Shown: positions 1 through 64,000 of the stretch, piece after piece | Numbering within the stretch: position 1 is the first letter of the stretch | Layout: every line of letters begins with the position of its first letter | DNA from: Nitrospiraceae bacterium | GTDB taxonomy: Bacteria; Nitrospirota; Nitrospiria; Nitrospirales; Nitrospiraceae | Reading direction: 5' to 3' | Assembly: GCA_035623075.1 (NCBI GenBank) | Contig: DASPUC010000022.1 | Location: 124,001-188,000, forward strand | DNA: 64,000 nt | Translations under genes and position numbers: made by a program | Notes under the pieces: generated by a model | What the model was told of the DNA's origin: nothing | The model's database searches: none | What the model saw: the letters and a program-made list of their open reading frames with translations, nothing else

Positions 1-378
1 CGGATAGAGGATCCGTTCTTCTTTCATGTTGTGGGAGCCGAGAACGTTCAAGAGTGCCTGCTCTTCTTGATCGCTGTCACGGTTCTGCCCCGCCACTTTG
101 TCATGAATGGCTTCGAGCTGCTGCCCGATCTGACGATGCTCTGCTCTCATGACAACGGTCGGCCCAGCTCCGGAGATGCCGGTTTTGTCTTCCCACAAAG
201 GGAACAGGAGATCTTCCTCCCACACGATGTGCCGCTGCAGGCCGCTTTTGAATTGCTCAAAGGCTTCCTTGGCCTGTGCGAAGTCAGACCGCTTCAATTT
301 TTGGTAGGTCTTGAACAACTCATCCAGCCGATCGTGGTCCTGTTCGTAAAACTTGAGAATCGTGTTCAGCTCACTCAT
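1..378 (-). CDS. Hemerythrin HHE-domain protein (3' end outside window)
   Basis: The minus strand is open from an ATG at 378 to the window edge (126 codons, no stop). The translation begins MSELNTILKFYEQDHDRLDE and continues with HIVWEEDLLFP, AEHRQI and HNMKEERILYP. These His/Glu pairs (HDRLDE, HxxxEE, EHRQ, HNMKEE) are the di-iron ligand pattern of hemerythrin-like HHE proteins. Such proteins bind oxygen or NO, or help repair iron centres. It is cytosolic, with no signal peptide. It is the most distal visible gene of the pyruvate:ferredoxin oxidoreductase cluster, downstream of a cytochrome c gene, so protecting oxygen-sensitive Fe-S enzymes is a reasonable inference. The identification is strong; the ligand and role are not shown by the sequence. 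Confidence 0.88.
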   Translation of the reverse strand, partial: MSELNTILKFYEQDHDRLDELFKTYQKLKRSDFAQAKEAFEQFKSGLQRHIVWEEDLLFPLWEDKTGISGAGPTVVMRAEHRQIGQQLEAIHDKVAGQNRDSDQEEQALLNVLGSHNMKEERILYP

Positions 379-610
379 TGTGTCCCCCTTCATGTAAAGC
401 CAAGAGCATATGGCGTATGGCTGAAAGCCTATACCAGGTACGTCCCTCGTCGCTCGTATCTCGTTTAGCGGGCACAACGCTCTGGGCCAGGGGCGGGAGG
501 ACTTGGAAAGAGCGGGCTTTGCTGGCCCTTACCCAGTCCCTCTTGCCTCTCACCAGATCAATCAAGATTCGCTTCACGAGAGACGGTTTCCGGTAATACA
601 CCTCACGCAC
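371..610 (-). CDS. Small basic hypothetical protein (doubtful)
   Basis: A 79-codon frame, rich in Arg and Lys, fills the gap between the cytochrome c gene and the hemerythrin gene. It overlaps each neighbour by 8 nt, an arrangement that would allow translational coupling. No domain, signal peptide or membrane segment is visible. A similar-length frame exists on the opposite strand, so length alone is weak support. I keep it only because otherwise 225 bases of the operon would be empty. Confidence 0.25.
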   Translation of the reverse strand: MREVYYRKPSLVKRILIDLVRGKRDWVRASKARSFQVLPPLAQSVVPAKRDTSDEGRTWYRLSAIRHMLLALHEGGHNE

Positions 611-1121
611 CCTCCCTTACCTTGTACTCCAGGTGACAAGCCACGCAGGCCTTCAAAAGATCATTGAACCGCGGCAAAATCTGCTTCATGTCCTTGGTAG
701 GAATGATGCGTGCCAACTCCTCCGCTGCTTCGTGGTGTGCCAAGGCCAAATCGTGATATTCGGGAGGAAACTGTTCCGGTCGCTGTTGAGCCATCGCCTG
801 TCGGTGCATGAAGAAACCTAGGTGGGATTCGGTTAGACCTTTCGCCAATTCATAGTCCTCTTCGACCAGGGCGTTCACAATTGCCTGGATTGTTTCCAGA
901 TGTTGCAACATGACCGCGCGATGTACTTTCGCATCCGATGGCGACAGCGGAATCGTATGCCTGGTCTCAGGCGTTGAAATGGGGTTGGGCCGCTCCTCGG
1001 CGCGGTGGTGCGCGACCTGGGTACAACCAGCTGATAACATGCTAGAAAAGGCCGTTAGAACCGCTCCTCCCAGGAGGACCAGATTCCCTCTATATAATGG
1101 TAGAGACGACATTCGAGACAT
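603..1121 (-). CDS. Monohaem cytochrome c lipoprotein, cytochrome c'-like
   Basis: The 172-aa protein has an N-terminal hydrophobic export segment ending at a Cys (LSAGC), consistent with lipidation and membrane anchoring. A helical, His-rich body follows. One haem-binding CxxCH (CVACH) lies about ten residues from the C-terminus, the position typical of cytochrome c' and related four-helix c-type cytochromes. These carry electrons or bind NO/CO in the periplasm. It is 38 nt downstream of porB, in line with the POR genes and before a hemerythrin. An outward-facing redox protein next to a cytosolic oxidoreductase suggests a protective role rather than a direct partner. The haem motif is certain; the subfamily is an inference from motif position. 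Confidence 0.82.
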   Translation of the reverse strand: MSRMSSLPLYRGNLVLLGGAVLTAFSSMLSAGCTQVAHHRAEERPNPISTPETRHTIPLSPSDAKVHRAVMLQHLETIQAIVNALVEEDYELAKGLTESHLGFFMHRQAMAQQRPEQFPPEYHDLALAHHEAAEELARIIPTKDMKQILPRFNDLLKACVACHLEYKVREGA

Positions 1122-1159
1122 TTTTAAGCTCTTTGAATGAAATCAATACGTTAGCTCCG

Positions 1160-2107
1160 TCAGGCCGTCTGTTCAGCTTTTTTTACCCTGTCCCAGTACG
1201 TATTTATTCGAGTCTGGATGTGCACGATGACTTCCGTCTGCACGATCGGCTCGAAGAGATGGCGGAACCGACCTTGGAGTTTGAGATAATCTTCGACAGG
1301 TTGGAGTGTAGGCATGTAGGTATGCACCACGTTGCCATTAATCGCTTCTTTCAATGGCCACAGTCCGCACTCCACCGCCAATCTCGCCACATCAGGAGTA
1401 TAGGCTGCATCAAATACCCATCCTGTCGGACATGCCGCGAACGCCAGGAAAAGTTTGGGACCGGGATAGCTCGCCGCGCGCAGAAATTTCTCTTCGAGGT
1501 CGAGTGGAAAACGAGGCGACACAGTCGCCATGTACGGAGGCTGATGTGCACGCCAGATTTCGAAAATGTCTTTCTTTTCCTGAGTGGTGCCGGCGGGGTG
1601 TTGCACCGCACAGGGTGAGGTGGCGGTTCTAGCACCATACGGGGTGGCAGGGCTGAGCTGAACCCCTGTGTTGCCGTAGGCTTCGTTGTCGTAACAGAAA
1701 TAATAAAAATCCAACTTCCTGCTAATGGCCCCTGATGTCGATGAAAGCGCCATGTCGTAGGTCGATCCGTCTCCGCCCAACACCACCACTTTGACATCTT
1801 CTTCCTTCGGCAATCGCCCTTTGGCAATCAACACATCGAGAGCATCGCGAACACCCTGTGCCCCGGCCGGTGCTGATCCCATCGTTGTGTAGAGCCAGGA
1901 CGCATCGAGCGGCGTGAAAGGGAAGGCCGCCAGGTTGGTGAAGCAGCCTGCTGCATTGACGTAAACGACACGGCTGCCGAGCACCTTGGACGCAAGCCGC
2001 AACGATTCGAGTCCTCCACAGCCAGCGCAGAGCGGTGTGCCAGGAAACACATGCTCTTCTCGAGGAATCTGATGCAACTCTTTGAAGATATGTGGCTCCC
2101 AAGCCAT
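1160..2107 (-). CDS. porB: Pyruvate/2-oxoacid:ferredoxin oxidoreductase, beta subunit
   Basis: This 315-aa protein carries the thiamine diphosphate site of POR. The GDG at the start of the GDGSTYDMALSS stretch, followed by NEAYGNTGVQ, binds the Mg-diphosphate. The early CAGCG pair and the later Cys in AAGC and SPC fit the extra [4Fe-4S] cluster of PorB. The start at 2107 (MAWEPHIF) is chosen because it lies 8 nt after the porA stop; the open frame upstream overlaps porA and looks non-coding. The enzyme interconverts pyruvate plus CoA with acetyl-CoA, CO2 and reduced ferredoxin. In autotrophic Nitrospira-like organisms it can run reductively in the reverse TCA cycle. A related 2-oxoacid substrate cannot be excluded from sequence. 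Confidence 0.93.
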   Translation of the reverse strand: MAWEPHIFKELHQIPREEHVFPGTPLCAGCGGLESLRLASKVLGSRVVYVNAAGCFTNLAAFPFTPLDASWLYTTMGSAPAGAQGVRDALDVLIAKGRLPKEEDVKVVVLGGDGSTYDMALSSTSGAISRKLDFYYFCYDNEAYGNTGVQLSPATPYGARTATSPCAVQHPAGTTQEKKDIFEIWRAHQPPYMATVSPRFPLDLEEKFLRAASYPGPKLFLAFAACPTGWVFDAAYTPDVARLAVECGLWPLKEAINGNVVHTYMPTLQPVEDYLKLQGRFRHLFEPIVQTEVIVHIQTRINTYWDRVKKAEQTA

Positions 2108-2115
2108 GCTGCATC

Positions 2116-3357
2116 TCACCTGCCAGTTTTGAGTTCGTGCGCGAGGTACTGGAGCTGTTCTATCTCTCGATGCTCGCTTTCGGTATAGAGCAACACCGGT
2201 CCGATCCCTTTCCCCCGGACTCCGGCATCCGCTGTTTGTTCGAAGATCGCTTGGAATTCTCCCTCGGACAGATTCTTTCCTCCCAGACCCCCGATGAATG
2301 AACAAAGTGCTCTCGGCCGCAAGGCTTCGTGGTAAAGACAGGCTGAAATCTCCTGAAACAGAATACCGCCCTGCCCCGGTGACAGATTTTGATCCAACAC
2401 AGCCACGGCCCGGCGGCCTTGCAGCGCCTGCTGGATCGCAGTGGTCGGCCAGGGACGGATCACACGCAACCGAAGCAATCCCACACGGCGGCCCTGTCCC
2501 CTCGCCGCGTCGACCGCTGCCTTCCCTTTGCTCGCAAAGGCGTTGGTCATGACGAGGACATCCTCTGCCTCATCAAGACGGTAGCCTTCCACCAGGTCGT
2601 AGCGACGGCCACAGAGCCGTTCGAAGTCCGTAGCCGCCTCTTCATGCACTTGAAGCGCGTTCATTGAAGCGAGATGGATTTGGTGACGGAAGTAACTGTA
2701 AGTCGATCCGCCGAGCACTGCCGTCCCGAGCGCGTGAGGGACCGACGCTTTGAACCCCAGATGAGCCGGACGGAACGGCGGCAGGAAAGCCTGCACCATC
2801 TGTGGATCAGGTAGGATGACCGGCTCGCGCGTGAAGGAAAGATAAAATCCGTCCAGATTCACCATGACGGGCAGACAGACCCGCTGGTCTTCAGCGATGC
2901 GGTACGCCATAATGATGGAGTCCACCACTTCCTGACAGGTTTCAGCATGGATCTGTAGAAAACCGGAATCTCTCGCTGCCAGGACGTCATTGTGGTCCGG
3001 CTCCAGGGTGATCGGCGACGCCAGCGCGCGGGACACGTTCACCAGCACGAACGGCACCCGCCATCCCACCACCGTGTAGAGCACCTCGAAGGCGTGAAGC
3101 AGGCCTTGGCTCGACGTCGCGGTAAACACGCGCGCACCAGTTGCCGCCGCCGCTCCTGCCGCAGTCATCATCGAATGTTCCGAATCGAGCGTGATGAAGC
3201 GGGCATTGAGTGATCCGTCCCCGCACCACTTGGAAAGAGCTTCGACGATTTCCGTTTGCGGAGTGATCGGAAACGCCGGGACATAGTCCACGTCGGACAG
3301 ACGAGCTCCCCAGGCTGCTGCGAGATTGCCGGTCATCATCTGGTGTGTCTGGTTCAT
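2116..3357 (-). CDS. porA: Pyruvate/2-oxoacid:ferredoxin oxidoreductase, alpha subunit
   Basis: The 413-aa product has the PorA core: a pyrimidine-binding PFOR domain starting at FPITPQTE, the DSEHSMMTAAGAAAATGAR segment, and a C-terminal transketolase-like domain II. It pairs with PorB to form the thiamine diphosphate active site. The gene lies 8 nt before porB and about 115 nt after the gamma-delta gene. Its first codons (MNQTHQMM) are the last copies of a degenerate AACCAGACA-like repeat that fills the upstream gap, so the N-terminus may be repeat-derived or the start may be a little further in. There are no ferredoxin domains in this chain; those are on the gamma-delta protein. Confidence 0.93.
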   Translation of the reverse strand: MNQTHQMMTGNLAAAWGARLSDVDYVPAFPITPQTEIVEALSKWCGDGSLNARFITLDSEHSMMTAAGAAAATGARVFTATSSQGLLHAFEVLYTVVGWRVPFVLVNVSRALASPITLEPDHNDVLAARDSGFLQIHAETCQEVVDSIIMAYRIAEDQRVCLPVMVNLDGFYLSFTREPVILPDPQMVQAFLPPFRPAHLGFKASVPHALGTAVLGGSTYSYFRHQIHLASMNALQVHEEAATDFERLCGRRYDLVEGYRLDEAEDVLVMTNAFASKGKAAVDAARGQGRRVGLLRLRVIRPWPTTAIQQALQGRRAVAVLDQNLSPGQGGILFQEISACLYHEALRPRALCSFIGGLGGKNLSEGEFQAIFEQTADAGVRGKGIGPVLLYTESEHREIEQLQYLAHELKTGR

Positions 3358-3465
3358 CTAGTTTGTCTGGGTTGTTTGGTTTATTTGGTTCATTTCGTTG
3401 GTCCGGTTTCTTTCGATGTCTGGCTTATTTCGTTCCTCAGACCAAGGAAACAAGACAAACCAAAT
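3340..3465 (-). repeat. Degenerate 9-nt tandem repeat between porGD and porA, with inverted copy
   Basis: Read on the minus strand, this stretch is a run of imperfect nonamers of the type AACCAGACA / AACCAAACA / AACCAAATA, which continue into the first codons of porA. At 3451-3470 the plus strand carries a copy in the opposite orientation (caagacaaaccaaatagacc). The two arms can pair imperfectly and could form a long hairpin in the porGD-porA mRNA. No gene fits here. Confidence 0.7.
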
Positions 3466-3472
3466 AGACCGT

Positions 3473-4372
3473 TCAGCCTACATTCGTTTCCCGTTCCACG
3501 GTCATTGCGTCGGTCGGACAGACTTCGACGCAATCAAGACAGCCTTTACAGTGCGGATAGTAGATGGCGGGCTTGCCATCCGGTTTGATCGTAATTGCTC
3601 CTTCCGGACAGTTGGCAAAACAGAGCCAGCAGCCATTGCAGAGGTCCGGCCGCAAGACCGGACGGAATGTCCGCCACCCGCTCATCGAGCGGATAGCAGA
3701 ATTAGGTCCGGCCGTAATACTGGCGGTTCCTCTCGTCGGTGATTCATACGCCGGAGCCCATAGCTTCGCCAGAGCTGCAGGCTGGCGCGCACTTCTGTCA
3801 ATAGAGATGACCGGCACTGCTTCATAGGAGCGAAGCCCTACCGCTTGATTACTCTCGATGTCCGATGCGGCAAGACCGAGCTCACTCAATTCCCGCGCGA
3901 TCGCCTCTTGGATTGATTCCCTACGAAGTCCGACGAGTCGTCCGGCTATGGCTCCAAGCAAGGCGCTGATCGCTCCTCGCTTGCCAAAATGCTCAAGCGC
4001 CATCTGGTTGAGGTCCAATGTCGAGAGACGACCGTAAAGAGCGGTCTGAGCCCGTATTTGTTTGGGACTGAGTGGAGAATTGACGAACAGGGCCGTTCCT
4101 TCGTCGACACCCTCCGACACGCGGGCGGCAGGATCTGGGATGAGCGACGCATCTGCGACCACGACTAGATCGGGACTGACGATGAATCCCCGCTCGCGAA
4201 TCGGCTCTTTCGCAATCCGCGTAAACGCATACATCGGCGCGCCCCGGCGCTCAGCCCCGTAGATCGGAGAATCCTGTGCCTGATATCCTTCCAGAAAAGC
4301 TGCGGTTCCAAGAATCCGACTGGCAGTCTTCGCCCCCTGCCCGCCTCGGCCATGAAAGCGAATGGATAGCAC
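3473..4372 (-). CDS. porG: Pyruvate:ferredoxin oxidoreductase, fused gamma-delta subunit
   Basis: The 299-aa chain joins two POR subunits. Residues 1 to about 185 are the gamma domain (begins MLSIRFHGRGGQGAKTASRI, the GxGGQG signature). After a short linker, the last 65 residues are a delta-type ferredoxin with two [4Fe-4S] motifs, CNGCWLCFANCP and CKGCLDCVEVCP. The ferredoxin part passes electrons between the PorB cluster and soluble ferredoxin. Gamma-delta fusion is known in some bacterial PORs. The gene is first of the three por genes and 12 nt downstream of the YtxH gene, so the four genes probably form one transcript. Confidence 0.92.
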   Translation of the reverse strand: MLSIRFHGRGGQGAKTASRILGTAAFLEGYQAQDSPIYGAERRGAPMYAFTRIAKEPIRERGFIVSPDLVVVADASLIPDPAARVSEGVDEGTALFVNSPLSPKQIRAQTALYGRLSTLDLNQMALEHFGKRGAISALLGAIAGRLVGLRRESIQEAIARELSELGLAASDIESNQAVGLRSYEAVPVISIDRSARQPAALAKLWAPAYESPTRGTASITAGPNSAIRSMSGWRTFRPVLRPDLCNGCWLCFANCPEGAITIKPDGKPAIYYPHCKGCLDCVEVCPTDAMTVERETNVG

Positions 4373-4384
4373 GGTGCATCCTCA

Positions 4385-4696
4385 TTAACTACAGCACGTA
4401 TCCATCTTCTCTTTCATGGCCTGTTTACCGGCCATGACGGCCGCGTCGACATCAGCTCGTTTTTCCGCGACAAAATGTTTCCCTCGTTCGATCATTTCAT
4501 CGAGAGCGGCTCGAGCCTCCTTGGCCTTTTCGATGACCTCGTCCTCGGCCTTTCTGGCATACCCCTTCAGCGCTCGGCGCGTTTCCTCGCCCGATTTCGG
4601 CGCGAGAAGAATACCGGCCACCGCTCCGGCGATGGCACCACCGAGAAACGCGAGGGCGATGGCCTGTGTTGAACATTTGGCGTCCTGACTCTCCAT
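4385..4696 (-). CDS. YtxH-domain small membrane-associated protein
   Basis: The 103-aa protein has one hydrophobic, Gly/Ala-rich segment (FLGGAIAGAVAGILLAPKSG, about residues 18-37). The LLAPKSGEETR sequence is diagnostic of YtxH proteins. A charged helical tail ends in CC. YtxH proteins are linked to stress responses but have no defined biochemical role. The start at 4696 has a clear Shine-Dalgarno (GGAGGAT). The gene heads the por cluster and lies about 45 nt downstream of a -24/-12-like promoter. The double Cys at the C-terminus is unusual and could bind a metal or carry a lipid or disulfide; that is speculation. Confidence 0.85.
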   Translation of the reverse strand: MESQDAKCSTQAIALAFLGGAIAGAVAGILLAPKSGEETRRALKGYARKAEDEVIEKAKEARAALDEMIERGKHFVAEKRADVDAAVMAGKQAMKEKMDTCCS

Positions 4697-4738
4697 GATT
4701 CATCCTCCTTGATTGGGATAATTCCCGTGTTGCTGAAA

Positions 4739-4754
4739 AGCGAGGTCTATGCCA
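4739..4754 (-). promoter_or_regulatory. Candidate sigma-54 promoter upstream of ytxH-por
   Basis: The minus strand reads TGGCATAGACCTCGCT. The -24 GG and -12 GC dinucleotides are exactly ten bases apart, and the -24 box matches TGGCA. The -12 box is TCGCT instead of TTGCT. It lies 43-58 nt before the YtxH start codon and points at the por genes. Confidence 0.45.
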
Positions 4755-4915
4755 CAAAGCAGGAGTGACAAAGCGAGCATTTATTGAGATTTGACGAGAT
4801 CTTAGAGAAGGGCTTCGCGGTGAAGAATAAAGTTCTGGGGCATTCCAGGCCTGATCAAGAATGAAGCCTGGTGCAAAAGGCGACAGTGGAGTTCCGCATT
4901 AAGGGTGCGACTAGC

Positions 4916-5521
4916 TCACGGAGTGATGTCCGGACCGGCGCAACACCCTCCATTCCTTGGTTCTATGCCACCTGATCGATGAGGGCCCCTATGACCCATC
5001 CCGTGACCCGGTCCCTGCGCTCCTGCGAAGCTACGCTCGTACTGGATGATGGCCCAAATTTCCTCATCCGTGAGCTGGCCGACGAATCCGATCATGCTGG
5101 TGCCGGGCGAGCCGTTCTTGATCACCCAGAAGATTTCGCCTTCGGTGCGATGCCGCCAGAATCCATGGTGGTGGAAGTTTCTCGGGGCTGGGTCGAGCCC
5201 GGTCGCAGCCGGACCGTTTCCCATTCCGTCCTTGCCGTGGCAGTTGAAGCAGGTACCTTTGCCGTTATAGAGGACCTTCCCTTTTTCGACGACGTCGGGG
5301 GAGTCTGGCAACGGACTCGTGAGAGTGCGCGCCTCTGCAAGCTTGTCGGCCGGCACCCGCGGCTGCATCATGTGTTGCTCGGCAGCCGGTACGGGAGCAA
5401 CAACGAAACCAACGAACAGCGACGTCGCGACCAACACCCGCACTGCCACCCTCACAGCCTTACGGTTTCCCCGGTAAAAGGCGATTCTGTCATCCCGTTC
5501 TGCAACGACCCACTTTGGCAT
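4916..5521 (-). CDS. Monohaem class I cytochrome c, exported
   Basis: The 201-aa protein has a basic N-terminus, a hydrophobic export segment (about residues 24-45, ending PVPAAEQ) and one class I cytochrome c domain. The domain carries haem motif CFNCH, the NGPAATGLDPAPRNF loop, and a distal Met in GTSMIGF. The C-terminal 35 residues are rich in Gly and His and may bind metal. It starts 4 nt after the stop of the tri-haem cytochrome gene and is the last gene of the sulfite/thiosulfate cytochrome operon. The likely role is periplasmic electron shuttle to a terminal oxidase or other cytochromes. A later start inside the export segment is possible. Confidence 0.87.
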   Translation of the reverse strand: MPKWVVAERDDRIAFYRGNRKAVRVAVRVLVATSLFVGFVVAPVPAAEQHMMQPRVPADKLAEARTLTSPLPDSPDVVEKGKVLYNGKGTCFNCHGKDGMGNGPAATGLDPAPRNFHHHGFWRHRTEGEIFWVIKNGSPGTSMIGFVGQLTDEEIWAIIQYERSFAGAQGPGHGMGHRGPHRSGGIEPRNGGCCAGPDITP

Positions 5522-5525
5522 ACCG

Positions 5526-6536
5526 TTAACGTGGTCCTTTGAAGGTCGCTTTCAGATACGCCATGACATCGGCGACTCCCTGTTGGTCGATGGTCAAACG
5601 CCAATAGGGCATGTTCGCGGATTTCCCCATCGCTGCACCGCCGTAATTGATCATGTTGTAGAGATATTCCGTCGGCACCTCGCTGAAGTTGATATTGGCA
5701 TGGATCGCCGGTTTCGGCTCCAGCGTCGCCGCAGCCGGACCGTCACCCTTGCCGGTAAACCCGTGACACTGCGCACAATACTCTTTGTAGATGACCTTGC
5801 CCCGACCGACGCTGGCCTTGCCAAACTCCGGCGCCGTCCAGGGCTCGTAATATTTGAAGTCCGGCACGTCCTGCGCGGCAAGATATCCGATCACAGCCCG
5901 CAATTGCGGATCCGTCGCATCGGCCAGAAATTCACCAGTGTGGATGATGAAGTCCTGCGGGTTCTGCCCAAAACGGTAGAGCCAGTCCATGTTGTACCGC
6001 TGGCCCGCATTCTGCAAGGCAGCACTCTGCTGCCCGCCGATCAGCTTCCCATTTTCCTCGATTGTGTGACAGCCAAGGCAGGCGTGCGCTTTATAGGCCA
6101 CGCCGCCGAACGCGGCCTCGAACTTGGTCACCTTCGAGACGTCGAACGCGCCGACTTTCACCCGGGGATCTTTGTTGTTCTTCTCGAAATAATCCGCAAT
6201 GGCTTCTGCATCCGAATCCGCCACGACGGGATGTTTGACTGCCGTTTCACTGAGATCCCATCGATACCCTTTGGCATAGAGAGTCGCTTCTTTTCCGGTC
6301 AGCCACCGAATCAACCAAGACCGTTGATACTTACTGCCTGCCCAGATCAGGTCCGGCGCTCTAAGATTGAAGCGTGACTCTGCCTGGCCTTCCAATCGAT
6401 GACACTGAACGCAGGCCTGCTGAATCAATTCCTTCGCCCGGGTCTGATCGCTCCCGAACAACAGACGCGGAGCTGAGATCACCCCCACCAATAGCAGCAG
6501 CGCGCCTCCGATGACTACCCCTTTCCTCACATTCAT
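5526..6536 (-). CDS. Tri-haem c-type cytochrome
   Basis: From the start at 6536 (MNVRKGVVIGG, with AAGGA 7 nt upstream) the 336-aa protein has a signal anchor and three haem motifs: CVQCH, CLGCH and CAQCH. Each sits in a class I cytochrome c-like domain. The third domain (KVIYKEYCAQCHGFTGKGDG to the end) is the most canonical. An alternative start at 6551 is equally placed; the much longer open frame upstream overlaps the neighbouring dihaem gene and is not used. It follows the dihaem gene by 37 nt and precedes the monohaem gene by 4 nt. It probably forms a wire from the sulfite dehydrogenase towards the respiratory chain. Confidence 0.88.
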   Translation of the reverse strand: MNVRKGVVIGGALLLLVGVISAPRLLFGSDQTRAKELIQQACVQCHRLEGQAESRFNLRAPDLIWAGSKYQRSWLIRWLTGKEATLYAKGYRWDLSETAVKHPVVADSDAEAIADYFEKNNKDPRVKVGAFDVSKVTKFEAAFGGVAYKAHACLGCHTIEENGKLIGGQQSAALQNAGQRYNMDWLYRFGQNPQDFIIHTGEFLADATDPQLRAVIGYLAAQDVPDFKYYEPWTAPEFGKASVGRGKVIYKEYCAQCHGFTGKGDGPAAATLEPKPAIHANINFSEVPTEYLYNMINYGGAAMGKSANMPYWRLTIDQQGVADVMAYLKATFKGPR

Positions 6537-6573
6537 GACGGCTTCCTTCATCTGTAGCACCCTCATCAAGGCG

Positions 6574-7206
6574 TTATTGTGATAATAACCAGGCATGAAT
6601 ATCGGCAATTTCCTGCTGATTGAGGACGGACCCCCAAGCAGGCATTGGCCCCCGCCCATGCAACACGGTTTCCCAAAACAGATCCTCCTGCGTAAGAATC
6701 GGATTCTTCGCCAGCTTCGGACCCATACCTCCCATGGCTCCGGTCCCATGACAGGCTTGGCAATTGTGAGCAAAAATGTCTGCACCTCTTGCCGCCACGC
6801 CGACCATCCGTCCTCCAGCAGCCGGCTCTTGCGTGAGCGGCTCCGTTTTCCCGATTTCATGGTTGAGCGGCGGCACTCGGTCCGGGGCGCCCGGATGGTA
6901 GCGGGCGGACAGATACCGCACCAGCAACTCGGCTTCATCCTTGGATATTTCTGCGCCCCAATGCCTCATTTTCTCGACCGTGGCTTCCCATCGCACCAGC
7001 GGCAATCGCTGTTGCACGATGAGATCCGCGCTGTGGCAGACGGAACAGCGAGCGAGGATCAATCCTTCCGCACGTGGCGCCAGCGACACGCTCACCGTAG
7101 CCAAGTTCTCTTCTTCCGCCGACGTTATGACGGCGAGACCAAGAAGCGCGCTGATCATGAAGAGAACAGCTCCCCCTCGCCTTATGCCTGACGCCTGACG
7201 GTTCAT
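6574..7206 (-). CDS. Dihaem cytochrome c, probable partner of the sulfite dehydrogenase
   Basis: The start at 7206 gives a 210-aa exported protein. ATG overlaps the stop of the molybdoenzyme gene as ATGA, a sign of translational coupling. There are two haem motifs, CSVCH in a SorB-like N-terminal domain (LARCSVCHSADLI, later VEKMRHWGAEIS) and CQACH in a class I domain (HNCQACHGTGAMGGMGP). Sulfite dehydrogenases of the SorAB and SoxCD types pass electrons from a Mo centre to just such a cytochrome subunit, so this is the likely electron acceptor. The first codons (MNRQASGIRRG) come from a cgtcagg-type short repeat. Confidence 0.87.
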   Translation of the reverse strand: MNRQASGIRRGGAVLFMISALLGLAVITSAEEENLATVSVSLAPRAEGLILARCSVCHSADLIVQQRLPLVRWEATVEKMRHWGAEISKDEAELLVRYLSARYHPGAPDRVPPLNHEIGKTEPLTQEPAAGGRMVGVAARGADIFAHNCQACHGTGAMGGMGPKLAKNPILTQEDLFWETVLHGRGPMPAWGSVLNQQEIADIHAWLLSQ

Positions 7207-8405
7207 GCTTCTGTCACCGTTACCGTGACTCGATCCCATCCATTCCACAGAAACCCGCTTGGATTCCACGGACTCGTGGCCGGCTGCACGTCTCCGCGCT
7301 CATCGGTCGCACGACAGAGAATAGGGAACGTTCCGGCTGTCTTCGCGTTCCAGATCAATTGCCATTGTCTCCAGGCGTACGGTTGATCCTCGCCGACCAA
7401 GCGAGCCGGCTCCCAGGTTTTTCCCTCGTCGATCGACACCTCGACCTTCACCACCTTCGCCTCACCGCTCCAGGCCACACCTTGAATCGTGATGGAACCT
7501 GCCTTCACGGTTTCACCCTCTTGCGGCGCAGCAACAAGTGACTTCACGATCATCTTTTCCACCGGTGTCGATGGTCCGCTCGAGGATGTGCCGGGTTCCA
7601 CAGGCCTTGTCGGCACGCGATAGGCAGTTTGCATGTAATACCCCTTTGCCTCCTCCGTCTGGACCGTAATATCGGTCAACCACTTCGTGCATGAATCCGC
7701 CATCCACCCCGGCGTGATCACCCTGAGCGGCGCCCCATGCAACAGCGGCAGGGGGCGCCCGTTCATCTCGTAGGCGAGAATCGTGTCCGGATGAAGCGCC
7801 TTGTTAAGCGGGATGCTGCGGACGAACAGCGGCACTGAGTCGACGACCGGTCGATCAGCTCCTAGGAACTGCACGTGATGCGCCTGCTCCTTTATTCCTG
7901 CCTGCCCAAGCACATCGTGTAACCGCACACCAGTCCATTGCGCATTCCCGACGGCCCCGCGATCCCATTGCACTCCTGGAACTTTGGGACGATGATGAGC
8001 ACGGCCGTTACCGCTACATTGAACCACTGCCGTGATGGTTACAGATTCCATGTGACGTAAATCTTTCAGCGTGAACTCGCGTGATTGCTCGACCAAGCCA
8101 CCCACCCGTAATCTCCAATTGGCCTGGGAGATAGCCTCGGGCGGCGGCGGCCCGAAATGACTCCGGACGAAGAAACGGGAAGTCGGGGTTAGAAATGAGG
8201 TGAACTCGCGAACCGGTGTTTCGGCGTCGAGTGGATGTGTGACCCTGACGGTGAGAGATGCGGTCTCCCTCGTCCCGGCGCTTTCGTTGCCGGCATTGGC
8301 TGAACGGTGAAGGTTCGGCATGACCAAGCCAAGCCCGAGACCTTGAAGCAGCGTCTTGAGCATCGATCGGCGCGACGTTGGTGCGGCAGATCCTGTGGCG
8401 TTCAT
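7203..8405 (-). CDS. Tat-exported sulfite dehydrogenase / sulfite-oxidase-family molybdoenzyme
   Basis: The 400-aa protein starts at 8405 with an ATGA overlap on the OsmC gene. A twin-arginine leader (SRRSMLKTLLQGLGLG) is followed by the Mo-cofactor domain, with the Mo-ligand Cys in VVQCSGNGR and the RVITPGWMADSCTKWL segment. The C-terminal Mo-co dimerisation (Ig-like) domain starts near KSLVAAPQEGE and ends at the typical WNPSGFLWNGW. This is the full sulfite oxidase layout without haem b. It would oxidise sulfite to sulfate in the periplasm and reduce the adjacent dihaem cytochrome. Family members can also act on other substrates, so substrate is inferred from the neighbours (thiosulfate-dehydrogenase-like gene, haem partner). 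Confidence 0.9.
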   Translation of the reverse strand: MNATGSAAPTSRRSMLKTLLQGLGLGLVMPNLHRSANAGNESAGTRETASLTVRVTHPLDAETPVREFTSFLTPTSRFFVRSHFGPPPPEAISQANWRLRVGGLVEQSREFTLKDLRHMESVTITAVVQCSGNGRAHHRPKVPGVQWDRGAVGNAQWTGVRLHDVLGQAGIKEQAHHVQFLGADRPVVDSVPLFVRSIPLNKALHPDTILAYEMNGRPLPLLHGAPLRVITPGWMADSCTKWLTDITVQTEEAKGYYMQTAYRVPTRPVEPGTSSSGPSTPVEKMIVKSLVAAPQEGETVKAGSITIQGVAWSGEAKVVKVEVSIDEGKTWEPARLVGEDQPYAWRQWQLIWNAKTAGTFPILCRATDERGDVQPATSPWNPSGFLWNGWDRVTVTVTEA

Positions 8406-8818
8406 GAACGCGTCACCGTATTGTTCTGAGGATTTAAATGGATCGCGACGGTCGGCGCGACCGCAATTGATTGATGAACCGTGCAACCGTGTGCGACTTT
8501 CAACAACCGTTCCTTCTGGTCCGGCGTGAGCCGATGGGGGAGATGAATCGCGAGAGTGATTCGCCCAACCCGATGCGGATTCTCCGCCGTCTCCCACTCA
8601 GCTTCCACCGACAGGCCGTCGCGGGGGATGCCATGCCGTGCACAGAACCGCCCGACGAAATAGCCGACGCAGCTTGCGATGGAGCCGACAAAGAGTTCGA
8701 CCGGACTCATTCCGGCATCCTGACCGCCGTCAACCACCGGTTGATCGGTCACCACTTTGTGGCGTCCACTGGTCACGTCATACCGTGTTCCGCTATGGAA
8801 AGCCACATGGATCGTCAT
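8402..8818 (-). CDS. OsmC/Ohr-family protein
   Basis: The start at 8818 (MTIHVAFHSGTRYDV, preceded by GGGAGAT) gives 138 aa with the OsmC fold: GMSPVELFVGSIASCVGYFVGRFC, then VGRITLAIHLP and HGCTVHQS. Two conserved Cys, one in the SIASC helix and one in the HGCTVH loop, form the peroxidatic pair in this family. These cytosolic proteins reduce organic hydroperoxides or handle sulfur-linked thiol chemistry. The stop overlaps the sulfite dehydrogenase start (ATGA), so the two are co-translated. OsmC-like genes near sulfur-oxidation genes may act as sulfur-handling proteins, but that is inference here. Confidence 0.86.
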   Translation of the reverse strand: MTIHVAFHSGTRYDVTSGRHKVVTDQPVVDGGQDAGMSPVELFVGSIASCVGYFVGRFCARHGIPRDGLSVEAEWETAENPHRVGRITLAIHLPHRLTPDQKERLLKVAHGCTVHQSIAVAPTVAIHLNPQNNTVTRS

Positions 8819-8867
8819 GACATCTCCCTCTGCTTGGACACCCGATGGCGATGCCCCATCACCATTT

Positions 8868-9713
8868 TCAATAGGGCGCATCCTGGGGCCTTCCTCCCTG
8901 CGGCCAGTCCTGAACCTTCTCGCTGCGATCCGGCCGAGGCTGGCTATTGATATATGCGGCGACATCGTAGGCTTCGTCGTCGGAGAGCGCCCATCCTCTC
9001 GTGCGCGGCATATTCGCTTTGATGAACGAGGCGGCCACGCTGTTACGCGCCATCTCTGACGCAATGGTATAGGATTTTGTTCCCCACACCGGTGGCGCGA
9101 TCATCGTCCCCTCCCCATCCGCTCCGTGGCAGAATACACAGCGAGTACCGAACACCTTCTTTCCGTTGACGGGATCAGGCGATCGCGCCGTTTGAATCCG
9201 CGGTACTCCCCGCCACTGGATTACGCTTCCAACCGGAACATTCTCAGATAACCAATCGATGTAGGCGACGACCGCTTGGAGTTTTGAACTATCCGGGGGG
9301 AGCGGCTTTCCGTTCAAATTCCGCTCAAAACATTCATTCACTCGGTCGGCCAAGGTCATGACACGGGCAACGCGAGCCCGGTATTCAGGATAGACGCGAC
9401 TGAGCCCCACGAACGACGCCGCATTCGGGTCCAAGCCCGCGTCCAGATGACAATTCGTGCAGTTCAATTTATTTCCCACATATGCCGCAGCATAGTCCTG
9501 CGTATGGACGACGATCTGATACCCGAGGCGAATCTGCTCTCCTCGCTGATCGCCGGGAATGGTTTCAGGAGAAGGCGGGGAAAAGATCGCATCGAGCGAT
9601 GACGAAGTCCGTCTCGCGGGAAATTCCTCGCGCCGGGAGGCATTCTGTGAGTCCACACAGCCATTGAGAAGTACTGCGAGCGTGAAGACCAGGATCCCTG
9701 TGAGACGGTTCAT
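8868..9713 (-). CDS. Dihaem cytochrome c, thiosulfate dehydrogenase (TsdA)-like lipoprotein
   Basis: The 281-aa protein starts at 9713 with a lipobox (LLNGC). The first haem domain has the pattern I associate with TsdA: LNCTNCHLDAGLDPNAA, YPEYRAR, then the NECFERNLNGKPLP loop, whose Cys is the unusual haem ligand of thiosulfate dehydrogenases. The second domain has CVFCH and a Met-containing loop (KANMPRTRGW). TsdA couples two thiosulfates to tetrathionate or runs in reverse. It is the first gene of a run that continues with OsmC, sulfite dehydrogenase and three more cytochromes. TsdA versus a paralogous dihaem cytochrome needs alignment. Confidence 0.83.
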   Translation of the reverse strand: MNRLTGILVFTLAVLLNGCVDSQNASRREEFPARRTSSSLDAIFSPPSPETIPGDQRGEQIRLGYQIVVHTQDYAAAYVGNKLNCTNCHLDAGLDPNAASFVGLSRVYPEYRARVARVMTLADRVNECFERNLNGKPLPPDSSKLQAVVAYIDWLSENVPVGSVIQWRGVPRIQTARSPDPVNGKKVFGTRCVFCHGADGEGTMIAPPVWGTKSYTIASEMARNSVAASFIKANMPRTRGWALSDDEAYDVAAYINSQPRPDRSEKVQDWPQGGRPQDAPY

Positions 9714-9941
9714 TCTTGAGCCTTTCGTCACGGAACACAATTACTCACGATGGCGTCGCAATGAACGTAGGCCTCTGCCCTCGGGATAGAGACGATGCTG
9801 CACGTTGGTCACCTTGCCTGCCTACACAGTGGTATCCGCTTCGCATCCGTAAATGACGTCGCTGATGATTCCCTTCGATCCGGCACAAGTTCGATCACGG
9901 GCCCCCACGTGCTGCCCACAGAGGAAGACTGTTTCTCCGCC

Positions 9942-10109
9942 TTATGTCACGTGTTGCGCAGGAGGCCCGGCGCTGGCAAGGAAATCCGCTTCTACCATTT
10001 CAACTACCGCCTGTTGCGTTACCACAGGCTCCGGCGGTGGGGGTGGATGGCAGGCGGAGAGCCCGACCAGGCTGATCCCAGCGGCAACGATCAGGCCAGC
10101 TCCGTTCAT
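9942..10109 (-). CDS. 55-aa putative lipoprotein
   Basis: A short frame of 55 codons starts at 10109, 15 nt after the stop of the DUF2892 gene, with a strong Shine-Dalgarno (AGGGAGGA). The sequence is a signal segment with a clean lipobox (LVGLSAC), a proline run (HPPPPPEP), and a short tail ending QHVT. No domain is recognisable. Coupling to the DUF2892 gene, the RBS and the lipobox make it a convincing gene despite its size. The function is unknown. Confidence 0.65.
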   Translation of the reverse strand: MNGAGLIVAAGISLVGLSACHPPPPPEPVVTQQAVVEMVEADFLASAGPPAQHVT

Positions 10110-10124
10110 ACTTGCAATCCTCCC

Positions 10125-10343
10125 TTAGACCTTGCGCAGGGTATTCGTTGGGCAGGTATTGAAGCCCAACAAGGCCCAAGCAGGACAATAACCGATCGCT
10201 CCGGTGACCAAGGCGATCGTCCCGACCACGAGTAGTACAGTCCTCGCCACGACCGGCAATCCCACGAACGCCCCGACCCCCAGGAGTACGATTCCCAACA
10301 CGATCCGAATCGGCCGCTCAATTCCTCCAACGTTGCATTTCAT
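10125..10343 (-). CDS. DUF2892 (YgaP-like) inner-membrane protein
   Basis: The 72-aa protein has the family layout: MKCNVGGIERPIRIVLGI, two membrane helices, and IGYCPAWALLGFNTCP at the end. The first half (NVGGxERxIRIxLG) and the conserved Cys in CPAW and NTCP are diagnostic of DUF2892. Related C-terminal domains occur in rhodanese fusions (YgaP), so a link with sulfur chemistry is possible, which would fit the neighbouring sulfite and thiosulfate genes. The start at 10343 has a strong RBS (GGAGGAAAC). Confidence 0.88.
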   Translation of the reverse strand: MKCNVGGIERPIRIVLGIVLLGVGAFVGLPVVARTVLLVVGTIALVTGAIGYCPAWALLGFNTCPTNTLRKV

Positions 10344-10367
10344 GGCGTTTCCTCCTTCGATGTGATG

Positions 10368-10400
10368 CTATCAGCCTACGGCTTTCAGCCATCAGCCTCC
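10368..10400. repeat. TCAGC-type intergenic repeat
   Basis: The sequence has three closely spaced TCAGCC copies (TATCAGCC, TTTCAGCC, CATCAGCC). The same unit recurs at seven places in the window. The rest of this 186-nt gap shows no gene. Confidence 0.6.
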
Positions 10401-10529
10401 TGGTTAGAAATCTGTCGTCTGATAAATATGATTCATCGCCAGAGCAATGGATTCAGCTTTTTCGAGTCGTCGGCTCCGCTCATCTACATCACAGGCTTGT
10501 GCTAACAGCTGAACGCTCACGGTCGACAG

Positions 10530-10898
10530 CTAATGTTCTTTCAAGGTCCTGATGTAGGCCAGCACATCCCAAATCTCATCGTCCGACAGGGAGTATTTCC
10601 AAGCCCCCATAGCCGTGTTCGCTTTGCCATCGTGAATGCGCTTGAAGAGACTGGCATCCAGTCGGTTCTGTACACCATCCGACGTGAGGTCAGCCGGAGG
10701 CGGGGTGAGTTTGATACCCATTGCGCCCTTTCCATCGATCCCATGGCAACGGATGCAGGTATTGGCATAGATTTCCCGGCCGCTCACCGCATCTCGCTCT
10801 TTTGCAGAGACGGGGAGGTCCTTCAACCCTGGTCCTCCGGCAAACCCAAGACCCGCCATTCCAAACACCACACAGATAAGAACCATCGTGCGTCGCAT
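10530..10898 (-). CDS. Monohaem class I cytochrome c
   Basis: The 122-aa protein has a signal peptide (MRRTMVLICVVFGMAGLGFAG) and a compact class I cytochrome c domain: haem motif CIRCH in NTCIRCHGIDGKGAMG, and C-terminal SLSDDEIWDVLAYIRTL. The distal ligand is probably Met in TAMGAWKY. It is a soluble periplasmic electron carrier. It sits alone in its transcription unit, 187 nt from DUF2892, with a -24/-12-like promoter 41 nt upstream of its start. Confidence 0.9.
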   Translation of the reverse strand: MRRTMVLICVVFGMAGLGFAGGPGLKDLPVSAKERDAVSGREIYANTCIRCHGIDGKGAMGIKLTPPPADLTSDGVQNRLDASLFKRIHDGKANTAMGAWKYSLSDDEIWDVLAYIRTLKEH

Positions 10899-10937
10899 TA
10901 TTGAAGACCTCCCTGGCTGAACCTCATTGGCAGCAGT

Positions 10938-10953
10938 TGCGAGCGATATGCCA
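10938..10953 (-). promoter_or_regulatory. Candidate sigma-54 promoter upstream of a cytochrome c gene
   Basis: The minus strand reads TGGCATATCGCTCGCA, with GG and GC ten bases apart. The -24 box matches TGGCA and the -12 box is TCGCA instead of TTGCA. It resembles the candidate before ytxH (TGGCATA then TCGC). It lies 40-55 nt before the start of the cytochrome at 10530-10898. Confidence 0.5.
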
Positions 10954-11121
10954 CGGTCAGGCAGAAGGAAAGGTGAAAGAACATCAACTACACCAATCGG
11001 TTAGAAGCCATGACCACACCAGATGAGGAGAGAGCAGATGAAAGGTGGCGAGAAAGACCCCAGCCGAAAAACTACGACTGATGCAAGATGCCACAGATGA
11101 GATTTTCTTCTTTATCGTTCC

Positions 11122-11670
11122 CTATGGGCTATTCGCCATTTGCCGAAATAGCTGGGTCAGCGTCCAGATCAGGAACAAGCCATACACCGATCCGAAGAAC
11201 CATGGGAAGCTGACAGCCCGATGCCCCCACCATTGCCGATGTTGGCGGAAAGCCCAGTTCGGTTGAAATACCGGAGGCTCGTTGCCTGGATCTTCAATAG
11301 CCTGCCTGGTTTCATGCAGTTGATGGAGGCTCATTAAAAGTTTTTGTGCACGCCAGCCCGGGCGTCGTTCTATTCCTCGAAGTTCCCATTCCCATAGGGC
11401 ATTCTGGCCCGAAAAACGGCCGAGCACGATCGCCATTTGGAGTGACAAGAGAATCCCGAAGATGCAGAGGAGCAGGATCAGGAGCGTGAACGGCAGCGCC
11501 AATGATTCCCGTGAGACGAGTAGCCCGATGACGGCGACAAAAATCGAGTTGGCCGTCAAGTAATCGGACAGCATTGAGTGATAATCCCGCACACCGGACG
11601 TCCAGAGCGTCAGGAGATGGTGGTACGTCTGGTCGAGATTCGACTCCGCCTGAGCTTCACGATCGGTCAT
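11122..11670 (-). CDS. Membrane protein of unknown function
   Basis: The 182-aa protein has an acidic, soluble N-terminus (about 35 residues). Two adjacent membrane helices lie at about 40-85 (ANSIFVAVIGLLVSRE and LPFTLLILLLCIFGILLSL). A cytosolic loop rich in Arg and Trp follows, and a third helix is near the C-terminus (PWFFGSVYGLFLIWTLTQLF). I do not recognise the family with certainty; the layout recalls small RipA-type octameric membrane proteins, but this is a weak impression. It lies 17 nt downstream of the glycogen phosphorylase stop and so is probably co-transcribed with it. The preceding 223 nt to the cytochrome contain only that gene's promoter. Confidence 0.7.
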   Translation of the reverse strand: MTDREAQAESNLDQTYHHLLTLWTSGVRDYHSMLSDYLTANSIFVAVIGLLVSRESLALPFTLLILLLCIFGILLSLQMAIVLGRFSGQNALWEWELRGIERRPGWRAQKLLMSLHQLHETRQAIEDPGNEPPVFQPNWAFRQHRQWWGHRAVSFPWFFGSVYGLFLIWTLTQLFRQMANSP

Positions 11671-11687
11671 CGGTTCCCTCTCCGAAC

Positions 11688-13424
11688 TCAGCCGAGCCGC
11701 AGATATTCACCAACCAGTCGGTAGGCATTGTGCAGGTACTGTGCCAGCATGCGCTGAGAATTGAAGAATGCGCCGTTCAACGCGATCGTATGGCGCATGA
11801 TCTCCATGAAGCGCTCGCGGCCCTGATAAAAACACGGGACAACCTTCTGTTCGAGTTTTCGATAGAGTTCCGCCGCGTGTTTGGTATCCAGGTCACCACT
11901 CGATTCGGACGAGTCGACTCGGTCACCGATCGACCAGCCGGTTATGTCTTCTACGTGACCCTCAATCCACCAGCCGTCGAGTACACTGAGGCTCGGAACT
12001 CCGTTCATCGCTGCCTTCATCCCGCTGGTTCCCGACGCCTCCATCGGAGGAAGCGGCGTGTTGAGCCATACATCGACACCGGAACACAACAGCTTGGCCA
12101 GGCTCATGTCATAGTTGCTGAGGTAGGACACGGGGATGAAGCCCCGGAGCGCAGCGCTGATCTCAACAATATGATGGACCAGTTGCTTGCCGACCTGATC
12201 GCGCGGATGGGCCTTCCCGGCGAACACGAGTTGGAACCGCCCAATCCGTTGGGCGATGGCCTTGAGTCGTTCGACATCCCGGACAATCAGATCCACGCGC
12301 TTATAGGCGGTTGCCCGTCGCGCGAAGCCGATGGTCAGGACGTCGTGCTCGAACCCCGCATTTGTTTCTCGATTTACATACTCGATCAAGGCGCCTTTCG
12401 CTTCGAGATGAGCCTCCCAGATCTCCGACGCAGGAATACTGATGGCATAGCGGAGCGAGAGTTGATCGCGGCGCCAATCCGGAAGATGTCGATCGTAAAG
12501 GTGTTGAAACGAGGGGGCTGCCCATGTCGCTACATGGACACCATTGGTGATGGAGTGAATCGGATAGCCGGGGAAATGGTTGTGCGACACCTCGCCGTGC
12601 TTCATCGCTACTCCGTTGACGTAGCGGGAACCACGCAACGCAAGCTTGGTCATGTTGAGTTGATTATCCTGCCCACAGGCCTGGAGCCAGCCACAGCGGC
12701 GCGGGCCAAGCACACGGCGGGCCAGGTCATCGGGAAATTGGTCGTGTCCGGTCGGTACCGGCGTATGGGTGGTGAAGACACATCGTTCGCGCGCCGCCTC
12801 GATGAGATCGCTTGGAACCACGTCACCCTGGGCACGAGATGCCAGCATGTCTTCCAGCAATGCCAGCACGAGCAAGGCGGCATGCCCTTCATTCAGATGA
12901 AACCGTCGTACATCGGCGTATCCCAGCGCCTTGAGCAGGCGATAACCGCCAAATCCCAGGACCACCTCCTGACAGAGTCGATAATGATCGTCTCCCCCAT
13001 ACAACACGTCCGTCAATGTCCGATCCCACGATTGATTGTCGCTCACGTCCGTGTCGAGGAAATACACGGGCACATCGCCTCCAGACTCACCCTTGACGCG
13101 GCAGGTCCAGGCCCGGACCTGCACAAGACGATCTTCAATCTCCACTGTCACACGATGATCCACCGGCTTCAAAAAATCATTGATCGGCCAGGCAACCGGC
13201 TCTTCGGTCTGCCAGCCTTGTGTATCGAGACGCTGATAGAAATAGCCACGCCGGTGGACCAGTGAGACAGCCACCATCGGGATGTCCAAATCTGCGGCGG
13301 ACCGGATCGTGTCGCCGGCGAGCACGCCCAGTCCTCCTGCATAGGTCGGCATGGCAGGATCCAACCCGATTTCCATCGACAGGTACGCAACAAGGGGATT
13401 GCGCGTGGGTCTCGCCTGGTCCAT
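11688..13424 (-). CDS. glgP: Short-type alpha-glucan (glycogen) phosphorylase
   Basis: The 578-aa protein is a GT35 phosphorylase: LVAYLSMEIGLDPAMPTYAGGLGVLAGD at the N-terminus, HLNEGHAA, HTPVPTGHDQF, and the PLP region EASGTSGMKAAMNGVPSLSVLDGWWIEG with the Lys that holds pyridoxal phosphate. It degrades glycogen-type glucans to glucose-1-phosphate. It is much shorter than the classical enzymes of about 800-850 aa and belongs to the compact bacterial form. It lies 10 nt downstream of the VIT-like gene. Storage glucan turnover is consistent with the osmolyte genes at 50-55 kb, which also draw on activated sugars. Confidence 0.93.
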   Translation of the reverse strand: MDQARPTRNPLVAYLSMEIGLDPAMPTYAGGLGVLAGDTIRSAADLDIPMVAVSLVHRRGYFYQRLDTQGWQTEEPVAWPINDFLKPVDHRVTVEIEDRLVQVRAWTCRVKGESGGDVPVYFLDTDVSDNQSWDRTLTDVLYGGDDHYRLCQEVVLGFGGYRLLKALGYADVRRFHLNEGHAALLVLALLEDMLASRAQGDVVPSDLIEAARERCVFTTHTPVPTGHDQFPDDLARRVLGPRRCGWLQACGQDNQLNMTKLALRGSRYVNGVAMKHGEVSHNHFPGYPIHSITNGVHVATWAAPSFQHLYDRHLPDWRRDQLSLRYAISIPASEIWEAHLEAKGALIEYVNRETNAGFEHDVLTIGFARRATAYKRVDLIVRDVERLKAIAQRIGRFQLVFAGKAHPRDQVGKQLVHHIVEISAALRGFIPVSYLSNYDMSLAKLLCSGVDVWLNTPLPPMEASGTSGMKAAMNGVPSLSVLDGWWIEGHVEDITGWSIGDRVDSSESSGDLDTKHAAELYRKLEQKVVPCFYQGRERFMEIMRHTIALNGAFFNSQRMLAQYLHNAYRLVGEYLRLG

Positions 13425-13434
13425 GAGGTCTTTC

Positions 13435-13911
13435 TCAAGTCAGCGTCGCTCGAATCCAGTCTCCCAGAGCGTGGGTTATCCCCACGACGGCAATACCGAT
13501 TACCACATGCTCACCGATTACCTTCCATGGGGCGATGTTCTGGGCACGGGCAAGGGCGAAGCTGAGGATCGCCAGGAGCAAGAGCCCCCATGCGACATTC
13601 ATGATAATCGCCGTTGAAAGCGGGAGAAAGAACACCGGAAACACGAACGTCAGCGCGATGATCAGTTTGGCGACGAAGGTTGCGATGGTCGATTCCCAAA
13701 TCTCGCTGGTGGAACCGCTATTCTTTGACTCCTCCGCAATGTGCATACCCAAGGCATCCGACATGGCATCAGCAATCGCGATTGTCAGAATACCGCCGAT
13801 CACCACGGCTCGCGAGTGAGTACCCGAGTGGAGTCCTACCATCAACCCCAACGTCGTAATCACGCCGGAGGTAAGACCAAAACTCAAACCGGTTTTAAAC
13901 GACGACTTCAT
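13435..13911 (-). CDS. VIT1/CCC1-family divalent metal transporter-like protein
   Basis: The 158-aa protein has about five membrane helices. The first half (FKTGLSFGLTSGVITTLGLMVGL, then VIGGILTIAIADAMSDALGMHIAEES) matches the VIT/CCC1 pattern, in which the SDALGxHxxEES helix holds acidic metal ligands. Family members export or store Fe2+ or Mn2+. It is shorter than full VIT proteins and lacks the cytoplasmic metal-binding domain. It lies 10 nt before glgP and 73 nt after ftsH. The nearby multicopper oxidase and exporter genes make metal homeostasis plausible. Confidence 0.83.
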   Translation of the reverse strand: MKSSFKTGLSFGLTSGVITTLGLMVGLHSGTHSRAVVIGGILTIAIADAMSDALGMHIAEESKNSGSTSEIWESTIATFVAKLIIALTFVFPVFFLPLSTAIIMNVAWGLLLLAILSFALARAQNIAPWKVIGEHVVIGIAVVGITHALGDWIRATLT

Positions 13912-13984
13912 CGAACTTTTGAGCCGGTCTTAACGCACCCGGCGCACACACGCAACCCTGAACACATGGAGAACCACCCAGGAG

Positions 13985-15793
13985 CTAGTATTTTTCCAGG
14001 ATGGCCTTGAGGTCGCCGCCGGTGATTACCTCTCGTTCGAGCAGCACCTTTGCTCCTTCAATGAGCGCATTCTTCTTTTCAGCCAAGAGGCGCTTGACGT
14101 GTTCGTATTGGTCTTCAATGATGCGACGGATTTCACAATCAATTTCACGGGCGGTCTCCTCGGAGTAGTCACCTTTCTCCGAAGGCACCTGAATCTGCAT
14201 GAACGCTGGCTGGCGTTCACGCTCCAGGGTGATCATGCCGAGCTTCTCGCTCATTCCATAGGCCTTCACCATACTCTTCGCAATGTCGGTGGCCTTCACG
14301 AGATCGTTCTGCGCGCCGGTGGACGCCTCGCCGAAGATCAACTCCTCGGCGATCCGTCCGCCGAGCAGCACTGCGATCTTCTGTTCCAGTTCGGTTTTCG
14401 TCATGAGAAATCGATCCTCCGTCGGCAGTTGGAGGGTGTACCCGAGCGCGGCGATCCCACGAGGAATGATCGAAATCTTCTGTACCGTATCGGCTCCCGG
14501 GAGTGACAAGGCCACGATCGCGTGGCCGGTCTCATGGTAGGCGACCCGTTCCTTCTCCATCTTGTTCAGGACACGATTCTTCTTCTCCAGACCGGCGATC
14601 ACGCGCTCGACCGCCTCTTGTAATTCGGACAGCCCCACTTGGTCTCTTCCCCGCCGGACCGCCAACAGCGCAGCCTCGTTGATGACGTTCGCGAGATCGG
14701 CGCCGGAGAACCCAGGTGTCATCGCTGCGATGGTCTCCAGATCGGTGTCCGACGCGAGCGTGACTTGCTTGGCATGAACCCGCAGAATGGCCAGACGACC
14801 GATCTTGTCCGGACGATCAACGAGCACGTGTCGATCGAACCGGCCAGCCCGTAACAGCGCCGGGTCCAAAATTTCAGGTCGATTGGTAGCGGCCATGAGG
14901 ATCACGCCGGTGCGGGGATCGAATCCGTCCATTTCCACCAGCAATTGATTCAACGTCTGCTCCCGCTCTTCGTGAGCCATCGGCCCCATCCCACGCGCTT
15001 TGCCCAACGCGTCCAGCTCATCGATAAAGATAATGCAAGGGGCTCTGCCCTTCGCCTGCTCGAACAGATCCCGCACTCGGGCCGCGCCGACTCCCACGAA
15101 CATCTCCACGAATTCCGACCCGCTGATGCTGAAAAACGGCACGGCGGCTTCGCCTGCCACAGCCCGGGCCAGTAGCGTTTTTCCTGTTCCCGGTGGACCG
15201 ACCAATAAGATTCCCTTGGGGATCTTTCCGCCGAGTTTTGTAAACTTCTCGGGCGTCTTCAAGAATTCGATGACTTCGCGGAGTTCCTCCTTCGCCTCGT
15301 CCACGCCAGCCACGTCGGCGAAGGTTACCTTGATGTCCTTCTCCATATAGATCTTGGCCTTGGACTGCCCCACTCGCATGAAGCCACCCTGGGCCTGGCC
15401 CAACCGTTGAAAGATAAAGTACCAGATCCCGATGAACACGACGACCGGCAGCAGCCAGGACAGCACATCGCGGAAAAACGTGCTCTCAATCACGCCGGTG
15501 ACCTTGACGCCATGGGCCGTCAGATCCCTCGTCAGATCCGGATCTTCAACCCGGACAGAAGTAAATAATTTCTCCTCCTTCGTCTCCCCTTCCGGCTTTA
15601 GCTTGCCGGATACTTTCTGAGCGGTCACTGACACTTCCGCCACTTTGCCGGATGCAACCAGCGCCTTGAATTCGCTGTACGGCAGTTCCTCAACCTTCTG
15701 GACCGCATGAATAAAATCGTGGACGAGAATGACCGCCCAGATCGCGAGGAAGATGTACCAGATGGAGAATGAAATTTTTTTGTTCATGGCCAC
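13985..15793 (-). CDS. ftsH: ATP-dependent zinc metalloprotease FtsH
   Basis: The 602-aa protein has the FtsH layout: N-terminal helix, periplasmic domain, second helix near residues 110-130, AAA module with Walker A GPPGTGKT, Walker [12 protein letters not shown] and SRH ([20 protein letters not shown]). The zinc protease domain has HETGH and the downstream zinc Asp region ([22 protein letters not shown]). It degrades membrane and regulatory proteins. It starts 6 nt after the stop of the ABC-2 permease gene, so it is apparently the last gene of the exporter operon, an unusual place for ftsH. It is probably a second copy rather than the housekeeping enzyme. Confidence 0.95.
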
Positions 15794-15799
15794 ACTCCG

Positions 15800-16972
15800 T
15801 TACTCAAACTGTCGCCGGAACTGCCACATGCCGAATCCGAACAGCCCGCTCCCGAGCAATGCCATCGCGAGGACTGAGTCCCACAGGATGCTCAAACCAA
15901 CCCCCTTCAACAGAATGCCGTGTGCAATCTCGATGAAATATCGGAGCGGCGACAAGATCATGAGGTCCTGGGCCCACGCCGGCATGGCTTCCATCGGTGC
16001 CACGAGGCCTGACAGCAACAACATGGGAGCGACCACGAGCAACGTCATCATCCCCACCTGCGCCTGATTCCTCGTCAATGTCGCGGCAGCCAAGCCCATG
16101 CCGGCAGTGGTAAAGACGAACAGGGCCGTGAGGCCGAAGAACAACACGACGCTTCCTTTGATCGGCACCCCGAACGCAGGCCGCATCACTCCGAACAACG
16201 CGACCGCCGTGGCACACAGGATCACCACCGTCATGGCCAAAACCTTTGGTAACATGATCTGAAACGGCGTCAACGGAGAGACCAGGAGTTGCTCTACAGT
16301 ACCCCGTTCCTTTTCGCGAACCATAGCGGCCGCGGGAAGCAGAATCGCAAAGATCGTGATCTGGCGGAGGAGATGCGAGATAGACTCGAACCAGGTGTCC
16401 TTCTGGTCCGGATTGTACCAGACTCGATGTTCGCTCATGATCACCGGAAGATTCTGTGACGACTCCTCTGTGTCCGCGACTCGCACCAGCGCGGTTTCCT
16501 GTCCGAACTGTGCGACGATGCGCGCAGCATAGCTCGCAGCGGAGAGACCTTGCGGCGAGTTGGTCGTGTCGACTAACAGCTGCACTGCCGTGGGCTCACC
16601 TCTCCCGAGCTGCTCATGAAACCGCGGTGGGATCTCCAAGACCGCCATCGCCTTGCCCTGGTCCAGCCAGCGAAGACCTTCTTGAGGATCAGCGATCTCA
16701 CCTTCCAGACGGAAGAAGGGGGCCTGGAACTTGTGAATGAGTTCGCGCGACGAGAAGCTGTGGTCGGCATCCCGCACCAGAAGGGTGGCATTCTGCAGTT
16801 GTGACCGGATGCCGTTGCCAGTGAGGTATACGGCCAGCGTGAAAGAGTACACGAGGAGCACCCCGATCGGGATATCTCGGGACAACTGAAGCATCTCTTT
16901 TCGAGTCATCACGAGCAAACGACGCCACCACACGATGGCGCGTTGTGACCGGGTTTCCAACACAGACTTCAT
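15800..16972 (-). CDS. ABC-2 type permease of a HlyD-linked exporter (second)
   Basis: From the start at 16972 (MKSVLETRSQRAIVWW) the 390-aa protein has the ABC-2 plan: one N-terminal helix (IPIGVLLVYSFTLAVYLTG), a large periplasmic domain (about 170 residues), then five helices ending at FGMWQFRRQF. The motif MVREKERGTVEQLLVSPL is the coupling region of ABC-2 permeases. The ATG overlaps the stop of the first permease gene (ATGA), supporting this start over the longer frame. With the other permease it forms the membrane channel of a YhiH/YbhF-like exporter of unknown substrate. Confidence 0.93.
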   Translation of the reverse strand: MKSVLETRSQRAIVWWRRLLVMTRKEMLQLSRDIPIGVLLVYSFTLAVYLTGNGIRSQLQNATLLVRDADHSFSSRELIHKFQAPFFRLEGEIADPQEGLRWLDQGKAMAVLEIPPRFHEQLGRGEPTAVQLLVDTTNSPQGLSAASYAARIVAQFGQETALVRVADTEESSQNLPVIMSEHRVWYNPDQKDTWFESISHLLRQITIFAILLPAAAMVREKERGTVEQLLVSPLTPFQIMLPKVLAMTVVILCATAVALFGVMRPAFGVPIKGSVVLFFGLTALFVFTTAGMGLAAATLTRNQAQVGMMTLLVVAPMLLLSGLVAPMEAMPAWAQDLMILSPLRYFIEIAHGILLKGVGLSILWDSVLAMALLGSGLFGFGMWQFRRQFE

Positions 16973-18123
16973 GATCGCGGTCTCTTTGTAAAGAGCTGAT
17001 GCCCCGCGATCCGCAAAATGGCGGCGTACACAGCCAGGGCCAACACGTCCATCCAAAGCACCTCGAGACCTACCCCTTTGAGAAACGCTCCGCGGACGAT
17101 GTTGGTGTAGTACATCCCTGGAAACAGATGGGCCTGGATCTGTGAGCCGGAACTAAGGGAGGAGACGGGAACGATCAGGCCGGAATACAGGACTGTCGGG
17201 ATAATACTCACAATCATTGTGACGATCAGGGCGGCTATCTGAGTGCGCACCAGGAGAGACACGAGCAGGCCGATACCGGTACTGCTGAGGACAAACACCA
17301 ACGAGGCGGCGAGAAAGAATGGCACGCTGCCCTTAAACGGCACTTCGAACCATTGAGTGGCGATGATCCATAGGACCCCGGCATTCACCGAGGAGATCGC
17401 CACATAAGGGAGTAGCTTGCCAGCGAGAAATTCGAATCGGGTGACGGTTGAGCTGTAAATATTGTAAATGGAACCCGTTTCTTTCTCTCGGACGACCCCC
17501 AGCGCAGTCATCAAGGGGGACGAGACCATCAAGGTAAACATGATGAGCGCCGGCACCATTGACCAGGTGCTCCGAACTTCTTCGTTATACAGATATCGTA
17601 CCTCCAGCCTGATGGGCCGCACCTGGTCCTCGGCCTGTTCAACCGAAATCCCATTCCGGCGGGAGATATAGTCGACCAGTCGCTCTTCGCTGAAGGCGCC
17701 ATTGATGGCGATGACATAGCCTTTGACGATATCCGTCCGGAGCGGAAACGTCCCATCAATAAGCGTCTGAATCCCGACCGATTGGCCCCTGAGCAACCAT
17801 TCTTCGAATTTCTCAGGGACGATGATGGCGACCCTGATCCTGCCACTCTGGAGCAGGGCACCGGCCTCATTCTCACTCGGGATATAGCCCCGAAAACTAA
17901 AGTAACGCGACTCGGTAAAACGAGACAGAAAATCACGGCTCAGGGCACTATGATCGCGATCGACCACGGCGAACGGGATATTCTCAACATCCTGCACAAG
18001 CCCATAGCCGAAGACGAGCATCCATAAGATTGGCAGGAAGAAAGCGAGAAGAACAAAGATCCGGTCCCGAATGGTCTCACGCCATTCCTTCCACGCAACG
18101 GTTGCGATACGCCCGAGGTTCAT
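16969..18123 (-). CDS. ABC-2 type permease of a HlyD-linked exporter (first)
   Basis: The 384-aa protein has the same plan as its partner. The N-terminal helix follows WKEWRETIRDRIFVLLAFF, a periplasmic domain of about 150 residues comes next, then five helices and the VREKETGSIYNIYSSTVTRFEFLAGK coupling region. Its start overlaps the ATPase stop (ATGA) and its stop overlaps the second permease start, so three genes are translationally coupled. The pair is probably a heterodimeric channel. Confidence 0.93.
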   Translation of the reverse strand: MNLGRIATVAWKEWRETIRDRIFVLLAFFLPILWMLVFGYGLVQDVENIPFAVVDRDHSALSRDFLSRFTESRYFSFRGYIPSENEAGALLQSGRIRVAIIVPEKFEEWLLRGQSVGIQTLIDGTFPLRTDIVKGYVIAINGAFSEERLVDYISRRNGISVEQAEDQVRPIRLEVRYLYNEEVRSTWSMVPALIMFTLMVSSPLMTALGVVREKETGSIYNIYSSTVTRFEFLAGKLLPYVAISSVNAGVLWIIATQWFEVPFKGSVPFFLAASLVFVLSSTGIGLLVSLLVRTQIAALIVTMIVSIIPTVLYSGLIVPVSSLSSGSQIQAHLFPGMYYTNIVRGAFLKGVGLEVLWMDVLALAVYAAILRIAGHQLFTKRPRS

Positions 18124-20081
18124 GCAGCCACCTCTTTGGCTGCCTGTCGTTCCTGTCGCTCGAGTTCCATGACGCGATGGACAAAAACGTCTTCCAGACT
18201 CAGTGGACGCACCGCGATGGTCTGAACATGAACAGCCGAGGAGGAGAGCGTTTCCCGGAGCCGAACTTCGTCGTGAGAGGGATCCTGCGACAGCAGATGA
18301 ATCCTGGTTCCAAACAGAGCAGCCCCAAGGAAACCCTCCTGCGTGAGTCGTCGGAGGGCGTCGCCTGGTCGATCCGTGGTGACTTCGAGGAGACGACCTG
18401 CCTCACGCGCAACCTGGTCTTTCATAGAGGCAGGAGATCCTTCAGCCACGATGCGGCCCGCATACATCAACGCGAGGTGGTCGCAATGCTCGGCTTCGCT
18501 CATATAGTGAGTGGTAATCAGAATCGCCACACCCTCCTCGCGAGCCAGGCGTGACAGAATGTCCCAAAATTGACGGCGTCCGATCGGATCGACGCCGGAT
18601 GTCGGTTCGTCGAGAAAGAGCACGCGTGGTCGGTGAACCAATGCACAGCCCAACGCCAGTCGTTGGCGAACACCCATCGGCAATCGACCGGTCAGACTCG
18701 ATTCATATCCTTTCAATCCCGCCATCGACACAATCCATGCCAACCGTCCATTGGTCGCTCTACGATCGAGCCCATAGATTCCGGCAAAGAGCCGGATGTT
18801 CTCCTCCACAGTCAGGTCCAGGTACAGCGAAAAAGCTTGGGACATGTAGCCGATCCGTTCCTTGATCGTCTCTCCCGCGGTTTTCATATCGGCCCCGGCT
18901 ACCCATCCTTCTCCTTCAGTCGGGGGCATGATACCGTTCAGCATCTTGATCACAGTCGTTTTTCCCGCACCGTTTGCGCCGAGCAGTCCAAAGATTTCTC
19001 CGGGCTTGACCTGAAAGCTGACGCGATCCACCGCGCGAAATCGTCCAAAGTCACGAACGAGTTCCCTTGCTTCGATGGCAAGTCCCGAGTTCGGGAGCTG
19101 GCCCGGCGTCGCTGGTAATGTGGGAATTTCCTGTTCCGTGGCCTGCCGGAGCAACAGCGCCACGAACACATCTTCCAGCTCCGGCTCGCTCACATGCATC
19201 TCTTCCGGCTTTATATCACCAAGGCTCGCCTCGAGACTCTTCACCGCTTGGGCATGGTCGGTCTCCTCTGTGAACACATGCAGCTTGGAACCCAACGGCT
19301 CAACCTGCCTGTATTTCGGCTTCAGCCTGGCGACTGCTTCCATCTGACGATCCGTTTCGAACGTCAAGATCGATCCGGGAACCTTCGTCTGCACTTCCGC
19401 TGGGGTTCCTGCAGCCAAGACCATCCCATGAGAGAGAAATGACAAGCGATGAAACCGCGCGGCCTCATCCATATAGGCAGTCGAGACAAGAGCGGTCATG
19501 CCTTTTGCGTGAATGAGATCTGCCAGGATCGCCCAGAAGTCACGGCGCGACACCGGATCGACTCCTGTCGTCGGCTCGTCCAAAATCGCGAGTTCCGGCT
19601 CGTGAATGAGAGTGCAGATCAGCCCGAGCTTCTGTTTCATTCCGCCGGACAGATTCTTCATGGCTCGATTTCGAAATTTGTCGAGCCTCGTTATGGCGAG
19701 AAGTCGGGCCTTCCGCTCGGCCAATTCGTGCTCAGATACCAGCCTGAGTCTGGCAAAGAAATCGATGTTCTCCTCGACTGAGAGGTCAGGATACAAATTC
19801 AGTCCAAGACCTTGTGGCAGGAAACCAATTCGCGGCTTCACTCGCTCAGCAGCGCGCTCAGAATCAACCAGGGTCCCGAACACCCCCACTTCGCCACCGT
19901 CATAGGTCAAGACGCCCGCGATCGCCTTCATCAGACTGCTCTTGCCGGCACCGTCCGGGCCGATCAGGCCGTAGATCTCACCTTTCTGGATCATAAGATC
20001 CACACCATCCACCGCCACATGCTTTTTGTAGCGCTTCACGAAACGTTCAACTTTGACTATCGGCTGGTCATTGTTGAGCAT
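18120..20081 (-). CDS. Double ABC ATPase of the HlyD-linked exporter
   Basis: The 653-aa protein carries two ATPase domains. Domain 1 (residues 1 to about 310) has Walker A GPDGAGKS, signature LSGGMKQK and Walker B LAILDEPTTGVDP. Domain 2 (about 330 to 640) has Walker A GANGAGKT and Walker B VLFLDEPTSGVDP. Its signature is degenerate: TGRLPMGVRQR instead of LSGGxxQR. Each domain ends in a DUF4162-like ABC-2 regulatory tail (EPELEDVFVALL and RPLSLEDVFVHRV). Tandem ABC domains with HlyD and two ABC-2 permeases are the YhiH/YbhF exporter type. The asymmetric second signature suggests the two sites are not equivalent. Confidence 0.93.
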   Translation of the reverse strand: MLNNDQPIVKVERFVKRYKKHVAVDGVDLMIQKGEIYGLIGPDGAGKSSLMKAIAGVLTYDGGEVGVFGTLVDSERAAERVKPRIGFLPQGLGLNLYPDLSVEENIDFFARLRLVSEHELAERKARLLAITRLDKFRNRAMKNLSGGMKQKLGLICTLIHEPELAILDEPTTGVDPVSRRDFWAILADLIHAKGMTALVSTAYMDEAARFHRLSFLSHGMVLAAGTPAEVQTKVPGSILTFETDRQMEAVARLKPKYRQVEPLGSKLHVFTEETDHAQAVKSLEASLGDIKPEEMHVSEPELEDVFVALLLRQATEQEIPTLPATPGQLPNSGLAIEARELVRDFGRFRAVDRVSFQVKPGEIFGLLGANGAGKTTVIKMLNGIMPPTEGEGWVAGADMKTAGETIKERIGYMSQAFSLYLDLTVEENIRLFAGIYGLDRRATNGRLAWIVSMAGLKGYESSLTGRLPMGVRQRLALGCALVHRPRVLFLDEPTSGVDPIGRRQFWDILSRLAREEGVAILITTHYMSEAEHCDHLALMYAGRIVAEGSPASMKDQVAREAGRLLEVTTDRPGDALRRLTQEGFLGAALFGTRIHLLSQDPSHDEVRLRETLSSSAVHVQTIAVRPLSLEDVFVHRVMELERQERQAAKEVAA

Positions 20082-20094
20082 CTATTCCTTCCTT

Positions 20095-20165
20095 CTTCAG
20101 CTATCAGCCGTCAGTAATCAGCTCAACCCTCTCCTAGCCTCCCCCTAGTAGGGAGAGGGAAGGGT
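20095..20165. repeat. TCAGC-type repeat next to a C-rich palindrome
   Basis: The plus strand has TCAGC units (cagctatcagccgtcagtaa, 20098-20117) followed by a palindrome with arms CCCTCTCC (20127-20134) and GGAGAGGG (20152-20159) around a CTAGTA core. The same combination is found at 23427-23542. It lies between the HlyD stop and the ATPase start and could form an mRNA hairpin; there is no T-run. Confidence 0.65.
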
Positions 20166-20175
20166 GGGGGGCTGC

Positions 20176-21285
20176 TCATCGTTTCGGTTTCACCCACGCC
20201 ACATCGTCCTTCCAGCGAATGACTGCATCGGCCGGCAGACCGGGGGTCAGTTGATGATCCGGATTCTCTTTCACATAGAGCTTCAACGCGTAAATGAGCT
20301 TCACGCGCTCGTCCGGGGTTTGAATCTCTTTGGGCGTGAACTCCGCCTTTGAGGCGATGTATCGCACCGTTGCATCAAACGGCCGATCGGGGAACGCATC
20401 GGTGTAAATACGAGCCGGCAGATTCAACCGAATTTTTCCGATTTGGTTTTCCGGCACATAGACTTTGAGGTACAGCCGGTCCAGATCCACAACTTCATAC
20501 AGTGGCGCCCCGGCGGTGACGACTTCGCCGATATCCACCATTCGCGTCGTAATGGTTCCGTTGGCCGGTGCACGAATCGTGAGATCGGCCAGCACGCTCT
20601 CTGCTTCATTCAATACCGCTTCGAGTTGATCCCGCTGACGTTCCAGCGCGGCGACCTCATCCTCCTTGGCGCGAATCCGTTTCCACCCCAATTCCGCTTG
20701 CGCCAGCTCCTTCGTCGCTTTCTCGAGCGTCGACCGTGCCACCGCCACTTCGCTCTTCGCCACGTTCCATCGGGCAAGTGCTTGATCGTACTGTTGCTGC
20801 GTCACTGCCTGCTCGGGGAGCAGGTTGCGGAAGCGCTGCTCATCCAGGCTGGCTTCCCGCTCGACGGTCTTCGCCTTCTCCAGCCCCGCTCGGGCTTCAT
20901 CGACGTGGGACTGGGCCGACTCGATCGCTAAGGGCACGTCCAGGTTGAGGACAGCCAGAGCGGTATGCGCCGCCTGCACTTGCGCCTCGAGTGCCTCCCA
21001 CCCGTGCAGGGCTTGATCAACCCTGGCACGGGTCTGGACGTCGTCAATTCGAATCATAACCTGCCCTGCTGTGACGGTGTCACCTTCGCGGACAAGCAGT
21101 TCCTGAATACGCCCGGGAAATTTACTGGCAATGGTCAGGTGATCGCCTTCGATGCGTCCGTTGGCCTGAATCAACCCTTCCGGCAATCCGCGATTCCAGA
21201 AACCAGCACCCACGGCCAAATAGCCCCCGGCAAGCAAGGCAACCAGTCCGGCGACAACCAGGCCACCGCGCTTGGGAATCCTCAT
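20176..21285 (-). CDS. HlyD/EmrA-type membrane fusion protein of the exporter
   Basis: The 369-aa protein has an N-terminal signal anchor (VVAGLVALLAGGYLAVGAGFW), a biotinyl-lipoyl-like domain (GRIQELLVREGDTVTAGQVMIRIDD), and a long alpha-helical hairpin (about residues 80-225, rich in Ala, Glu and Gln, e.g. KATKELAQAELGWKRIRAKEDEV). A second lipoyl half (RAPANGTITTRMVDIGEVVTAG) and a barrel region (PVLYEVVDLDRLYLKVYVPE-like) follow. It would bridge the ABC permeases to an outer-membrane channel, but no TolC gene is in the window. It is the first gene of the exporter operon and lies 57 nt after a -24/-12-like motif. Confidence 0.92.
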   Translation of the reverse strand: MRIPKRGGLVVAGLVALLAGGYLAVGAGFWNRGLPEGLIQANGRIEGDHLTIASKFPGRIQELLVREGDTVTAGQVMIRIDDVQTRARVDQALHGWEALEAQVQAAHTALAVLNLDVPLAIESAQSHVDEARAGLEKAKTVEREASLDEQRFRNLLPEQAVTQQQYDQALARWNVAKSEVAVARSTLEKATKELAQAELGWKRIRAKEDEVAALERQRDQLEAVLNEAESVLADLTIRAPANGTITTRMVDIGEVVTAGAPLYEVVDLDRLYLKVYVPENQIGKIRLNLPARIYTDAFPDRPFDATVRYIASKAEFTPKEIQTPDERVKLIYALKLYVKENPDHQLTPGLPADAVIRWKDDVAWVKPKR

Positions 21286-21341
21286 TTCAAACCAACCTGC
21301 GGGGCATTGATGTTCCCCAATTACAACACCGTGTCAGAGGC

Positions 21342-21357
21342 TGCAAGGAGAGGGCCG
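21342..21357 (-). promoter_or_regulatory. Candidate sigma-54 promoter upstream of the exporter operon
   Basis: The minus strand reads CGGCCCTCTCCTTGCA. The -12 box TTGCA is perfect and GG and GC are ten bases apart. The -24 box (CGGCC) is only partly like TGGCA. It lies 57-72 nt before the HlyD start codon. Confidence 0.4.
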
Positions 21358-21503
21358 TGCAGAACAGTTTCATTAGCCTAGAATCTGGGCAGGAATAATA
21401 TCAACGATTCGAGGCTGAAGCTATGGAGAAGGAACAGAACCGAGGTGAGCCCCGCCCCAGTGGTTAAACGACGCTGTTGCAAAAGGCAACAGAATGAACC
21501 GGG

Positions 21504-21983
21504 CTAGGACCGCACAAAGATGACGGCGACAAAGAGCACTCCCAGCGCGACAGCCAAGGCAAGCCGTGGAACCCAGCGGGAGGCTCTCATAAAGATCTGT
21601 TCCCCCACGGTCCGAACACGAGCCGGTATTGTACTGTTCCGACTGACAAGCGGTCCAAGCAAGAGATCGTGCAAGAAGGTGAGCAGAAGGAGAACCACGA
21701 CAAGGGCCGCCTTGAAGAGAAAAACTGGTGGCCACTGCGTCATGTCTATGCTGGAAATTCCTCTTCCACGTAGGAGCACCGGTCCCGTACTGAGAAGGAT
21801 ACCGATCGCCAACCATACGATGAGTCGAAATCGTTGTGCGGCTGATCGAAAAAGAACCGTATACCCCGGTACCGTATTCTCCCTTCTGACAAGTGGAGCC
21901 AGCACCAACGAGAGAAACATCATCCCGCCGATCCAAACGACCGCTGCCAGGATGTGAAGCCAGATGACAACGAGCGGAAGCAT
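21504..21983 (-). CDS. CopD-domain membrane protein
   Basis: The start at 21983 (MLPLVVIWLHILAAVVWIGGMMF) gives 159 aa with four helices. It has the CopD-type layout, in which His and Trp residues in the first helix are characteristic (WLHILAAVVWIGG). CopD-type proteins take part in copper import or in delivery to cuproproteins. An upstream start at 22085 is possible but would overlap the preceding frame. The nearby multicopper oxidase and cupredoxin-like genes give context for copper supply. Confidence 0.78.
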   Translation of the reverse strand: MLPLVVIWLHILAAVVWIGGMMFLSLVLAPLVRRENTVPGYTVLFRSAAQRFRLIVWLAIGILLSTGPVLLRGRGISSIDMTQWPPVFLFKAALVVVLLLLTFLHDLLLGPLVSRNSTIPARVRTVGEQIFMRASRWVPRLALAVALGVLFVAVIFVRS

Positions 21984-21997
21984 CGGAAAGTCGGATA

Positions 21998-22573
21998 CTA
22001 GGAACTCGTGGAAGTCAACGTAGTTGAATTCGACGGGATACAGAGTTGTTCTTCTTCGTTCTGAGGCAGTCGCAAGCTGGGACACCAGTCGATCTCTGCC
22101 AGAGCAGTCACCGCCTCATGGCGCTGATCGACTGACAACGCGGATCCTTCCTGCGTTATGCGCAGGCACGGTGTACACACGAACTGGCAGGGCACCGGGC
22201 AAGATTGGTGTTCGCATCCCACGAGGGTGTTGAAGAGAACAGCCTTCTCCTGGCAATAGCGCTTCGAAGCCGTTATTGCAAGACTGCCACGATAGCAGTC
22301 GAGGCGTTGCCAGAGCTTCGTCAGGCTGGAGATCGGTTTGGAATTGACGCTGGCCCATGCTCCCTCGATGTGAATTGCCGCACCAATCAGTTGCACGGCA
22401 AGATCGATCCCCGTGGGCAGCGAAGGGAAAATCGCGACACTCATTCGCTCTTTATTCATCCATTCCGTCGTGAACGTCGGCGCGCGCTGAGCGAGGCCCA
22501 GCGCACTGGGTTCCGGCTCGGTGCCGCGATGAGGAATGTGAACAACCAGATTCAAGACTGCACCTTTTGTCAC
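21998..22573 (-). CDS. Hypothetical Cys-rich protein
   Basis: A 191-codon frame, opened by a GTG at 22573, lies between the OMP gene and CopD, with 14 nt to the CopD start. It has no recognisable domain. Its central part has a Cys cluster (GCEHQSCPVPCQFVCTPCLRI) that could bind a metal, and the preceding region is moderately hydrophobic (AVQLIGAAIHIEGAW). Codon choice looks broadly similar to neighbouring genes. The spacing between flanking genes argues for a real gene, but there is no clear RBS. Confidence 0.4.
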   Translation of the reverse strand: MTKGAVLNLVVHIPHRGTEPEPSALGLAQRAPTFTTEWMNKERMSVAIFPSLPTGIDLAVQLIGAAIHIEGAWASVNSKPISSLTKLWQRLDCYRGSLAITASKRYCQEKAVLFNTLVGCEHQSCPVPCQFVCTPCLRITQEGSALSVDQRHEAVTALAEIDWCPSLRLPQNEEEQLCIPSNSTTLTSTSS

Positions 22574-22616
22574 GTGGCGAGACTCCTACACCGATCTGAC
22601 ACAGAGGTGTTTCGAG

Positions 22617-23303
22617 CTAGAACGAAATGCCCACATACGGGCCGACCTGCCCATAGCTATTGTTCGTGTTGGTCATGTTGGCCATGAGGTGATACCGACC
22701 TTCCAGTCCAAGCTTGAAAGCCTTCCATACTTCGTATTCGACGCCGACCCCGAACTCGACACCCACATCCAAATACTGCGTCTGGTTAGAGGGAGGGCTG
22801 ATGACCATGATGTCCAACCCGATGGGAATGATCCAGGGTCTGAGCGGGCTCCCTTCCATGAACTTAATCTTGGGGGCCACGTCGATCGTCACCGACGTCA
22901 GCTGAGTTTTTGCTGGACAGCCGCCGGCTGCTGCTGTCACACCGCCGCAAACGGTGGACGACCCGATCCGATTGAACTGGAGTCCGATCTCGCCCAAGGC
23001 CCAGGTCTTATCCATCGCCCCCCAGATATTCTTCGACAGCACCAGATCCAACCCAGCCCCGACGTACCAGCCGGTGCTGTCGTTGTTTTGGTTACATGTG
23101 GTAGAAGGGCCAAGGCCGCAATCGGTGAAGAATCCGCCTCCCCGGTTGCTGTTGAATCCCACGAACCCGCCCCTGAAAAATACTTGATTTCCGGTGCCTT
23201 CTTCAGCCAAGGCCGGCCAGGCACCACAAACAGCGAGCCCCGCGACGATCACAACTGCGACAGACCACACTCCAATGTTCGACCATGTTTTCCCGATCTG
23301 CAT
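22617..23303 (-). CDS. Outer-membrane beta-barrel protein
   Basis: The 228-aa protein begins at 23303 (MQIGKTW...) with a signal peptide ending near WPALAEE. The mature part is made of alternating polar and hydrophobic strands, with short Gly/Asn-rich turns (GFVGFNSNRGGGFFTD, GWYVGAGLDLVLSKN), two Cys pairs (DCGLGPSTTCN and VCGGVTAAAGGCP) and a terminal Phe (GPYVGISF), the outer-membrane barrel signature. It resembles OmpA/OmpW-like barrels. It is the last gene of the multicopper oxidase cluster, and could be a pore or structural partner for the exported oxidase. Confidence 0.83.
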   Translation of the reverse strand: MQIGKTWSNIGVWSVAVVIVAGLAVCGAWPALAEEGTGNQVFFRGGFVGFNSNRGGGFFTDCGLGPSTTCNQNNDSTGWYVGAGLDLVLSKNIWGAMDKTWALGEIGLQFNRIGSSTVCGGVTAAAGGCPAKTQLTSVTIDVAPKIKFMEGSPLRPWIIPIGLDIMVISPPSNQTQYLDVGVEFGVGVEYEVWKAFKLGLEGRYHLMANMTNTNNSYGQVGPYVGISF

Positions 23304-23426
23304 GATGTCCCCCTCCCTGGGCAATGATCGGAAGAGCTGCCTCCTCTTCCGACGGCTTCGCTGAGTTGCGCTCGCCGGCCCGAGACATCAGCAAGTTGAA
23401 GAGTCGAGTCATCGAAACACGTAAAG

Positions 23427-23542
23427 CGATAGCTATCAGCCACTAGCTGTCAGCCTTCAGCCACCCCCACCCTTCCTCCCCCTAGTAGGGGGAGGCCAGG
23501 AGGGGGTTGATCGACTTGCTGACTGCTGATAGTTGATAGGTA
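23427..23542. repeat. Repeat pair with perfect 10-bp palindrome, partly inside SUMF1 gene end
   Basis: Two TCAGC-type runs (23431-23461 and 23515-23540) in opposite orientation flank a perfect palindrome. Its arms are CCTCCCCCTA (23475-23484) and TAGGGGGAGG (23486-23495). The stop codon of the SUMF1 gene (23482-23484) sits in the palindrome and its last 18 codons run through the repeat. The palindrome could form a transcript hairpin. Confidence 0.75.
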
Positions 23543-24474
23543 TCATTCATAGATCGCGCGCATCGGAAGCCCATCCAATTGATCTTCGTGTTTGGATCGG
23601 TTCCATTCCGCATGGCGACGCGCATGGTTGTCGTGCTGTCCATCCAGCCGCCGCCACGGAACGCCTTCTGGGTTCCCGTCTCCGGACCTTTCGGATTGCG
23701 TTCCGGCGCCGTCGCGTAATAATCCTTGTCGTACCAGTCGGCCACCCATTCAGCCACGTTGCCGATCGTCTGATAAAGCCCGTAGGGACTCACGGCCTTG
23801 TCGTACTTATCGACGGAGATGATTGGCGGATACAGCAGCAGCCGCTCCGGACGATCCCGCACAGGACCGGAGAGGCCGGTCCTTCCGAAGTTCGCCCTGC
23901 TCGGCCCGGCATATTCATTGCCCCACGGATAGAGCCGACCATCTGTCCCACGCGCCGCCTTCTCCCATTCCGCTTCCGTCGGCAACCGCTTGCCTTCCCA
24001 TTTGCAAAAGGCATCGGCGTCGTACCAGCTGACGTGCATGATGGGATGATGTGCCATGGCTTCCTGGAAATTCCCGCCGTCGTATCGCCAATCTAATTGG
24101 GGATTCCGATTCGTCGCGAGGACAAACCGGAGATACTCCAATGCCGTCACTTCATACTTGCCGATCTCGAATGCATCCAGATAGACGCGCCGTTGCGGGG
24201 TCTCGCCACGATACGCGAGTCGGTCCGTTTTCTTGTCGCTGCCCATGATGAACTCACCGGCCGGCACCAGCACCATCTCGTCTTTGGCCTTCCAGGTGGC
24301 GACACGTTCCGCGGCGATCTTTTTCCCTGCCTCCGTCCATTCCACCTCCACCACGATGTCTTGGGTATTCAGCCCCCAGGCCAGGCGAGACAGGGCAAAC
24401 AACGCAGCTGCAATCAGCAGTGTGTTGACGACCCAGTCCCACTTCCGAAACCTCTGTATGTCTTTACCTTCCAC
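23482..24474 (-). CDS. Membrane-anchored SUMF1-fold protein (non-catalytic)
   Basis: The 330-aa protein has an N-terminal membrane helix (about residues 15-35) and a SUMF1 (formylglycine-enzyme-fold) domain: MVLVPAGEFIMGSD, YEVTALEYLRFV, PIMHVSWYDADAFCKWEGKRLPTEAEWEKAARG, GNVAEWVADWY and GFRCARS. The catalytic pair of true formylglycine-generating enzymes is Cys at -5 and 0 in this last motif. Here the -5 residue is Trp, so it cannot be one. Such proteins (NirV- or PvdO-like) accompany copper enzymes or redox modifications. The last 18 residues are encoded by the repeat at 23427-23542. It is 55 nt downstream of the second SUMF1 gene. Confidence 0.87.
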   Translation of the reverse strand: MEGKDIQRFRKWDWVVNTLLIAAALFALSRLAWGLNTQDIVVEVEWTEAGKKIAAERVATWKAKDEMVLVPAGEFIMGSDKKTDRLAYRGETPQRRVYLDAFEIGKYEVTALEYLRFVLATNRNPQLDWRYDGGNFQEAMAHHPIMHVSWYDADAFCKWEGKRLPTEAEWEKAARGTDGRLYPWGNEYAGPSRANFGRTGLSGPVRDRPERLLLYPPIISVDKYDKAVSPYGLYQTIGNVAEWVADWYDKDYYATAPERNPKGPETGTQKAFRGGGWMDSTTTMRVAMRNGTDPNTKINWMGFRCARSMNDTYQLSAVSKSINPLLASPY

Positions 24475-24493
24475 ACTTTGGTCTCCTCCTTCT

Positions 24494-24578
24494 TAAGCTT
24501 TCAGCGATCAGCCTTCAGCTGTCAGTAACTTATGGAGTTTTCGTGAGCTGATAGCTGATCGCTGATGGCTGAGAGCTT
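24494..24578. repeat. Inverted TCAGC repeat, arms on both sides of a SUMF1 gene end
   Basis: The left half (AAGCTTTCAGCGATCAGCC at 24495-24513) and the right half (GCTGATCGCTGATGGCTGAG at 24554-24573, reverse sense) are mutual inverted copies, enough for an imperfect hairpin. The 3' end of the SUMF1 gene (stop at 24530-24532) lies between the arms, and its last codons (SAISYQL) are read from the repeat. Confidence 0.7.
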
Positions 24579-25495
24579 GTTCCAGACTTTGCGCAACGAA
24601 AGCCGGTGAGATAGCTCTTCCGATCCGGTTCGCCGCCGTTGCGCCCGGCAGAGCGAGCCACCTCCGGATCCTCATTCCATGAGCCTCCACGGAAGACTTT
24701 GATGTCGCCCGATTCAGGTCCCCTAGGGTTCTCATTGTTGCCCTTCCGGTAGTATTCCGGATCGAACCAATCCGCCACCCATTCACTCACGTTGCCTGCC
24801 ATTTGGTAGACGCCGTAAGGACTCACGCCCTTGTCATACCGGTTGATATTCGCGAGCGGCGGATACTTGAAGCCGCGTTTGGACCCCGAATGGGCGATGT
24901 TGCTCTTGATCCATCCAGCCGGTTCGTCGCCCCAGGGAAAGATCCGGCCATCCACACCCCGCGCCGCTTTTTCCCATTCCGCTTCGGTAGGCAATCGTTT
25001 GCCCGCCCAGCGGCAGTAGGCCTCTGCCTCGTACCAGCTCACGTTAATGACCGGATGGAGAGCCGCCTTTTCAGGAAACGGACTTTCCCGCCAAAATGGC
25101 GGCCAGTCCACCCCTGTAGCCAGCACGAAGCGCAGATAATCCACGTTCGACACTTCGTACTGATCGATTTGAAACGCATCGAGATACACGTTGTGTTGCG
25201 GCAGTTCTTGCGGACCAGCTGCACGGTCTACGCTCAGATCGCTGCCCATCAAAAACCAACCGGCCGGCACCGTCACCATCCCTTGCGGTGTGTCCATTGC
25301 CGCCAGCCGTTCCGGTCCATCCAGCGGTGTCCACAGTGGCGGCTGCTTTGAAGACTCATGATTGGCCAGTGCAAGGCTGCATAGGACCAGGCTAGAGGCA
25401 AGGGGCAAGAGGCAGAGAAGTACGCAAGTGGCACGAGGCACGAGGCGAGGGGAATACTTCCTCTGAATAGCAATGCCCTTTCTTCTCCGAACCAT
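24530..25495 (-). CDS. Exported SUMF1-fold protein (non-catalytic)
   Basis: The 321-aa protein has a signal peptide (about residues 1-43, cleavage near LALANHE) and one SUMF1 domain: MVTVPAGWFLMGSD, YEVSNVDYLRFV, PVINVSWYEAEAYCRWAGKRLPTEAEWEKAARG, GNVSEWVADWF and GFRCAKS. As in its neighbour the -5 Cys of formylglycine-generating enzymes is missing. Both proteins flank the cupredoxin-like gene and follow the giant multicopper oxidase, which fits the NirV-type association with copper enzymes. The signal peptide coding DNA is built of CTCGTGC-like heptamers and the C-terminus of a TCAGC repeat, so both ends look repeat-derived. Confidence 0.86.
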   Translation of the reverse strand: MVRRRKGIAIQRKYSPRLVPRATCVLLCLLPLASSLVLCSLALANHESSKQPPLWTPLDGPERLAAMDTPQGMVTVPAGWFLMGSDLSVDRAAGPQELPQHNVYLDAFQIDQYEVSNVDYLRFVLATGVDWPPFWRESPFPEKAALHPVINVSWYEAEAYCRWAGKRLPTEAEWEKAARGVDGRIFPWGDEPAGWIKSNIAHSGSKRGFKYPPLANINRYDKGVSPYGVYQMAGNVSEWVADWFDPEYYRKGNNENPRGPESGDIKVFRGGSWNEDPEVARSAGRNGGEPDRKSYLTGFRCAKSGTSSQPSAISYQLTKTP

Positions 25496-25502
25496 CTCCT
25501 AT

Positions 25503-25603
25503 CCTCTCGCCACTAGCCCCTCGCCAATGCTTCGCCTCACGCCTTACGTTTCACCCTTCGACTTGCTCAGGGTGACCCCGAGCCCCGTCGAGGGGTCACG
25601 CCT
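25503..25603. repeat. Mixed short repeats, including a CCCTTCGAC...CAGGG element
   Basis: The gap between the cupredoxin-like gene and the SUMF1 gene (minus strand) is filled with CCTCACG/CTCGCC heptamers. It also contains cccttcgacttgctcaggg (25554-25572), a short dispersed element of a type seen in many genomes. No gene is seen here. Confidence 0.5.
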
Positions 25604-25607
25604 CACG

Positions 25608-26570
25608 TTAGTGGTGTTCCTGCTTCTTGATCATCGGATCGATTTCCTTCTTCGTTTCCTCAGGCACGTTGTAGCGAACGTAGGCATGCTCCAGCACCTC
25701 ATTGGCATAGAGCCGCCCGGTCGGGGCCGGAACGACGATATTGGCCTCCACCGTCCCCTTCGGACCGATGGTGACGGTTTGCTCTATCGCGCTACGGATA
25801 TAGGGATGCCAGACGACCAGCTTATAGGTGCCCGGCGGCACATCGGTCATGGTGAACCGGCCCTGTTGGTCCGTCTTGGCAAAGTAGGGATTGCTCACGG
25901 CCACGCCCCAGCTCTCCATGTACGCGTGAAAACCGCATTGCATGACGAAGGTCTGCCGGCCCTTGCTGAGATTGACCAATTGCTTCATCGGCGCGCCGGC
26001 CATGTGCTTGTGGTACATCGCGGCATCGCTGCGATCCTTGAGGTTCCTCGGGTGCTGCGGATTCATCGGCAGCGGCACGTTGAACAGCACTCGCGGCCCC
26101 AGATGCGACGTTTCATACGCTTGAATGTCGTGCATCACAGGGTCCATGTTGACTACCGTCACCGTTTGATCGTCCCGCACGATCGTCGTAAAGGGGACGA
26201 AGAGACAGTCTTTCGCTTCAATTTTCGGCACGCCTGTTTCGTCGAAGGGTTTGCCCTTGTCAATTCCATCCAGATAGACCACCACTTCGCGAAACTCAGC
26301 CTCAGGCCCGACCTGGAACGGTTGCAGAATGCGCCAGCCCTGCCCGTCTGAAATCCGGCCGCAGTAGTAGGGATCGGGCAGCGTCAAGAGATTGTATCCC
26401 TTCGGCTTTGGGACTACGCCCTCGAGCTTCACGGTACCCATGAGAGTCCCACCATCCGAAACCGTAATTTCCTCATAGGCCCAGACAGTCTCGGCAAGCC
26501 ACCCGATGATCAGCACACCGAGAATTGTGTTCAGTATCTTCAGTTTCTTCATTATCTTCATTATCTTCAT
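25608..26570 (-). CDS. Cupredoxin-like / carboxypeptidase-regulatory-domain exported protein
   Basis: The start at 26570 gives 320 aa with a signal anchor. The middle contains a cupredoxin-type copper site: His in MDPVMHDIQAY and the C-x-x-H-x-x-M cluster QCGFHAYM. The rest has a carboxypeptidase-regulatory-like beta-sandwich (DQQGRFTMTDVPPGTYKLVVWHPYI) used as an adhesion or folding domain. It lies 166 nt after the multicopper oxidase stop and 112 nt before the SUMF1 gene. It is likely to pass electrons to or from the oxidase, or to carry copper. The first codons (MKIMKIMKKLKI) are a tandem nonamer repeat at the start site. Confidence 0.82.
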   Translation of the reverse strand: MKIMKIMKKLKILNTILGVLIIGWLAETVWAYEEITVSDGGTLMGTVKLEGVVPKPKGYNLLTLPDPYYCGRISDGQGWRILQPFQVGPEAEFREVVVYLDGIDKGKPFDETGVPKIEAKDCLFVPFTTIVRDDQTVTVVNMDPVMHDIQAYETSHLGPRVLFNVPLPMNPQHPRNLKDRSDAAMYHKHMAGAPMKQLVNLSKGRQTFVMQCGFHAYMESWGVAVSNPYFAKTDQQGRFTMTDVPPGTYKLVVWHPYIRSAIEQTVTIGPKGTVEANIVVPAPTGRLYANEVLEHAYVRYNVPEETKKEIDPMIKKQEHH

Positions 26571-26594
26571 TGTTGTTCCGGCCTCCTCGATTTT

Positions 26595-26653
26595 GGCTCT
26601 CAGCAATCAGCCCTCAGCAGTCAGCCGAAACTAATAGCTGAAAGCTGACTGCT
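26595..26653. repeat. TCAGC repeat with inverted copy
   Basis: Three or four TCAGC units (26597-26625) are followed by the reverse units AGCTGAAAGCTGACTGCT (26636-26653), forming a small inverted pair upstream of the cupredoxin-like gene. Confidence 0.6.
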
Positions 26654-26675
26654 CATGCCTCCTTTTTATAAGAAC

Positions 26676-26710
26676 ACGGGGGAGCTACACATCGCGCGCA
26701 GCTCCCCCGT
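26676..26710 (-). terminator. Strong hairpin after the giant multicopper oxidase gene
   Basis: Perfect 11-bp arms ACGGGGGAGCT (26676-26686) and AGCTCCCCCGT (26700-26710) enclose a 13-nt loop, 26 nt downstream of the oxidase stop. On the minus strand the following bases are GTTCTTATAAAAAG, not a T-run. It could be a terminator, an attenuator, or an mRNA-stability hairpin that sets different levels for the oxidase and the following genes. Confidence 0.6.
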
Positions 26711-26736
26711 ATCGACGACGACTATTCCGCGGTCGA

Positions 26737-29700
26737 CTACTTCATCGCGGTCGGAATAGCTTGGGGCTCAGGCTGCACATCCGCACGCTTGGCACCCATC
26801 CCCTGGATTCCGAGCGGTTGGAGCCGCGAATCGCCAACTGGCAATACCCGGAGGTAACCCCATTGCCCTGACTGCGTGTAGGGAAGCCGTTGATTGGACC
26901 ACACAAAGTCTCCCACCTGACGGTACGGTCCGCCCGCACCGCCACGGATAAAGACATCCAGGGTCTCGGATCCGGCATATTCCACCACGCTGATCATGTC
27001 GGCACCCGGCATGTAGGGCTCGATTGGCCATTCATGGCCTTCGACCCCGAACATTCCGTTTTGCTCGCTGTTCGCCCCGATCACGTGGATGCGGACCGCA
27101 TCACCGGCATGCGCCTCGATCAACGGCGTCACCGGATCTTCGGGCTTGTCCACTACGCAAGGCTGGAAGATCTTGCCCAACGAGCAGCCTTGTTCTTCAC
27201 GGAACTTATACGGTTCGGCGCGGTAGTTGACCGACGTCAAACCGGCCACGTTCTGCACGTAGGGCATGAACGCGGTGCCAATGATGTTGTCTTCATCCTG
27301 GAAGAAGAGGGCCACATCGCGATAGTTCCGCTTACCCACGTTCTCCGGTAAGCTGCCATCCACAATGACGTCCGCTCTCCAGGAATTCTTCTGCGAAATG
27401 TCGGCCCCCGTTACGGGATCACGATACTGGGATCCCTTCGGACCGACGATGATGGCGCCGTACAATCCGTTACGCGGATTGACGACGATGTTCCCACCGT
27501 CCCACACCAGCGACGTCGTTTCCTTGTTGGAAGGATGGGCGTAGTAGGTGTAGGCACGGCTCTCACCTGGGCCGATGGTCTGATCGCCGCCGTTGTTGCC
27601 GACGTTCAGGCCCTGGCTGTCTTTCGGATCGAAGGACAATCCCGGCGCAAAGAACGACGCCCGGCTCGCCTTCATCTTGTTCTTCAGATTCACCTTGATA
27701 CAATCACCCAGGTTCACACGCAGCGTGAGCGGATTTGGCGTCACGTTGCCGGCCACAGTGGTCGCTTCTTCCTCGAGCGCGTAGATCTTGCCTTCCGGCA
27801 TGGTCATTTCGATCTTCCGCTCGAAGTCTACCTCGATGGCATCCGGTGCTTTCGGATTGAGCTTCATCGGGCGGTCCAACGCCACGACGTTGAAGCTTTT
27901 CACCGGAGCATCAGCCGGACACACAAAACTTGGAGTCGCCCGAATCCCGAGAGGATTCGTTCCCCGTGGGAGCGGCTGGAGGTCAGCCGTTTCTTTATCG
28001 AGCACGCGCACGATGCCCCATCCGCCCTCGGCGAAGTGCGAGCTTCGGCCGTTGAAGTGAATGTAATCGCCCGGCATGCCCTGGAATCCACCGGCCTTGG
28101 TCACGAGGTCATACCGCTCGGCGATCCCGACGTGAATCGAGTTCTTCCGATTAGCATCCGCCGCGTACCGTTCCGTGAGGAAGGTATGGCCTGAAATGGT
28201 CCAGACATGGGATTCGTTCATGAGCTGGTGCAACAGACGGAACACCATGGTGTCCCCCGTGTACGCACGGAGCAACGGCGTACCCGGGTCTCCATGGATG
28301 GCACTGCTGAACAGCTTCGACGTATCCGGATTGTTCGACAGGCGTTGGGCAAACGGCGCCGCGCGGAAGTTGAGGCCGCTGCCGGTCGTATGCGTGCCGC
28401 CGTTGATGTACTTATTCGGTGCGTTCAGAATCTTTTCCGGCATCTGGAACGACACGGTCTTGCCGGCTTCCAGTGCCACCTCGACCGGCTGCCCAGGAGG
28501 ATTGCCGGCTTCGATGATGTTCACAGTATGCGGCACCGTGTCGTGGATGGAGACCATCAACTCACGGAAACTGCCGCTGACACCGGCGCCAATCGGTTCG
28601 TTGCTGTGAATGTCCGCGATCGGACCGCTCCACACTAGTTTGCCATTCCTCGGATCGTGATAGGTGGACCCGAAGGGCTCCACGATCGTCACGCCGAACC
28701 CGCCATGCGGCCAGGTCGTCGCGCCGAACGCGTGGTCGTGCCAGAACACCGTCCCCAGATCCACATCCACCCACCACCGATAGCGGACGAACTCCGGCGA
28801 CACGAGGTCGTTCGCCGGATGGTTGTGCTTTAGCGGTTTGAAGAACGTGACCGTATCGCCCTTGATATCTTTGATCCGGGCGACTTCGGAACAGCTCTTA
28901 TCCCGCGGGAGCGAGACCGTCGGGTCGTTGCCCTTCTCCAAGCAATCCATCCCGACCATCACCTCGGTGTTCTCGTGGAACTTCGTTGCACCGGGCGCCA
29001 GCTGGATCTTGATGGAGGTGGCTCCTGCCTTGGCACCGCCGACGATCTTCGCGACCATCGGAGCCGGCAACCCGTGTTTGGTGGGCTTGCCCCACATCGT
29101 GAACGGCCGAACCGACATTTCGTATTCCATGCCCGAGATCACGCCGTCCGAGTTCCCCGTATCGAATTGGAAGAAGTGGGGATGGATGTTGATCTTGGAC
29201 GACTGGAAGTTGGTGTACTCGTCGTCGTCCCATTCGCTGGTGAGGACCAAGTCTACGCAGTCATACACGTTGGCGCGGATGACCGCTGGGAACTTGAGGT
29301 CGTCGTTGGCTCTGGTCAGACGCTCCTCTTCGTGGAGCACATAGATCAGACCGTCTTTGTCGACCATGGCCGGCTCTTTGCCCTGCTTCTTGGCCAGGGT
29401 GATCGGCATGCGGACAAAGTGGATGTTATAAAACTTCTGGTTGGCATTCTCAGGACAGAGGCTCCACCGCCCCTGCTCGCCCGGCTTGGCCGGCTCGGAA
29501 GTCCGCTCACCGTTCGCATCCTGGTGAATCGGCTCTAACCAGGGCGCGCCGCTGTGGTTCGCAGAGAACGGATTCCGCTTGCCGAAGTGGGGCTTCAACA
29601 ACGGCCAAGCCATCTTGCCCGTGGTCGGGTCAAAGAGAATGGCTGGCCTGGTGCTATCATCCCACTTCGCCGCAGCGGGATACTTTGGATATTTCGCCGT

Positions 29701-31677
29701 GCTCTCCCGTTCGCCCACAGCCACATTGCCGTTCCACTTCCAATCCCAGACGGTGGCGTCATAGGCCATGATCTGGCCCTTTTCGTCATTCGTGTGGCCA
29801 GGCTGACCCTGAGCCGGCACCCACATTTCCACCCAATCCTTGATGTTCACAATGATGGGATCGGATTTCCAATTGGTCTTCTGGCTCTTGTCGACAATCT
29901 TGAAGGTCTTCCCGAACCAATCGACCGTCGTCCCGATCAGCTTGTCGGACGACACGCCGAGCTTCATCCGGCCCTGCCGGTCCGGCAATTCCCGCATGTC
30001 TGGCATCGTGTCGGTGTGGCCCGCGCCGACCTGTAACGTGTTATAGAACCGGCCGTAGCCCCACATGCCCGCCACATAATGGTGCGCGACATGGCAGTGG
30101 TAGAGGAATTCACCCGCCAGGTGCTGGCAGCCGCCGCCGCCGCATTCTGGCTCGAGGTCGAGCGCTTCAGACGGGCCGATGACTTCCACGTCCACGCGGT
30201 CGGACTTGGTCCGCACGACCGGATACTTCACCGGACCATCCTGACCCATCGCCCAGAGATTATTGGGCTCCGTGACCGGACTGCGTTGCCAGCGAATCGA
30301 CCCGCTGTGCGGATGGTGAGAGTGAAACACTTCGGACCCACCATGCACCACACGCCACTTCACCGGTTCGCCTAAATACCCGCGCGCAATCGTGGTTGGC
30401 GGATCGCCGAAGGTATAGCCGCTGTAGGCCATCGATTCGTCTTCGAAGCCGAAATACTCATGCTGCAGATGCATCTGATCAATACCGAACGGCTCGCTAC
30501 GATAGTTCAGCGCTCGTCCGCCCGGCCGATAGGCATCGGTCAATGGATCCCGCTGGGGCAAGAAGTCACCCTTCTTGTTCAATGGGCGGAAGGCTTCGTC
30601 GCCGATCTCGTGATAGAAAATCACGAATTCGCGGAAGTCCGCTCCGGACCCATTATCAATCATCACTTGCCATCCGCTCTTCGTCTCAGGCGCGGGCCCT
30701 GTTCCGAGCGCGTCAAGGTACTTCGAACCCTTCGGCTCCACGATAAACGCGCCGAAGAGGCCCAGCACCGTCAACTCACGGTCATGGCTGTAGGAATGGA
30801 ACTGCCGCACCCCTTCCTGCATGTGCGGGTGGATATACCACTCAAATTCCTGCGCCTTGCCCGGAGCCACGATGGACTCCGGATTTGTCGTGGTCGCCGG
30901 CTTGCCGGTCGCGCTCACGATCATGCTGGAAGCCTGGATGAACAAGCTGCCATCCTCGCTTTCCATCTGATTGCGCAGTGTCATCTTCACGCAATCGCCC
31001 TGGTTCGCCCGAATGACCAAGGGCTGAATCATGTCGCCCTGCAACCCGGTAGAGACAGCTCCCGGATCATACCCTTCTTGGTCACGGGCAGCCTTGTTCT
31101 TCGCTTCTTCGGCCCGCACTTTCGCCATATCCTCAGTCAGGACGTACATGTAGCCGGGATAGTAATCGAGCCACCGATTCAATGTAATCTCAATGTTGAT
31201 CATCGAGATGTCGTACTGTTTGGTCGGTACACCGCCCGGGCACTTGCCCCCCGACGTCAAGACCGGCTCGCCCTTGCTCGCATCCGACATGAGTAGGAAA
31301 CTTGATCCGTCGCCGCCCATATATTGGTGCATCATCGATGTGTGGTTGAAGGCCCCGGACGTCTGCTGGGCCTGCGCGTCTTTCTGAGCCTGCTCCTCGA
31401 GCCGGCGCATCAGACGATTGTGCTGCATCTCCAATTTCTCGGATCGCCCCGCCCGTCCCTCAATCGCATCCTCGACCAACGTCTGACTCTTGAGGGCCTG
31501 GGCCCAGCCAGGCATCGAGACGGGAGTCGCATGCCCCTCATGGGATGCCTCTCCCGGTTCTGCCGCAAACAATCCCGGTGTCACCACCAGACTGCTCGTC
31601 AGCAGCACACTGTTCAGCATCAGCGCCAGACTGGTGCGGCGCTGCCTGCCTCTTGGTTGAAATTTAAAGGAACTCAT
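26737..31677 (-). CDS. Giant multicopper oxidase (1646 aa)
   Basis: The protein has a signal peptide (residues 1-38) and a repeated cupredoxin architecture. Copper-site motifs are seen in two blocks. Block 1: YIHPHM (282-286), HSYSH (294-298), FHSHHPHSG (451-459) and YHCHVAHHYVAGMW (526-539, with C528). Block 2: INIHPHFF (829-836) and FWHDHAFG (978-985). Further cupredoxin-like domains fill residues about 1040-1600, with HVWTISGHTF and AYTYYAHPSNKE. The HCH...H...M set is the type-1 copper site and the HxH motifs bind the trinuclear cluster. This size and layout are like the large bacterial manganese-oxidising oxidases (MofA, MnxG) rather than laccases of about 500 aa. The substrate is unknown. 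It is the first gene of a five- to six-gene copper-protein cluster. Confidence 0.9.
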   Translation of the reverse strand: MSSFKFQPRGRQRRTSLALMLNSVLLTSSLVVTPGLFAAEPGEASHEGHATPVSMPGWAQALKSQTLVEDAIEGRAGRSEKLEMQHNRLMRRLEEQAQKDAQAQQTSGAFNHTSMMHQYMGGDGSSFLLMSDASKGEPVLTSGGKCPGGVPTKQYDISMINIEITLNRWLDYYPGYMYVLTEDMAKVRAEEAKNKAARDQEGYDPGAVSTGLQGDMIQPLVIRANQGDCVKMTLRNQMESEDGSLFIQASSMIVSATGKPATTTNPESIVAPGKAQEFEWYIHPHMQEGVRQFHSYSHDRELTVLGLFGAFIVEPKGSKYLDALGTGPAPETKSGWQVMIDNGSGADFREFVIFYHEIGDEAFRPLNKKGDFLPQRDPLTDAYRPGGRALNYRSEPFGIDQMHLQHEYFGFEDESMAYSGYTFGDPPTTIARGYLGEPVKWRVVHGGSEVFHSHHPHSGSIRWQRSPVTEPNNLWAMGQDGPVKYPVVRTKSDRVDVEVIGPSEALDLEPECGGGGCQHLAGEFLYHCHVAHHYVAGMWGYGRFYNTLQVGAGHTDTMPDMRELPDRQGRMKLGVSSDKLIGTTVDWFGKTFKIVDKSQKTNWKSDPIIVNIKDWVEMWVPAQGQPGHTNDEKGQIMAYDATVWDWKWNGNVAVGERESTAKYPKYPAAAKWDDSTRPAILFDPTTGKMAWPLLKPHFGKRNPFSANHSGAPWLEPIHQDANGERTSEPAKPGEQGRWSLCPENANQKFYNIHFVRMPITLAKKQGKEPAMVDKDGLIYVLHEEERLTRANDDLKFPAVIRANVYDCVDLVLTSEWDDDEYTNFQSSKINIHPHFFQFDTGNSDGVISGMEYEMSVRPFTMWGKPTKHGLPAPMVAKIVGGAKAGATSIKIQLAPGATKFHENTEVMVGMDCLEKGNDPTVSLPRDKSCSEVARIKDIKGDTVTFFKPLKHNHPANDLVSPEFVRYRWWVDVDLGTVFWHDHAFGATTWPHGGFGVTIVEPFGSTYHDPRNGKLVWSGPIADIHSNEPIGAGVSGSFRELMVSIHDTVPHTVNIIEAGNPPGQPVEVALEAGKTVSFQMPEKILNAPNKYINGGTHTTGSGLNFRAAPFAQRLSNNPDTSKLFSSAIHGDPGTPLLRAYTGDTMVFRLLHQLMNESHVWTISGHTFLTERYAADANRKNSIHVGIAERYDLVTKAGGFQGMPGDYIHFNGRSSHFAEGGWGIVRVLDKETADLQPLPRGTNPLGIRATPSFVCPADAPVKSFNVVALDRPMKLNPKAPDAIEVDFERKIEMTMPEGKIYALEEEATTVAGNVTPNPLTLRVNLGDCIKVNLKNKMKASRASFFAPGLSFDPKDSQGLNVGNNGGDQTIGPGESRAYTYYAHPSNKETTSLVWDGGNIVVNPRNGLYGAIIVGPKGSQYRDPVTGADISQKNSWRADVIVDGSLPENVGKRNYRDVALFFQDEDNIIGTAFMPYVQNVAGLTSVNYRAEPYKFREEQGCSLGKIFQPCVVDKPEDPVTPLIEAHAGDAVRIHVIGANSEQNGMFGVEGHEWPIEPYMPGADMISVVEYAGSETLDVFIRGGAGGPYRQVGDFVWSNQRLPYTQSGQWGYLRVLPVGDSRLQPLGIQGMGAKRADVQPEPQAIPTAMK

Positions 31678-31738
31678 CGTACGGCCTCCCCCTCTTGTGC
31701 CCGCCTCATTGGGCGGATGGTTGATTGACTCTTGCTCT

Positions 31739-31772
31739 CGGCTTTCAGCCTTAAGCTGATTGCTGAAGGCTT
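31739..31772. repeat. TCAGC repeat with inverted half
   Basis: TTTCAGCCTTAAGCTGATTG shows the plus and reverse units meeting at one point. It lies 61-95 nt upstream of the oxidase start codon, in its 5' leader. Confidence 0.55.
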
Positions 31773-31890
31773 CTTTGCTTCCGTCGGCCTACAGTTTTAG
31801 AGCTGGTGAAGGGTCCCTTCTTGCGAAGGAGTGGGTCATTCGGAGGCCGGTCCAAAATCACCCAGACCCTCACCAGCGGAATCCATCTAG

Positions 31891-31906
31891 CGCAATCGAC
31901 GTGCCG
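31891..31906 (-). promoter_or_regulatory. Strong candidate sigma-54 promoter for the oxidase cluster
   Basis: The minus strand reads CGGCACGTCGATTGCG. GGCACG and TTGC match the -24/-12 consensus with GG and GC ten bases apart; only the first base differs from TGGCACG. Transcription should start near 31880, leaving a 5' leader of about 200 nt to the start at 31677. Confidence 0.65.
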
Positions 31907-32003
31907 GAGTGGCGCATCAGAATTCGGATTGGAAATTTCCTAGCGATCACATGGAGTTAGTGGCCTGCTGCCCCTTCAGCAGGTCAACAATGGCCGGCGA
32001 AAA

Positions 32004-32088
32004 TTTCTACGCTCTTAGACAGTCTCATGTATCCAGAGAAGAAGGACATTGAGATTTCAACGTGTTTGGTTGTCTAAACTCTTGGACA
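32004..32088 (-). promoter_or_regulatory. Paired upstream palindromes, candidate activator binding sites
   Basis: Two 18-bp related imperfect palindromes, TTTCTACGCTCTTAGACA (32004-32021) and TGTCTAAACTCTTGGACA (32071-32088), have centres 67 bp apart. They lie about 133 and 200 bp upstream of the transcription start predicted from the sigma-54 motif, which is the usual distance for enhancer sites. The remainder of this 513-nt gap (31678-32190) contains no gene that I can support. Confidence 0.5.
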
Positions 32089-32190
32089 GCTCAACAACGA
32101 GATGTGGGGAAATTCGGGACAGCTGTTAATGAAATTTCGTGCTGCAAGAGGTTGCTAAGCAGACTCGTTCGGCAGATGTCACAGCTTCGT

Positions 32191-32712
32191 TCAGTCGCGG
32201 GAGGAATGTTGGTCATCTCGGAGCTCTGACAGGACCTTGAGAATTTCTGATGGGCGCGGTGGGCAGCCGGTAATGCGGACGTCGACTGGAATGTGCCGCT
32301 CCACTGGGCCGGTCACGGCGTAGCTGCCCTTGAACATGCCACAGTGAACCGCACAGTCACCGAGCGCGATGACAATCTTCGGGTCAGGCGTCTGGTCGTA
32401 CACATCTTGTAACGCACGCTCCATATTGACGGTGACAGGACCTGTCACCACGAGCGCATCCGCATGACGTGGTGAAGCAGCGATGTGAATTCCGAATCGC
32501 TCGATGTCATAGACCGGATTTGCGAGTGCGTTCAATTCCATCTCACAGGCATTGCACGAACCGGTGTCCACTGCGCGGAATGCAAGAGATGAACGGAACG
32601 GCTTGGCTTTGGCTTGTACGTCCTGTGTCGGTGCTGCCGCGGGTAGAACGGCTTCAGGATACTGGCCCGTTACAACTCCGGTTTTGAGGCTCTTCTTGAG
32701 AATACGGAACAT
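32191..32712 (-). CDS. Ehr-type complex, small (Fe-S) subunit, NuoB/HycG-like
   Basis: The 173-aa subunit has four cysteines placed as in hydrogenase-4 small subunits: C53 and C56 in GSCNACEMEL, C120 in GDC and C150 in GCPPRP. These bind the [4Fe-4S] cluster next to the quinone-like site. The CxxC spacing follows hydrogenase-type proteins (HycG/HyfI) rather than the CC of complex I NuoB. It is the last gene of the cluster, 75 nt after the large subunit stop, and has a long N-terminal extension (about 40 residues). Its partner lacks all nickel cysteines, so the complex is not expected to be a hydrogenase. Confidence 0.9.
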   Translation of the reverse strand: MFRILKKSLKTGVVTGQYPEAVLPAAAPTQDVQAKAKPFRSSLAFRAVDTGSCNACEMELNALANPVYDIERFGIHIAASPRHADALVVTGPVTVNMERALQDVYDQTPDPKIVIALGDCAVHCGMFKGSYAVTGPVERHIPVDVRITGCPPRPSEILKVLSELRDDQHSSRD

Positions 32713-32787
32713 GATTCCTCCTCGACTGACGGCCGTGAGTTAGCAGACGTCGACTTCACGCCCATGACGATAGGCTCCTCTTATCAT

Positions 32788-34380
32788 TTACAGGTCGTTC
32801 CCCGCATACGACAAATTGAAACTCTTATTAATGAGCGGAAAGTCCGGAATGATATTCCCCAGGACAGTCCATTGTATTGCTGGCCAGTTCACGAACGACG
32901 GGTCACGCACCTTACATCGATGAATGGCGCCCTGTTCTCCGGCCATCACCATATGTACAATTTCGCCGCGCCAGCCCTCGACTGCCGAGAGGGCCCACTC
33001 ACCGGCGTTGGGCGTGCGGTCTGGTTCGACGGCGACCGGCCCTTGCGGAATCTTTTCGCGAATCTCTCTGATCAGCCGCATAGATTCATGAATCTCATCC
33101 ATGCGGACCCGCATTCGCGCCCGCACGTCGCCATACCGATAAGGGACTACCTTGACCGGCAGCTCGTCGTAGGCGGCAAATGGCCGATCACGCCTGATGT
33201 CCTGATCGAGACCCGACGCTCGTCCGACAACTCCCACGACTGCATGATCCCATGCCGTGCGTTCTGTCAGGACACCGGTGGTCTCCAACCGGTCTGTCAG
33301 AGAGGCGTTGGCGGCGATGATCGATTCCAACTCTGAAAAGTCCGGTTCCATGCGATTCAGTTCGTCCACGATTTCGGCCAGCTGTTCTCTTGTGAGATCC
33401 ACGGCAGCCCCACCCACCCGGTTCACCCCGCGGAGAAACCGTGAACCGCTCAGGCGGTCGTTGAGCTGCATGATGCGCTCTTTCATCCGACCGCAATGCA
33501 TATGGGGCAGGGCGTAGGCCGTATCGTTACAGATCGCACCCACGTCGCCGAGATGATTGTGGAGGCGCTCCAGTTCCAGAAACAGGCTCCGGAGATAGCG
33601 TCCGCGGCGCGGCACGTCCAGATGCAAGAGCGATTCAACCGCTTGGCAATAGCCTAAACTGTGTCCGACCGTCGTGTCGCCGGACACCCTCTCAGCCAAC
33701 GGAACCGCCTCGGTCAGTCTCTGTTGCTCGAACAGCTTTTCAATTCCACGATGCTTCCAGAAATGGTGCAACTCGAGTTGCATGATGGGTTCGCCTGCCA
33801 CAGAAAATCGAAAATGCCCCGACTCGATGATCCCGGCATGAATGGGGCCCACCGGTACTTCAAATACCCCTTCTCCTTCGATGTGGCGGAAACGATGCTC
33901 ACCCTGTTGTCGACCCAGCACATGGTCCCAGTGAAAGTCTTTCTTGAGCGGGTGTGCCCCTTTGGGCCAGTGTTCGTGCCGGATGAGACGCCGCAAATCC
34001 GGGTGTCCCTGCGGAATCAACCCGAACATGTCGCGAATCTCACGCTCGTACCACTTGGCGGCATGAATGTGGGGCGTGATGGAAGGAAACAGCCGATTGT
34101 TCCCGGCAAGCTCGGTGGACAGCAAAACCCATCGGCGGGACGACTCCAAAGTAAACAGGTAGTGCAATCCGTAAGAGTCGCGCATGGGCCGATTGTCGAC
34201 AGCCCACAGCATCGTCATTCGACCACGCAGGCTCGGTTGAGTGTGGAGGTAGTGGGTGATCGACGGAATCAGGTCCTTGGGAACTGTAAAATGCGAGCAA
34301 TCGATTTGCGCCGGTTCACTCTGTGCGATCGACGGAAACGCAGTCTTTAGCACATACTCACATGAACTCGCCTCTGTCAT
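32788..34380 (-). CDS. Ehr-type complex, fused NuoC-NuoD-like large subunit without Ni ligands
   Basis: The start at 34380 gives 530 aa: a NuoC-like part (1 to about 165) and a NuoD/HycE-like part. [NiFe] hydrogenases have CGxC near the middle and DPCxxC at the C-terminus. Here the first is R231-V-S233-G-D-T236, with conserved H240, and the second is D493-P-S495-F-V-N498. All four cysteines are replaced (Ser, Thr, Ser, Asn) while the surrounding Arg, Asp, Pro and His are kept. This is the hallmark of energy-converting hydrogenase-related (Ehr) complexes, which resemble complex I but lack the hydrogenase site. The longer frame upstream overlaps the next gene and is not used. Confidence 0.9.
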   Translation of the reverse strand: MTEASSCEYVLKTAFPSIAQSEPAQIDCSHFTVPKDLIPSITHYLHTQPSLRGRMTMLWAVDNRPMRDSYGLHYLFTLESSRRWVLLSTELAGNNRLFPSITPHIHAAKWYEREIRDMFGLIPQGHPDLRRLIRHEHWPKGAHPLKKDFHWDHVLGRQQGEHRFRHIEGEGVFEVPVGPIHAGIIESGHFRFSVAGEPIMQLELHHFWKHRGIEKLFEQQRLTEAVPLAERVSGDTTVGHSLGYCQAVESLLHLDVPRRGRYLRSLFLELERLHNHLGDVGAICNDTAYALPHMHCGRMKERIMQLNDRLSGSRFLRGVNRVGGAAVDLTREQLAEIVDELNRMEPDFSELESIIAANASLTDRLETTGVLTERTAWDHAVVGVVGRASGLDQDIRRDRPFAAYDELPVKVVPYRYGDVRARMRVRMDEIHESMRLIREIREKIPQGPVAVEPDRTPNAGEWALSAVEGWRGEIVHMVMAGEQGAIHRCKVRDPSFVNWPAIQWTVLGNIIPDFPLINKSFNLSYAGNDL

Positions 34381-34394
34381 GGCCGTTGTCCTCC

Positions 34395-35930
34395 TTAGTG
34401 GATCAATAAAAGTCGCGTGGCCTGCTCTAAGAGTTGCTGCATGGGCTGCGGAAGGAAGAGACTGAATCCTACCAGCGCGGCAGTGAGCAACACGATTGGC
34501 AAATGGCCTAGCGTCCAGATTTCTCCTCGGATGATTCCCTCCGGCGGTGTGCCCCAGACCATTCCGGTCGTACGATAGAGCACGCCGCCGAACGCCAGAA
34601 TGGCACTCAGCAAGAATACTCCGGCAAGACCCAAACGACTGAATTGATCTGACACAGCAAAGGTCACCATGCCTCCGGTGCTGCTGAGCCATTCCCCCGG
34701 AACCCCTTGTGCAGCGAGCGCTGTGATGATTTGCACTTCACTGACGACCGATGCGAATGGAGGCAGCGCCGAGAGAGCTAGTCCTGAAATCATCAACGCC
34801 ATCGCGGTCCAGGGCTGCGCGATGGCCAGCCCCTGCACCTCGCCGATTTCTACTGTATGGAAGCGGCGATGAATATTGCCCGCGGCAAAAAACGCCATCG
34901 ACTTGGCGAACGCATGATTCAACAGATGAAATAACCCGCCGAACGTTCCCAGTGGCCCTCCCACTCCGAATCCGATCATGGCAATTCCCATATGTTCGAT
35001 ACTGGAATAGGCAAACAGCCGTTTGTAGTTGTGCTGAATCAGGATAAAAAACGCGCCGGTCACCAATGAGGTAAACCCGAGCAGCGCCAGCAACCCTCCC
35101 GTGAAAGAAGATGCCACCGCGTGATCCACAATCATTCTCATACGGAGGATCGCATACACCGCAACAACTTCGAGGACACCCGCCAGCATTGCCACCACCG
35201 GCGCCGGCGCCTCGGTATACGCATCCGGCAACCAGCTATGCATGGGCACGAGCCCCACCTTGGTGCCGTAACCCACCAGCATAAAAATAAAGGCCAGGTT
35301 TAGTACGTGAGGATTCAGTCGGTCGGCAACGCGTAGCAACTGCGTGACATTCAGCGCCTCACTGACGTTACCCAGCACATGCAATGACGAGTAATACGTG
35401 AGCACGACGCCGAAGAGCGCGAGGGAAATCCCGACCGAACATAAGATGAGGTATTTCCAGCCTGCTTCCAATGAAGCACGTCGTCGCCAGAAGGCGATGA
35501 GAAAGGTCGTGGCGAGCGTCGTCGCCTCGATCGCCACCCATTGCACTCCGACACTGTTTGCGACCGTCGCGATCACCATCGACAGCAAGAACATGTGGAA
35601 GAGAAAAAAGAACAGATTGAGTCGTGTGGGCGCGATCACACCGCGTGCGACCTGGTCATCCATATAGGAGCGCATGTAGAACGAACAGGCCAGTCCGACC
35701 GCTCCGATGATGAAGAGAATGAAAACCGACAAGGCGTCGAAGTAGACCAACGATGCCAGGGCCGTGAACGGCCCATTGTTCAGGACGGTCCTGCTGATTA
35801 GGATTTCTGCCGTCACCAGCACGCCGATGCTCGTGAGATTGATCGCGTGGAGCAAGGCGGACCGGTGAACGATCAGGCTCAGCCACCCGGCGAGGAGCGG
35901 CGCAGCCAGCAAAATCACCACTTCGATCAT
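34395..35930 (-). CDS. Ehr-type complex, HyfF/NuoN-like antiporter-type subunit
   Basis: The 511-aa protein has about 13-14 membrane helices in the Mrp-antiporter pattern, with the GYGTKVGLVPMHSWLPDAYTEAPAP motif that carries the conserved Lys and the loop typical of HyfF/NuoN. It would be a proton- or sodium-translocating unit. It lies 14 nt before the large-subunit gene and 16 nt after the HyfE-like gene, in the usual hydrogenase-4 order. Confidence 0.92.
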   Translation of the reverse strand: MIEVVILLAAPLLAGWLSLIVHRSALLHAINLTSIGVLVTAEILISRTVLNNGPFTALASLVYFDALSVFILFIIGAVGLACSFYMRSYMDDQVARGVIAPTRLNLFFFLFHMFLLSMVIATVANSVGVQWVAIEATTLATTFLIAFWRRRASLEAGWKYLILCSVGISLALFGVVLTYYSSLHVLGNVSEALNVTQLLRVADRLNPHVLNLAFIFMLVGYGTKVGLVPMHSWLPDAYTEAPAPVVAMLAGVLEVVAVYAILRMRMIVDHAVASSFTGGLLALLGFTSLVTGAFFILIQHNYKRLFAYSSIEHMGIAMIGFGVGGPLGTFGGLFHLLNHAFAKSMAFFAAGNIHRRFHTVEIGEVQGLAIAQPWTAMALMISGLALSALPPFASVVSEVQIITALAAQGVPGEWLSSTGGMVTFAVSDQFSRLGLAGVFLLSAILAFGGVLYRTTGMVWGTPPEGIIRGEIWTLGHLPIVLLTAALVGFSLFLPQPMQQLLEQATRLLLIH

Positions 35931-35946
35931 TCCGTCGAATCCCCCC

Positions 35947-36612
35947 TTATTCCTTCAACACCGTGAGACGGCTGGTATCCACACTGTCAAACGCATCTTG
36001 TAAGCGGTTCGTGTAAATCCCAGCGATCAACGCCGCAATGAGCACATCGAAAAACACACCCAGCTCAACGATCAAGGGCATCCCGTAGGTGGCGGCCGTG
36101 GCCCCTAAAAATAGACCGTTCTCCATGACGAGAAAGCCCACCAGCTGGGTCACGGCCTTTTGTCTCGCGATCATCGTAAAAAAACCGATGAGCACGATCG
36201 CAAGCGCGATGGCGAGCGAATCGCGAGTGAGTACAAATCCCAGCGCGATGATCGGTTGTGTAATAAAGAAGGCCAGCATGACGAGGGCACCGCAAATTAA
36301 CAGCCCGGCCGGCACGTTGACATTCATCACCAGCTCGCGCTTGACGTTGAGCCGCTCGATGACCTTTTTCAGAACCCGTGGAATGATCACCACCTTGATC
36401 AGGCCGGTCAGCCCGGCTGCGATGTAGATATGATGGTTACCGGTCAGAAAGGCCACCACTGACGCCGTCAGAGCCAGGAAGCCCGACTGCAGTGCGAATA
36501 AGTCGACACAGGCGGATAGCCGTCGCTGCGCCACGATCGCGAAGCAGGTCAATAACAACAACGCTGAGCACAAATCAACGAGTTGCGATCCAACGTGAGA
36601 AGAGATTGGCAT
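35947..36612 (-). CDS. Ehr-type complex, HyfE-like membrane subunit
   Basis: The start at 36612 (MPISSHVGSQLVDL) gives 221 aa with about seven helices. The pattern includes an early Arg-rich loop (FAIVAQRRLSACVDLFALQSGFLA), the KVVIIPRVLKKVIERL loop, and the conserved MENGLFLGATAATYGMPLIVELGVFFDVLIAALIAGIY segment. These are features of HyfE (related to NuoK/MrpC). It lies 4 nt after the NuoH-like stop. Confidence 0.9.
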   Translation of the reverse strand: MPISSHVGSQLVDLCSALLLLTCFAIVAQRRLSACVDLFALQSGFLALTASVVAFLTGNHHIYIAAGLTGLIKVVIIPRVLKKVIERLNVKRELVMNVNVPAGLLICGALVMLAFFITQPIIALGFVLTRDSLAIALAIVLIGFFTMIARQKAVTQLVGFLVMENGLFLGATAATYGMPLIVELGVFFDVLIAALIAGIYTNRLQDAFDSVDTSRLTVLKE

Positions 36613-36616
36613 CCGT

Positions 36617-37567
36617 TCAGCTCCGGAGGATGTAAAAGAACAGCAGTCCGAGCAATGCGAGGATAAAGGCAACACCCAGGAGGTCTGTCACACGGAACAA
36701 CCGCAATTTAGCGAACATGCATTCCAGGGTCCCAATCAGCACCGCGAGTCCAGCGATCTTCACCACATATGCGAGAAGTCCGATTCCCATCGCGGTGGGC
36801 GTCAGCGTGGTTGCAATCCCCCAGGGCGCAAAGACATTCGCGATCAAGGAGAGAAACACCGCCAACTTCATCCCGGCCGCCCATTCGATTAAGGCGAGAT
36901 ACCGGCCTGAATATTCCAGAACCATCGCCTCGTGGATCATGGTCAGTTCGAGGTGCGTCGCCGGATTATCGACTGGCACCCGCCCGGTTTCCGCCAGCGC
37001 CACGATAAAGAGGGCCGCCAACGCCATCAGATGCGGCGATGGGTCGGTCACGATGCCTTCCAACAACGCGGTCTTATGGACAATGGTGCTGAGATTGGTG
37101 GAGCCTGCGGTCAATGCGATGGCAAAGATAGAGAGGATCATGGCCGGCTCTGTCAACGACGCCACGATGGCCTCCCGGCTGCCGCCCATCCCGCCGAACG
37201 CTGATCCGGCATCCAGTCCCGCAAGAATCAGGAAAAACGTCCCCAGTGCAAGGAGGTACACGAGCGCGATGATGTTTCCCGCAAAGTTCATGGGGGTTTG
37301 AGAGGTGAACGCTGGGACTAACAGGCCTGCCGACAGTGCGGAGGTAAACACAATATAGGGTGCGGCGGTAAAGATCCACGAGGTGGTGGTCGAAACCACC
37401 GGCTGCTTCCGGAAGAGCTTGGCAAGGTCTGCATAGGGCTGGAACACACCTGCGCCCTTCCGGCACTGGAATCGCGCTTTCACTTTGCGGATGAGTCCTA
37501 CGAGAAAAGGGGAGATCGCAAGGAGCAAGACGGCTTGCGTCACAACGAGGAAGACCATATAAATCAT
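36617..37567 (-). CDS. Ehr-type complex, HyfC/NuoH-like membrane subunit
   Basis: The 316-aa protein has about eight helices and the NuoH/HycD signatures: KARFQCRKGAGVFQPYADLAKLFRKQ (the acid- and base-rich first loop) and ETGRVPVDNPATHLELTMIHEAMVLEYSGRYLALIEWA. This subunit links the Fe-S module to the ion-pumping arm and forms the quinone or ferredoxin side channel in related complexes. It lies 26 nt after the HyfB-like gene. Confidence 0.93.
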   Translation of the reverse strand: MIYMVFLVVTQAVLLLAISPFLVGLIRKVKARFQCRKGAGVFQPYADLAKLFRKQPVVSTTTSWIFTAAPYIVFTSALSAGLLVPAFTSQTPMNFAGNIIALVYLLALGTFFLILAGLDAGSAFGGMGGSREAIVASLTEPAMILSIFAIALTAGSTNLSTIVHKTALLEGIVTDPSPHLMALAALFIVALAETGRVPVDNPATHLELTMIHEAMVLEYSGRYLALIEWAAGMKLAVFLSLIANVFAPWGIATTLTPTAMGIGLLAYVVKIAGLAVLIGTLECMFAKLRLFRVTDLLGVAFILALLGLLFFYILRS

Positions 37568-37593
37568 TGATTGCCTCTTTCTTTCGACTTCTC

Positions 37594-39624
37594 TTAAACG
37601 GCGAACAGCAACAGGATCACGAGCGCAACAAAAATATAGGCCAAGTATAGGTGCAGGCTGCCGGCCTGAAGTATGCGTAGCCGGTCGGCGATTCCCATAA
37701 AGGCATCCACCACAGGATCGTAGAGATATTTCTGGAAGACCGGCTCGATGTGAAACTCAAATCGGCGTCGCTTGGCAAAGTAGCGGGACTCTTCCAAAAA
37801 CTCAGTCTCGAGCTTCACGGTCGGCCGATAGATGGTGCTGAAGACTCTCTTGATGGGCTGGACGAACCCCGTAGCCGTGTACTCCATTCGCGGCGACACA
37901 TTAATCCCGCAGGCCCAGGTTTTATACGAGCGCCTCACCAGCCGTCCCCCGAACACGAAAGCCAACAGCAGAGCAAGGAGACCGCCAGCGATCAGCATGA
38001 TCCCCAACGCAGGCGGTGAGATGCTCGAGAACTCCACGTTCATCGGTGCCAACGCCCATCCGTCGAGCGCCAACATTTTGTCGCTGATCGACACCCCCGT
38101 CAGCGGTGCCGTAGTCCGATCGAGGAGAGGCACCACGATCATGGGAGCCAGACCCAGGATGACGCACACTACGGCCAGGATTCCCATTCCGAATCGCATC
38201 GCGATCGGAACTTCTCCAGCATCGCGCGCGTGGTAGCTCCGCGGGAGCGCCAAAAACGACATGCCGAAAGCCTTAGCAAAACAGGCCAGGGCTAAGACAC
38301 CGGTCAAGGCCAGTATGGCCGCCGCAACCGGAAGCATCAGCTTGAGGAACAAAGCCGGAAGTTGAAAACTCAGGAAGAGTGTTTGAAACACCAACCATTC
38401 GCTCACGAATCCATTGGTAGGTGGCAGCGCTGAGATCGACACAGCACCGACAAGGAAGAACAGGCCGGTCCAGGCCATGCGTCGGAGCAGACCGCCGTAT
38501 TCCTCCAGGTTCCGACTGTGCGTGGCGTACAGAAGAGAACCGGCCCCAAAAAAGAGCAGAGCCTTGAACACCGCGTGGTTCACGGTGTGATAGAGCCCGG
38601 CGAGGAGTCCAAGCGCGGCAAATTCTCTCAGCCCGTATGTCTGAAAGATCATGCCGGCTCCGATGCCGAGCAGAATGATGCCGATGTTTTCCACGCTATG
38701 AAATGCGAGGAGACTCTTCAGGTCGTGTTCCATGAGCGCATACATCACACCAAGCAATGCCGACACAGTTCCGACAAGTAACACAACGAATCCCCACCAC
38801 CAGGGGAATTGTCCGCCGAGAAAATCAAAATACACACGTATCAGCCCATAGATCGCGGTTTTGATCATGACACCCGACATAAGCGCTGAAATATGCGACG
38901 GTGCGGCTGGGTGCGCGTAAGGGAGCCAGACGTGCAACGGCACGATCCCGGCTTTTGTTCCAAAGCCGATCAAGGCGGCCAGAAACACCAGCGTCCTCAT
39001 CCCTTCTGGCAAGGACTGTGTCGGATGACGGAACGCCTCGAACGAGAATGAGCCGGCTGCCTGGAATAGGATCAGATAGGTCAGCACGACAAAGGCCGTT
39101 CCCACGTGAGTCATGACCAGATAAAAGAATCCGGCGTAGCGGACGTCCGCGTTCTCATGCTCCGTCACAACCAGGAAATACGAGATGAGCGACATCAATT
39201 CCCAGGCGATGATGAAGAAGAACCCATTATCCGCGACAACCACGAGCGTCATGGAGAGTAGAAAACCGTTAAGGAGAGAGCCGAGCGCGGCGATGGAGTG
39301 CCGGCCGTAGAACTCTGTTACATACCCCACGGCATATATTGAAGCAGCGAAACCGATTAACGAAATGGTCACCAGGAAAACCGCTGCGAGCGGGTCGAGG
39401 CGCACTGCAAAACTTAGATAGGGGATGGTGGAGGAGAGCGAGGTGGTCAGGGGTTCAGATGCGATCAGACCTGCTAGGCCAAGTGCTACACCAAGGAGGC
39501 CCGCCGCACAGGTGAAGCTGTGGGCGACAAGATTCTGCAGTTTAGGGCGCCTTGGCAGACAAGCAGGTAGGACGACACCCGCCGCATAACATGTGAGCAG
39601 GGCGATGAAGAGGACACTCATCAC
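37594..39624 (-). CDS. Ehr-type complex, HyfB/NuoL-like antiporter-type subunit
   Basis: The 676-aa protein has about 16 helices. It contains GFGTKAGIVPLHVWLPYAHPAAPSHISALMSGVMIK, the Lys- and His-containing core of HyfB/NuoL, and the extended C-terminus seen in HycC/HyfB. It is the first gene of the complex. The cluster HyfB-C-E-F-G-I has no obvious HyfA, H or NuoI-like ferredoxin and no HyfD, so it is a reduced set. Gene 39763 upstream encodes the likely activator. Confidence 0.93.
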   Translation of the reverse strand: MMSVLFIALLTCYAAGVVLPACLPRRPKLQNLVAHSFTCAAGLLGVALGLAGLIASEPLTTSLSSTIPYLSFAVRLDPLAAVFLVTISLIGFAASIYAVGYVTEFYGRHSIAALGSLLNGFLLSMTLVVVADNGFFFIIAWELMSLISYFLVVTEHENADVRYAGFFYLVMTHVGTAFVVLTYLILFQAAGSFSFEAFRHPTQSLPEGMRTLVFLAALIGFGTKAGIVPLHVWLPYAHPAAPSHISALMSGVMIKTAIYGLIRVYFDFLGGQFPWWWGFVVLLVGTVSALLGVMYALMEHDLKSLLAFHSVENIGIILLGIGAGMIFQTYGLREFAALGLLAGLYHTVNHAVFKALLFFGAGSLLYATHSRNLEEYGGLLRRMAWTGLFFLVGAVSISALPPTNGFVSEWLVFQTLFLSFQLPALFLKLMLPVAAAILALTGVLALACFAKAFGMSFLALPRSYHARDAGEVPIAMRFGMGILAVVCVILGLAPMIVVPLLDRTTAPLTGVSISDKMLALDGWALAPMNVEFSSISPPALGIMLIAGGLLALLLAFVFGGRLVRRSYKTWACGINVSPRMEYTATGFVQPIKRVFSTIYRPTVKLETEFLEESRYFAKRRRFEFHIEPVFQKYLYDPVVDAFMGIADRLRILQAGSLHLYLAYIFVALVILLLFAV

Positions 39625-39762
39625 GGTGCAAACTCACAACGTCGAACACCGTAATGATTCCAGATCGGCAACAACTGCTTGCTCTCAGAGTATCAAAGAA
39701 CGGACAAAGAATTTACTGATCGCGTGTGTTTAGCACTTGCCTACAAACCCAACAATACGACA

Positions 39763-41157
39763 CTAATGAATCTGATATGTTCTCAGCTTGTTATAGAGAC
39801 TTGCCCGACTGATCTTGAGCAATTTGGCCGTTTTGACGCGGTTGCCATCGGACTGTTGAAGAGCCTGGATGATGCGTGCCCGCTCCGCTTGCTTCATCGC
39901 GCCCCGCGATACAGATCGAAGGTCTCGTTCCGCCTGTTCTGATCCCATCGCCACGATGTCACCACACGTCAGCTGAGGGCCAACGGTCGTGACCACAGCC
40001 CGCTCGATATAGTGCTGTAACTCGCGGACGTTTCCGGGCCACGTCGCTTCGGTCAATGCGTGCATCACGTCCGGCGAGATCGTCCGGAACGGCTGCCGAT
40101 GTCGTTGACAGGATGTCGCGATGAAGTGGTTGACGAGCAGCGGAATATCCTCCCGTCGTTCCCGAACGGGCGGAAGATGCAACGGCAAGACAGCCAACCG
40201 ATAGTAGAGATCCTGTCGGAAAGCTTTCGACCGGACGAGTTCGGTAAGATCTTTGTTGGTCGCCGAGATGACCCGAACGTCGATCTTAATCGGGTGAGTT
40301 CCTCCGACACGTTTGATTTCCCCTTCCTGAAGAACTCGGAGGAGCTTGGCTTGAAACGATGGAGTCGTGTCGGCGATTTCGTCCAGGAAAACCGTCCCGC
40401 CATCCGCTTCTTCGAACAAGCCTCGCTTGTTCGAAACCGCACCGGTAAAGGCCCCTTTCACGTGACCGAACAGTTCACTCTCGAGCAGCGTCTCCGGCAG
40501 CGAACCGCAATCGACAATCACAAATGGCTCGCTCCTTCGATAGCTAATTTTGTGGATGGTTTTTGCGACTAACTCCTTCCCCGTCCCGCTCTCCCCCTGG
40601 ATCAGGACTGTCGCGGTACTATCCGCCACCAGGCCGATCATCTCGAAGAGCTGCTGCATCACGGGACTTCGACCGATCAGCTCATCCAGGGATTCCCTCT
40701 GCGCGAGCAGGGAATTTTCCGTTGGCGGAGGGGCAGGATCCGACTGACCCTGAATCGTCTTTTGCTTGAACAATACCAGCATCAACTCCACCTCACCCCG
40801 ATCAGATGTGAGCGGGAAAACCTGATACATGTCGCAGGGCATCCGGTCTTCGATGGTGGCGCCGGCATCGGGCTGGACTTCAGATGATTCGAACAATGTC
40901 ATGTTCGGGCACGATTCACAGGTTCCACCACGATGTGCGAACACCGCATAGCACTTAGCAGGATGTGCCCCCGTTCCATCATGCAGGGTTTCCGTCCATG
41001 CCGACTCGTTGGCATAGACGACGTTGAAGTTGCGATCCACGACCGCGATACGGTCGGTCAATCCACCGGCGAGTTGTTTGATCGCCTCAAGACGAGCCGT
41101 GAGAACAGGATCATTCAGGCTACGGGAGGCTGATTGGTTTGATAGAGATCCGGCCAT
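39763..41157 (-). CDS. Sigma-54 activator with Cys-rich PAS domain
   Basis: The start at 41157 gives 464 aa. The PAS domain (about 20-130) has four Cys (C69, C80, C83 and C108; the C80-x-x-C83 pair in GGTCESCPN), suggesting a redox- or metal-sensing cofactor. The AAA+ domain has Walker A GESGTGKE, GAFTGA (sigma-54 contact loop) and Walker B TVFLDEI. A Fis-type HTH is at the C-terminus (RVKTAKLLKISRASLYNKL). There is no receiver domain, so it senses a signal directly. It lies 138 nt before the Ehr genes and 38 nt after a receiver protein, so it may regulate both its own operon and the Ehr cluster. Confidence 0.92.
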   Translation of the reverse strand: MAGSLSNQSASRSLNDPVLTARLEAIKQLAGGLTDRIAVVDRNFNVVYANESAWTETLHDGTGAHPAKCYAVFAHRGGTCESCPNMTLFESSEVQPDAGATIEDRMPCDMYQVFPLTSDRGEVELMLVLFKQKTIQGQSDPAPPPTENSLLAQRESLDELIGRSPVMQQLFEMIGLVADSTATVLIQGESGTGKELVAKTIHKISYRRSEPFVIVDCGSLPETLLESELFGHVKGAFTGAVSNKRGLFEEADGGTVFLDEIADTTPSFQAKLLRVLQEGEIKRVGGTHPIKIDVRVISATNKDLTELVRSKAFRQDLYYRLAVLPLHLPPVRERREDIPLLVNHFIATSCQRHRQPFRTISPDVMHALTEATWPGNVRELQHYIERAVVTTVGPQLTCGDIVAMGSEQAERDLRSVSRGAMKQAERARIIQALQQSDGNRVKTAKLLKISRASLYNKLRTYQIH

Positions 41158-41195
41158 CTCGACCTCTTCGGCCGACAGCTGAGACCTACAAGCTG

Positions 41196-41594
41196 TCAGA
41201 ACTCCTCTGCAACCTTGCTCGTTAACAATTGTCGCACCGTCGCCTTCAACTCGCCGAGCCGCACCGGTTTGTCGAAGTAGGCCGCGGCGCCCCACTTCAA
41301 TGCATCTGACTTTATTCGGGTCCCTCCGAAGGCGGTCATTAGCACGATTGGGGAGTGGGGAGCGAAGGTCTTCAGGCGACTGATGTAATCGAATCCCCCG
41401 GCCGGCATCTTCAGATCGGTCAGAATCAAGTCGGGCGCTGACTCCAGCACCATTCGAAGAGCCTCATCACCGTCTCTGGCTTCTCTGAGCTGGTAACCTT
41501 CGCTCCAGAGTTCGTCACAGAGCAGACTGCGCATATCATTGTCGTCTTCAACAATCAGCACCACGGCGGATTTCCTTTCGGTCACCACTCTCAT
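41196..41594 (-). CDS. Stand-alone response regulator receiver protein
   Basis: The 132-aa protein is a CheY-like receiver: acidic pair EDDND, phospho-acceptor Asp in DLILTDLKMPAGG, the Thr/Ser switch in VLMTAFG, and the conserved Lys in YFDKPVR. It has no output domain. It is the first gene of the Ehr transcription unit, 23 nt downstream of a predicted sigma-54 start, and the partner of the nearby sensor kinase or of the PAS activator is not known. Confidence 0.91.
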   Translation of the reverse strand: MRVVTERKSAVVLIVEDDNDMRSLLCDELWSEGYQLREARDGDEALRMVLESAPDLILTDLKMPAGGFDYISRLKTFAPHSPIVLMTAFGGTRIKSDALKWGAAAYFDKPVRLGELKATVRQLLTSKVAEEF

Positions 41595-41627
41595 TCCTGT
41601 TCCGGATCGGCCCCTGGCTCAGGGAAA

Positions 41628-41643
41628 CGCAAGTCACGTGCCT
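41628..41643 (-). promoter_or_regulatory. Strong candidate sigma-54 promoter for receiver, activator and Ehr genes
   Basis: The minus strand reads AGGCACGTGACTTGCG. GGCACG-N4-TTGC matches the -24/-12 consensus with GG and GC ten bases apart; only the first base differs from TGGCACG. Transcription should start near 41617, 23 nt before the receiver ATG at 41594. Confidence 0.65.
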
Positions 41644-41747
41644 CATAAACTTTCGGCGTGATCCTCCCTCCCGCCCTGAAGAATGGCTCATATTTCTGAG
41701 GAAACGTACGATGGAGGACGATTCGAGGATGGTGGAATGGGGAGAAA

Positions 41748-41762
41748 CACCCCAATTGGGTG
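41748..41762 (-). promoter_or_regulatory. Candidate activator palindrome upstream of the Ehr-operon promoter
   Basis: CACCCCAATTGGGTG has arms CACCC and GGGTG around an AT-rich centre. It lies about 138 bp upstream of the predicted start, a typical enhancer distance. The gap 41595-41881 contains it, the promoter, and the repeat at 41800-41885, and no gene. Confidence 0.35.
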
Positions 41763-41799
41763 AGGTTATTTGTCGAGAACCGCTACAGGGGATGGGAAC

Positions 41800-41885
41800 A
41801 GCTATCAGCGATCAGCTATCAGCGAAGACATTAGAGTTGACTCTAGGAGTTGCGCATACGCTGAAAGCTGATGGCTGAAGGCTAT
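41800..41885. repeat. TCAGC repeat with inverted partner, overlapping a kinase gene end
   Basis: AGCTATCAGCGATCAGCTAT (41800-41819) is mirrored by CGCTGAAAGCTGATGGCTGA (41859-41878). The sensor-kinase stop codon (41882-41884) sits at the repeat edge. It is the longest of the TCAGC elements and could form a hairpin in both transcripts. Confidence 0.7.
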
Positions 41886-43825
41886 GATTTCGGCTGATAC
41901 ATCGGCAGATGAATCGTGAAGGTCGTGCCTTTACCGGTATCACTTTCGACCCTGATGGTTCCGTGATGCTCCTCGATGATCCCCTTCACAACAGTCAGGC
42001 CGAGACCGGTACCCTTCCCGAACTCTTTGGTCGTGAAGAAGGGTTCGAAGATCTTGGCAACGACTTCCTCAGGGATGCCGTGACCGGTGTCAGCCACGGT
42101 GAGCCTGACCATCCTCTCGTGCGGTGAAACCCCAACCCGCAGGGTTCCCCCATCGGGCATCGCATGAAGTGCGTTCATGACGAGATTGATCACCACTTGA
42201 CTCATCTGATCCGCGTCTGCAAACACGGGAGGACATGACTCAGCGAAGGCTCGCTCGATGACGATGCGATGCCGACCCAGGCGTTCCTCGAAAATCTCCA
42301 GGTTATCGTCGACTGTCTTTTGCAGATCGAGCGCCCGCCGTTCCACCGGTCTCCGCCGCGCAAAGGCCAATAACTGGTTCATGACCTTCGTAATACGCTC
42401 AACCTGACTGACGATGGTCTGCAAGCCTTTCTTGAGCGGTTCCTCTTGCGTTCGTTGCATCAAGTACTCGGCTCGGCCGAGGATCACGTTCATCGGCGTA
42501 CCGATTTCATGCGCCATGCCGGAGGCAAGCGTACCGAGTTCTGCAATCCGCTCGGTTCTTCGGAGCTGTTCCTGAAGCCGGTTACGTTCACTGACGTCCC
42601 GAATCATGGCCACAACCGCCGGCCCTTCCTCATCAATAAATCGGGCTTTGCTCACTTCGACGTCGACAACCCTTCCATCGAGCGTCACGAGTTTTTCTCC
42701 AACGATGGGCACCGTCATCTTGCCTTCCATCAATTGCTGGACTCTTTCACGAATCAAGTCATGACAGTCCGGATGGAACAGGTCGAAGCGCGATTTCCCG
42801 AGAATCTCTTCCGCTTTCACTGCCCCGAAGAGTTTCAGACCAGCGTCATTGATGAAGATCACTCGATCCCCGCGATAGACCACGATCGCGAGGGGTGACA
42901 CACCAATGAGTTGTCGATAGCGCTCTTCACTCTGGCGTACCAGCCGCTCAGCCTGATTCCGATCTGTAATATCGCGCAGGATCACCGTGTAGAACTTCTT
43001 GCCCTCAACGATGATGTTCGAGATGGCTGCTTCGACCGGGAACTCTGCGCCGTCGGCACGAAGTCCCATGATCGTGCCAAGCCCCCCCATCTTCCGATTC
43101 GTCACGCCCGATCCGCCGAACCTCTGGATGTGCAGCCGATGTGCCTCACGAAATCGATCGGGAATGAGCTTATCAAGCGGTTGGCCGATCATCTCACGAG
43201 CCGGGCATTTGAACATACGTTCGGCTGCGTCGTTGAACATCAAGACGCGTTGTCGTTCATCCACCGTAATGATCGCATCCATTGCAGACTGGATGATGCC
43301 TTCCAATCTCAGACGGGTGATGAGATATTGCTCCTCCGCCTCTCGGCGGCTAGCGAGCGCTCCCATTACCGCCGTCTCCGCAGAGGCCCGCGCCTCTTGC
43401 GCCGCCGTGAGCAACCCTTCCGCTTGCGATCGCCCGGCACGTTCCGACATCAGTTCCTGCAAAGCTTGGCTCTTACCTGTTTCGGCAGTGGCCAGATGAG
43501 CTCGGGTTCTTTTGAGTTGGAGTAGCGCACCCGCGATGAACCACAATGCCAACGTGCCCAAGGCCCGATTCAACGCACCGTACTGGATAAGCAAAGCGGA
43601 AGGCTTCAAGAACAGTCCGGCCCAGAGAAGTCCTGTTGCGACGATGCAGAAGTAGACAGGATCTCGTTCGCGCACAGAAAGGAATGTCATCACGAGGGGG
43701 ATGACGTAGAGGACGGACACTGCCACCCCCACCGGAGTCAGCAGATCAAGGACAAAAATGGCAAAGGCCAAGACCGGGATCGCCACTGGCGCGGCGCACA
43801 TGACAAGACTTTTCTCAACCTTCAT
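41882..43825 (-). CDS. Membrane sensor histidine kinase with PAS domains
   Basis: The 647-aa protein has about four N-terminal membrane helices (1 to about 105), a coiled-coil region, and at least two PAS domains. The first starts at [23 protein letters not shown] and the second at [21 protein letters not shown]. The HisKA box is [20 protein letters not shown] and the HATPase_c boxes are [23 protein letters not shown] and [14 protein letters not shown]. It phosphorylates a response regulator, most likely the NtrC-type protein encoded 38 nt upstream. Its stop lies at a TCAGC repeat. The cytosolic PAS domains may sense redox state or small ligands. Confidence 0.92.
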
Positions 43826-43863
43826 ACGATCGATTCCGGCCTACGTCGATCTGAATGAGGCGA

Positions 43864-45243
43864 TCACAGTTCTGGTTGGGCTTTGCCTTCGATTTCGCCA
43901 AGTTTGCGATAGAGAGTCTTACGGTCGATGCCCAGCACGTGCGCGGCCTGGTATTTGTTCCCGCCCATCTTTTCGAGGATTTTCTTGATGTATTCTTTTT
44001 CGATCTCATGAAGCGGAAGGGTTTTTTCCGCCGCCTCGTCCAGAACACGGCGGTCTCCGCGCGCACCCTGCACGGCCGGCGGGAGATCATCCGGAGAAAT
44101 CTTTTCCCCCAAACTTAGGGTGACCGCCCGTTCGATGACGTTCTCCAGTTCACGGACGTTGCCGGGCCATGCATAATCCATCAGCATGGCGAGGGCAGCC
44201 TCATTCACTCCTTTCATTTCCTTCCCGCGCACCACTCCACATTTCTTCAGAAAGGCGTCGACGAGGAGAGGGATGTCTTCCCGCCGCTCACGCAGCGGCG
44301 GCAGCTTGAGCTCGATCACGTTGAGTCGATAGTAAAGATCTTCTCGGAATCGCTTGGCTTTGACTTCGTCATTGAGATTCAGGTTGGTCGCCGCAATGAT
44401 CCGCACGTCGACGGAGATTGGCTTCGTCGCCCCTACCCGACGAATTTCCTTCTCTTGAATCACGCGCAGGATTTTGGCTTGAAGCATGAGGGGCAATTCG
44501 CTGATTTCGTCCAAGAACACCGTCCCCTTTTGCGCTTCCTCGAACAAGCCCCGCTTATCCATCTTGGCATCGGTAAAAGCCCCTCGCATGTGACCGAAGA
44601 GCTCGCTTTCCAGCAACTGCTCGGGAATCGCTGCACAGTTCACCGGCACAAACGGCGCCTCTCGCCGGTCGCTGTTATAGTGGATCGCCTTGGCGACCAG
44701 CTCTTTGCCGGTCCCACTCTCGCCGGTGATGAGTACGTTCGTGGGACTATCAGCGACCCGGCGGATGAGATCGAATACCCCCTGGATCGCTTTGCTCTTG
44801 CCGAGAATTTGGTGGAAGCTGTATTCCTTATGGACTTCCTTCCTCAGCCGGCTCACTTCACGCCGGAGTGCAGCCTCCCGCACGACTCGTTCGACGACGC
44901 GCACGATCTCGTCACTCTTGACCGGTTTGGTCAGATAGTCGCTGGCGCCATGTTTCATCGCCTCGACCGCAGTTTCTACGGATCCGAACGCCGTCATCAG
45001 AATCACGCCGGTGTCCGGGTAGAGACGCTTAATCTCCGCCAAGAGCTCTGTGCCCTCCATTCCCTTCATCCGTAGGTCCGTGAGCACCACGGCAAAGTCT
45101 GTTTGCGCCAACTGTATGAGCGCCTCCTGCCCATTCCCGGCAGTGGTGACCTGATGTCCGCGGGCCTTCAGCACATCATGAACCAACGCCCGCATCTCGA
45201 CATCATCGTCAACAACCAGAATCGCGCCCCACTCCTCGGTCAT
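43864..45243 (-). CDS. NtrC-family sigma-54 response regulator (GAFTDA variant)
   Basis: The start at 45243 gives 459 aa: receiver (ILVVDDDVEMR, Asp in VVLTDLRM), AAA+ domain (GESGTGKE, TVFLDEI) and Fis HTH (NKYQAAHVLGIDRKTLYRKL). The sigma-54 contact loop reads GAFTDA rather than GAFTGA. An Asp in this loop is known in some active family members but changes the contact surface. A TTG 12 nt upstream would extend the protein by four residues; the ATG has the better RBS (GGAGAG). It is the first gene of the pair with the sensor kinase. Confidence 0.93.
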   Translation of the reverse strand: MTEEWGAILVVDDDVEMRALVHDVLKARGHQVTTAGNGQEALIQLAQTDFAVVLTDLRMKGMEGTELLAEIKRLYPDTGVILMTAFGSVETAVEAMKHGASDYLTKPVKSDEIVRVVERVVREAALRREVSRLRKEVHKEYSFHQILGKSKAIQGVFDLIRRVADSPTNVLITGESGTGKELVAKAIHYNSDRREAPFVPVNCAAIPEQLLESELFGHMRGAFTDAKMDKRGLFEEAQKGTVFLDEISELPLMLQAKILRVIQEKEIRRVGATKPISVDVRIIAATNLNLNDEVKAKRFREDLYYRLNVIELKLPPLRERREDIPLLVDAFLKKCGVVRGKEMKGVNEAALAMLMDYAWPGNVRELENVIERAVTLSLGEKISPDDLPPAVQGARGDRRVLDEAAEKTLPLHEIEKEYIKKILEKMGGNKYQAAHVLGIDRKTLYRKLGEIEGKAQPEL

Positions 45244-45256
45244 CTTTCTCTCCAAC

Positions 45257-45278
45257 GGTTGTCGTAACTAGGACAACC
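45257..45278. promoter_or_regulatory. Perfect palindrome just upstream of the NtrC-type gene
   Basis: Arms GGTTGTC (45257-45263) and GACAACC (45272-45278) flank 8 nt. It lies 14-35 nt before the regulator ATG, so it may be an operator for autoregulation or a hairpin in the leader. It is also about 150 bp upstream of the start predicted from the orphan sigma-54 motif at 45394. Confidence 0.45.
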
Positions 45279-45393
45279 AAACATATGTTCTGCCAGAGAA
45301 AAACCTTCTGCTGCAGAAAAATGCCACAGCAAAACCTGCCACTGATGACATATTCCCCAGACTAGGTCTATTTTTGTGTTGCATATTGCGCTA

Positions 45394-45409
45394 TGGCAGC
45401 CCCGCTGCA
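45394..45409 (+). promoter_or_regulatory. Candidate orphan sigma-54 promoter
   Basis: The plus strand reads TGGCAGCCCCGCTGCA: TGGCA at -24 and CTGCA at -12, with GG and GC ten bases apart. It points away from the regulator into a region without an obvious gene, so it may drive a non-coding RNA. Confidence 0.55.
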
Positions 45410-45639
45410 AGAGGAAGACCAGAACATCTTCCTACCCGTACTAGCCAAACACTGGAATCGCTGTGCAAAGAATTAACGTCACCGAACGATGCCACCTATT
45501 ATAGTAATGCTATTCCCCACTTTGGAAGGACCGATGCTTGGCCTCCAGACGGTTCCGGCCAGCCCGTCAGCCATGAAAGGTATCGTCCACGCATTTGCGC
45601 CTGTATATGACCCAAGCTGTGTAAGTTTTAACATCATGT

Positions 45640-45669
45640 TTGACATTGCCTTATTGTTATAAGTACAAT
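45640..45669 (+). promoter_or_regulatory. Candidate sigma-70 promoter in the AT-rich intergenic part
   Basis: TTGACA (45640-45645) and TACAAT (45664-45669) are separated by 18 nt. It reads rightwards, towards the end of the converging methyltransferase gene, so it could give an antisense or small RNA. Confidence 0.4.
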
Positions 45670-45806
45670 ATTTTATTGATATTCATGTACTTTTATAAAG
45701 CCAGAAACCCCCTAGTTCGGTCCTGCGCACCCAGCACCGACTCCGCGCCACCCGTACCGCAAAATTTTCGTGTATGTCAGGAATGAAAGTACAGAACGAC
45801 TCGCGA

Positions 45807-46613
45807 CTACCCGACTTGGCGCAATCGTCTCAAATGAAATGTGGCAATGGCCGTGGTGGCTGCAACGTTCAGAGACTCGACGTCCCGGCTGAGGGGGATC
45901 GTGAATCGAAGCGCGGCGGCCTTTCTGGTCTCAGCAGATAGACCCCGGCCTTCACTCCCAACAGCCAAAATCAGTTTTCGCGGCACCTCGCTGATTTCGT
46001 CTATCGGGGTCGCTCCGTGGCCTGGCACATCGGCCGCATAGATTCGGCACTCGTGCCGAATGAAACGGGACACATCGTTCGCTTCGAAAATCGGCAAGGA
46101 CAGCAGCGCTCCGCTGGTGGCACGCACCACTTTGGGGTTGTACACGTCGGCCGATTCGCGAGAAAGCCAGAGTGCATCTACGTTAAGGGCCGCTGCCGTG
46201 CGGATGATAGCCCCCACGTTCGCAGGATCCTGAAGCTGCTCACCGAAAATCCCCAAGACGGCCGATTGACGGAGGACCGCTTCCTCATCCCAGGTCGCCT
46301 GTCGAGCTACGGCTAGGATTCCTTGAGGCGCATCAAGGTCGGAGAGTCTTCCAAACAAGACATCAGAGCAGGAGTATTGTTTCGCCGTGACTCCAGATCT
46401 CAGACGTCGGGCGGCGGCGTCCTCCCGGGCAAGATACGTTGGAGTCATGACGAGGCTGAGAATGCATCTCGGAAAACGAACAAGGAGATCATGAACGGCT
46501 TTAGCGCCTTCGGTGACGAAGGCGCGTTCCTTGGCTCGTACTCGTTTGTCCTGAAGGAGTGCTCGAAGACGCATGCCTTGCGCACGCGTCAGAGCCGGAA
46601 GGATGGACCTCAC
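45807..46613 (-). CDS. SpoU-family 23S rRNA/tRNA 2'-O-methyltransferase
   Basis: The protein has an N-terminal substrate-binding domain (VRSILPALTRAQGMRLRALL) and the SPOUT fold with its knot motifs: FGEQLQDPANVGAIIRTAAAL, RATSGALLSLPIF, ILAVGSEGRGLS and IPLSRDVESLNVAATTAI. It uses SAM to methylate ribose 2'-OH groups on rRNA or tRNA. The GTG at 46613 is taken as start because it lies after the upstream gene stop (46648); an ATG at 46700 would overlap the upstream gene by about 50 nt and its extra N-terminus looks non-coding. Confidence 0.85.
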   Translation of the reverse strand: MRSILPALTRAQGMRLRALLQDKRVRAKERAFVTEGAKAVHDLLVRFPRCILSLVMTPTYLAREDAAARRLRSGVTAKQYSCSDVLFGRLSDLDAPQGILAVARQATWDEEAVLRQSAVLGIFGEQLQDPANVGAIIRTAAALNVDALWLSRESADVYNPKVVRATSGALLSLPIFEANDVSRFIRHECRIYAADVPGHGATPIDEISEVPRKLILAVGSEGRGLSAETRKAAALRFTIPLSRDVESLNVAATTAIATFHLRRLRQVG

Positions 46614-46647
46614 GTGAGGAATGCAACGTGGATTGAACGAAGATCGG

Positions 46648-46989
46648 TCAACGGCGCTTTCGGCCAGATGCGGCTTCGGCTGCTCGAATCCGTTGCGCAC
46701 GCGCCTTGGCTCGCTTGAGCGCGGTGAGCTTGCCTCTGGTACGGTCCCGTTCGTGCTGGAGCTGTTGGAACTGAGACTTCAAGTAGGCTTTTTCCTGCTT
46801 GTGCAAGGACGCACATTCCTCGCGCGACAGCATCGTCCAGTCACCACTTGACCTTGCACGCTTGATCCGTTCTTCCAACGACTCGCGCAGTTGTTTCGCA
46901 CGCATAGACAGCAAGGACTTCAACGCCTGCTGCCGTCGCTGAACTTCCTCTTCTTCTGCAAGAATTCCCCGAATATCGGTCCCGAGCAT
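46648..46989 (-). CDS. Hypothetical coiled-coil protein
   Basis: The start at 46989 (MLGTDIRGILAEEEEVQRRQ) gives 113 aa of almost uninterrupted charged helix, with Glu/Arg heptads and a basic tail (ARAQRIRAAEAASGRKRR). No domain is recognised. It is co-oriented with the methyltransferase, 34 nt upstream of the chosen start, and is transcribed away from the XRE regulator. The basic tail suggests nucleic-acid or ribosome binding, but this is only a guess. Confidence 0.7.
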   Translation of the reverse strand: MLGTDIRGILAEEEEVQRRQQALKSLLSMRAKQLRESLEERIKRARSSGDWTMLSREECASLHKQEKAYLKSQFQQLQHERDRTRGKLTALKRAKARAQRIRAAEAASGRKRR

Positions 46990-47160
46990 GGAGCGCCTCC
47001 TAAATGCTAGTATGCTGTTTGAGAACTCATTGTACCCGATTTCAATCCTCATCTTCCACAAGGACAAAACGAGCGTAAGTGTTGGATTATATATACATAT
47101 TCAGAGTCGTATACTTGAAGACTGGTTGCGGAGACAGGGGTGATTGAGTATCATCGGCCC

Positions 47161-47622
47161 ATGGCAATCGGCGCATTGATCCAAGCGTGGAGACTATTGC
47201 GCGGTCAATCAGTTGAGGACGTGGCAGCTGAAGCGCAGCTTTCGCCGACTACCTTGGAGGAAATCGAATCGGAGTGCGTCGATCCATCGGCATCGACCAT
47301 TGAATCGGTGGCGGCTGCCTTGAAGATTCCGGTCGCCTGGCTCTTTGCTCATCCCACCACCTTTGCCACGTTGTTCGAGCGACCAGAGGACGAACTGGCG
47401 ATGACTCCAAACGGGCCGGATCCCATAACTGAACGGATCCTCACCGGATCGCGTATGGACCGCTCGCTGTATGTCCTACTCACCGCGCTCCTGCAAAGCG
47501 GCGAGCCGAAACTCTTGAGAGCCGCGGAGGCGAGTTTGCGGAGCCTCGTGAAACAATCCAAACAAGCCACAGTGCCCTGGCAGAATCGTCCCCCCGGCCA
47601 CTTCGAACCACCGAGTGATTAG
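47161..47622 (+). CDS. XRE-family helix-turn-helix regulator
   Basis: The start at 47161 gives 153 aa. Residues 4-60 form the HTH (IQAWRLLRGQSVEDVAAEAQLSPTTLEEIE and VDPSASTIESVAAALKIPVAWLF). A C-terminal part without recognised domain includes a helix-rich stretch, and the protein ends with a Pro-rich tail. An ATG at 47140 would add 7 residues. It is divergent from the coiled-coil gene, with the AT-rich 46990-47160 between them as likely promoter region. Confidence 0.86.
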   Translation: MAIGALIQAWRLLRGQSVEDVAAEAQLSPTTLEEIESECVDPSASTIESVAAALKIPVAWLFAHPTTFATLFERPEDELAMTPNGPDPITERILTGSRMDRSLYVLLTALLQSGEPKLLRAAEASLRSLVKQSKQATVPWQNRPPGHFEPPSD

Positions 47623-47644
47623 AATCTACATTCCCTGGCGGCAC

Positions 47645-48835
47645 CTAGAGTATTTGCAGCAGGAAACATTTTAAGTAGCGTGTCTCCGGCATTGCGGCCA
47701 GAACAGGATGGTCGCTCGCTTGCCCACGTTGCTCAAGCAGACGGACCTGTCGGCTGGCATCGCGCGCCGCCTGGCAGATGGCGATCCAAAAATCCTGCTC
47801 GTTGACATGGTGAGAGCAGGAACTTGTCACCATGAACCCCTCCGGCCTTGTGAGCCTCATCCCCAGCAAGTTGACATCCTTGTACCCCGCCAAGGCCCGC
47901 GGGACTGCTTGCTTGCTTCGGGCAAAGGCAGGCGGATCGAGCATGACCACATCATAGCGCCGGCCTCCCCGTTCTAGGTTGCGCAACTCCTCGAATGCAT
48001 CAGCCATCCGATACAGGCATCGATCGTTCACCTTGTTCAACGACGCATGTTCGCGCGCCAGCATGAGCGCGTCTTCGCTGACATCGAGCCCTTCGACTGA
48101 CCTGGCGCCTCCCAGTGCTGCGTGCATCCCAAACGCGCCTGTGTGACAGAACACTTCCAGCACCTCGGCGCCAGCCGTGAGTCGCGCCGCTGCCAGCCGG
48201 TTTTCTCGTTGATCGCAGAACCAGCCGGTTTTCTGGCCTCGTTCAATGTCGACCAGAAAAGACGCCCGCCCTTCTTGGACTTCGACTCGCGTGGCTCCCC
48301 CTCCGCGCATGAATCCTTTTTCAAACGGCAATCCCTCCAGGACCCGACTCTTCGCATCGTTCCGTAGGTAGATTCGGCCGACCCCCGCTTCTTGACACAG
48401 CAGATCGGCCAATAGAGCCTTTCGACAGTCCATACCATAGGACAAGGTTTGCATGACCAAGACGTCATCATACCGGTCCACGATCAAGCCAGGTAACTGA
48501 TCCGCCTCTCCGTACAAAAGTCGATACGCGTTCGTGGCCGACACAATTCGCTCCCGCAGACAAATCGCCTGCATCACCCTCCCCCGCCAAAACTGTTCCG
48601 TAATGGGTTCTTCCTCGAACGTGAGCAGGCGTACGCGGATTTTGGAGTGTGGATTGAAGAGACCTCGACCAACAAACCTTCCGTTTGATGCCACGACATC
48701 GACCACATCGCCTGCCGTCGGCTCTCCCCTGACTTCATCGATATGGCCGGCGTACACCCAGAGGTGCCGGGAATCCTGTCCCCTCCCGGAGCGCGAGAGT
48801 CGGATCGTCCCCCTGGGTGCATCGTGTCGGATCAT
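47645..48835 (-). CDS. rlmI: RlmI-like 23S rRNA (m5C) methyltransferase
   Basis: The 396-aa protein combines an N-terminal PUA domain (HLWVYAGHIDEVRGEPTAGDVV), an EEHEE-like central domain (LYGEADQLPGLIVDRYDDVLVMQ) and a class I SAM methyltransferase domain: GWFCDQRENR, VLEVFCHTGAFGMHAALGG, MLDPPAFARSK and TSSCSHHV, where the Cys is the likely catalytic nucleophile. It methylates cytosine in 23S rRNA. It faces the ThDP gene across a 110-nt divergent promoter region. Confidence 0.92.
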   Translation of the reverse strand: MIRHDAPRGTIRLSRSGRGQDSRHLWVYAGHIDEVRGEPTAGDVVDVVASNGRFVGRGLFNPHSKIRVRLLTFEEEPITEQFWRGRVMQAICLRERIVSATNAYRLLYGEADQLPGLIVDRYDDVLVMQTLSYGMDCRKALLADLLCQEAGVGRIYLRNDAKSRVLEGLPFEKGFMRGGGATRVEVQEGRASFLVDIERGQKTGWFCDQRENRLAAARLTAGAEVLEVFCHTGAFGMHAALGGARSVEGLDVSEDALMLAREHASLNKVNDRCLYRMADAFEELRNLERGGRRYDVVMLDPPAFARSKQAVPRALAGYKDVNLLGMRLTRPEGFMVTSSCSHHVNEQDFWIAICQAARDASRQVRLLEQRGQASDHPVLAAMPETRYLKCFLLQIL

Positions 48836-48881
48836 CGGAGGTACTTATCCGATTGCTCGAGAGGAAGGTCAAGCCCCCCTG

Positions 48882-48897
48882 TGGTTCTTCCTTTGCT
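48882..48897 (+). promoter_or_regulatory. Weak sigma-54-like motif upstream of the ThDP enzyme
   Basis: TGGTTCTTCCTTTGCT has the GG-N10-GC spacing and a perfect TTGCT -12 box, but TGGTT at -24 is weak. It lies 49-64 nt before the start at 48946. Confidence 0.25.
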
Positions 48898-48945
48898 TGA
48901 CGGCCGCCGTCAGCTGTGGTTTGCTGGATTGAGGAAGAGCACTCG

Positions 48946-50601
48946 ATGGTACGAAAGCCAACGATCGGATCCACGGTCATTGATCGACTGCACAAGCTTG
49001 GGGTTCGCCATATCTTCGGAATTCCCGGCGATTATGTCCTGAGTCTCTACAAGCTTCTGGAAACCTCACCGATCCGTCACATCGGCACAACCCGTGAAGA
49101 CTGCGCCGGATTCGCCGCGGACGCCTATGCCCGCATCAATGGGATCGGTGCGGTCTGTGTAACCTATTGCGTCGGTGGCTTGAACACGGTCAACGCCATC
49201 GCTTGTGCGTACGCCGAGCGATCTCCTGTCGTCCTGTTGACCGGCTCTCCCGGACTCTCAGAGCGGATGCGCACACCCTACTTGCATCATATGGTGCGCG
49301 ATTTTTCAACCCAGCGTGAGGTGTTCGAAAAGATGACGGTTGCTGCAGTGTCGCTCGACGATCCTCTCACAGCGGAACGCGAAATGGATCGGGCCTTTGC
49401 TGCCTTGCTTCGATACCGTCGACCAATCTATATCGAGATCCCGCGCGACATGGTCCATGCTCCCCTTTCCACCCCTTCCCGTCCCATGTGTGTCGAAGAT
49501 GAACCGAGCGATCCGGCAGCCCTCGACGAGGCCATTGGAGAAGTCCGGGCCATGTTGACCTCTGCCAGCCGACCCGCCATTCTGGCTGGCGCAGAAATCG
49601 GCCGTTTCGGACTGCAAGATGACCTGGCCCGGCTTGTCGAGCGCCTGAACATTCCAATTGCGTCCACCTTGTTGGGCAAATCGGTCATTCGCGAAGACCA
49701 CCCGCTTTACGTCGGTGTGTACGGGGGGTTGATCGCGCGCGATGATGTTCAACAGTTTATCAATCAATCCGATTGTTTGCTGATTCTCGGCTCAATTCTC
49801 TCCGATGTCGAAGATTTCGACGTTCGTTCTCCACTGCTGATTGAGGGCCGGACTATCCATGCGACGGCAGATCGAGTTGCTATCAAGCATCACCGCTATG
49901 ATGCGATTCGATTCGAAGACTTTGTCCGAGCATTGGCGACTCACCAGCTTCCAACGTTTCCTTCGCGCTCCCTCCCACCGACGATTCCAATCGAAGCCGG
50001 AACGAACGGACCCAATTCCCCCATTAGGTTGAGTGGACTCTTTCACCACCTTGACAGTGTGTTGGACGAAAAAACCCTCGTGATCGCCGATGTCGGCGAA
50101 TCCTTATTTGCCGCAGCCGATCTTCACGTTCACCGGCGGTTTGAATTCCTTTCGCCGGCGTATTACACCTCAATGGGTTTCGCCGTTCCGGCTGCGGTGG
50201 GGGCGTCGTTCGCCGATCCCTCGCTCCGGCCCATCGTTTTGGTCGGTGATGGCGCGTTCCAAATGACGGGTTCTGAACTTGCCACGGCTGTCAGGTACGG
50301 CCAAGCTCCGATCATCATCGTCCTGAACAATCACGGATATTCGACCGAACGGGAAATTCTGGAAGGCCCCTTCAACGATCTTCACGAATGGCACTATGAA
50401 CGGATGTGCGATGTCGTGGGTGGTGGAGTCGGCTCACGTATTCGAACGCAGGGAGAATTCGAACAGAAACTTGCGACCGCATTGGCCGATTCGAGCCAAT
50501 TACACATCTTCAACGTCCTCCTCGATCCAGCCGATCGATCTGCCGGCATGAAGCGATTAGCCCACCGCCTCGCGAAGCGACTGTCTACCGACAGGCCATA
50601 A
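48946..50601 (+). CDS. Thiamine-diphosphate-dependent decarboxylase (pyruvate/indolepyruvate type)
   Basis: The 551-aa protein has the three-domain ThDP layout: an N-terminal PYR domain with the catalytic Glu region (GTTREDCAGFAADAYAR), a central domain (PAILAGAEIGRFG), and a C-terminal PP domain (VLVGDGAFQMTGSELATAVRYGQAPIIIVLNNHGYSTE) with the GDG...NN Mg/ThDP motif. It fits pyruvate/indolepyruvate/phenylpyruvate decarboxylases rather than acetolactate synthase. It would convert a 2-oxoacid to an aldehyde. A shorter start at 48946 has a good RBS (GAGGAAGAG). It may draw on pyruvate made by the POR, but its substrate is unknown. It is followed by a 230-nt gap with a promoter and palindrome. 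Confidence 0.85.
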   Translation: MVRKPTIGSTVIDRLHKLGVRHIFGIPGDYVLSLYKLLETSPIRHIGTTREDCAGFAADAYARINGIGAVCVTYCVGGLNTVNAIACAYAERSPVVLLTGSPGLSERMRTPYLHHMVRDFSTQREVFEKMTVAAVSLDDPLTAEREMDRAFAALLRYRRPIYIEIPRDMVHAPLSTPSRPMCVEDEPSDPAALDEAIGEVRAMLTSASRPAILAGAEIGRFGLQDDLARLVERLNIPIASTLLGKSVIREDHPLYVGVYGGLIARDDVQQFINQSDCLLILGSILSDVEDFDVRSPLLIEGRTIHATADRVAIKHHRYDAIRFEDFVRALATHQLPTFPSRSLPPTIPIEAGTNGPNSPIRLSGLFHHLDSVLDEKTLVIADVGESLFAAADLHVHRRFEFLSPAYYTSMGFAVPAAVGASFADPSLRPIVLVGDGAFQMTGSELATAVRYGQAPIIIVLNNHGYSTEREILEGPFNDLHEWHYERMCDVVGGGVGSRIRTQGEFEQKLATALADSSQLHIFNVLLDPADRSAGMKRLAHRLAKRLSTDRP

Positions 50602-50654
50602 CGCTTATCCGATCCATTTGTATAAGTGAAGGCTTTTGCCACTAGGGAATGCCC

Positions 50655-50675
50655 CAGTTTTCAAACAGAAAACTG
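50655..50675. promoter_or_regulatory. Perfect 8-bp palindrome upstream of the solute-operon promoter
   Basis: CAGTTTTC and GAAAACTG flank AAACA. It lies 53 nt after the ThDP stop and about 67 bp upstream of the predicted gpgS transcription start. It may be an activator or repressor site; as a terminator it has only a weak T-run. Confidence 0.4.
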
Positions 50676-50705
50676 CCAGAAGTCGGCTTTCCCCCAAGTT
50701 CCGTA

Positions 50706-50721
50706 TGGCACACCCTGTGCA
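50706..50721 (+). promoter_or_regulatory. Strong candidate sigma-54 promoter for the solute operon
   Basis: TGGCACACCCTGTGCA has the TGGCAC -24 and GTGCA -12 boxes with GG and GC ten bases apart. The predicted start is near 50732, about 100 nt before gpgS. Confidence 0.65.
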
Positions 50722-50831
50722 ATTCAGGTATCCTAAATCGGTCGTTATCCACTGGCTATAATACCGCTTCTTATTCTTCTCTATTCACGCCCCCTAGAGG
50801 GTGACCTTTCGTTATCTGACTGGAGTTCCGC

Positions 50832-52076
50832 ATGTCAGACTTTTACCAAAACGGCGTCGTGACTGTTCTTCATAGACTCGGCAGCCCGAATGTCGATCAA
50901 TTAGAGAGCGAGTTGGAACGATGCGGGGGCATGCATCCGATCGCCTTGGTGCTTCCGTCTCTCTATGCCGAGTTGGAACGACCCGCTCTCAAGACAATTG
51001 TCGAGGTCCTGAAGACCGTCAGGTACCTCCACGAAATCGTGATTTCACTCGATCGGGCATCAGCGTTAGAATTTCGCCTGGCCAAACAGTATTTCGCCGT
51101 TCTGCCCCAGCGGGTCCGGCTGATCTGGAACGACGGCGCCCGCATCCAGACGCTCCTCAACTTGCTCGTCTCACAGAACATCGATATCGGATTGCCGGGC
51201 AAAGGACGCGGTTGTTGGTTGGCGTTCGGCTACGTGCTGGCTAGCAACCATAGCCAGGTCATCGCACTCCACGACTGCGATATTACGAGTTATCGGCGCG
51301 AGTATCTGGCACGGCTTTGCTATCCCGTCGCCAATCCGAACCTCGGCTATGAATTTTGCAAAGGCTACTACAGCCGAGTCACCGACCGCCTGCACGGTCG
51401 CGCCACACGGCTCTTTATCACTCCGCTGATCCGAAGCCTTCAACAGCTCGTGGGACCTCACCCACTCCTGACCTTCCTCGACAGTTTTCGCTATCCCCTT
51501 GCCGGAGAATTCGCCATGGTTCGCGACCTGGCCTGGATCAACCGAATCCCCGGGGATTGGGGATTGGAGGTCGGCGTATTGTCCGAGGTCTACCGAAATT
51601 GCGCTCTGAGGCGCATCTGCCAGGCCGATATTGCAGACGCCTACGACCATAAACATCAATCTCTTTCCAGTCAGAATCCGGAAAGCGGACTGCTAAAAAT
51701 GTGTGTGGATATCACGAAGTCTCTCTTCAGAAATTTAGCGAGCGAAGGCGTGGTACTGTCGGACGGCATCCTGAAAACCTTGCGGGCCACCTATCTCCAA
51801 GCAGCTCAGGACGCCATCAGCCGGTATGAGAACGATGCGGCAATCAACAGCCTCACCTTCGACCGCCATGAGGAACGGACCGCCGTCGAGGTGTTCCTGA
51901 AAGGCATGAAGCTCGCGACAGAAGGGTTTCTCGAGGACCCTCTTGGTGTTCCGATGATTTCCAACTGGAGTCGCGTCACTCATGCCGTGCCTGATTTCTT
52001 CGCCCGCCTCGTCGAAGCGGTTGAAGAGGACCACGCATGGGATCCTACGACCGAAACGGTATCGCCAGGACGATGA
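50832..52076 (+). CDS. gpgS: Glucosyl-3-phosphoglycerate synthase
   Basis: The 414-aa protein matches the GpgS family: IALVLPSLYAELERPALKTIVEVL, IVISLDRASALEFRLAKQYF, RLIWNDG, GKGRGCWLAFGYVLAS, IALHDCDITSYRREYL (with the metal-binding Asp-Cys-Asp), FCKGYYSRVTDRLHGR, SFRYPLAGEFAM and DWGLEVGVLSEV. It transfers glucose from a nucleotide sugar to 3-phosphoglycerate, the first step to the compatible solute glucosylglycerate. It is first in a four-gene plus-strand operon with a second glycosyltransferase, a channel and a phosphatase. Confidence 0.9.
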   Translation: MSDFYQNGVVTVLHRLGSPNVDQLESELERCGGMHPIALVLPSLYAELERPALKTIVEVLKTVRYLHEIVISLDRASALEFRLAKQYFAVLPQRVRLIWNDGARIQTLLNLLVSQNIDIGLPGKGRGCWLAFGYVLASNHSQVIALHDCDITSYRREYLARLCYPVANPNLGYEFCKGYYSRVTDRLHGRATRLFITPLIRSLQQLVGPHPLLTFLDSFRYPLAGEFAMVRDLAWINRIPGDWGLEVGVLSEVYRNCALRRICQADIADAYDHKHQSLSSQNPESGLLKMCVDITKSLFRNLASEGVVLSDGILKTLRATYLQAAQDAISRYENDAAINSLTFDRHEERTAVEVFLKGMKLATEGFLEDPLGVPMISNWSRVTHAVPDFFARLVEAVEEDHAWDPTTETVSPGR

Positions 52077-53416
52077 GCACCGCTCGGACCCCGCTCACGC
52101 CGGAAACCGATGCACAGATCCTCACCATCGGATCGACGGACATTCTTGTCGGCATCCCGAGCTACAACAACGCTGCAACAGTCGGTCACGTCGTGCAGGC
52201 GGTGAGCGCGGGTTTGGCGAAGTACTTTCCTGATCGGCGCGCCGTGCTGGTCAATTCCGATGGGGGCTCCTCCGACAAAACCCGCGACATCGTGGCCCAT
52301 ACTATCATTGACCCCAACCAATTATTCATCAGCGATCAGCAGAGCGTGTTGCACCGCATTATCACTCCCTACCACGGGATACCGGGGAAAGGGAGCGCGT
52401 TTCGGACCATCTTCGAGATTGCCAACCGGCTGAATGCGAAAGCCTGCGCCGTGGTCGATGCGGACTTGCGGAGCATCGCGCCGGAATGGATCGAGCTATT
52501 GTTACGTCCGTTGCTCGACGAGGGATACGACTACGTCGCACCTTACTATCTGCGGCACAAGTACGACGGGACGATTACGAACAGCCTTGCCTATCCCCTG
52601 ACGAGGGCTCTCTACGGTCAGCGGATCCGTCAACCAATCGGCGGCGAATTTGGATTCTCCGGTTCGCTTGCCACCCATTATCTCGACCAGCATGTGTGGG
52701 AGTCCGAGGTGGCTCGATTTGGCATCGACATTTGGATGACGACAGAAGCCATCGCCAGCGGCGCCCGTGTCTGCCAAAGTTTTCTCGGGGCCAAAATTCA
52801 CAACCCGAAGGACCCGGCAGCCGACCTGTCTGCCATGCTGACTCAGGTTGTGGGTGCACTCTTCGCTGCGATGGAACGGCATGACACACTATGGTTCCGT
52901 CAGGAGAGCTCGCAGCCGGTTCCCCTCTTCGGATTTCGCTACGAAGTCGGCGTGGAGCCCGTGCATGTCAATCTTGAGCGGATGGTCGCGAACTTTCAGC
53001 AAGGGCTGACGGATCTCGAGGCCGTCTGGCAAAAAATGCTCGCTGAAGGCACGCTCGCTCAGTTGTGCCGATTGAAGAATGCACCCAGCAATGACTGTCG
53101 TATCTCCGATGAGCTCTGGGTCAAGGTAGTGTACGACGCAGCTGCGGCTTACCACAAGCGAATGATGTCTCGTGATCACCTCCTAAAAGCCTTGACACCA
53201 TTATATTTAGGGCGAACCGCCTCCTTTGTCCTGACCACACAAGGGCTCACGTCGGCCGAGGCGGAACTGAGAATCGAGGCGTTGTGTCAGACCTTTGAGC
53301 GATTGAAACCGTACCTGATCAAGCGTTGGGCCGGTTCGGAATCACATGAACCTGGGGACCCCTTAGCCCACCGAACCGCGACCGATGCGGGAGGGACGTA
53401 TGAGCGAATTCCTTAG
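52073..53416 (+). CDS. GT2-like glycosyltransferase of the solute operon (mannosylglucosyl-type candidate)
   Basis: The start at 52073 gives 447 aa; the ATG overlaps the gpgS stop as ATGA. The N-terminus is a GT-A fold: ILVGIPSYNNAATVGHVVQAV, VNSDGGSSDKTRD and a metal-binding DAD in CAVVDADLRS. The rest includes a helical C-terminal half without a recognised domain. In organisms that make mannosylglucosylglycerate, a second glycosyltransferase extends glucosyl-3-phosphoglycerate; the position next to GpgS suggests this. A glucosylglycerate synthase or other sugar transferase is also possible. It ends overlapping the channel gene by 17 nt. Confidence 0.72.
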   Translation: MSTARTPLTPETDAQILTIGSTDILVGIPSYNNAATVGHVVQAVSAGLAKYFPDRRAVLVNSDGGSSDKTRDIVAHTIIDPNQLFISDQQSVLHRIITPYHGIPGKGSAFRTIFEIANRLNAKACAVVDADLRSIAPEWIELLLRPLLDEGYDYVAPYYLRHKYDGTITNSLAYPLTRALYGQRIRQPIGGEFGFSGSLATHYLDQHVWESEVARFGIDIWMTTEAIASGARVCQSFLGAKIHNPKDPAADLSAMLTQVVGALFAAMERHDTLWFRQESSQPVPLFGFRYEVGVEPVHVNLERMVANFQQGLTDLEAVWQKMLAEGTLAQLCRLKNAPSNDCRISDELWVKVVYDAAAAYHKRMMSRDHLLKALTPLYLGRTASFVLTTQGLTSAEAELRIEALCQTFERLKPYLIKRWAGSESHEPGDPLAHRTATDAGGTYERIP

Positions 53417-54107
53417 CCAAGCGATTATCGGGCCGCTCCAAATTCTCGGACAGCATGTCTTGTCCGTGCTCCCCAATCTCCTGGCGATGGGCATGATCCT
53501 GCTCGGAGGCTTCGCCGTGGCCTGGTTGACCGGCACCTTCGTCGAACGGCTGCTCCGCGTGATCGGTGTCGACCACCTCAGTGATCGGCTCGGGATCAAT
53601 GCCGCCTTGCTTCGCGGCGGCATCAAGACCGATCCCTCTCGGCTCATCGGTCGCACCTTTTACTGGACGGTGGTGCTTCTGGCCACCATTGCCGCGTTGG
53701 GAGTCTTGAACCTCGCTCCGATCAACCAATTCGCCCAATCGCTATTAGCGTACGTCCCGCATTTCGTCACGGCTGCGGTGATCGTGCTCGCAGGATATTT
53801 CCTTTCGAATTTCATCTCTCAAGCCGTTCTGATCGCGGCCGTGAATGCAGGACTGCCCCCAGCCAGGCTTATCGCGGCTACGGCTCGCTGGGGCATCCTG
53901 CTGCTCGCTGGCGCCATGGCCCTTGAACAACTGGGGATCGCCCAAAACATCGTCGTGGTGGGATTCGGAATTACGTGGGGCGGTGTCGTGCTCGCTACCG
54001 CCATCGCCTTCGGACTCGGAGGGAAGGATCTCGCCAAGGAATTCCTCGAACGCCGCATCGCAGGACGATCACGATCCGACAGCACCGACGATTTGCGGCA
54101 TTTGTAG
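53400..54107 (+). CDS. Small mechanosensitive-channel (TM-helix) family protein
   Basis: The start at 53400 has a strong RBS (GGGAGG) and gives 235 aa with about five membrane segments. Two similar halves (MILLGGFAVAWLTGTFVERLLRVIG and VIVLAGYFLSNFISQAVLIAAV) end in AIAFGLGGKDLAKEFLERR, the signature of TM-helix-repeat mechanosensitive channels. It would open on hypo-osmotic shock and release solutes. Being in the operon for a compatible solute supports a solute efflux role. The start overlaps the glycosyltransferase stop by 17 nt. Confidence 0.85.
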   Translation: MSEFLSQAIIGPLQILGQHVLSVLPNLLAMGMILLGGFAVAWLTGTFVERLLRVIGVDHLSDRLGINAALLRGGIKTDPSRLIGRTFYWTVVLLATIAALGVLNLAPINQFAQSLLAYVPHFVTAAVIVLAGYFLSNFISQAVLIAAVNAGLPPARLIAATARWGILLLAGAMALEQLGIAQNIVVVGFGITWGGVVLATAIAFGLGGKDLAKEFLERRIAGRSRSDSTDDLRHL

Positions 54108-54154
54108 CCAAGACGGCAATACAGCCTTCACGTGGAAAGACGATTTGACTACTC

Positions 54155-54985
54155 ATGACTCAGCTGGTCGTCTATACAGATTTGGATGGCTGCTTGCTGG
54201 ACAGCACCACGTATTCCTATGAACCGGCTAGGCCAGCGTTAGAGGCTCTCCGGGCGCAGCATATTCCGCTCGTTCTCGTATCCAGCAAGACGCGGGCGGA
54301 GATCGAACCGTTGCGGAAGCGGTTGAGTCACCACGACCCGTTCATCGTAGAAAATGGCGCCGCCGTCTTCGTCCCTCGAGGCCACTTCGACTTCCCGCTC
54401 GAACGGGCACGAGCCAGGAACTCCTATGACGTGATCGAGCTCGGGCTTCCCTACGGCATATTGCGCGATGTCCTCAAACAAATTGAAAAAAATGTCGCCA
54501 CCACCTTACGAGGCTTCGGCGACTTGTCCGTCGATGACGTCATGCAAGTGACGGAGCTTAGTCGGCAGGAGGCCTCCCTCGCCAAACAGAGGGAATACGA
54601 CGAACCCTATCTCTTGGAAGGCCCTCCGGCGCTCATTGAAGAAGTCTGTCGCCAAATCGTCATGCGGGGTCTGCGGTGGACCAAGGGCGGACGGTTCTTC
54701 CATCTGACGGGCGACAACAACAAGGGGCAGGCAGCAGCGCTCCTGCTCCGGTGTTATCAGCGCCAGCACCAATTACAAGGCGAGGGCGACCGGATCGAAA
54801 CGGTAGGAATCGGGGATAGTGTCAACGATGCACCGCTCCTGGCGACTGTCGACCATCCGATCCTCGTTCAGAAGCCGGACGGCTCCTACGATCCTGATAT
54901 CCATATTCCCGGCATGACTCGGGCACCCGGCATCGGGCCCGTCGGCTGGAATCATGCTGTGCAGGAACTGTTGGCCAGCCGCTGA
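54155..54985 (+). CDS. Glucosyl/mannosyl-3-phosphoglycerate phosphatase, HAD family
   Basis: The 276-aa protein is a HAD phosphatase: nucleophile motif TDLDGCLLD, second motif LVSSKTRAEIEPLR, FIVENGAAVFVP, and the metal motif GDSVNDAPLL. It matches the MPGP/GpgP family (including YedP). It would remove phosphate from the product of the two preceding glycosyltransferases to give glucosylglycerate or mannosylglucosylglycerate. It lies 47 nt after the channel gene and is the last gene of the operon. The exact sugar specificity is not determined by the visible motifs. Confidence 0.88.
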   Translation: MTQLVVYTDLDGCLLDSTTYSYEPARPALEALRAQHIPLVLVSSKTRAEIEPLRKRLSHHDPFIVENGAAVFVPRGHFDFPLERARARNSYDVIELGLPYGILRDVLKQIEKNVATTLRGFGDLSVDDVMQVTELSRQEASLAKQREYDEPYLLEGPPALIEEVCRQIVMRGLRWTKGGRFFHLTGDNNKGQAAALLLRCYQRQHQLQGEGDRIETVGIGDSVNDAPLLATVDHPILVQKPDGSYDPDIHIPGMTRAPGIGPVGWNHAVQELLASR

Positions 54986-55425
54986 CGCTCCACCGGTATC
55001 GGCTGATCGAGTCGATTCGCCAATTCGCGCAAAAGCTGTTCGACCGCATTTCTATTCTTCAGTCGCAGGTACGTCTTGCGCGCATGGGGGATTGATCCAA
55101 CCTGAACCGCGATGCCAGACCGCTCTTGGGTTCCCTACGCGGGAGATGGTGTTGCCGTCGGAGAGATGGCTCACGTGACCGATAGGACGCCCGCCTTTAG
55201 CTCGGCGGGCCTGCCAGGTCCGGTGGACTGAGGTCTTCCTTCATTGACCCCCTCCGTGGTGAACGGCTAAACACGGAGAATCGCCGATAGACGACGTACT
55301 GGTTGTCTTCATACGCCTCACATCGTCCTCTGTCAACTGGCTGGGCTCCCTACAAACCCCGATTGACGTGACGACGGCCGATATCCTGTGTCTACCTGCA
55401 AATGCCTCCGTTGCCGGAGACATGT
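54986..55425. other. Intergenic region after the solute operon, with hairpin
   Basis: This 440-nt gap separates converging transcription units and has no supported gene. It holds a hairpin with perfect 7-bp arms GCCCGCC (55189-55195) and GGCGGGC (55204-55210), loop 8 nt, without a T-run. Short frames on both strands have no domain or RBS support. The hairpin may end or insulate the two units. Confidence 0.5.
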
Positions 55426-56814
55426 TCACGCGTCTGCAATTTTTTTTAAACGCCGATCTAATGCGAAACGGGTGATGCCCAGATGTTTGGCAGCAAGGCT
55501 TTTGTTGTGGCCTGAAAGGCGGACTACCTCCTCAATGATCGCGAACTCCATGTCGGCGAGCGATTGTTTGCCGAGCTGCATTTCCGCTCGTACGATGGGC
55601 TGATCCCCCTGCGTGCTGGTCACGGCGATTTGCTGGGGCGCTTCTCGCAATTCGCGGGGTAGATTGCTTACCGTGAGCGTTTTACCGTGGCAGAGAATCA
55701 TTGCCCGCTCGATGATATTTTGAAGCTCACGGATGTTTCCCGGATAGGCGTACCGCTCGAGGAGAGCTTTGGCTTCCGGCTCAATGTCGAGAATCTCTTT
55801 CCCAAACTCTTTGCCGAACCGGACCATCGCACCCATGCAAAGAGGCAGGATATCTTCCACTCGGGCTCGCAGGGGTGGAAGTTCGAATGAGACCACGTTC
55901 AGCCGAAAGTAGAGGTCTTCCCGGAAGGTTCCCCGCGTCACCTCCTTCTTGAGGTCGCGGTTCGTTGCGGTCATGAGCCGGAAATCCACCGATATATCGT
56001 CGGTCCCGCCCAACCGGCGGAACGATTTTTCCTGTAGTACACGAAGCAGCTTTCCCTGCATAGATAGATCGAGATCACCGATCTCGTCGAGAAACAGTGT
56101 CCCGCTCTCGGCCTTCTCCAGCAATCCGATTTTTCGTTGGTGCGCGCCGGTAAATGCGCCCCGCTCGTAACCGAACAGCTCGCTTTCAAAGAGCTCTTTG
56201 GGGATGGCCGTGCAATTGACACCGATGAACGGGCCGGTGGACCTGGGTCCGTTGTGATGAAGCACCTGCGCGAAAAATTCTTTCCCCGTTCCGGTTTCTC
56301 CTTGGAGCAAGACAGTGGATTTGGGATTGGCCGCTACGTCGCGCACTTGAGACAAGAGCTGCTTCATCGTCGCGCTCCGCGCATCCACGTTGGAGAGCGC
56401 ATACTGGCTACTCTCATGCTCCCGCTCAAAATCGATACGCCGTCGGAGGGCGAGGAATTCGAGCGCCCGATCCACCACGGGGTCGATGCCCTCAAGATCC
56501 ACGGTCTTGATGAGGAAGTCGTAGGCGCCGAGCTTCATCGCTTCGACCGCATCCTGCACTGTCCCGTACGCCGTCAACATAATGACCAAGGCATGGGGGA
56601 CGAGAGGCCGCAACTGCTTCAACGTATCGAGACCGCTCAGGCCGGGCATTTTCAGATCCAGCATCACGAGGTCCGGGAGGTCTTGCTCGATCGCTTTCAT
56701 GAGCGCATCTCCCGAGTCATACCCCACAACGCGGTGGTGCCGCCGTGATAGGCGCTTGATAATTGACGCACGGATCGCCGGCTCATCATCAGTGACAAAG
56801 ATCGTTGCGCGCAT
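55426..56814 (-). CDS. NtrC-family sigma-54 response regulator
   Basis: The 462-aa protein has receiver (TDDEPAIR, Asp in LVMLDLKMPG), AAA+ domain (GETGTGKE, GAFTGA, TLFLDEIGD) and a Fis-type HTH (NKSLAAKHLGITRFALDRRL). In the receiver the conserved Lys is followed by Thr (LIKTVD) instead of the usual Pro, a small variation. It lies 3 nt after the histidine kinase gene and so forms a two-component pair with it. Which promoters it activates cannot be read from the sequence. Confidence 0.93.
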   Translation of the reverse strand: MRATIFVTDDEPAIRASIIKRLSRRHHRVVGYDSGDALMKAIEQDLPDLVMLDLKMPGLSGLDTLKQLRPLVPHALVIMLTAYGTVQDAVEAMKLGAYDFLIKTVDLEGIDPVVDRALEFLALRRRIDFEREHESSQYALSNVDARSATMKQLLSQVRDVAANPKSTVLLQGETGTGKEFFAQVLHHNGPRSTGPFIGVNCTAIPKELFESELFGYERGAFTGAHQRKIGLLEKAESGTLFLDEIGDLDLSMQGKLLRVLQEKSFRRLGGTDDISVDFRLMTATNRDLKKEVTRGTFREDLYFRLNVVSFELPPLRARVEDILPLCMGAMVRFGKEFGKEILDIEPEAKALLERYAYPGNIRELQNIIERAMILCHGKTLTVSNLPRELREAPQQIAVTSTQGDQPIVRAEMQLGKQSLADMEFAIIEEVVRLSGHNKSLAAKHLGITRFALDRRLKKIADA

Positions 56815-56817
56815 ACA

Positions 56818-58746
56818 CTAAACCTCGATCAATCTGGGTTGTTGTCGAAGAGGAAGCCAGAGCCGAGCCGTCGTTCCCTTGCCCTTGTCGCTCATCAACT
56901 GGATGTCGCCGCCATGAGCATCGACGATATTTCGGCAAATGGCCAGGCCGAGTCCAGTCCCCCGGTGCTTTCCCCGCGTGAAGAACGGCTCGAACACGTG
57001 CGGAAGATCCTCTGACGATATGCCGGGCCCCTGATCCGTCACGGTGATCGCAAGGCCGGGGTCCAGGTTTCTTGCGAACGGACACGCCGCGACGCTGAGC
57101 CCGCCCCGCTCTTCAGAGGCCTCAATGGCATTCTGGAACACATTCAACAACACCTGCTTGATTTGATCTCGATCAGCATAAACCTTAGGTAAAGCAGCGG
57201 AAACCGCACAAGTGACCGTCAACGCTTTCTTTGAGAGAGGCACATCGAGCAATTTCAACACTTCCTCTACCAAGTCGGAACAAGAGAACAGTACGGGAGC
57301 TAGCTCGCGAGGCCTTGCATACTCAATGATCTGATTCACGATCCGATCCAATCGCCGTGTTTCTCTCAGGATGACTTCCAGATCAGAACGTCGAGGATCT
57401 TTGCTGTCGGTTTCTTCAACCAGTAGCGATGTGGTCGATCCGATTCCCACGAGCGGGTTTCGAATCTCATGGGCGATTCCGGCCGCGACCTGACCAAGGG
57501 TCGCAAGCCGTTCTGAGCGGCTCAGTCGTGTTTGCATCTGATCCAACGCGGTAATGTCGATATTAAACCCCTGATACATCACAACCTGCCCGTCGGCATC
57601 CTTAATTGGAATGCGCCGGCTCAACACTTTCCTCACCGTTCCGTCCTTATGAAGAAACCGGAAGACTGTTTCATACGGTCGGCCCTCCCTGACGGCCTTG
57701 GCAAACTCTGCAAGGACCCGATCCCTGTCTTCAGGATGAAACGCGCTACGAATCGCCTCGGGATCGGCTTCTTCATCCGGGTTGAGGCCCGCCAATGTCG
57801 TGTTATATCGGTTGCTGAATACCATGGCCATGCCCTTTGTCGTGAAGATGCCGAACGGCGCATGATCGACCAGGCTCCGATACTTGGATTCGGAGGCAGA
57901 CAGGTCCTGATTCAACGCGCGTAGTTCGGTTTCCGATTTCTCGACCACGGCAAGGTGATCCCTGATCTGCGCGCTCATGGCATGCATGACTTGGGTCAGA
58001 TTGCCGATCTCGTCCTTCCGATCCATCACCGGCACAGTAGGAACCATTCCGGCCGGCGACGAACCGACAACCTTCGCCAGCATCGCCAGGGGACCTGTAA
58101 TCGACCGCGCAATGAGGCGAAGGGTGGCGATCATCAGCACGAGTGCGAGCCCTCCCCCTCCGAGTATGACGGCCAGCATGGTATTTCGATCCTGCGACAG
58201 TTTTGACAATCGCGCGATCAGTTCTTCCTGCCCGAGACGGTCGAAGTAGGCCATCTCACCGCGAATCTTCAGCATCATCTCTCGGCCACGCCCCTCCTCG
58301 ATGTGGCGAAGAGCGTTTTCGGTGAGTCCGGACTTTACGGCTTTGATAAGTTCTTCTTTCTCCCCCATGAACTGCTTGACCAATTCCTCGACCTTCGCGA
58401 TGTGAGCCCGCTGTTCCTGATTATGCTCAACCTTTTCTTCCAAGGAGGCCCCAAGATTGATGATGTGATCCTGGGCTGTTCGATAGGGATAGAGATACTT
58501 CTCTTGTCTCGTCAGCACAAAACCACGGAATCCTGTTTCAAGATCCACGACCAAACGCAAGTACTCCGCCGCCAACCGTTGTGCGAGATAGATTTTGTTG
58601 AGCTCTCCTTCATCCTCGGAAAAGGTGACGACACTCCGATACGTGAGAGTGCTCAGCACCATCACGGCCAAGATAGGGATCACTGAGACAAGAAACAATT
58701 TGCGGGCAATCGGCAGATTACTGAGGAATTGGAGAAGCCAGCGCAT
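56818..58746 (-). CDS. Membrane sensor histidine kinase (CHASE3-HAMP-PAS)
   Basis: The 642-aa protein has an N-terminal helix, a CHASE3-like periplasmic four-helix domain (about residues 35-190, including YLRLVVDLETGFRGFVLTRQE), a second helix (LAVILGGGGLALVLMIATLRLIA), a HAMP domain, and a PAS domain (about 285-415, SKYRSLVDHAPFGIFTTKGM). The HisKA box is LGQVAAGIAHEIRNPLVGI and the HATPase box includes GISSEDLPHVFEPFFTRG and GTGLGLAICRNIV. The kinase and the regulator 3 nt downstream are one pair. Confidence 0.92.
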   Translation of the reverse strand: MRWLLQFLSNLPIARKLFLVSVIPILAVMVLSTLTYRSVVTFSEDEGELNKIYLAQRLAAEYLRLVVDLETGFRGFVLTRQEKYLYPYRTAQDHIINLGASLEEKVEHNQEQRAHIAKVEELVKQFMGEKEELIKAVKSGLTENALRHIEEGRGREMMLKIRGEMAYFDRLGQEELIARLSKLSQDRNTMLAVILGGGGLALVLMIATLRLIARSITGPLAMLAKVVGSSPAGMVPTVPVMDRKDEIGNLTQVMHAMSAQIRDHLAVVEKSETELRALNQDLSASESKYRSLVDHAPFGIFTTKGMAMVFSNRYNTTLAGLNPDEEADPEAIRSAFHPEDRDRVLAEFAKAVREGRPYETVFRFLHKDGTVRKVLSRRIPIKDADGQVVMYQGFNIDITALDQMQTRLSRSERLATLGQVAAGIAHEIRNPLVGIGSTTSLLVEETDSKDPRRSDLEVILRETRRLDRIVNQIIEYARPRELAPVLFSCSDLVEEVLKLLDVPLSKKALTVTCAVSAALPKVYADRDQIKQVLLNVFQNAIEASEERGGLSVAACPFARNLDPGLAITVTDQGPGISSEDLPHVFEPFFTRGKHRGTGLGLAICRNIVDAHGGDIQLMSDKGKGTTARLWLPLRQQPRLIEV

Positions 58747-58807
58747 CAGGCCCTCATTGGACTATCCTAAGAAAGCCCCCTGATCATAGTCAATCGGCGG
58801 AATCAGG

Positions 58808-59098
58808 TCAAAAGTTCTGGTAGGCCTGGTCGGTCGAATCGACAGCAGCCGCAGTCCTCGCCTTCAGGACATTTGGCCCACCGAGGAGCGCACTTCGTCC
58901 AGTTACAGTATCGTCGTTGTTTGGGTGACCTCCGCGATCGACGCCAGCCCTAACCCAAGGCGTTTTGACCACGTTGAGAGCACTGCGCGCGGACGCGACC
59001 TCATTTCTCTCCACAAAGAGCTGTTGTCGATCTGCGTGTAGGGTGATGACGGCGAACGGATTCGTAGCCGAAACCCAAACCATAGATAGCGGTGCCAT
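58808..59098 (-). CDS. Hypothetical small protein (uncertain)
   Basis: A 96-codon frame begins 3 nt after the PII-like stop on the same strand. It has no recognised domain; the N-terminal part is mildly hydrophobic (SATNPFAVITLHA). Its spacing to the upstream gene is consistent with an operon, but there is no clear RBS of its own. It may be a real small gene or a chance frame. Confidence 0.3.
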   Translation of the reverse strand: MAPLSMVWVSATNPFAVITLHADRQQLFVERNEVASARSALNVVKTPWVRAGVDRGGHPNNDDTVTGRSALLGGPNVLKARTAAAVDSTDQAYQNF

Positions 59099-59101
59099 TC
59101 C

Positions 59102-59407
59102 CTAGATCAGTCGTGTACAAGGATAGGCAAAGACTCGCATAGGAATCTTCGCACCCTTCTGTCGGCGGGCGAGATCGTCACGAAATTCTCGCAATCGTTT
59201 CACAACTTTGTCGGCCTCTTGGTCTTCCAGTGCCGCAATAATCATGCAATTATGTCCGGGCCAGGGAAATGCGTTGAACGTTGTCCCTGCCTCCCCCATT
59301 CCGTGAATCTTGGGTGCTTCGGTGAACGCTTTGACCTCAAGCTCAGCCAGCAGTTGATGAAGTTCATGTTCCAACGACTGACGGAAGATCAGAAGTAGCA
59401 TTGTCAT
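59102..59407 (-). CDS. PII-like small regulator
   Basis: The start at 59407 (ATGA overlap with the receiver gene, RBS GGGAG) gives 101 aa: TMLLLIFRQSLEHELHQLL, VKAFTEAPKIHGMGEAG, CMIIAALEDQEADKVVKRL and IPMRVFAYPC. This layout of a short ferredoxin-like fold is like PII-related proteins and CutA. Typical PII T-loop features are not obvious, so the ligand is unclear. Co-translation with a receiver gene suggests a shared signalling role. Confidence 0.66.
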   Translation of the reverse strand: MTMLLLIFRQSLEHELHQLLAELEVKAFTEAPKIHGMGEAGTTFNAFPWPGHNCMIIAALEDQEADKVVKRLREFRDDLARRQKGAKIPMRVFAYPCTRLI

Positions 59408-59880
59408 AAATTCTGCTCCCCATCCGACAAGCAGATTTCCTGACGAGGATTCTTGGGAAGCCAGGTTTGGCAAATCTTGCGCACCATGGTGATCAAATCA
59501 GAAAAACACCGTGGTTTGACGAGATAGCCGACCACGCCAAGTCCGTAGAGGGTCCGCATGCTCGGCTGGGCATCAGACCGGGCCATGACGACGACGGGCA
59601 GGTTCGCCAGGCGGAAATCATTTCGCAATTCCCGCAAGCAGGATAGGCTGGTCGCTCCGGGAAGATTCAGGTCGAGCACAATCAGATCTGGAAGGCTATG
59701 AGCCCCGAGGGCAAGTTGTTTCCTCAAACTCTCCAGGGCACACTCAGCTGTATGCTGCACATCAATAGCTGGCTGTGGGGAACTTGGCGGAGATTCGAGT
59801 CTTTCCCATACAACCGTGAGTGCGTCACAAAATAGCTCTGCTTCCCCTGGACTATCTGTGAGAAGAAGGAGCTTCGGCAT
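59404..59880 (-). CDS. Stand-alone response regulator, Rcp1-like
   Basis: The 158-aa protein is a single receiver of the Rcp1 type: Asp in DLIVLDLNLPGATSLSCLRELR, LPVVVMARSDA and the Lys in VGYLVKPRCFSDLI. A longer N-terminal loop (about residues 22-45) and a C-terminal tail rich in charged residues are typical of this class, which pairs with hybrid kinases or phytochromes. No kinase gene is adjacent on the same strand. Its stop overlaps the PII-like start. Confidence 0.85.
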   Translation of the reverse strand: MPKLLLLTDSPGEAELFCDALTVVWERLESPPSSPQPAIDVQHTAECALESLRKQLALGAHSLPDLIVLDLNLPGATSLSCLRELRNDFRLANLPVVVMARSDAQPSMRTLYGLGVVGYLVKPRCFSDLITMVRKICQTWLPKNPRQEICLSDGEQNL

Positions 59881-60492
59881 TTACTCACGCCTGAAATCTG
59901 GTGCAGGAAGCATATTGTTCGGCTGACGCATGTTCATGTGACATTATGTGAATCGGCCCGATCGAATCGCGAAAAGAAAGTAGAGTTTGCCAGGTTTCTC
60001 GTGCCAGAACGGCACAGCTGTGACAAAACGATACGGTTAGATGCCTCTTTTTCTACTCGAAAAGAGTTTCAAAATCCCGCTGCCATCACTTACAGATGCG
60101 AGTTCACCCGTTCAGAGAAGGGTATGAAATGGATGCTGTCGATTCATTCGTCCGTACGATCGACCGAGGAAGAATCCAGCAATAGCAATGCCAGGTGCAC
60201 GGCGGAGAAAATCACCATTGCAAAGGCAAAAACCTAGTTGATCAACACCTATCTGAGCGTATTCGCACATCCTGCACAGTGCGAGTGAGCGATCACGAGC
60301 TGACACAAGGGATGCTACGTAGCGACCTATCCCCTCGTCAAGAGGTTTGGTTATGTAGATCTTTGGATTTTTGATCTTCGGGAACCAGTCAGCGAAATCC
60401 AAGACGAGGACTAGGATTTGCACATCCGCTTGAGGGCAGGAGAGCCCGGGTAGACTCTCAACATCGGTGGATGCCCCTTCCACGAGGCTGCG
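59881..60492. other. Intergenic region, no supported gene
   Basis: These 612 nt separate two divergent units. Frames here have no domain support, and one (60112-60759, minus) is mostly antisense to the winged-helix gene. A short inverted pair, TCGCAC and GTGCGA, occurs at about 60263-60284. Promoters of both flanking genes are expected here, but none is clear. Confidence 0.5.
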
Positions 60493-60789
60493 ATGAAACC
60501 CGCAGAGATGTCCGCACCCGAAACGGAGATCGAATTCAGGATCCGTACCCTTCAACCCAAGGGACAACGGGTCATGTTTTCCGAGCTCGCCGAAGCGTTT
60601 CCCGATTGCACCTGGCAAATCCTGTTCAACGCTCTCAGTCAATTGAGCAAACGAAAACACGTTGAGCTCGTCGCACACCGGTGGGACTATGAGGTGATTT
60701 TTCTGAGCCCTGGTCCTAACGGGCAGGCTACGTCCAGGTCCTCCAAAGCGAGCGAACACTATGAATATAGCGAGAGGCCACAGGTGTAA
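60493..60789 (+). CDS. Small winged-helix-like hypothetical protein
   Basis: The 98-aa protein contains IEFRIRTLQPKGQRVMFSELAEAFPDCTWQILFNALSQLSKRKHVELVAHRWDYEVIFL, which has the helix-turn-helix and wing pattern of small winged-helix DNA-binding domains. A poorly ordered tail follows. An ATG at 60508 would be a slightly shorter start. It overlaps the next gene by 29 nt and is the first of a plus-strand run. The function is unknown. Confidence 0.7.
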   Translation: MKPAEMSAPETEIEFRIRTLQPKGQRVMFSELAEAFPDCTWQILFNALSQLSKRKHVELVAHRWDYEVIFLSPGPNGQATSRSSKASEHYEYSERPQV

Positions 60790-61135
60790 GGAAATTGGTC
60801 TGCTTGCGCTGTTCGTAGCGGTTGCAGGACTTGGCTGTGCACGAACTTCGACCCTCCTCGATCTTACGTCTACAGATCCTTCTCAAGATCAACGGAAAAT
60901 CGCCAGCTACTACAGTCAGGAAGCGGTCCTACTCCGCTTAAAGGCGGAGGAACTCTCGCAACGGGTCTTGGTCTACGAACGCCTGTTCGGGGGCGAGTCC
61001 GAATGGGTCTCAGGTGCCCGCTTCCTCGTTCAGTTCTACGAAAATGCGGCAAAAGAACGGGAACATCTCGCGGGCTGGCATTTGGACATAGCTGGTAATG
61101 GCCATTCCCAAGCTATGAGACCCACTCTACCTTAA
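60761..61135 (+). CDS. Small putative lipoprotein
   Basis: The 124-aa protein has a signal segment ending at a Cys (LFVAVAGLGC), a flexible linker and a helical part (YYSQEAVLLRLKAEELSQRVLVYERLFG, then WVSGARFLVQFYENAAKERE). The lipobox is not perfect (Gly at -3), but a Cys is at the right place. No domain is recognised. It lies between the winged-helix and the SPFH genes. Confidence 0.62.
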   Translation: MNIARGHRCKEIGLLALFVAVAGLGCARTSTLLDLTSTDPSQDQRKIASYYSQEAVLLRLKAEELSQRVLVYERLFGGESEWVSGARFLVQFYENAAKEREHLAGWHLDIAGNGHSQAMRPTLP

Positions 61136-61169
61136 CAATGGTCATCATGGATGACGTATGGAGGTCCCC

Positions 61170-62060
61170 ATGTCTCGTCACATTACATATGCATTGATGC
61201 TGGTGACCATTCCTTTGCTGTTGCTAAGCAGTGCCTGCGCAGGAACGAGTGTTCAACCCGGCCAGCGTGGTCTCATGTGGCGTCCGTTTTCCGAAGGTCT
61301 TTCCACCGAACCTCTCAAGGATGGGTTCTACTGGAGGGCGCCCTGGAACGATGTCTACCTCTATGACGTTCGGTGGCAAAGCTTTACCGAAGGCATCGAC
61401 GCCCTCAGCGCCGATGACCTTCAAGTCATCGTCAAGGCTGCGATCATTCTGAGGCCGATTCCTGAAGAAGTGTACTTTCTCGCGCACGAGGTGGGCCCGG
61501 ATTTCTACCCTCGAATCGTGAAGCCGGAATTTTTGGCTGCAGTCCGGAGCGTAGTCTCCGGTTACAACATGGTCACGGTTCCGGAAAAGAGTTCCGAGAT
61601 CGCCAGCAAAGTTCAGGCTGTCGTGGTTGAGAAATTGAAGGGCCGTCACCTTGCAATCCAAAGCGTCGCATTGGCGGACGTCGACTTTCCGCAGATCGTC
61701 TTAAGCGCCATTGAGCAGAAACAAGCCAAGGAGCAGGAAAAAGAACAGAAGGAATTTGAGCTGACGATCGCCATGAAGGATGCCGAGATTGCCAGGACTC
61801 GAGCCAAAGGTGAGGGAGATTCGATTCGGATTCGAGCCGAAGGCGAGGCAGAAGGATTGCGCATTCGGGCCATCGGACAGGCCAAAGCGCAGGAAACCAT
61901 CACGAAAACGTTGACGCCCGACTATCTCCGCTACAAGTTGTACGACAGCCCAAACTCAAAACTGGTGCTATTGCCGGACAAACTCAACGTCCCGATCCTG
62001 GTCAACCCCGGTTCGGATCAGCCTCACCAGCTCATCCAGACGGACGCCCATTCCCGCTGA
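61170..62060 (+). CDS. SPFH/prohibitin-family protein with lipobox-like N-terminus
   Basis: The start at 61170 (RBS GGAGG) gives 296 aa. An N-terminal signal segment ends in SSAC, a possible lipobox. The SPFH domain follows (GLMWRPFSEGLSTEPLKDGFYWRAPWNDVYLYDVRWQSFTEG through VQAVVVEKLKG). A long charged helix comes next (EQKQAKEQEKEQKEFELTIAMKDAEIARTRAKGEGDSIRIRAEGEAEGLRIRAIG), and then a C-terminal beta part. SPFH proteins form membrane scaffolds and help membrane proteases such as FtsH. Most have a transmembrane or hairpin anchor, so a lipid anchor outside the cytosol would be unusual. Confidence 0.87.
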   Translation: MSRHITYALMLVTIPLLLLSSACAGTSVQPGQRGLMWRPFSEGLSTEPLKDGFYWRAPWNDVYLYDVRWQSFTEGIDALSADDLQVIVKAAIILRPIPEEVYFLAHEVGPDFYPRIVKPEFLAAVRSVVSGYNMVTVPEKSSEIASKVQAVVVEKLKGRHLAIQSVALADVDFPQIVLSAIEQKQAKEQEKEQKEFELTIAMKDAEIARTRAKGEGDSIRIRAEGEAEGLRIRAIGQAKAQETITKTLTPDYLRYKLYDSPNSKLVLLPDKLNVPILVNPGSDQPHQLIQTDAHSR

Positions 62061-62078
62061 AGAAGAAAGGCAAGATCG

Positions 62079-62435
62079 ATGTCAATGAATAACTTTCCCA
62101 ACACTGATCGGAATCGGCGAACCGTGGCGTGGAATCTGCGACAGAGCGAACGGATCGAGTCGGTACGTCGTATTTCATACACTGTGACTCGGTCAGCAGA
62201 TGAAGATACCTTCCGTGACCATCACGGTATGGCCCTGCTGATGAATATCACCTCTCAGGGAATGCTGCTCATCATGAAGGAAGCGCCCAAGAGGGAACAG
62301 GTCATGAATGTACGGGTGCCGACTCAGTTCGATCTCGTTGCAATCCCTACATTGGCTGAAGTACGTGGGGTACAGAAGGTGTCGCTCGACGAGAGGGAGA
62401 GTAGGTACCTGGTCGGCTTGAAATTCCTCTTCTAG
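62079..62435 (+). CDS. PilZ-like domain protein
   Basis: The 118-aa protein has an N-terminal Arg-rich segment (RQSERIESVRRISYTVTRSADED), then MALLMNITSQGMLLIMKEAPKREQVMNVRVP and a terminal beta-strand (RYLVGLKFLF). This is the small beta-barrel layout of PilZ domains, but the RxxxR and D/NxSxxG signature for cyclic di-GMP is only partly seen (NITSQG). It lies 18 nt after the SPFH gene and 33 nt before the kinase. Confidence 0.7.
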   Translation: MSMNNFPNTDRNRRTVAWNLRQSERIESVRRISYTVTRSADEDTFRDHHGMALLMNITSQGMLLIMKEAPKREQVMNVRVPTQFDLVAIPTLAEVRGVQKVSLDERESRYLVGLKFLF

Positions 62436-62468
62436 GCTCTCCGTCGGGAGGATTCGGAACAGGACGGG

Positions 62469-64000
62469 ATGACGAGCAAGATCAAACGGTTCAACGGGGT
62501 GTTGGCCTGGGTCATGGTCTCGGGGATCGTCCTCGTAGCCCTGACGATCGCGGCGGTGAATCTGCTCGACCGGCTGGTCATCGAGCAGGCCGCCGCCCAA
62601 AATCTTCACGCCGAGTTTCTTCGTGCCGCAGGTTCCGTGAGCCGCATCATCGGAAAATCAGGAAACATCCATGACCTCGACGCACTGCGGGAAGCATTCC
62701 AAGACATCTTCGAACTCAGGCCCGGCATCCATCGACTCTCGGTCTATGAGATCACGCCGGTCTCCACACGGTTGATCCTGAGCAGCGATCCAGAGGCCGT
62801 TCCCGATACCCTCAGCCTGCACGAACAAACAGAACTTACGGCCGGCCGCTCCGTGGCACATTTCGATGACTCCTTGGTCGACCGGGCCTGGCTCATCACG
62901 GCTCCGATCCGGCTGAACGGTCAGATTGTGGGCGCATTACGCGGCCGCTATTCAGTGTGGAAATATGATCACTTGATACGGCAAGAAGGGCGATTGGCCA
63001 AAGATGTCGGCATAGCCGCAGTGACCATCACCTGCCTGGTCTTCCTTCTGCTCATCCGGATGAAAGTCCACCAACCGATCCGCCAGCTCTTGCAAGCCAT
63101 GCGACGCGCTGAGGGAGGAGATTTGACGAGCCAGGCTCCTCTCGTCGGACCATCCGACCTCCAAGACGTTGCCGGCCAGTTCAACCGAATGCTCGGTCGA
63201 GTCAGGGAGGCCCTTGCCGTCAAGGAGGCATTGCTAGGAGAGATCCAAGGGTTCAACGACATGTTAAAGAGACGAGTGGCCGAGACGAAGGAGGAATTGC
63301 ACCGGGCCAACTCGATGTTGGTCGAAGCGCGTATCCAAACCGAGCGCGCCGAAAAATTAGCGGCGTTGGGGGAACTGTCCGCCGTGATGGCACACGAATT
63401 GGGAAACCCGCTGAATGCAATATCCGGCCACCTCCAGTTGTTATCGAAACAAGCGGATCGTCAGGAGCGTTATCGGCATTTGACCATCATTCGTTCTGAG
63501 ATTGATCGGATGGTGACCATCATACAGCACATTCTTGAATCGACCAGGCTGCAGGTACGATCAGCTGCAGTCGACCTCAACGAGGTTATTCGAGGAGTCG
63601 AGGGTTTGATCGCACCAAGCCTGTCCGGAAAACGCATTGTGTTCAAGATGGACCTGGCAGCGCCGCTGCCCTCCGTTGGCGGGGATCAACGAGCACTCCA
63701 CGGTATGATCTTCAATCTGGTGACCAATGCCATACAAGCTATGCCTGACGGTGGAGAATTGACAGTAAAGACCCTCTATGCCATTGATGAACGGATACAA
63801 GGGACGATCGTCCTTCGCGGAGACGCAGCGTTAAAGAGAGGCGCCGTCCGTCTGATCCTACAAGATACCGGCTGCGGGATCCCATCCGATCATGTGGCAA
63901 AGATATTCGAACCGTTTTTCACCACACGGCATAATCGCGGCGGGACTGGGTTGGGGTTAGCGATCTGCCATCGAGTGGTGTCGTCAGTCGGGGGGAGGAT
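62469..64000 (+). CDS. Histidine kinase, HAMP and HATPase domains (3' end outside window)
   Basis: An ATG at 62469 opens a frame that runs to the window end (510 complete codons). It has two membrane helices around a periplasmic sensor domain, a HAMP region (PIRQLLQAMRRAEGG), a coiled coil, and the HisKA box AVMAHELGNPLNAISGHLQLL. The HATPase boxes [38 protein letters not shown] and GGTGLGLAICHRV follow. It is the last gene of the plus-strand run behind the PilZ-like gene. The cognate regulator is beyond the window. Confidence 0.9.
   Translation, partial: MTSKIKRFNGVLAWVMVSGIVLVALTIAAVNLLDRLVIEQAAAQNLHAEFLRAAGSVSRIIGKSGNIHDLDALREAFQDIFELRPGIHRLSVYEITPVSTRLILSSDPEAVPDTLSLHEQTELTAGRSVAHFDDSLVDRAWLITAPIRLNGQIVGALRGRYSVWKYDHLIRQEGRLAKDVGIAAVTITCLVFLLLIRMKVHQPIRQLLQAMRRAEGGDLTSQAPLVGPSDLQDVAGQFNRMLGRVREALAVKEALLGEIQGFNDMLKRRVAETKEELHRANSMLVEARIQTERAEKLAALGELSAVMAHELGNPLNAISGHLQLLSKQADRQERYRHLTIIRSEIDRMVTIIQHILESTRLQVRSAAVDLNEVIRGVEGLIAPSLSGKRIVFKMDLAAPLPSVGGDQRALHGMIFNLVTNAIQAMPDGGELTVKTLYAIDERIQGTIVLRGDAALKRGAVRLILQDTGCGIPSDHVAKIFEPFFTTRHNRGGTGLGLAICHRVVSSVGGR

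Follow-up and report, generated by a model that had tools for sequence, protein, structure and literature searches.

We analyzed a 64,000-nucleotide stretch of contig DASPUC010000022.1 from a Nitrospiraceae bacterium (the window) and, by inspection of the sequence and its open reading frames, found six tightly packed genes on the minus strand between positions 4916 and 9713. From 5' to 3' on that strand, these encode a TsdA-type dihaem cytochrome c (thiosulfate dehydrogenase/tetrathionate reductase; 8868-9713, 281 aa, two CxxCH motifs), an OsmC-like protein (8402-8818, 138 aa; PF02566, E 2.3e-14), a SorA-like periplasmic sulfite dehydrogenase catalytic (Mo) subunit with an SRRSMLK twin-arginine signal (7203-8405, 400 aa), a dihaem partner combining a SorB-like haem domain with a class I cytochrome c domain (6574-7206, 210 aa), a tri-haem cytochrome c with three CxxCH motifs (5526-6551, 341 aa), and a mono-haem cytochrome c related to Leptospirillum cytochrome 579 (4916-5521, 201 aa; NF033864, E 4.6e-42). 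Together, the four cytochromes contain eight CxxCH motifs. The intergenic gaps, in the same order, are 49, -4, -4, 22 and 4 nt. The original prediction had described this run as a TsdA-like cytochrome, OsmC, a Tat-exported sulfite dehydrogenase and three further cytochromes, and each gene lies where it was placed; the gaps of -4 nt at the OsmC/SorA and SorA/dihaem junctions show that the two ATGA overlaps it claimed are real.

Upstream, conservation extends past the limits drawn in the original prediction. A gene for a YgaP-like small membrane protein (10125-10343, minus strand; PF11127, E 1.1e-18) has counterparts at 36 of the 40 relative loci, and a gene for another mono-haem cytochrome c (10530-10898, minus strand; PF13442, E 4.5e-14) is matched, by synteny, upstream of TsdA in most relatives. 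The small open reading frame at 9942-10109 had no counterpart in any relative locus and was left out of the module. A promoter scan gave nothing above shuffled sequences, and a terminator scan gave 8 sites compared to 5.4 expected. Just downstream of the module, the window carries 2-oxoacid:ferredoxin oxidoreductase genes (1160-4372; POR_N, TPP and POR-Fer4), which probably serve carbon fixation; about ten relative loci have homologues close to the module.

The TsdA and SorA-like enzymes and their cytochromes

Nearly the whole TsdA candidate aligned with the solved TsdA of Allochromatium vinosum (AvTsdA, 4v2k; phmmer E 7.9e-52, 42% identity across 225 residues) and with Marichromatium purpuratum TsdBA (5lo9; phmmer E 3.3e-43), and its N-terminal part matched the SoxA-TsdA domain PF21342 (E 6.5e-13). 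The CxxCH motifs are at residues 85 and 192, and an LLNGC motif suggests that the product is probably a lipoprotein. Cys128, the ligand of the active-site haem 1, aligns with Cys96 of AvTsdA and Cys138 of Campylobacter jejuni TsdA (CjTsdA), and is invariant in 40/40 Nitrospiraceae orthologues; the corresponding cysteine is required for CjTsdA activity (PMC5146829). The original prediction had staked the TsdA assignment on this cysteine, and its presence in every orthologue, together with the full-length match to solved TsdAs, upholds the assignment. Both CxxCH motifs and the equivalents of AvTsdA Arg82 and Arg92 are likewise kept in all 40 orthologues, as is the haem-2 ligand Met235, the equivalent of AvTsdA Met209. 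The residue preceding this methionine is Asn234 (Asn in 38/40 orthologues), compared to Lys208 in AvTsdA, and the resulting Asn-Met motif is shared in our alignment with C. jejuni TsdA and M. purpuratum TsdBA. SoxA was considered as an alternative identity and rejected, given a TIGR04484 score of 39.5 bits against a cut-off of 110 and the nearly full-length match of the solved TsdAs.

The Mo subunit scored highest with the SorA profile NF052245 (320 bits), followed by SorT (256 bits) and SoxC (215 bits), each below its equivalog cut-off (600 bits for SorA, 420 bits for SoxC), and we therefore refer to it as SorA-like rather than as a filed SorA. It matched Starkeya novella SorA (2blf_A) with an E value of 8.3e-68, and the equivalents of S. 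novella Arg55, His57, the Mo-binding Cys104, Arg109 and Tyr236 are present in 29/29 SorA orthologues, nearly all of which have a visible twin-arginine signal. SoxC and MsrP are less likely identities of the Mo enzyme, both scoring below SorA; a search of the genome gave no SoxY match, but the control for that search matched nowhere either. Residues 49-103 of the dihaem partner form a SorB-like domain (NF052246, E 2.4e-13; residues 50-102 against the SorB chain 2blf_B, E 1.5e-4 by profile search) that precedes a second cytochrome c domain; its 49.9 bits fall below the curated NF052246 value of 93, and the domain is fused rather than a stand-alone mono-haem subunit. Met80 and Met188 are invariant in the alignment of this partner, which is consistent with two His/Met haems. 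The predicted sulfite dehydrogenase hence stands as a member of the sulfite-oxidase family closest to SorA, with the full active-site set and a SorB-like partner. A second protein of the same family, with 33% identity to SorA, is encoded elsewhere in the genome (L003, G000:C34:20615-21478).

The OsmC-like protein shows no signal peptide, and its Cys50, Cys59 and Cys112 are invariant (40/40). The tri-haem cytochrome is strongly conserved (alignment A1, 21 sequences); most relatives encode a four-haem version with an extra C-terminal domain that resembles the product of the last gene of the operon. That mono-haem product scored 144 bits with the cytochrome 579 profile NF033864, against a cut-off of 280, and is no more than a homologue of cytochrome 579, the iron-oxidation cytochrome of Leptospirillum. 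In one relative a dihaem homologue of the tri-haem cytochrome directly follows cytochrome b (L045:6903-7619) and may connect complex III with the module for electron transfer. AlphaFold predictions for the tri-haem and dihaem cytochromes (pLDDT 51 and 64, respectively) were too poor in quality for a structure search.

The host and the distribution of the module in Nitrospiraceae

The host genome (3.39 Mb, 99.9% complete) contains an NxrA-type open reading frame of 1149 codons followed by the start of NxrB, both assigned by reading the translation. A search for ammonia monooxygenase found nothing in the host genome; the same search gave matches in 46 of 147 family genomes. The presence of NxrA/NxrB and the negative search indicate a canonical nitrite oxidizer of the Nitrospira family rather than a comammox organism; the original prediction had assumed life on nitrite or ammonia. 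The host genome gave no match to the PF04143 transporter; it has two DsrE genes away from the module, and the orthologue of cytochrome b is carried by a different contig.

We surveyed 147 Nitrospiraceae genomes (G000-G146) and found TsdA in 100 and SorA in 71; the two occurred together in 53 genomes, TsdA only in 47 and SorA only in 18. SorA was located downstream of TsdA, on the same strand and within 6.1 kb, in 50 of the 53 genomes with both (median gap, 528 nt). The 4-nt overlap between SorA and the dihaem gene recurred in 16/29 loci and that between OsmC and SorA in 10/28, while the pairwise divergences of the genes were correlated (TsdA-SorA r = 0.93; 0/300 permutations). The recurrence of gene order and overlaps in relatives and the correlated divergences argue that the arrangement is not due to chance, and the module genes appear to be co-inherited. 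The TsdA of the window falls inside the Nitrospira clade, and two further families of the order have TsdA as well, with 46-59% identity. The survey ruled out the possibility that the cluster is peculiar to the host organism; judged by gene content, the putative module is a trait of the family, beyond the single genome of the original prediction. Two contigs (L090 and L093) assigned to a Pyrinomonadaceae MAG, isolate SH2, carry a Nitrospira-type TsdA, L093 along with OsmC, SorA, dihaem and tri-haem genes, probably as a result of binning contamination.

The two enzymes differ in their association with amoA. Among amoA-bearing genomes, 39/46 had TsdA and only 1/46 had SorA, whereas SorA was present in 70/101 genomes lacking amoA. 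The contrast held in both genera with comammox members (SorA in 1/34 amoA-positive vs 12/17 amoA-negative genomes, and in 0/12 vs 13/18), with the reservation that the Fisher p values ignore relatedness and that some genomes are incomplete. Since comammox lineages are few, the gap represents a small number of losses and not 46 separate events, which suggests from gene presence that sulfite oxidation has been lost repeatedly in comammox. In most loci without SorA, OsmC adjoins the tri-haem gene directly or nearly so.

Several further genes accompany the module in relatives. Paired half-size PF04143 (YeeE/YedE) transporter genes lie between TsdA and OsmC in 10/40 loci (e.g. L064:9855-10406 and L053:8220-8720); proteins of the YeeE type take up thiosulfate (PMC11073785) or sulfur for oxidation (PMC11582611). 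A DsrE-family gene was found in 36 and PPK2 in 28 of the 40 relative loci, and Rieske and cytochrome b genes lie just upstream in about half of them.

Proposed function and comparison with known systems

The enzyme identities, well supported by sequence, and the conservation of the module make auxiliary electron input from thiosulfate and sulfite the best reading, and we consider it likely that the operon is a periplasmic entry point for electrons from partly oxidized sulfur compounds in a nitrite oxidizer, for which the 'alternative donor route' of the original prediction is the natural interpretation. In the route that we infer, a probably lipid-anchored TsdA would oxidize two thiosulfate to tetrathionate at its His/Cys haem and release the electrons through the His/Met haem 2, while the Tat-exported SorA would convert sulfite to sulfate at the Mo centre and pass its electrons to the SorB-like haem domain of the dihaem partner. 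The tri-haem and cytochrome-579-like proteins would then carry electrons to the cytochrome c pool, and from there either onward to a terminal oxidase or, with complex III running in reverse, to the quinone pool; the OsmC-like protein, presumably cytoplasmic, would handle thiol or persulfide side products. Counted in favor of sulfur electron input were the TsdA ligands, the SorA active site and the SorB-like partner, the PF04143, DsrE and Rieske/cytochrome b neighbours in relatives, family conservation and co-inheritance, and NxrA/NxrB with no ammonia monooxygenase found. Counted against it were the reversibility of TsdA, its Asn234-Met235 motif (like the C. jejuni reductase and unlike A. vinosum), the lack of a PF04143 match in the host, the location of cytochrome b on another contig, the SorA score under the equivalog cut-off, and the separability of TsdA and SorA (47 and 18 genomes).

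A less probable role, to which we still give some weight, is detoxification or sulfur housekeeping, whereby thiosulfate, and sulfite released when thiols or sulfonates are broken down, would be oxidized to prevent harm and the electrons discharged into cytochrome c with no benefit to growth. In eukaryotes, this sulfite oxidation has a detoxifying role (PMC3578206), and an OsmC with invariant cysteines in the operon suggests thiol or peroxide stress; however, four cytochromes with eight haems would exceed the electron-handling need of detoxification alone, and complex III genes adjoin the module in relatives. We think it improbable that TsdA acts as a tetrathionate reductase under hypoxia, using an alternative electron acceptor, with SorA separately removing sulfite. 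TsdA enzymes run in both directions (PMC6879331), the direction of the predicted reaction cannot be read from sequence, and the C. jejuni enzyme with its Asn-Met haem 2 is a tetrathionate reductase in vivo (PMC5146829), but M. purpuratum TsdBA shares the motif, which alone therefore does not fix the direction. The operon also pairs TsdA with an oxidative sulfite dehydrogenase, and the thiosulfate/tetrathionate couple, at +198 mV (PMC9562282), is able to donate electrons to cytochrome c of high potential. The SorA and SorB matches under the NCBIfam equivalog cut-offs could also mean that sulfite is not the substrate of the Mo enzyme and that the genes form a general electron-transfer island with no sulfur function; we regard this as very improbable in view of the complete sulfite-oxidase active-site set, the SorB-like partner, the TsdA cysteine ligand, and the PF04143 and DsrE neighbours in relatives.

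Extending the reading of sulfur electron input to the family, we tentatively propose, while thinking it somewhat doubtful, that thiosulfate serves Nitrospira nitrifiers in general as an auxiliary donor that has been overlooked: nitrite oxidizers and comammox would have in common a core of TsdA, OsmC and cytochromes that is wired to complex III, and the arm of SorA and its SorB-like partner would have been lost repeatedly in comammox lineages, some of which would retain a thiosulfate importer together with DsrE to handle sulfur in the cytoplasm. Nitrospira belong to the most widespread nitrifiers, and a conserved module for thiosulfate and sulfite would widen their list of donors beyond nitrite, ammonia, hydrogen and formate. 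It would also link nitrogen cycling with sulfur cycling in a single organism, and might be part of the reason why Nitrospira survive at oxic-anoxic interfaces. Thiosulfate is also an agricultural nitrification inhibitor (PMC6091914), so that the way in which nitrifiers themselves process it matters in practice.

A sulfite dehydrogenase is described for Nitrospina gracilis (PMC3578206) and for comammox and some nitrite-oxidizing Nitrospira (PMC7078480), and SorAB in Nitrospira is given as largely restricted to lineage IV (PMC12342949). A Nitrospira sulfite dehydrogenase is hence already known, whereas we found no paper describing Nitrospira TsdA or the combined module in a literature search without most subscription journals or any preprints. 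Since the operon is conserved in most relatives and our search gave no account of it as a unit, nitrifiers may have in sulfur a side-fuel that has been overlooked. Thiosulfate oxidation 'via the sox pathway' has been assigned to clade B comammox MAGs (PMC10504367), and this assignment may reflect the present TsdA read as SoxA.

The closest known counterparts are of four kinds. By sequence, the putative TsdA has the dihaem architecture of the A. vinosum (4v2k), C. jejuni and M. purpuratum (TsdBA, 5lo9) enzymes, with a His/Cys haem 1 and the haem-2 methionine, but it is a probable lipoprotein, its gene is linked to a sulfite dehydrogenase, and Asn takes the place of AvTsdA Lys208. Its operon partner is a tri- or tetra-haem cytochrome rather than TsdB, a dihaem cytochrome. 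The SorA-like enzyme shares catalytic residues, Tat export and an adjoining cytochrome with a SorB-like haem domain with S. novella SorAB (2blf); in contrast, its identity to S. novella SorA is about 39%, its score is under the SorA equivalog cut-off, and its partner is dihaem through fusion of the SorB-like domain with a further cytochrome c domain. TsdA has been reported in 'Ca. Nitrotoga', where the tsdA region likewise places TsdA, cytochromes and sulfur-compound transport in a nitrite oxidizer (PMC9239080), although in another phylum and in one lake ecotype only, and we liken the two by description rather than by sequence. The nitrifier sulfite dehydrogenases (PMC3578206, PMC7078480, PMC12342949) resemble the predicted enzyme as periplasmic sulfite:cytochrome c oxidoreductases for which an alternative donor route is proposed; in the passages of those reports that we consulted the enzyme is listed alone, whereas here it is accompanied by TsdA, OsmC and more cytochromes in a module common across the sampled family.

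Follow-up and report, generated by a model that had tools for sequence, protein, structure and literature searches.

Complexes of the Ehr (Ech-hydrogenase-related) type resemble group 4 hydrogenases and lack the ligands of the NiFe site. The passages available from PMC12342949 (2025) place them in about half of Nitrospirales and give their function as unknown; those from PMC10284858 (2023) describe Ehr in hot-spring comammox Nitrospira, and those from PMC5596200 (2017) assign the same hyfBCEFGI operon to the group 4 hydrogenases. The cluster analysed here is one of the published Nitrospirales Ehr: as far as the excerpts of PMC12342949 and PMC10284858 go, there is no difference in kind, both being group 4 hydrogenase-like and lacking the NiFe ligands. 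The first-pass annotation of this DNA is correct in substance and its observation is not new. In the accessible parts of the same two papers, keyword searches returned no mention of the L2/C-terminal signature, the HyfH remnant, the HyfH-HyfI fusions or the neighbouring POR operon described below.

With E. coli hydrogenase-4 and formate hydrogenlyase (HyfA-J, HycE), the complex shares six core subunits and their order, and the large subunits are 33–35% identical; unlike Hyf/HycE, it has no HyfA, D, H or J, no nickel cysteines, no C-terminal extension and no maturation genes. Its head and membrane subunits are also homologous to those of complex I (NuoB, CD, H, L, M, N), whose APSFVN stretch is matched by DPSFVN in Ehr. 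It differs from complex I in that the small subunit EhrS carries a hydrogenase-type CxxC instead of a tandem CC, the NADH module and NuoI are missing, and the quinone-site Tyr is replaced by Gly. Plasmid-borne clusters of rhizobia, Burkholderiaceae, Methylocalor and Rhodococcus share the six genes and the pocket signature and, where annotated, likewise have no ferredoxin subunit, maturation genes or formate dehydrogenase (FDH) adjoining; they differ in their heterotrophic or methanotrophic hosts and, in Rhodococcus, in having the S gene first.

Organization of the Ehr locus

The window, i.e., the whole 64,000-nucleotide stretch of DNA analysed, lies in Nitrospira genome G000 (3.39 Mb, 99.93% complete), and its nearest relatives are Nitrospira MAGs. 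Six genes stand in the order HyfB-C-E-F-G-I at 39624-32191 on the minus strand; this hydrogenase-4 order had been read in the first-pass annotation, and the family matches bear it out. The first gene encodes a HyfB-like antiporter subunit of the EhrA type (676 aa; 37594..39624, minus strand; NCBIfam hydrogenase 4 subunit B, 734 bits, above the cut-off). It is followed on the same strand by a HyfC/NuoH-like membrane subunit alignable with both HyfC and NuoH (316 aa; 36617..37567; Pfam NADHdh, 4e-48), a HyfE-like membrane subunit (221 aa; 35947..36612; NCBIfam hydrogenase 4 membrane subunit, 3.5e-27), which starts at ATG 36612, a start codon shared with several relatives, and a HyfF-like antiporter subunit (511 aa; 34395..35930; NCBIfam hydrogenase 4 subunit F, 2.8e-119). 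The HyfG/HycE-like large subunit EhrL (530 aa; 32788..34380, minus strand), with fused 30 kDa and 49 kDa domains, starts at ATG 34380, the mechanical ORF start at 34692 being too early. The last gene encodes EhrS (173 aa; 32191..32712, minus strand), a HyfI/MbhJ-like small subunit with one predicted [4Fe-4S] site. Strong purifying selection acts on each of the six genes (dN/dS 0.03–0.10 against two relatives). No gene for HyfA, HyfD, HyfH or NuoI was found near the cluster, matching the absences listed earlier from the letters alone.

Genes for a PAS histidine kinase and a sigma-54 response regulator are often located upstream of Nitrospira Ehr (39763-45255 in the window; also in loci L005, L007, L015, L076, L078 and L084), and a GPR1/FUN34/YaaH-type gene (acetate transporter family) is directly upstream in several Nitrospira (L002 162-800; L008 1604-2242; L087 13740-14393). 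Matches to a sigma-54 -24/-12 promoter pattern were not above the chance level, and an Rfam search of 30–46 kb of the window gave no match.

The former nickel site of the large subunit

EhrL residues 11-527 align with E. coli HycE (E=6e-83), far beyond chance. The L1 motif R-V-S-G-D-T (residues 231-236; 33673..33690, minus strand) is aligned with R-V-C-G-I-C of E. coli HycE/HyfG, in agreement with the earlier reading of this motif as Cys to Ser and Cys to Thr. The second nickel motif had been sought in D-P-S-F-V-N (residues 493-498; 32887..32904, minus strand); this was a mis-mapping, since the partners of this stretch in the alignments are AATYANW in HycE and APSFVN in complex I, and it is not a nickel site. 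The true L2 forms the C-terminus, I-N-K-S-F-N-L-S-Y-A-G-N-D-L-stop (residues 517-530; 32788..32832, minus strand), with the counterpart I-I-G-S-L-D-P-C-Y-S-C-T-D-R; within it, SFNLSYAGNDL (520-530) is aligned with SLDPCYSCTDR of HycE and the fetched Hyf loci. The four ligand cysteines are thereby replaced by S233, T236, S524 and G527. Of the substitutions proposed at first (S, T, S, N), the first pair stands and the second pair is corrected, while the claim that all four nickel ligands are gone survives the new map (S, T, S, G). Where a locus also has HyfH and HyfD or carries hyp genes (E. coli, Rhodovastum, L106 and L107), all four cysteines are kept, which validates the four-residue map of EhrL.

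The substitutions recur across 92 aligned relatives drawn from Nitrospirota, Proteobacteria and Rhodococcus: S233 in 96%, T/S236 in 95%, S524 in 97% and G527 in 100%. On sequence evidence, the Ehr pocket is thus an alternative site that has become fixed, rather than one in decay. Sixteen EhrL positions are diagnostic of Ehr, including S233, N518, K519, S524 and G527; the Ehr-specific Asn518 and Lys519 stand beside the substituted pocket, and Asp235 is common there. E186, the Glu of the hydrogenase-type GHFR stretch, is invariant in the Ehr sequences aligned. In all of them the position of the complex I quinone Tyr (Tyr87) is occupied by Gly234, and the complex I His38 region is not matched. 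An AlphaFold2 model of EhrL, for which 14 near relatives were used, reached a mean pLDDT of 53, with low values around the motifs, and was too poor for inspection of the pocket.

Group 4 hydrogenases extend beyond the aligned Arg, and this extension is removed at maturation (HycE/HycI). The last residue of EhrL is the one that pairs with the Arg of DPCYSCTDR, the terminus of a matured hydrogenase, and the extension cleaved by the C-terminal endopeptidase is absent from it.

Phylogenetic placement and maturation

In a tree of 47 large subunits, which left out published reference Ehr sequences such as Geobacter's, the 40 Ehr sequences form one clade (100/100, branch 1.49) that includes neither complex I nor the group 4 hydrogenases whose cysteines are intact. 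The first-pass annotation had named a placement of the subunits within functional [NiFe] hydrogenases as the result that would speak against it; the large subunit is instead found in this separate clade.

HypD is required for NiFe maturation. It was the Hyp gene searched for, and none was found in G000, a genome 99.93% complete. HypD is also missing in 37 of the 63 Ehr-bearing Nitrospirales, and the two show no co-occurrence in this order (odds ratio 1.1).

The complex thus shows the features of Ehr membership: no NiFe cysteines, a six-subunit set without accessory hydrogenase genes, hydrogenase-type proximal [4Fe-4S] ligands and a separate clade. What would mark a group 4 [NiFe] hydrogenase is missing, namely four nickel cysteines in L1/L2, a cleaved C-terminal extension and HypD in the genome, as are the marks of complex I: the tandem CC of N2 in NuoB (CNAC here), the quinone Tyr, and NuoI and NADH-input subunits in the cluster. 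The Mbx/Mbs-type complexes of archaea are marked by a partial loss of nickel cysteines and a gene order of their own. The window complex is almost certainly an Ehr; the earlier assignment to this type, and not to the hydrogenases, holds on the separate clade, the lack of HypD and the retained pump residues.

The small subunit and the missing ferredoxin arm

The best PDB match of EhrS is MbhJ (E=1e-34), and its C53, C56, C120 and C150 have the hydrogenase-type CxxC arrangement, as had been recognized in the first reading; C124 is additional. C56, C120 and C150 are invariant throughout the alignment, and C53 is retained outside complex I.

EhrS starts with MFRILKKSLKTGVVTGQYP. A PSSM built from 66 EhrS N-termini and applied to the 43,260 possible starts of all loci placed a degenerate EhrS fusion, Rhodovastum HyfH and E. 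coli HyfH at the top ranks after the EhrS proteins, and direct comparison with Rhodovastum HyfH gave 48% identity over 23 residues. Residues 1-20 (MFRILKKSLKTGVVTGQYPE; 32653..32712, minus strand) are probably what remains of the N-terminal anchor helix of HyfH.

Four relatives possess EhrS as a HyfH-HyfI fusion (L054, L119, L063 and L105). The cluster cysteines are kept in the fused proteins of Variovorax (L054 4616-5365), G176 (L119 6617-7384) and Caballeronia (L063), while that of G273 (L105 7032-7874) has a HyfH-like domain with most cluster cysteines lost and looks like a stage on the way to losing the ferredoxin arm. The fused EhrS of Variovorax belongs to a second cluster and has eight additional cysteines. 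In BLAST comparisons, the HyfH-like arms of the fused proteins matched HyfH or NuoI at 6e-17 to 3e-11. HyfH-type arms are ferredoxin-like electron inputs. Given the HyfH-like start of EhrS and the full or decaying fusions in relatives, Ehr probably once had a HyfH-HyfI fusion, and most lineages probably lost the cluster-bearing part of its ferredoxin arm by an internal deletion that spared the anchor helix and a single cluster. This is the simplest account of the sequences, and in it EhrS appears to descend, probably, from such a fusion. The probable identity of the EhrS start with the HyfH anchor helix and the fused forms in relatives are new here; keyword searches of open papers, within the text they expose, found no mention of the remnant or the fusions.

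The membrane arm

At the pump positions important in NuoM, the HyfB-like subunit keeps Glu/Lys/Lys/Glu, and the HyfF-like subunit has Glu/Lys/Val/Glu, with Val at the second Lys position. In EhrF of a Rhodococcus plasmid (L052 12370-13887), the Glu, Lys and Glu of the pump positions are gone. The window cluster has one HyfF, and many Nitrospiria Ehr clusters carry a second HyfF paralogue; one of the paralogues is about 40–46% identical to the window HyfF and the other 52–64%. Variation in these paralogues was seen in L010, L011, L079, L080, L082 and L114-L116, as well as in L014 and L083, and some loci keep only the first-named, less similar paralogue. The two-HyfF clusters resemble the two-NuoM (2M) complex I, suggesting a different ion stoichiometry, which a second HyfF may raise.

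Distribution and genomic surroundings

Ehr was detected in 63 of 157 sampled Nitrospirales genomes and is absent from the other 94 (60%). It also occurs in many other Nitrospirota, where the clusters read mostly consist of the six genes alone. Tandem clusters of two types within one genome were observed twice (L100 1631-16422; L101 1943-18247), with the motifs SGDTT...GxDL and SGT[SD]S...GxD[RM].

Plasmid-borne Ehr was found at L050-L057, L060, L061, L065 and L066, with genes for a universal stress protein, YoaK, spermidine synthase, HPr, enolase or pyrophosphatase as neighbours (L051, L053, L057, L065 and L066). These surroundings in aerobes look like a low-oxygen survival island. A link to the lxa low-oxygen locus of Burkholderia was considered and dropped: the likeness concerns neighbouring gene types only, because the available passages on lxa mention no hydrogenase-like genes.

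No redox partner gene conserved beside Ehr across phyla was found in the clusters compared. A 1646-aa multicopper oxidase and a CarboxypepD_reg protein were rejected as partners; both are general in Nitrospirales (154/157 and 131/157 genomes, respectively), which makes their adjacency uninformative.

Functional interpretation

By sequence, Ehr lacks the NiFe ligands and the ferredoxin arm, has one Fe-S site, and retains a conserved substitute pocket and intact pump residues. A redox-driven ion pump is its likely function. The fuller model that we favour, at about even chances, is a NiFe-less relative of complex I and group 4 hydrogenases working as a one-cluster redox-driven pump with a soluble donor and a small oxidant in the pocket. 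The EhrS cluster, uncovered by the loss of the ferredoxin arm, would exchange electrons directly with ferredoxin or another small carrier; the emptied NiFe pocket would bind a small oxidant, most likely a membrane quinone; and reduction of this oxidant, or the reverse oxidation, would be linked to proton movement by way of the HyfC, HyfF and HyfB subunits. A quinone as the substrate of the former NiFe pocket is plausible at somewhat below even chances, and its site would have to be new, since Ehr does not retain the quinone residues of complex I. Gly234 at the Tyr87 position, the lack of a conserved partner gene and the lost pump residues of EhrF in L052 argue against the model at the sequence level.

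A tentative extension, which we regard as rather a long shot, is a minimal one-cluster pump formed by arm deletion after NiFe loss, which would have spread on plasmids and chromosomes among aerobes belonging to several phyla and would serve persistence at low oxygen, the pocket being a new quinone or small-molecule site. The fused and decaying EhrS intermediates and the universal stress protein neighbours on plasmids are leads in this direction. By its description, Rv0081-Rv0088 of M. tuberculosis, a locus linked to hypoxia, named 'formate hydrogenlyase' and referenced in PMC6177252, may be a further lead.

An unlikely alternative to the one-cluster pump with a soluble donor is a ferredoxin device for CO2 fixation, in which quinol-driven reverse electron flow (or the opposite) would feed POR and 2-oxoglutarate:ferredoxin oxidoreductase. 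The first-pass annotation had suggested that ferredoxin could be linked to the ion gradient in a POR-bearing autotroph, and such a link is possible: EhrS probably derives from a HyfH-HyfI fusion with a ferredoxin-like arm, and a second, archaeal-type POR operon lies in the window at 603-4696, 28 kb from Ehr (YtxH-like, PorCD, PorA, PorB and cytochrome c'-like genes). This operon adjoins Ehr in L008 (11741-16566) and is ~5 kb away in L120 and ~7 kb in L121. It is present in 33 of 157 Nitrospirales genomes, 22 of which also have Ehr (odds ratio 4.0, p=6e-4); within the family, however, this link is weak (p=0.05), and genus g2 shows none. Ehr lacks the ferredoxin arm, and the 2M-type complex I is the candidate for ferredoxin reduction named in the passages available from PMC6606698. 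Most autotrophic relatives have no Ehr (60% of the Nitrospirales genomes), and heterotrophic aerobes carry it on plasmids, which argues against a role specific to CO2 fixation. In L001, the genes flanking POR are retained and POR itself is missing.

The loss of both the catalytic metal ligands and the ferredoxin arm beside intact antiporter subunits would also suit a redox-dead transporter, its head a structural relic and its membrane arm an Mrp-like antiporter or leak valve. We consider this distinctly unlikely: a relic would drift, whereas EhrS conserves its [4Fe-4S] cysteines throughout, and the residues of the pocket are the same from phylum to phylum, at a dN/dS of about 0.1.

Electrons from FDH are an improbable source for the complex. 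An FDH-Ehr has been proposed for Riflemargulisbacteria (PMC6349859), and Ehr protein was higher on formate in Geobacter (PMC7894505), both according to the passages available from these papers. FDH and Ehr co-occur across Nitrospirales (odds ratio 5.8, p=5e-6; p=0.02 within the family), most visibly in genus g3, where FDH is present in 13/13 Ehr genomes vs 2/5 others. Yet this association is largely phylogenetic, with none within genera g2 and g5, and no FDH gene was found beside Ehr among the clusters read. An obligate partnership with FDH is ruled out by the 34 of 63 Ehr genomes without an FDH match above the family cut-off. Finally, an active group 4 hydrogenase or formate hydrogenlyase, as in PMC5596200, is suggested by gene order and homology to Hyf and is refuted at the sequence level by the absence of the four nickel ligands, of the maturation extension and of HypD and by the separate clade, so that we give it practically no chance.

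Implications for Nitrospira and the Ehr family

Ehr is widespread in both aerobes and anaerobes and is still annotated as a hydrogenase, which misleads metabolic models of Nitrospira. A simple rule separates the two: the corrected four-residue map, the C-terminal signature NKSFNxSYxGxD and the absence of HypD. The fused relatives hint at the origin of Ehr, and the HyfH-HyfI forms are natural variants in which the route of electron entry is still visible; because they retain this route, the question of the oxidant and reductant of Ehr becomes directly testable.
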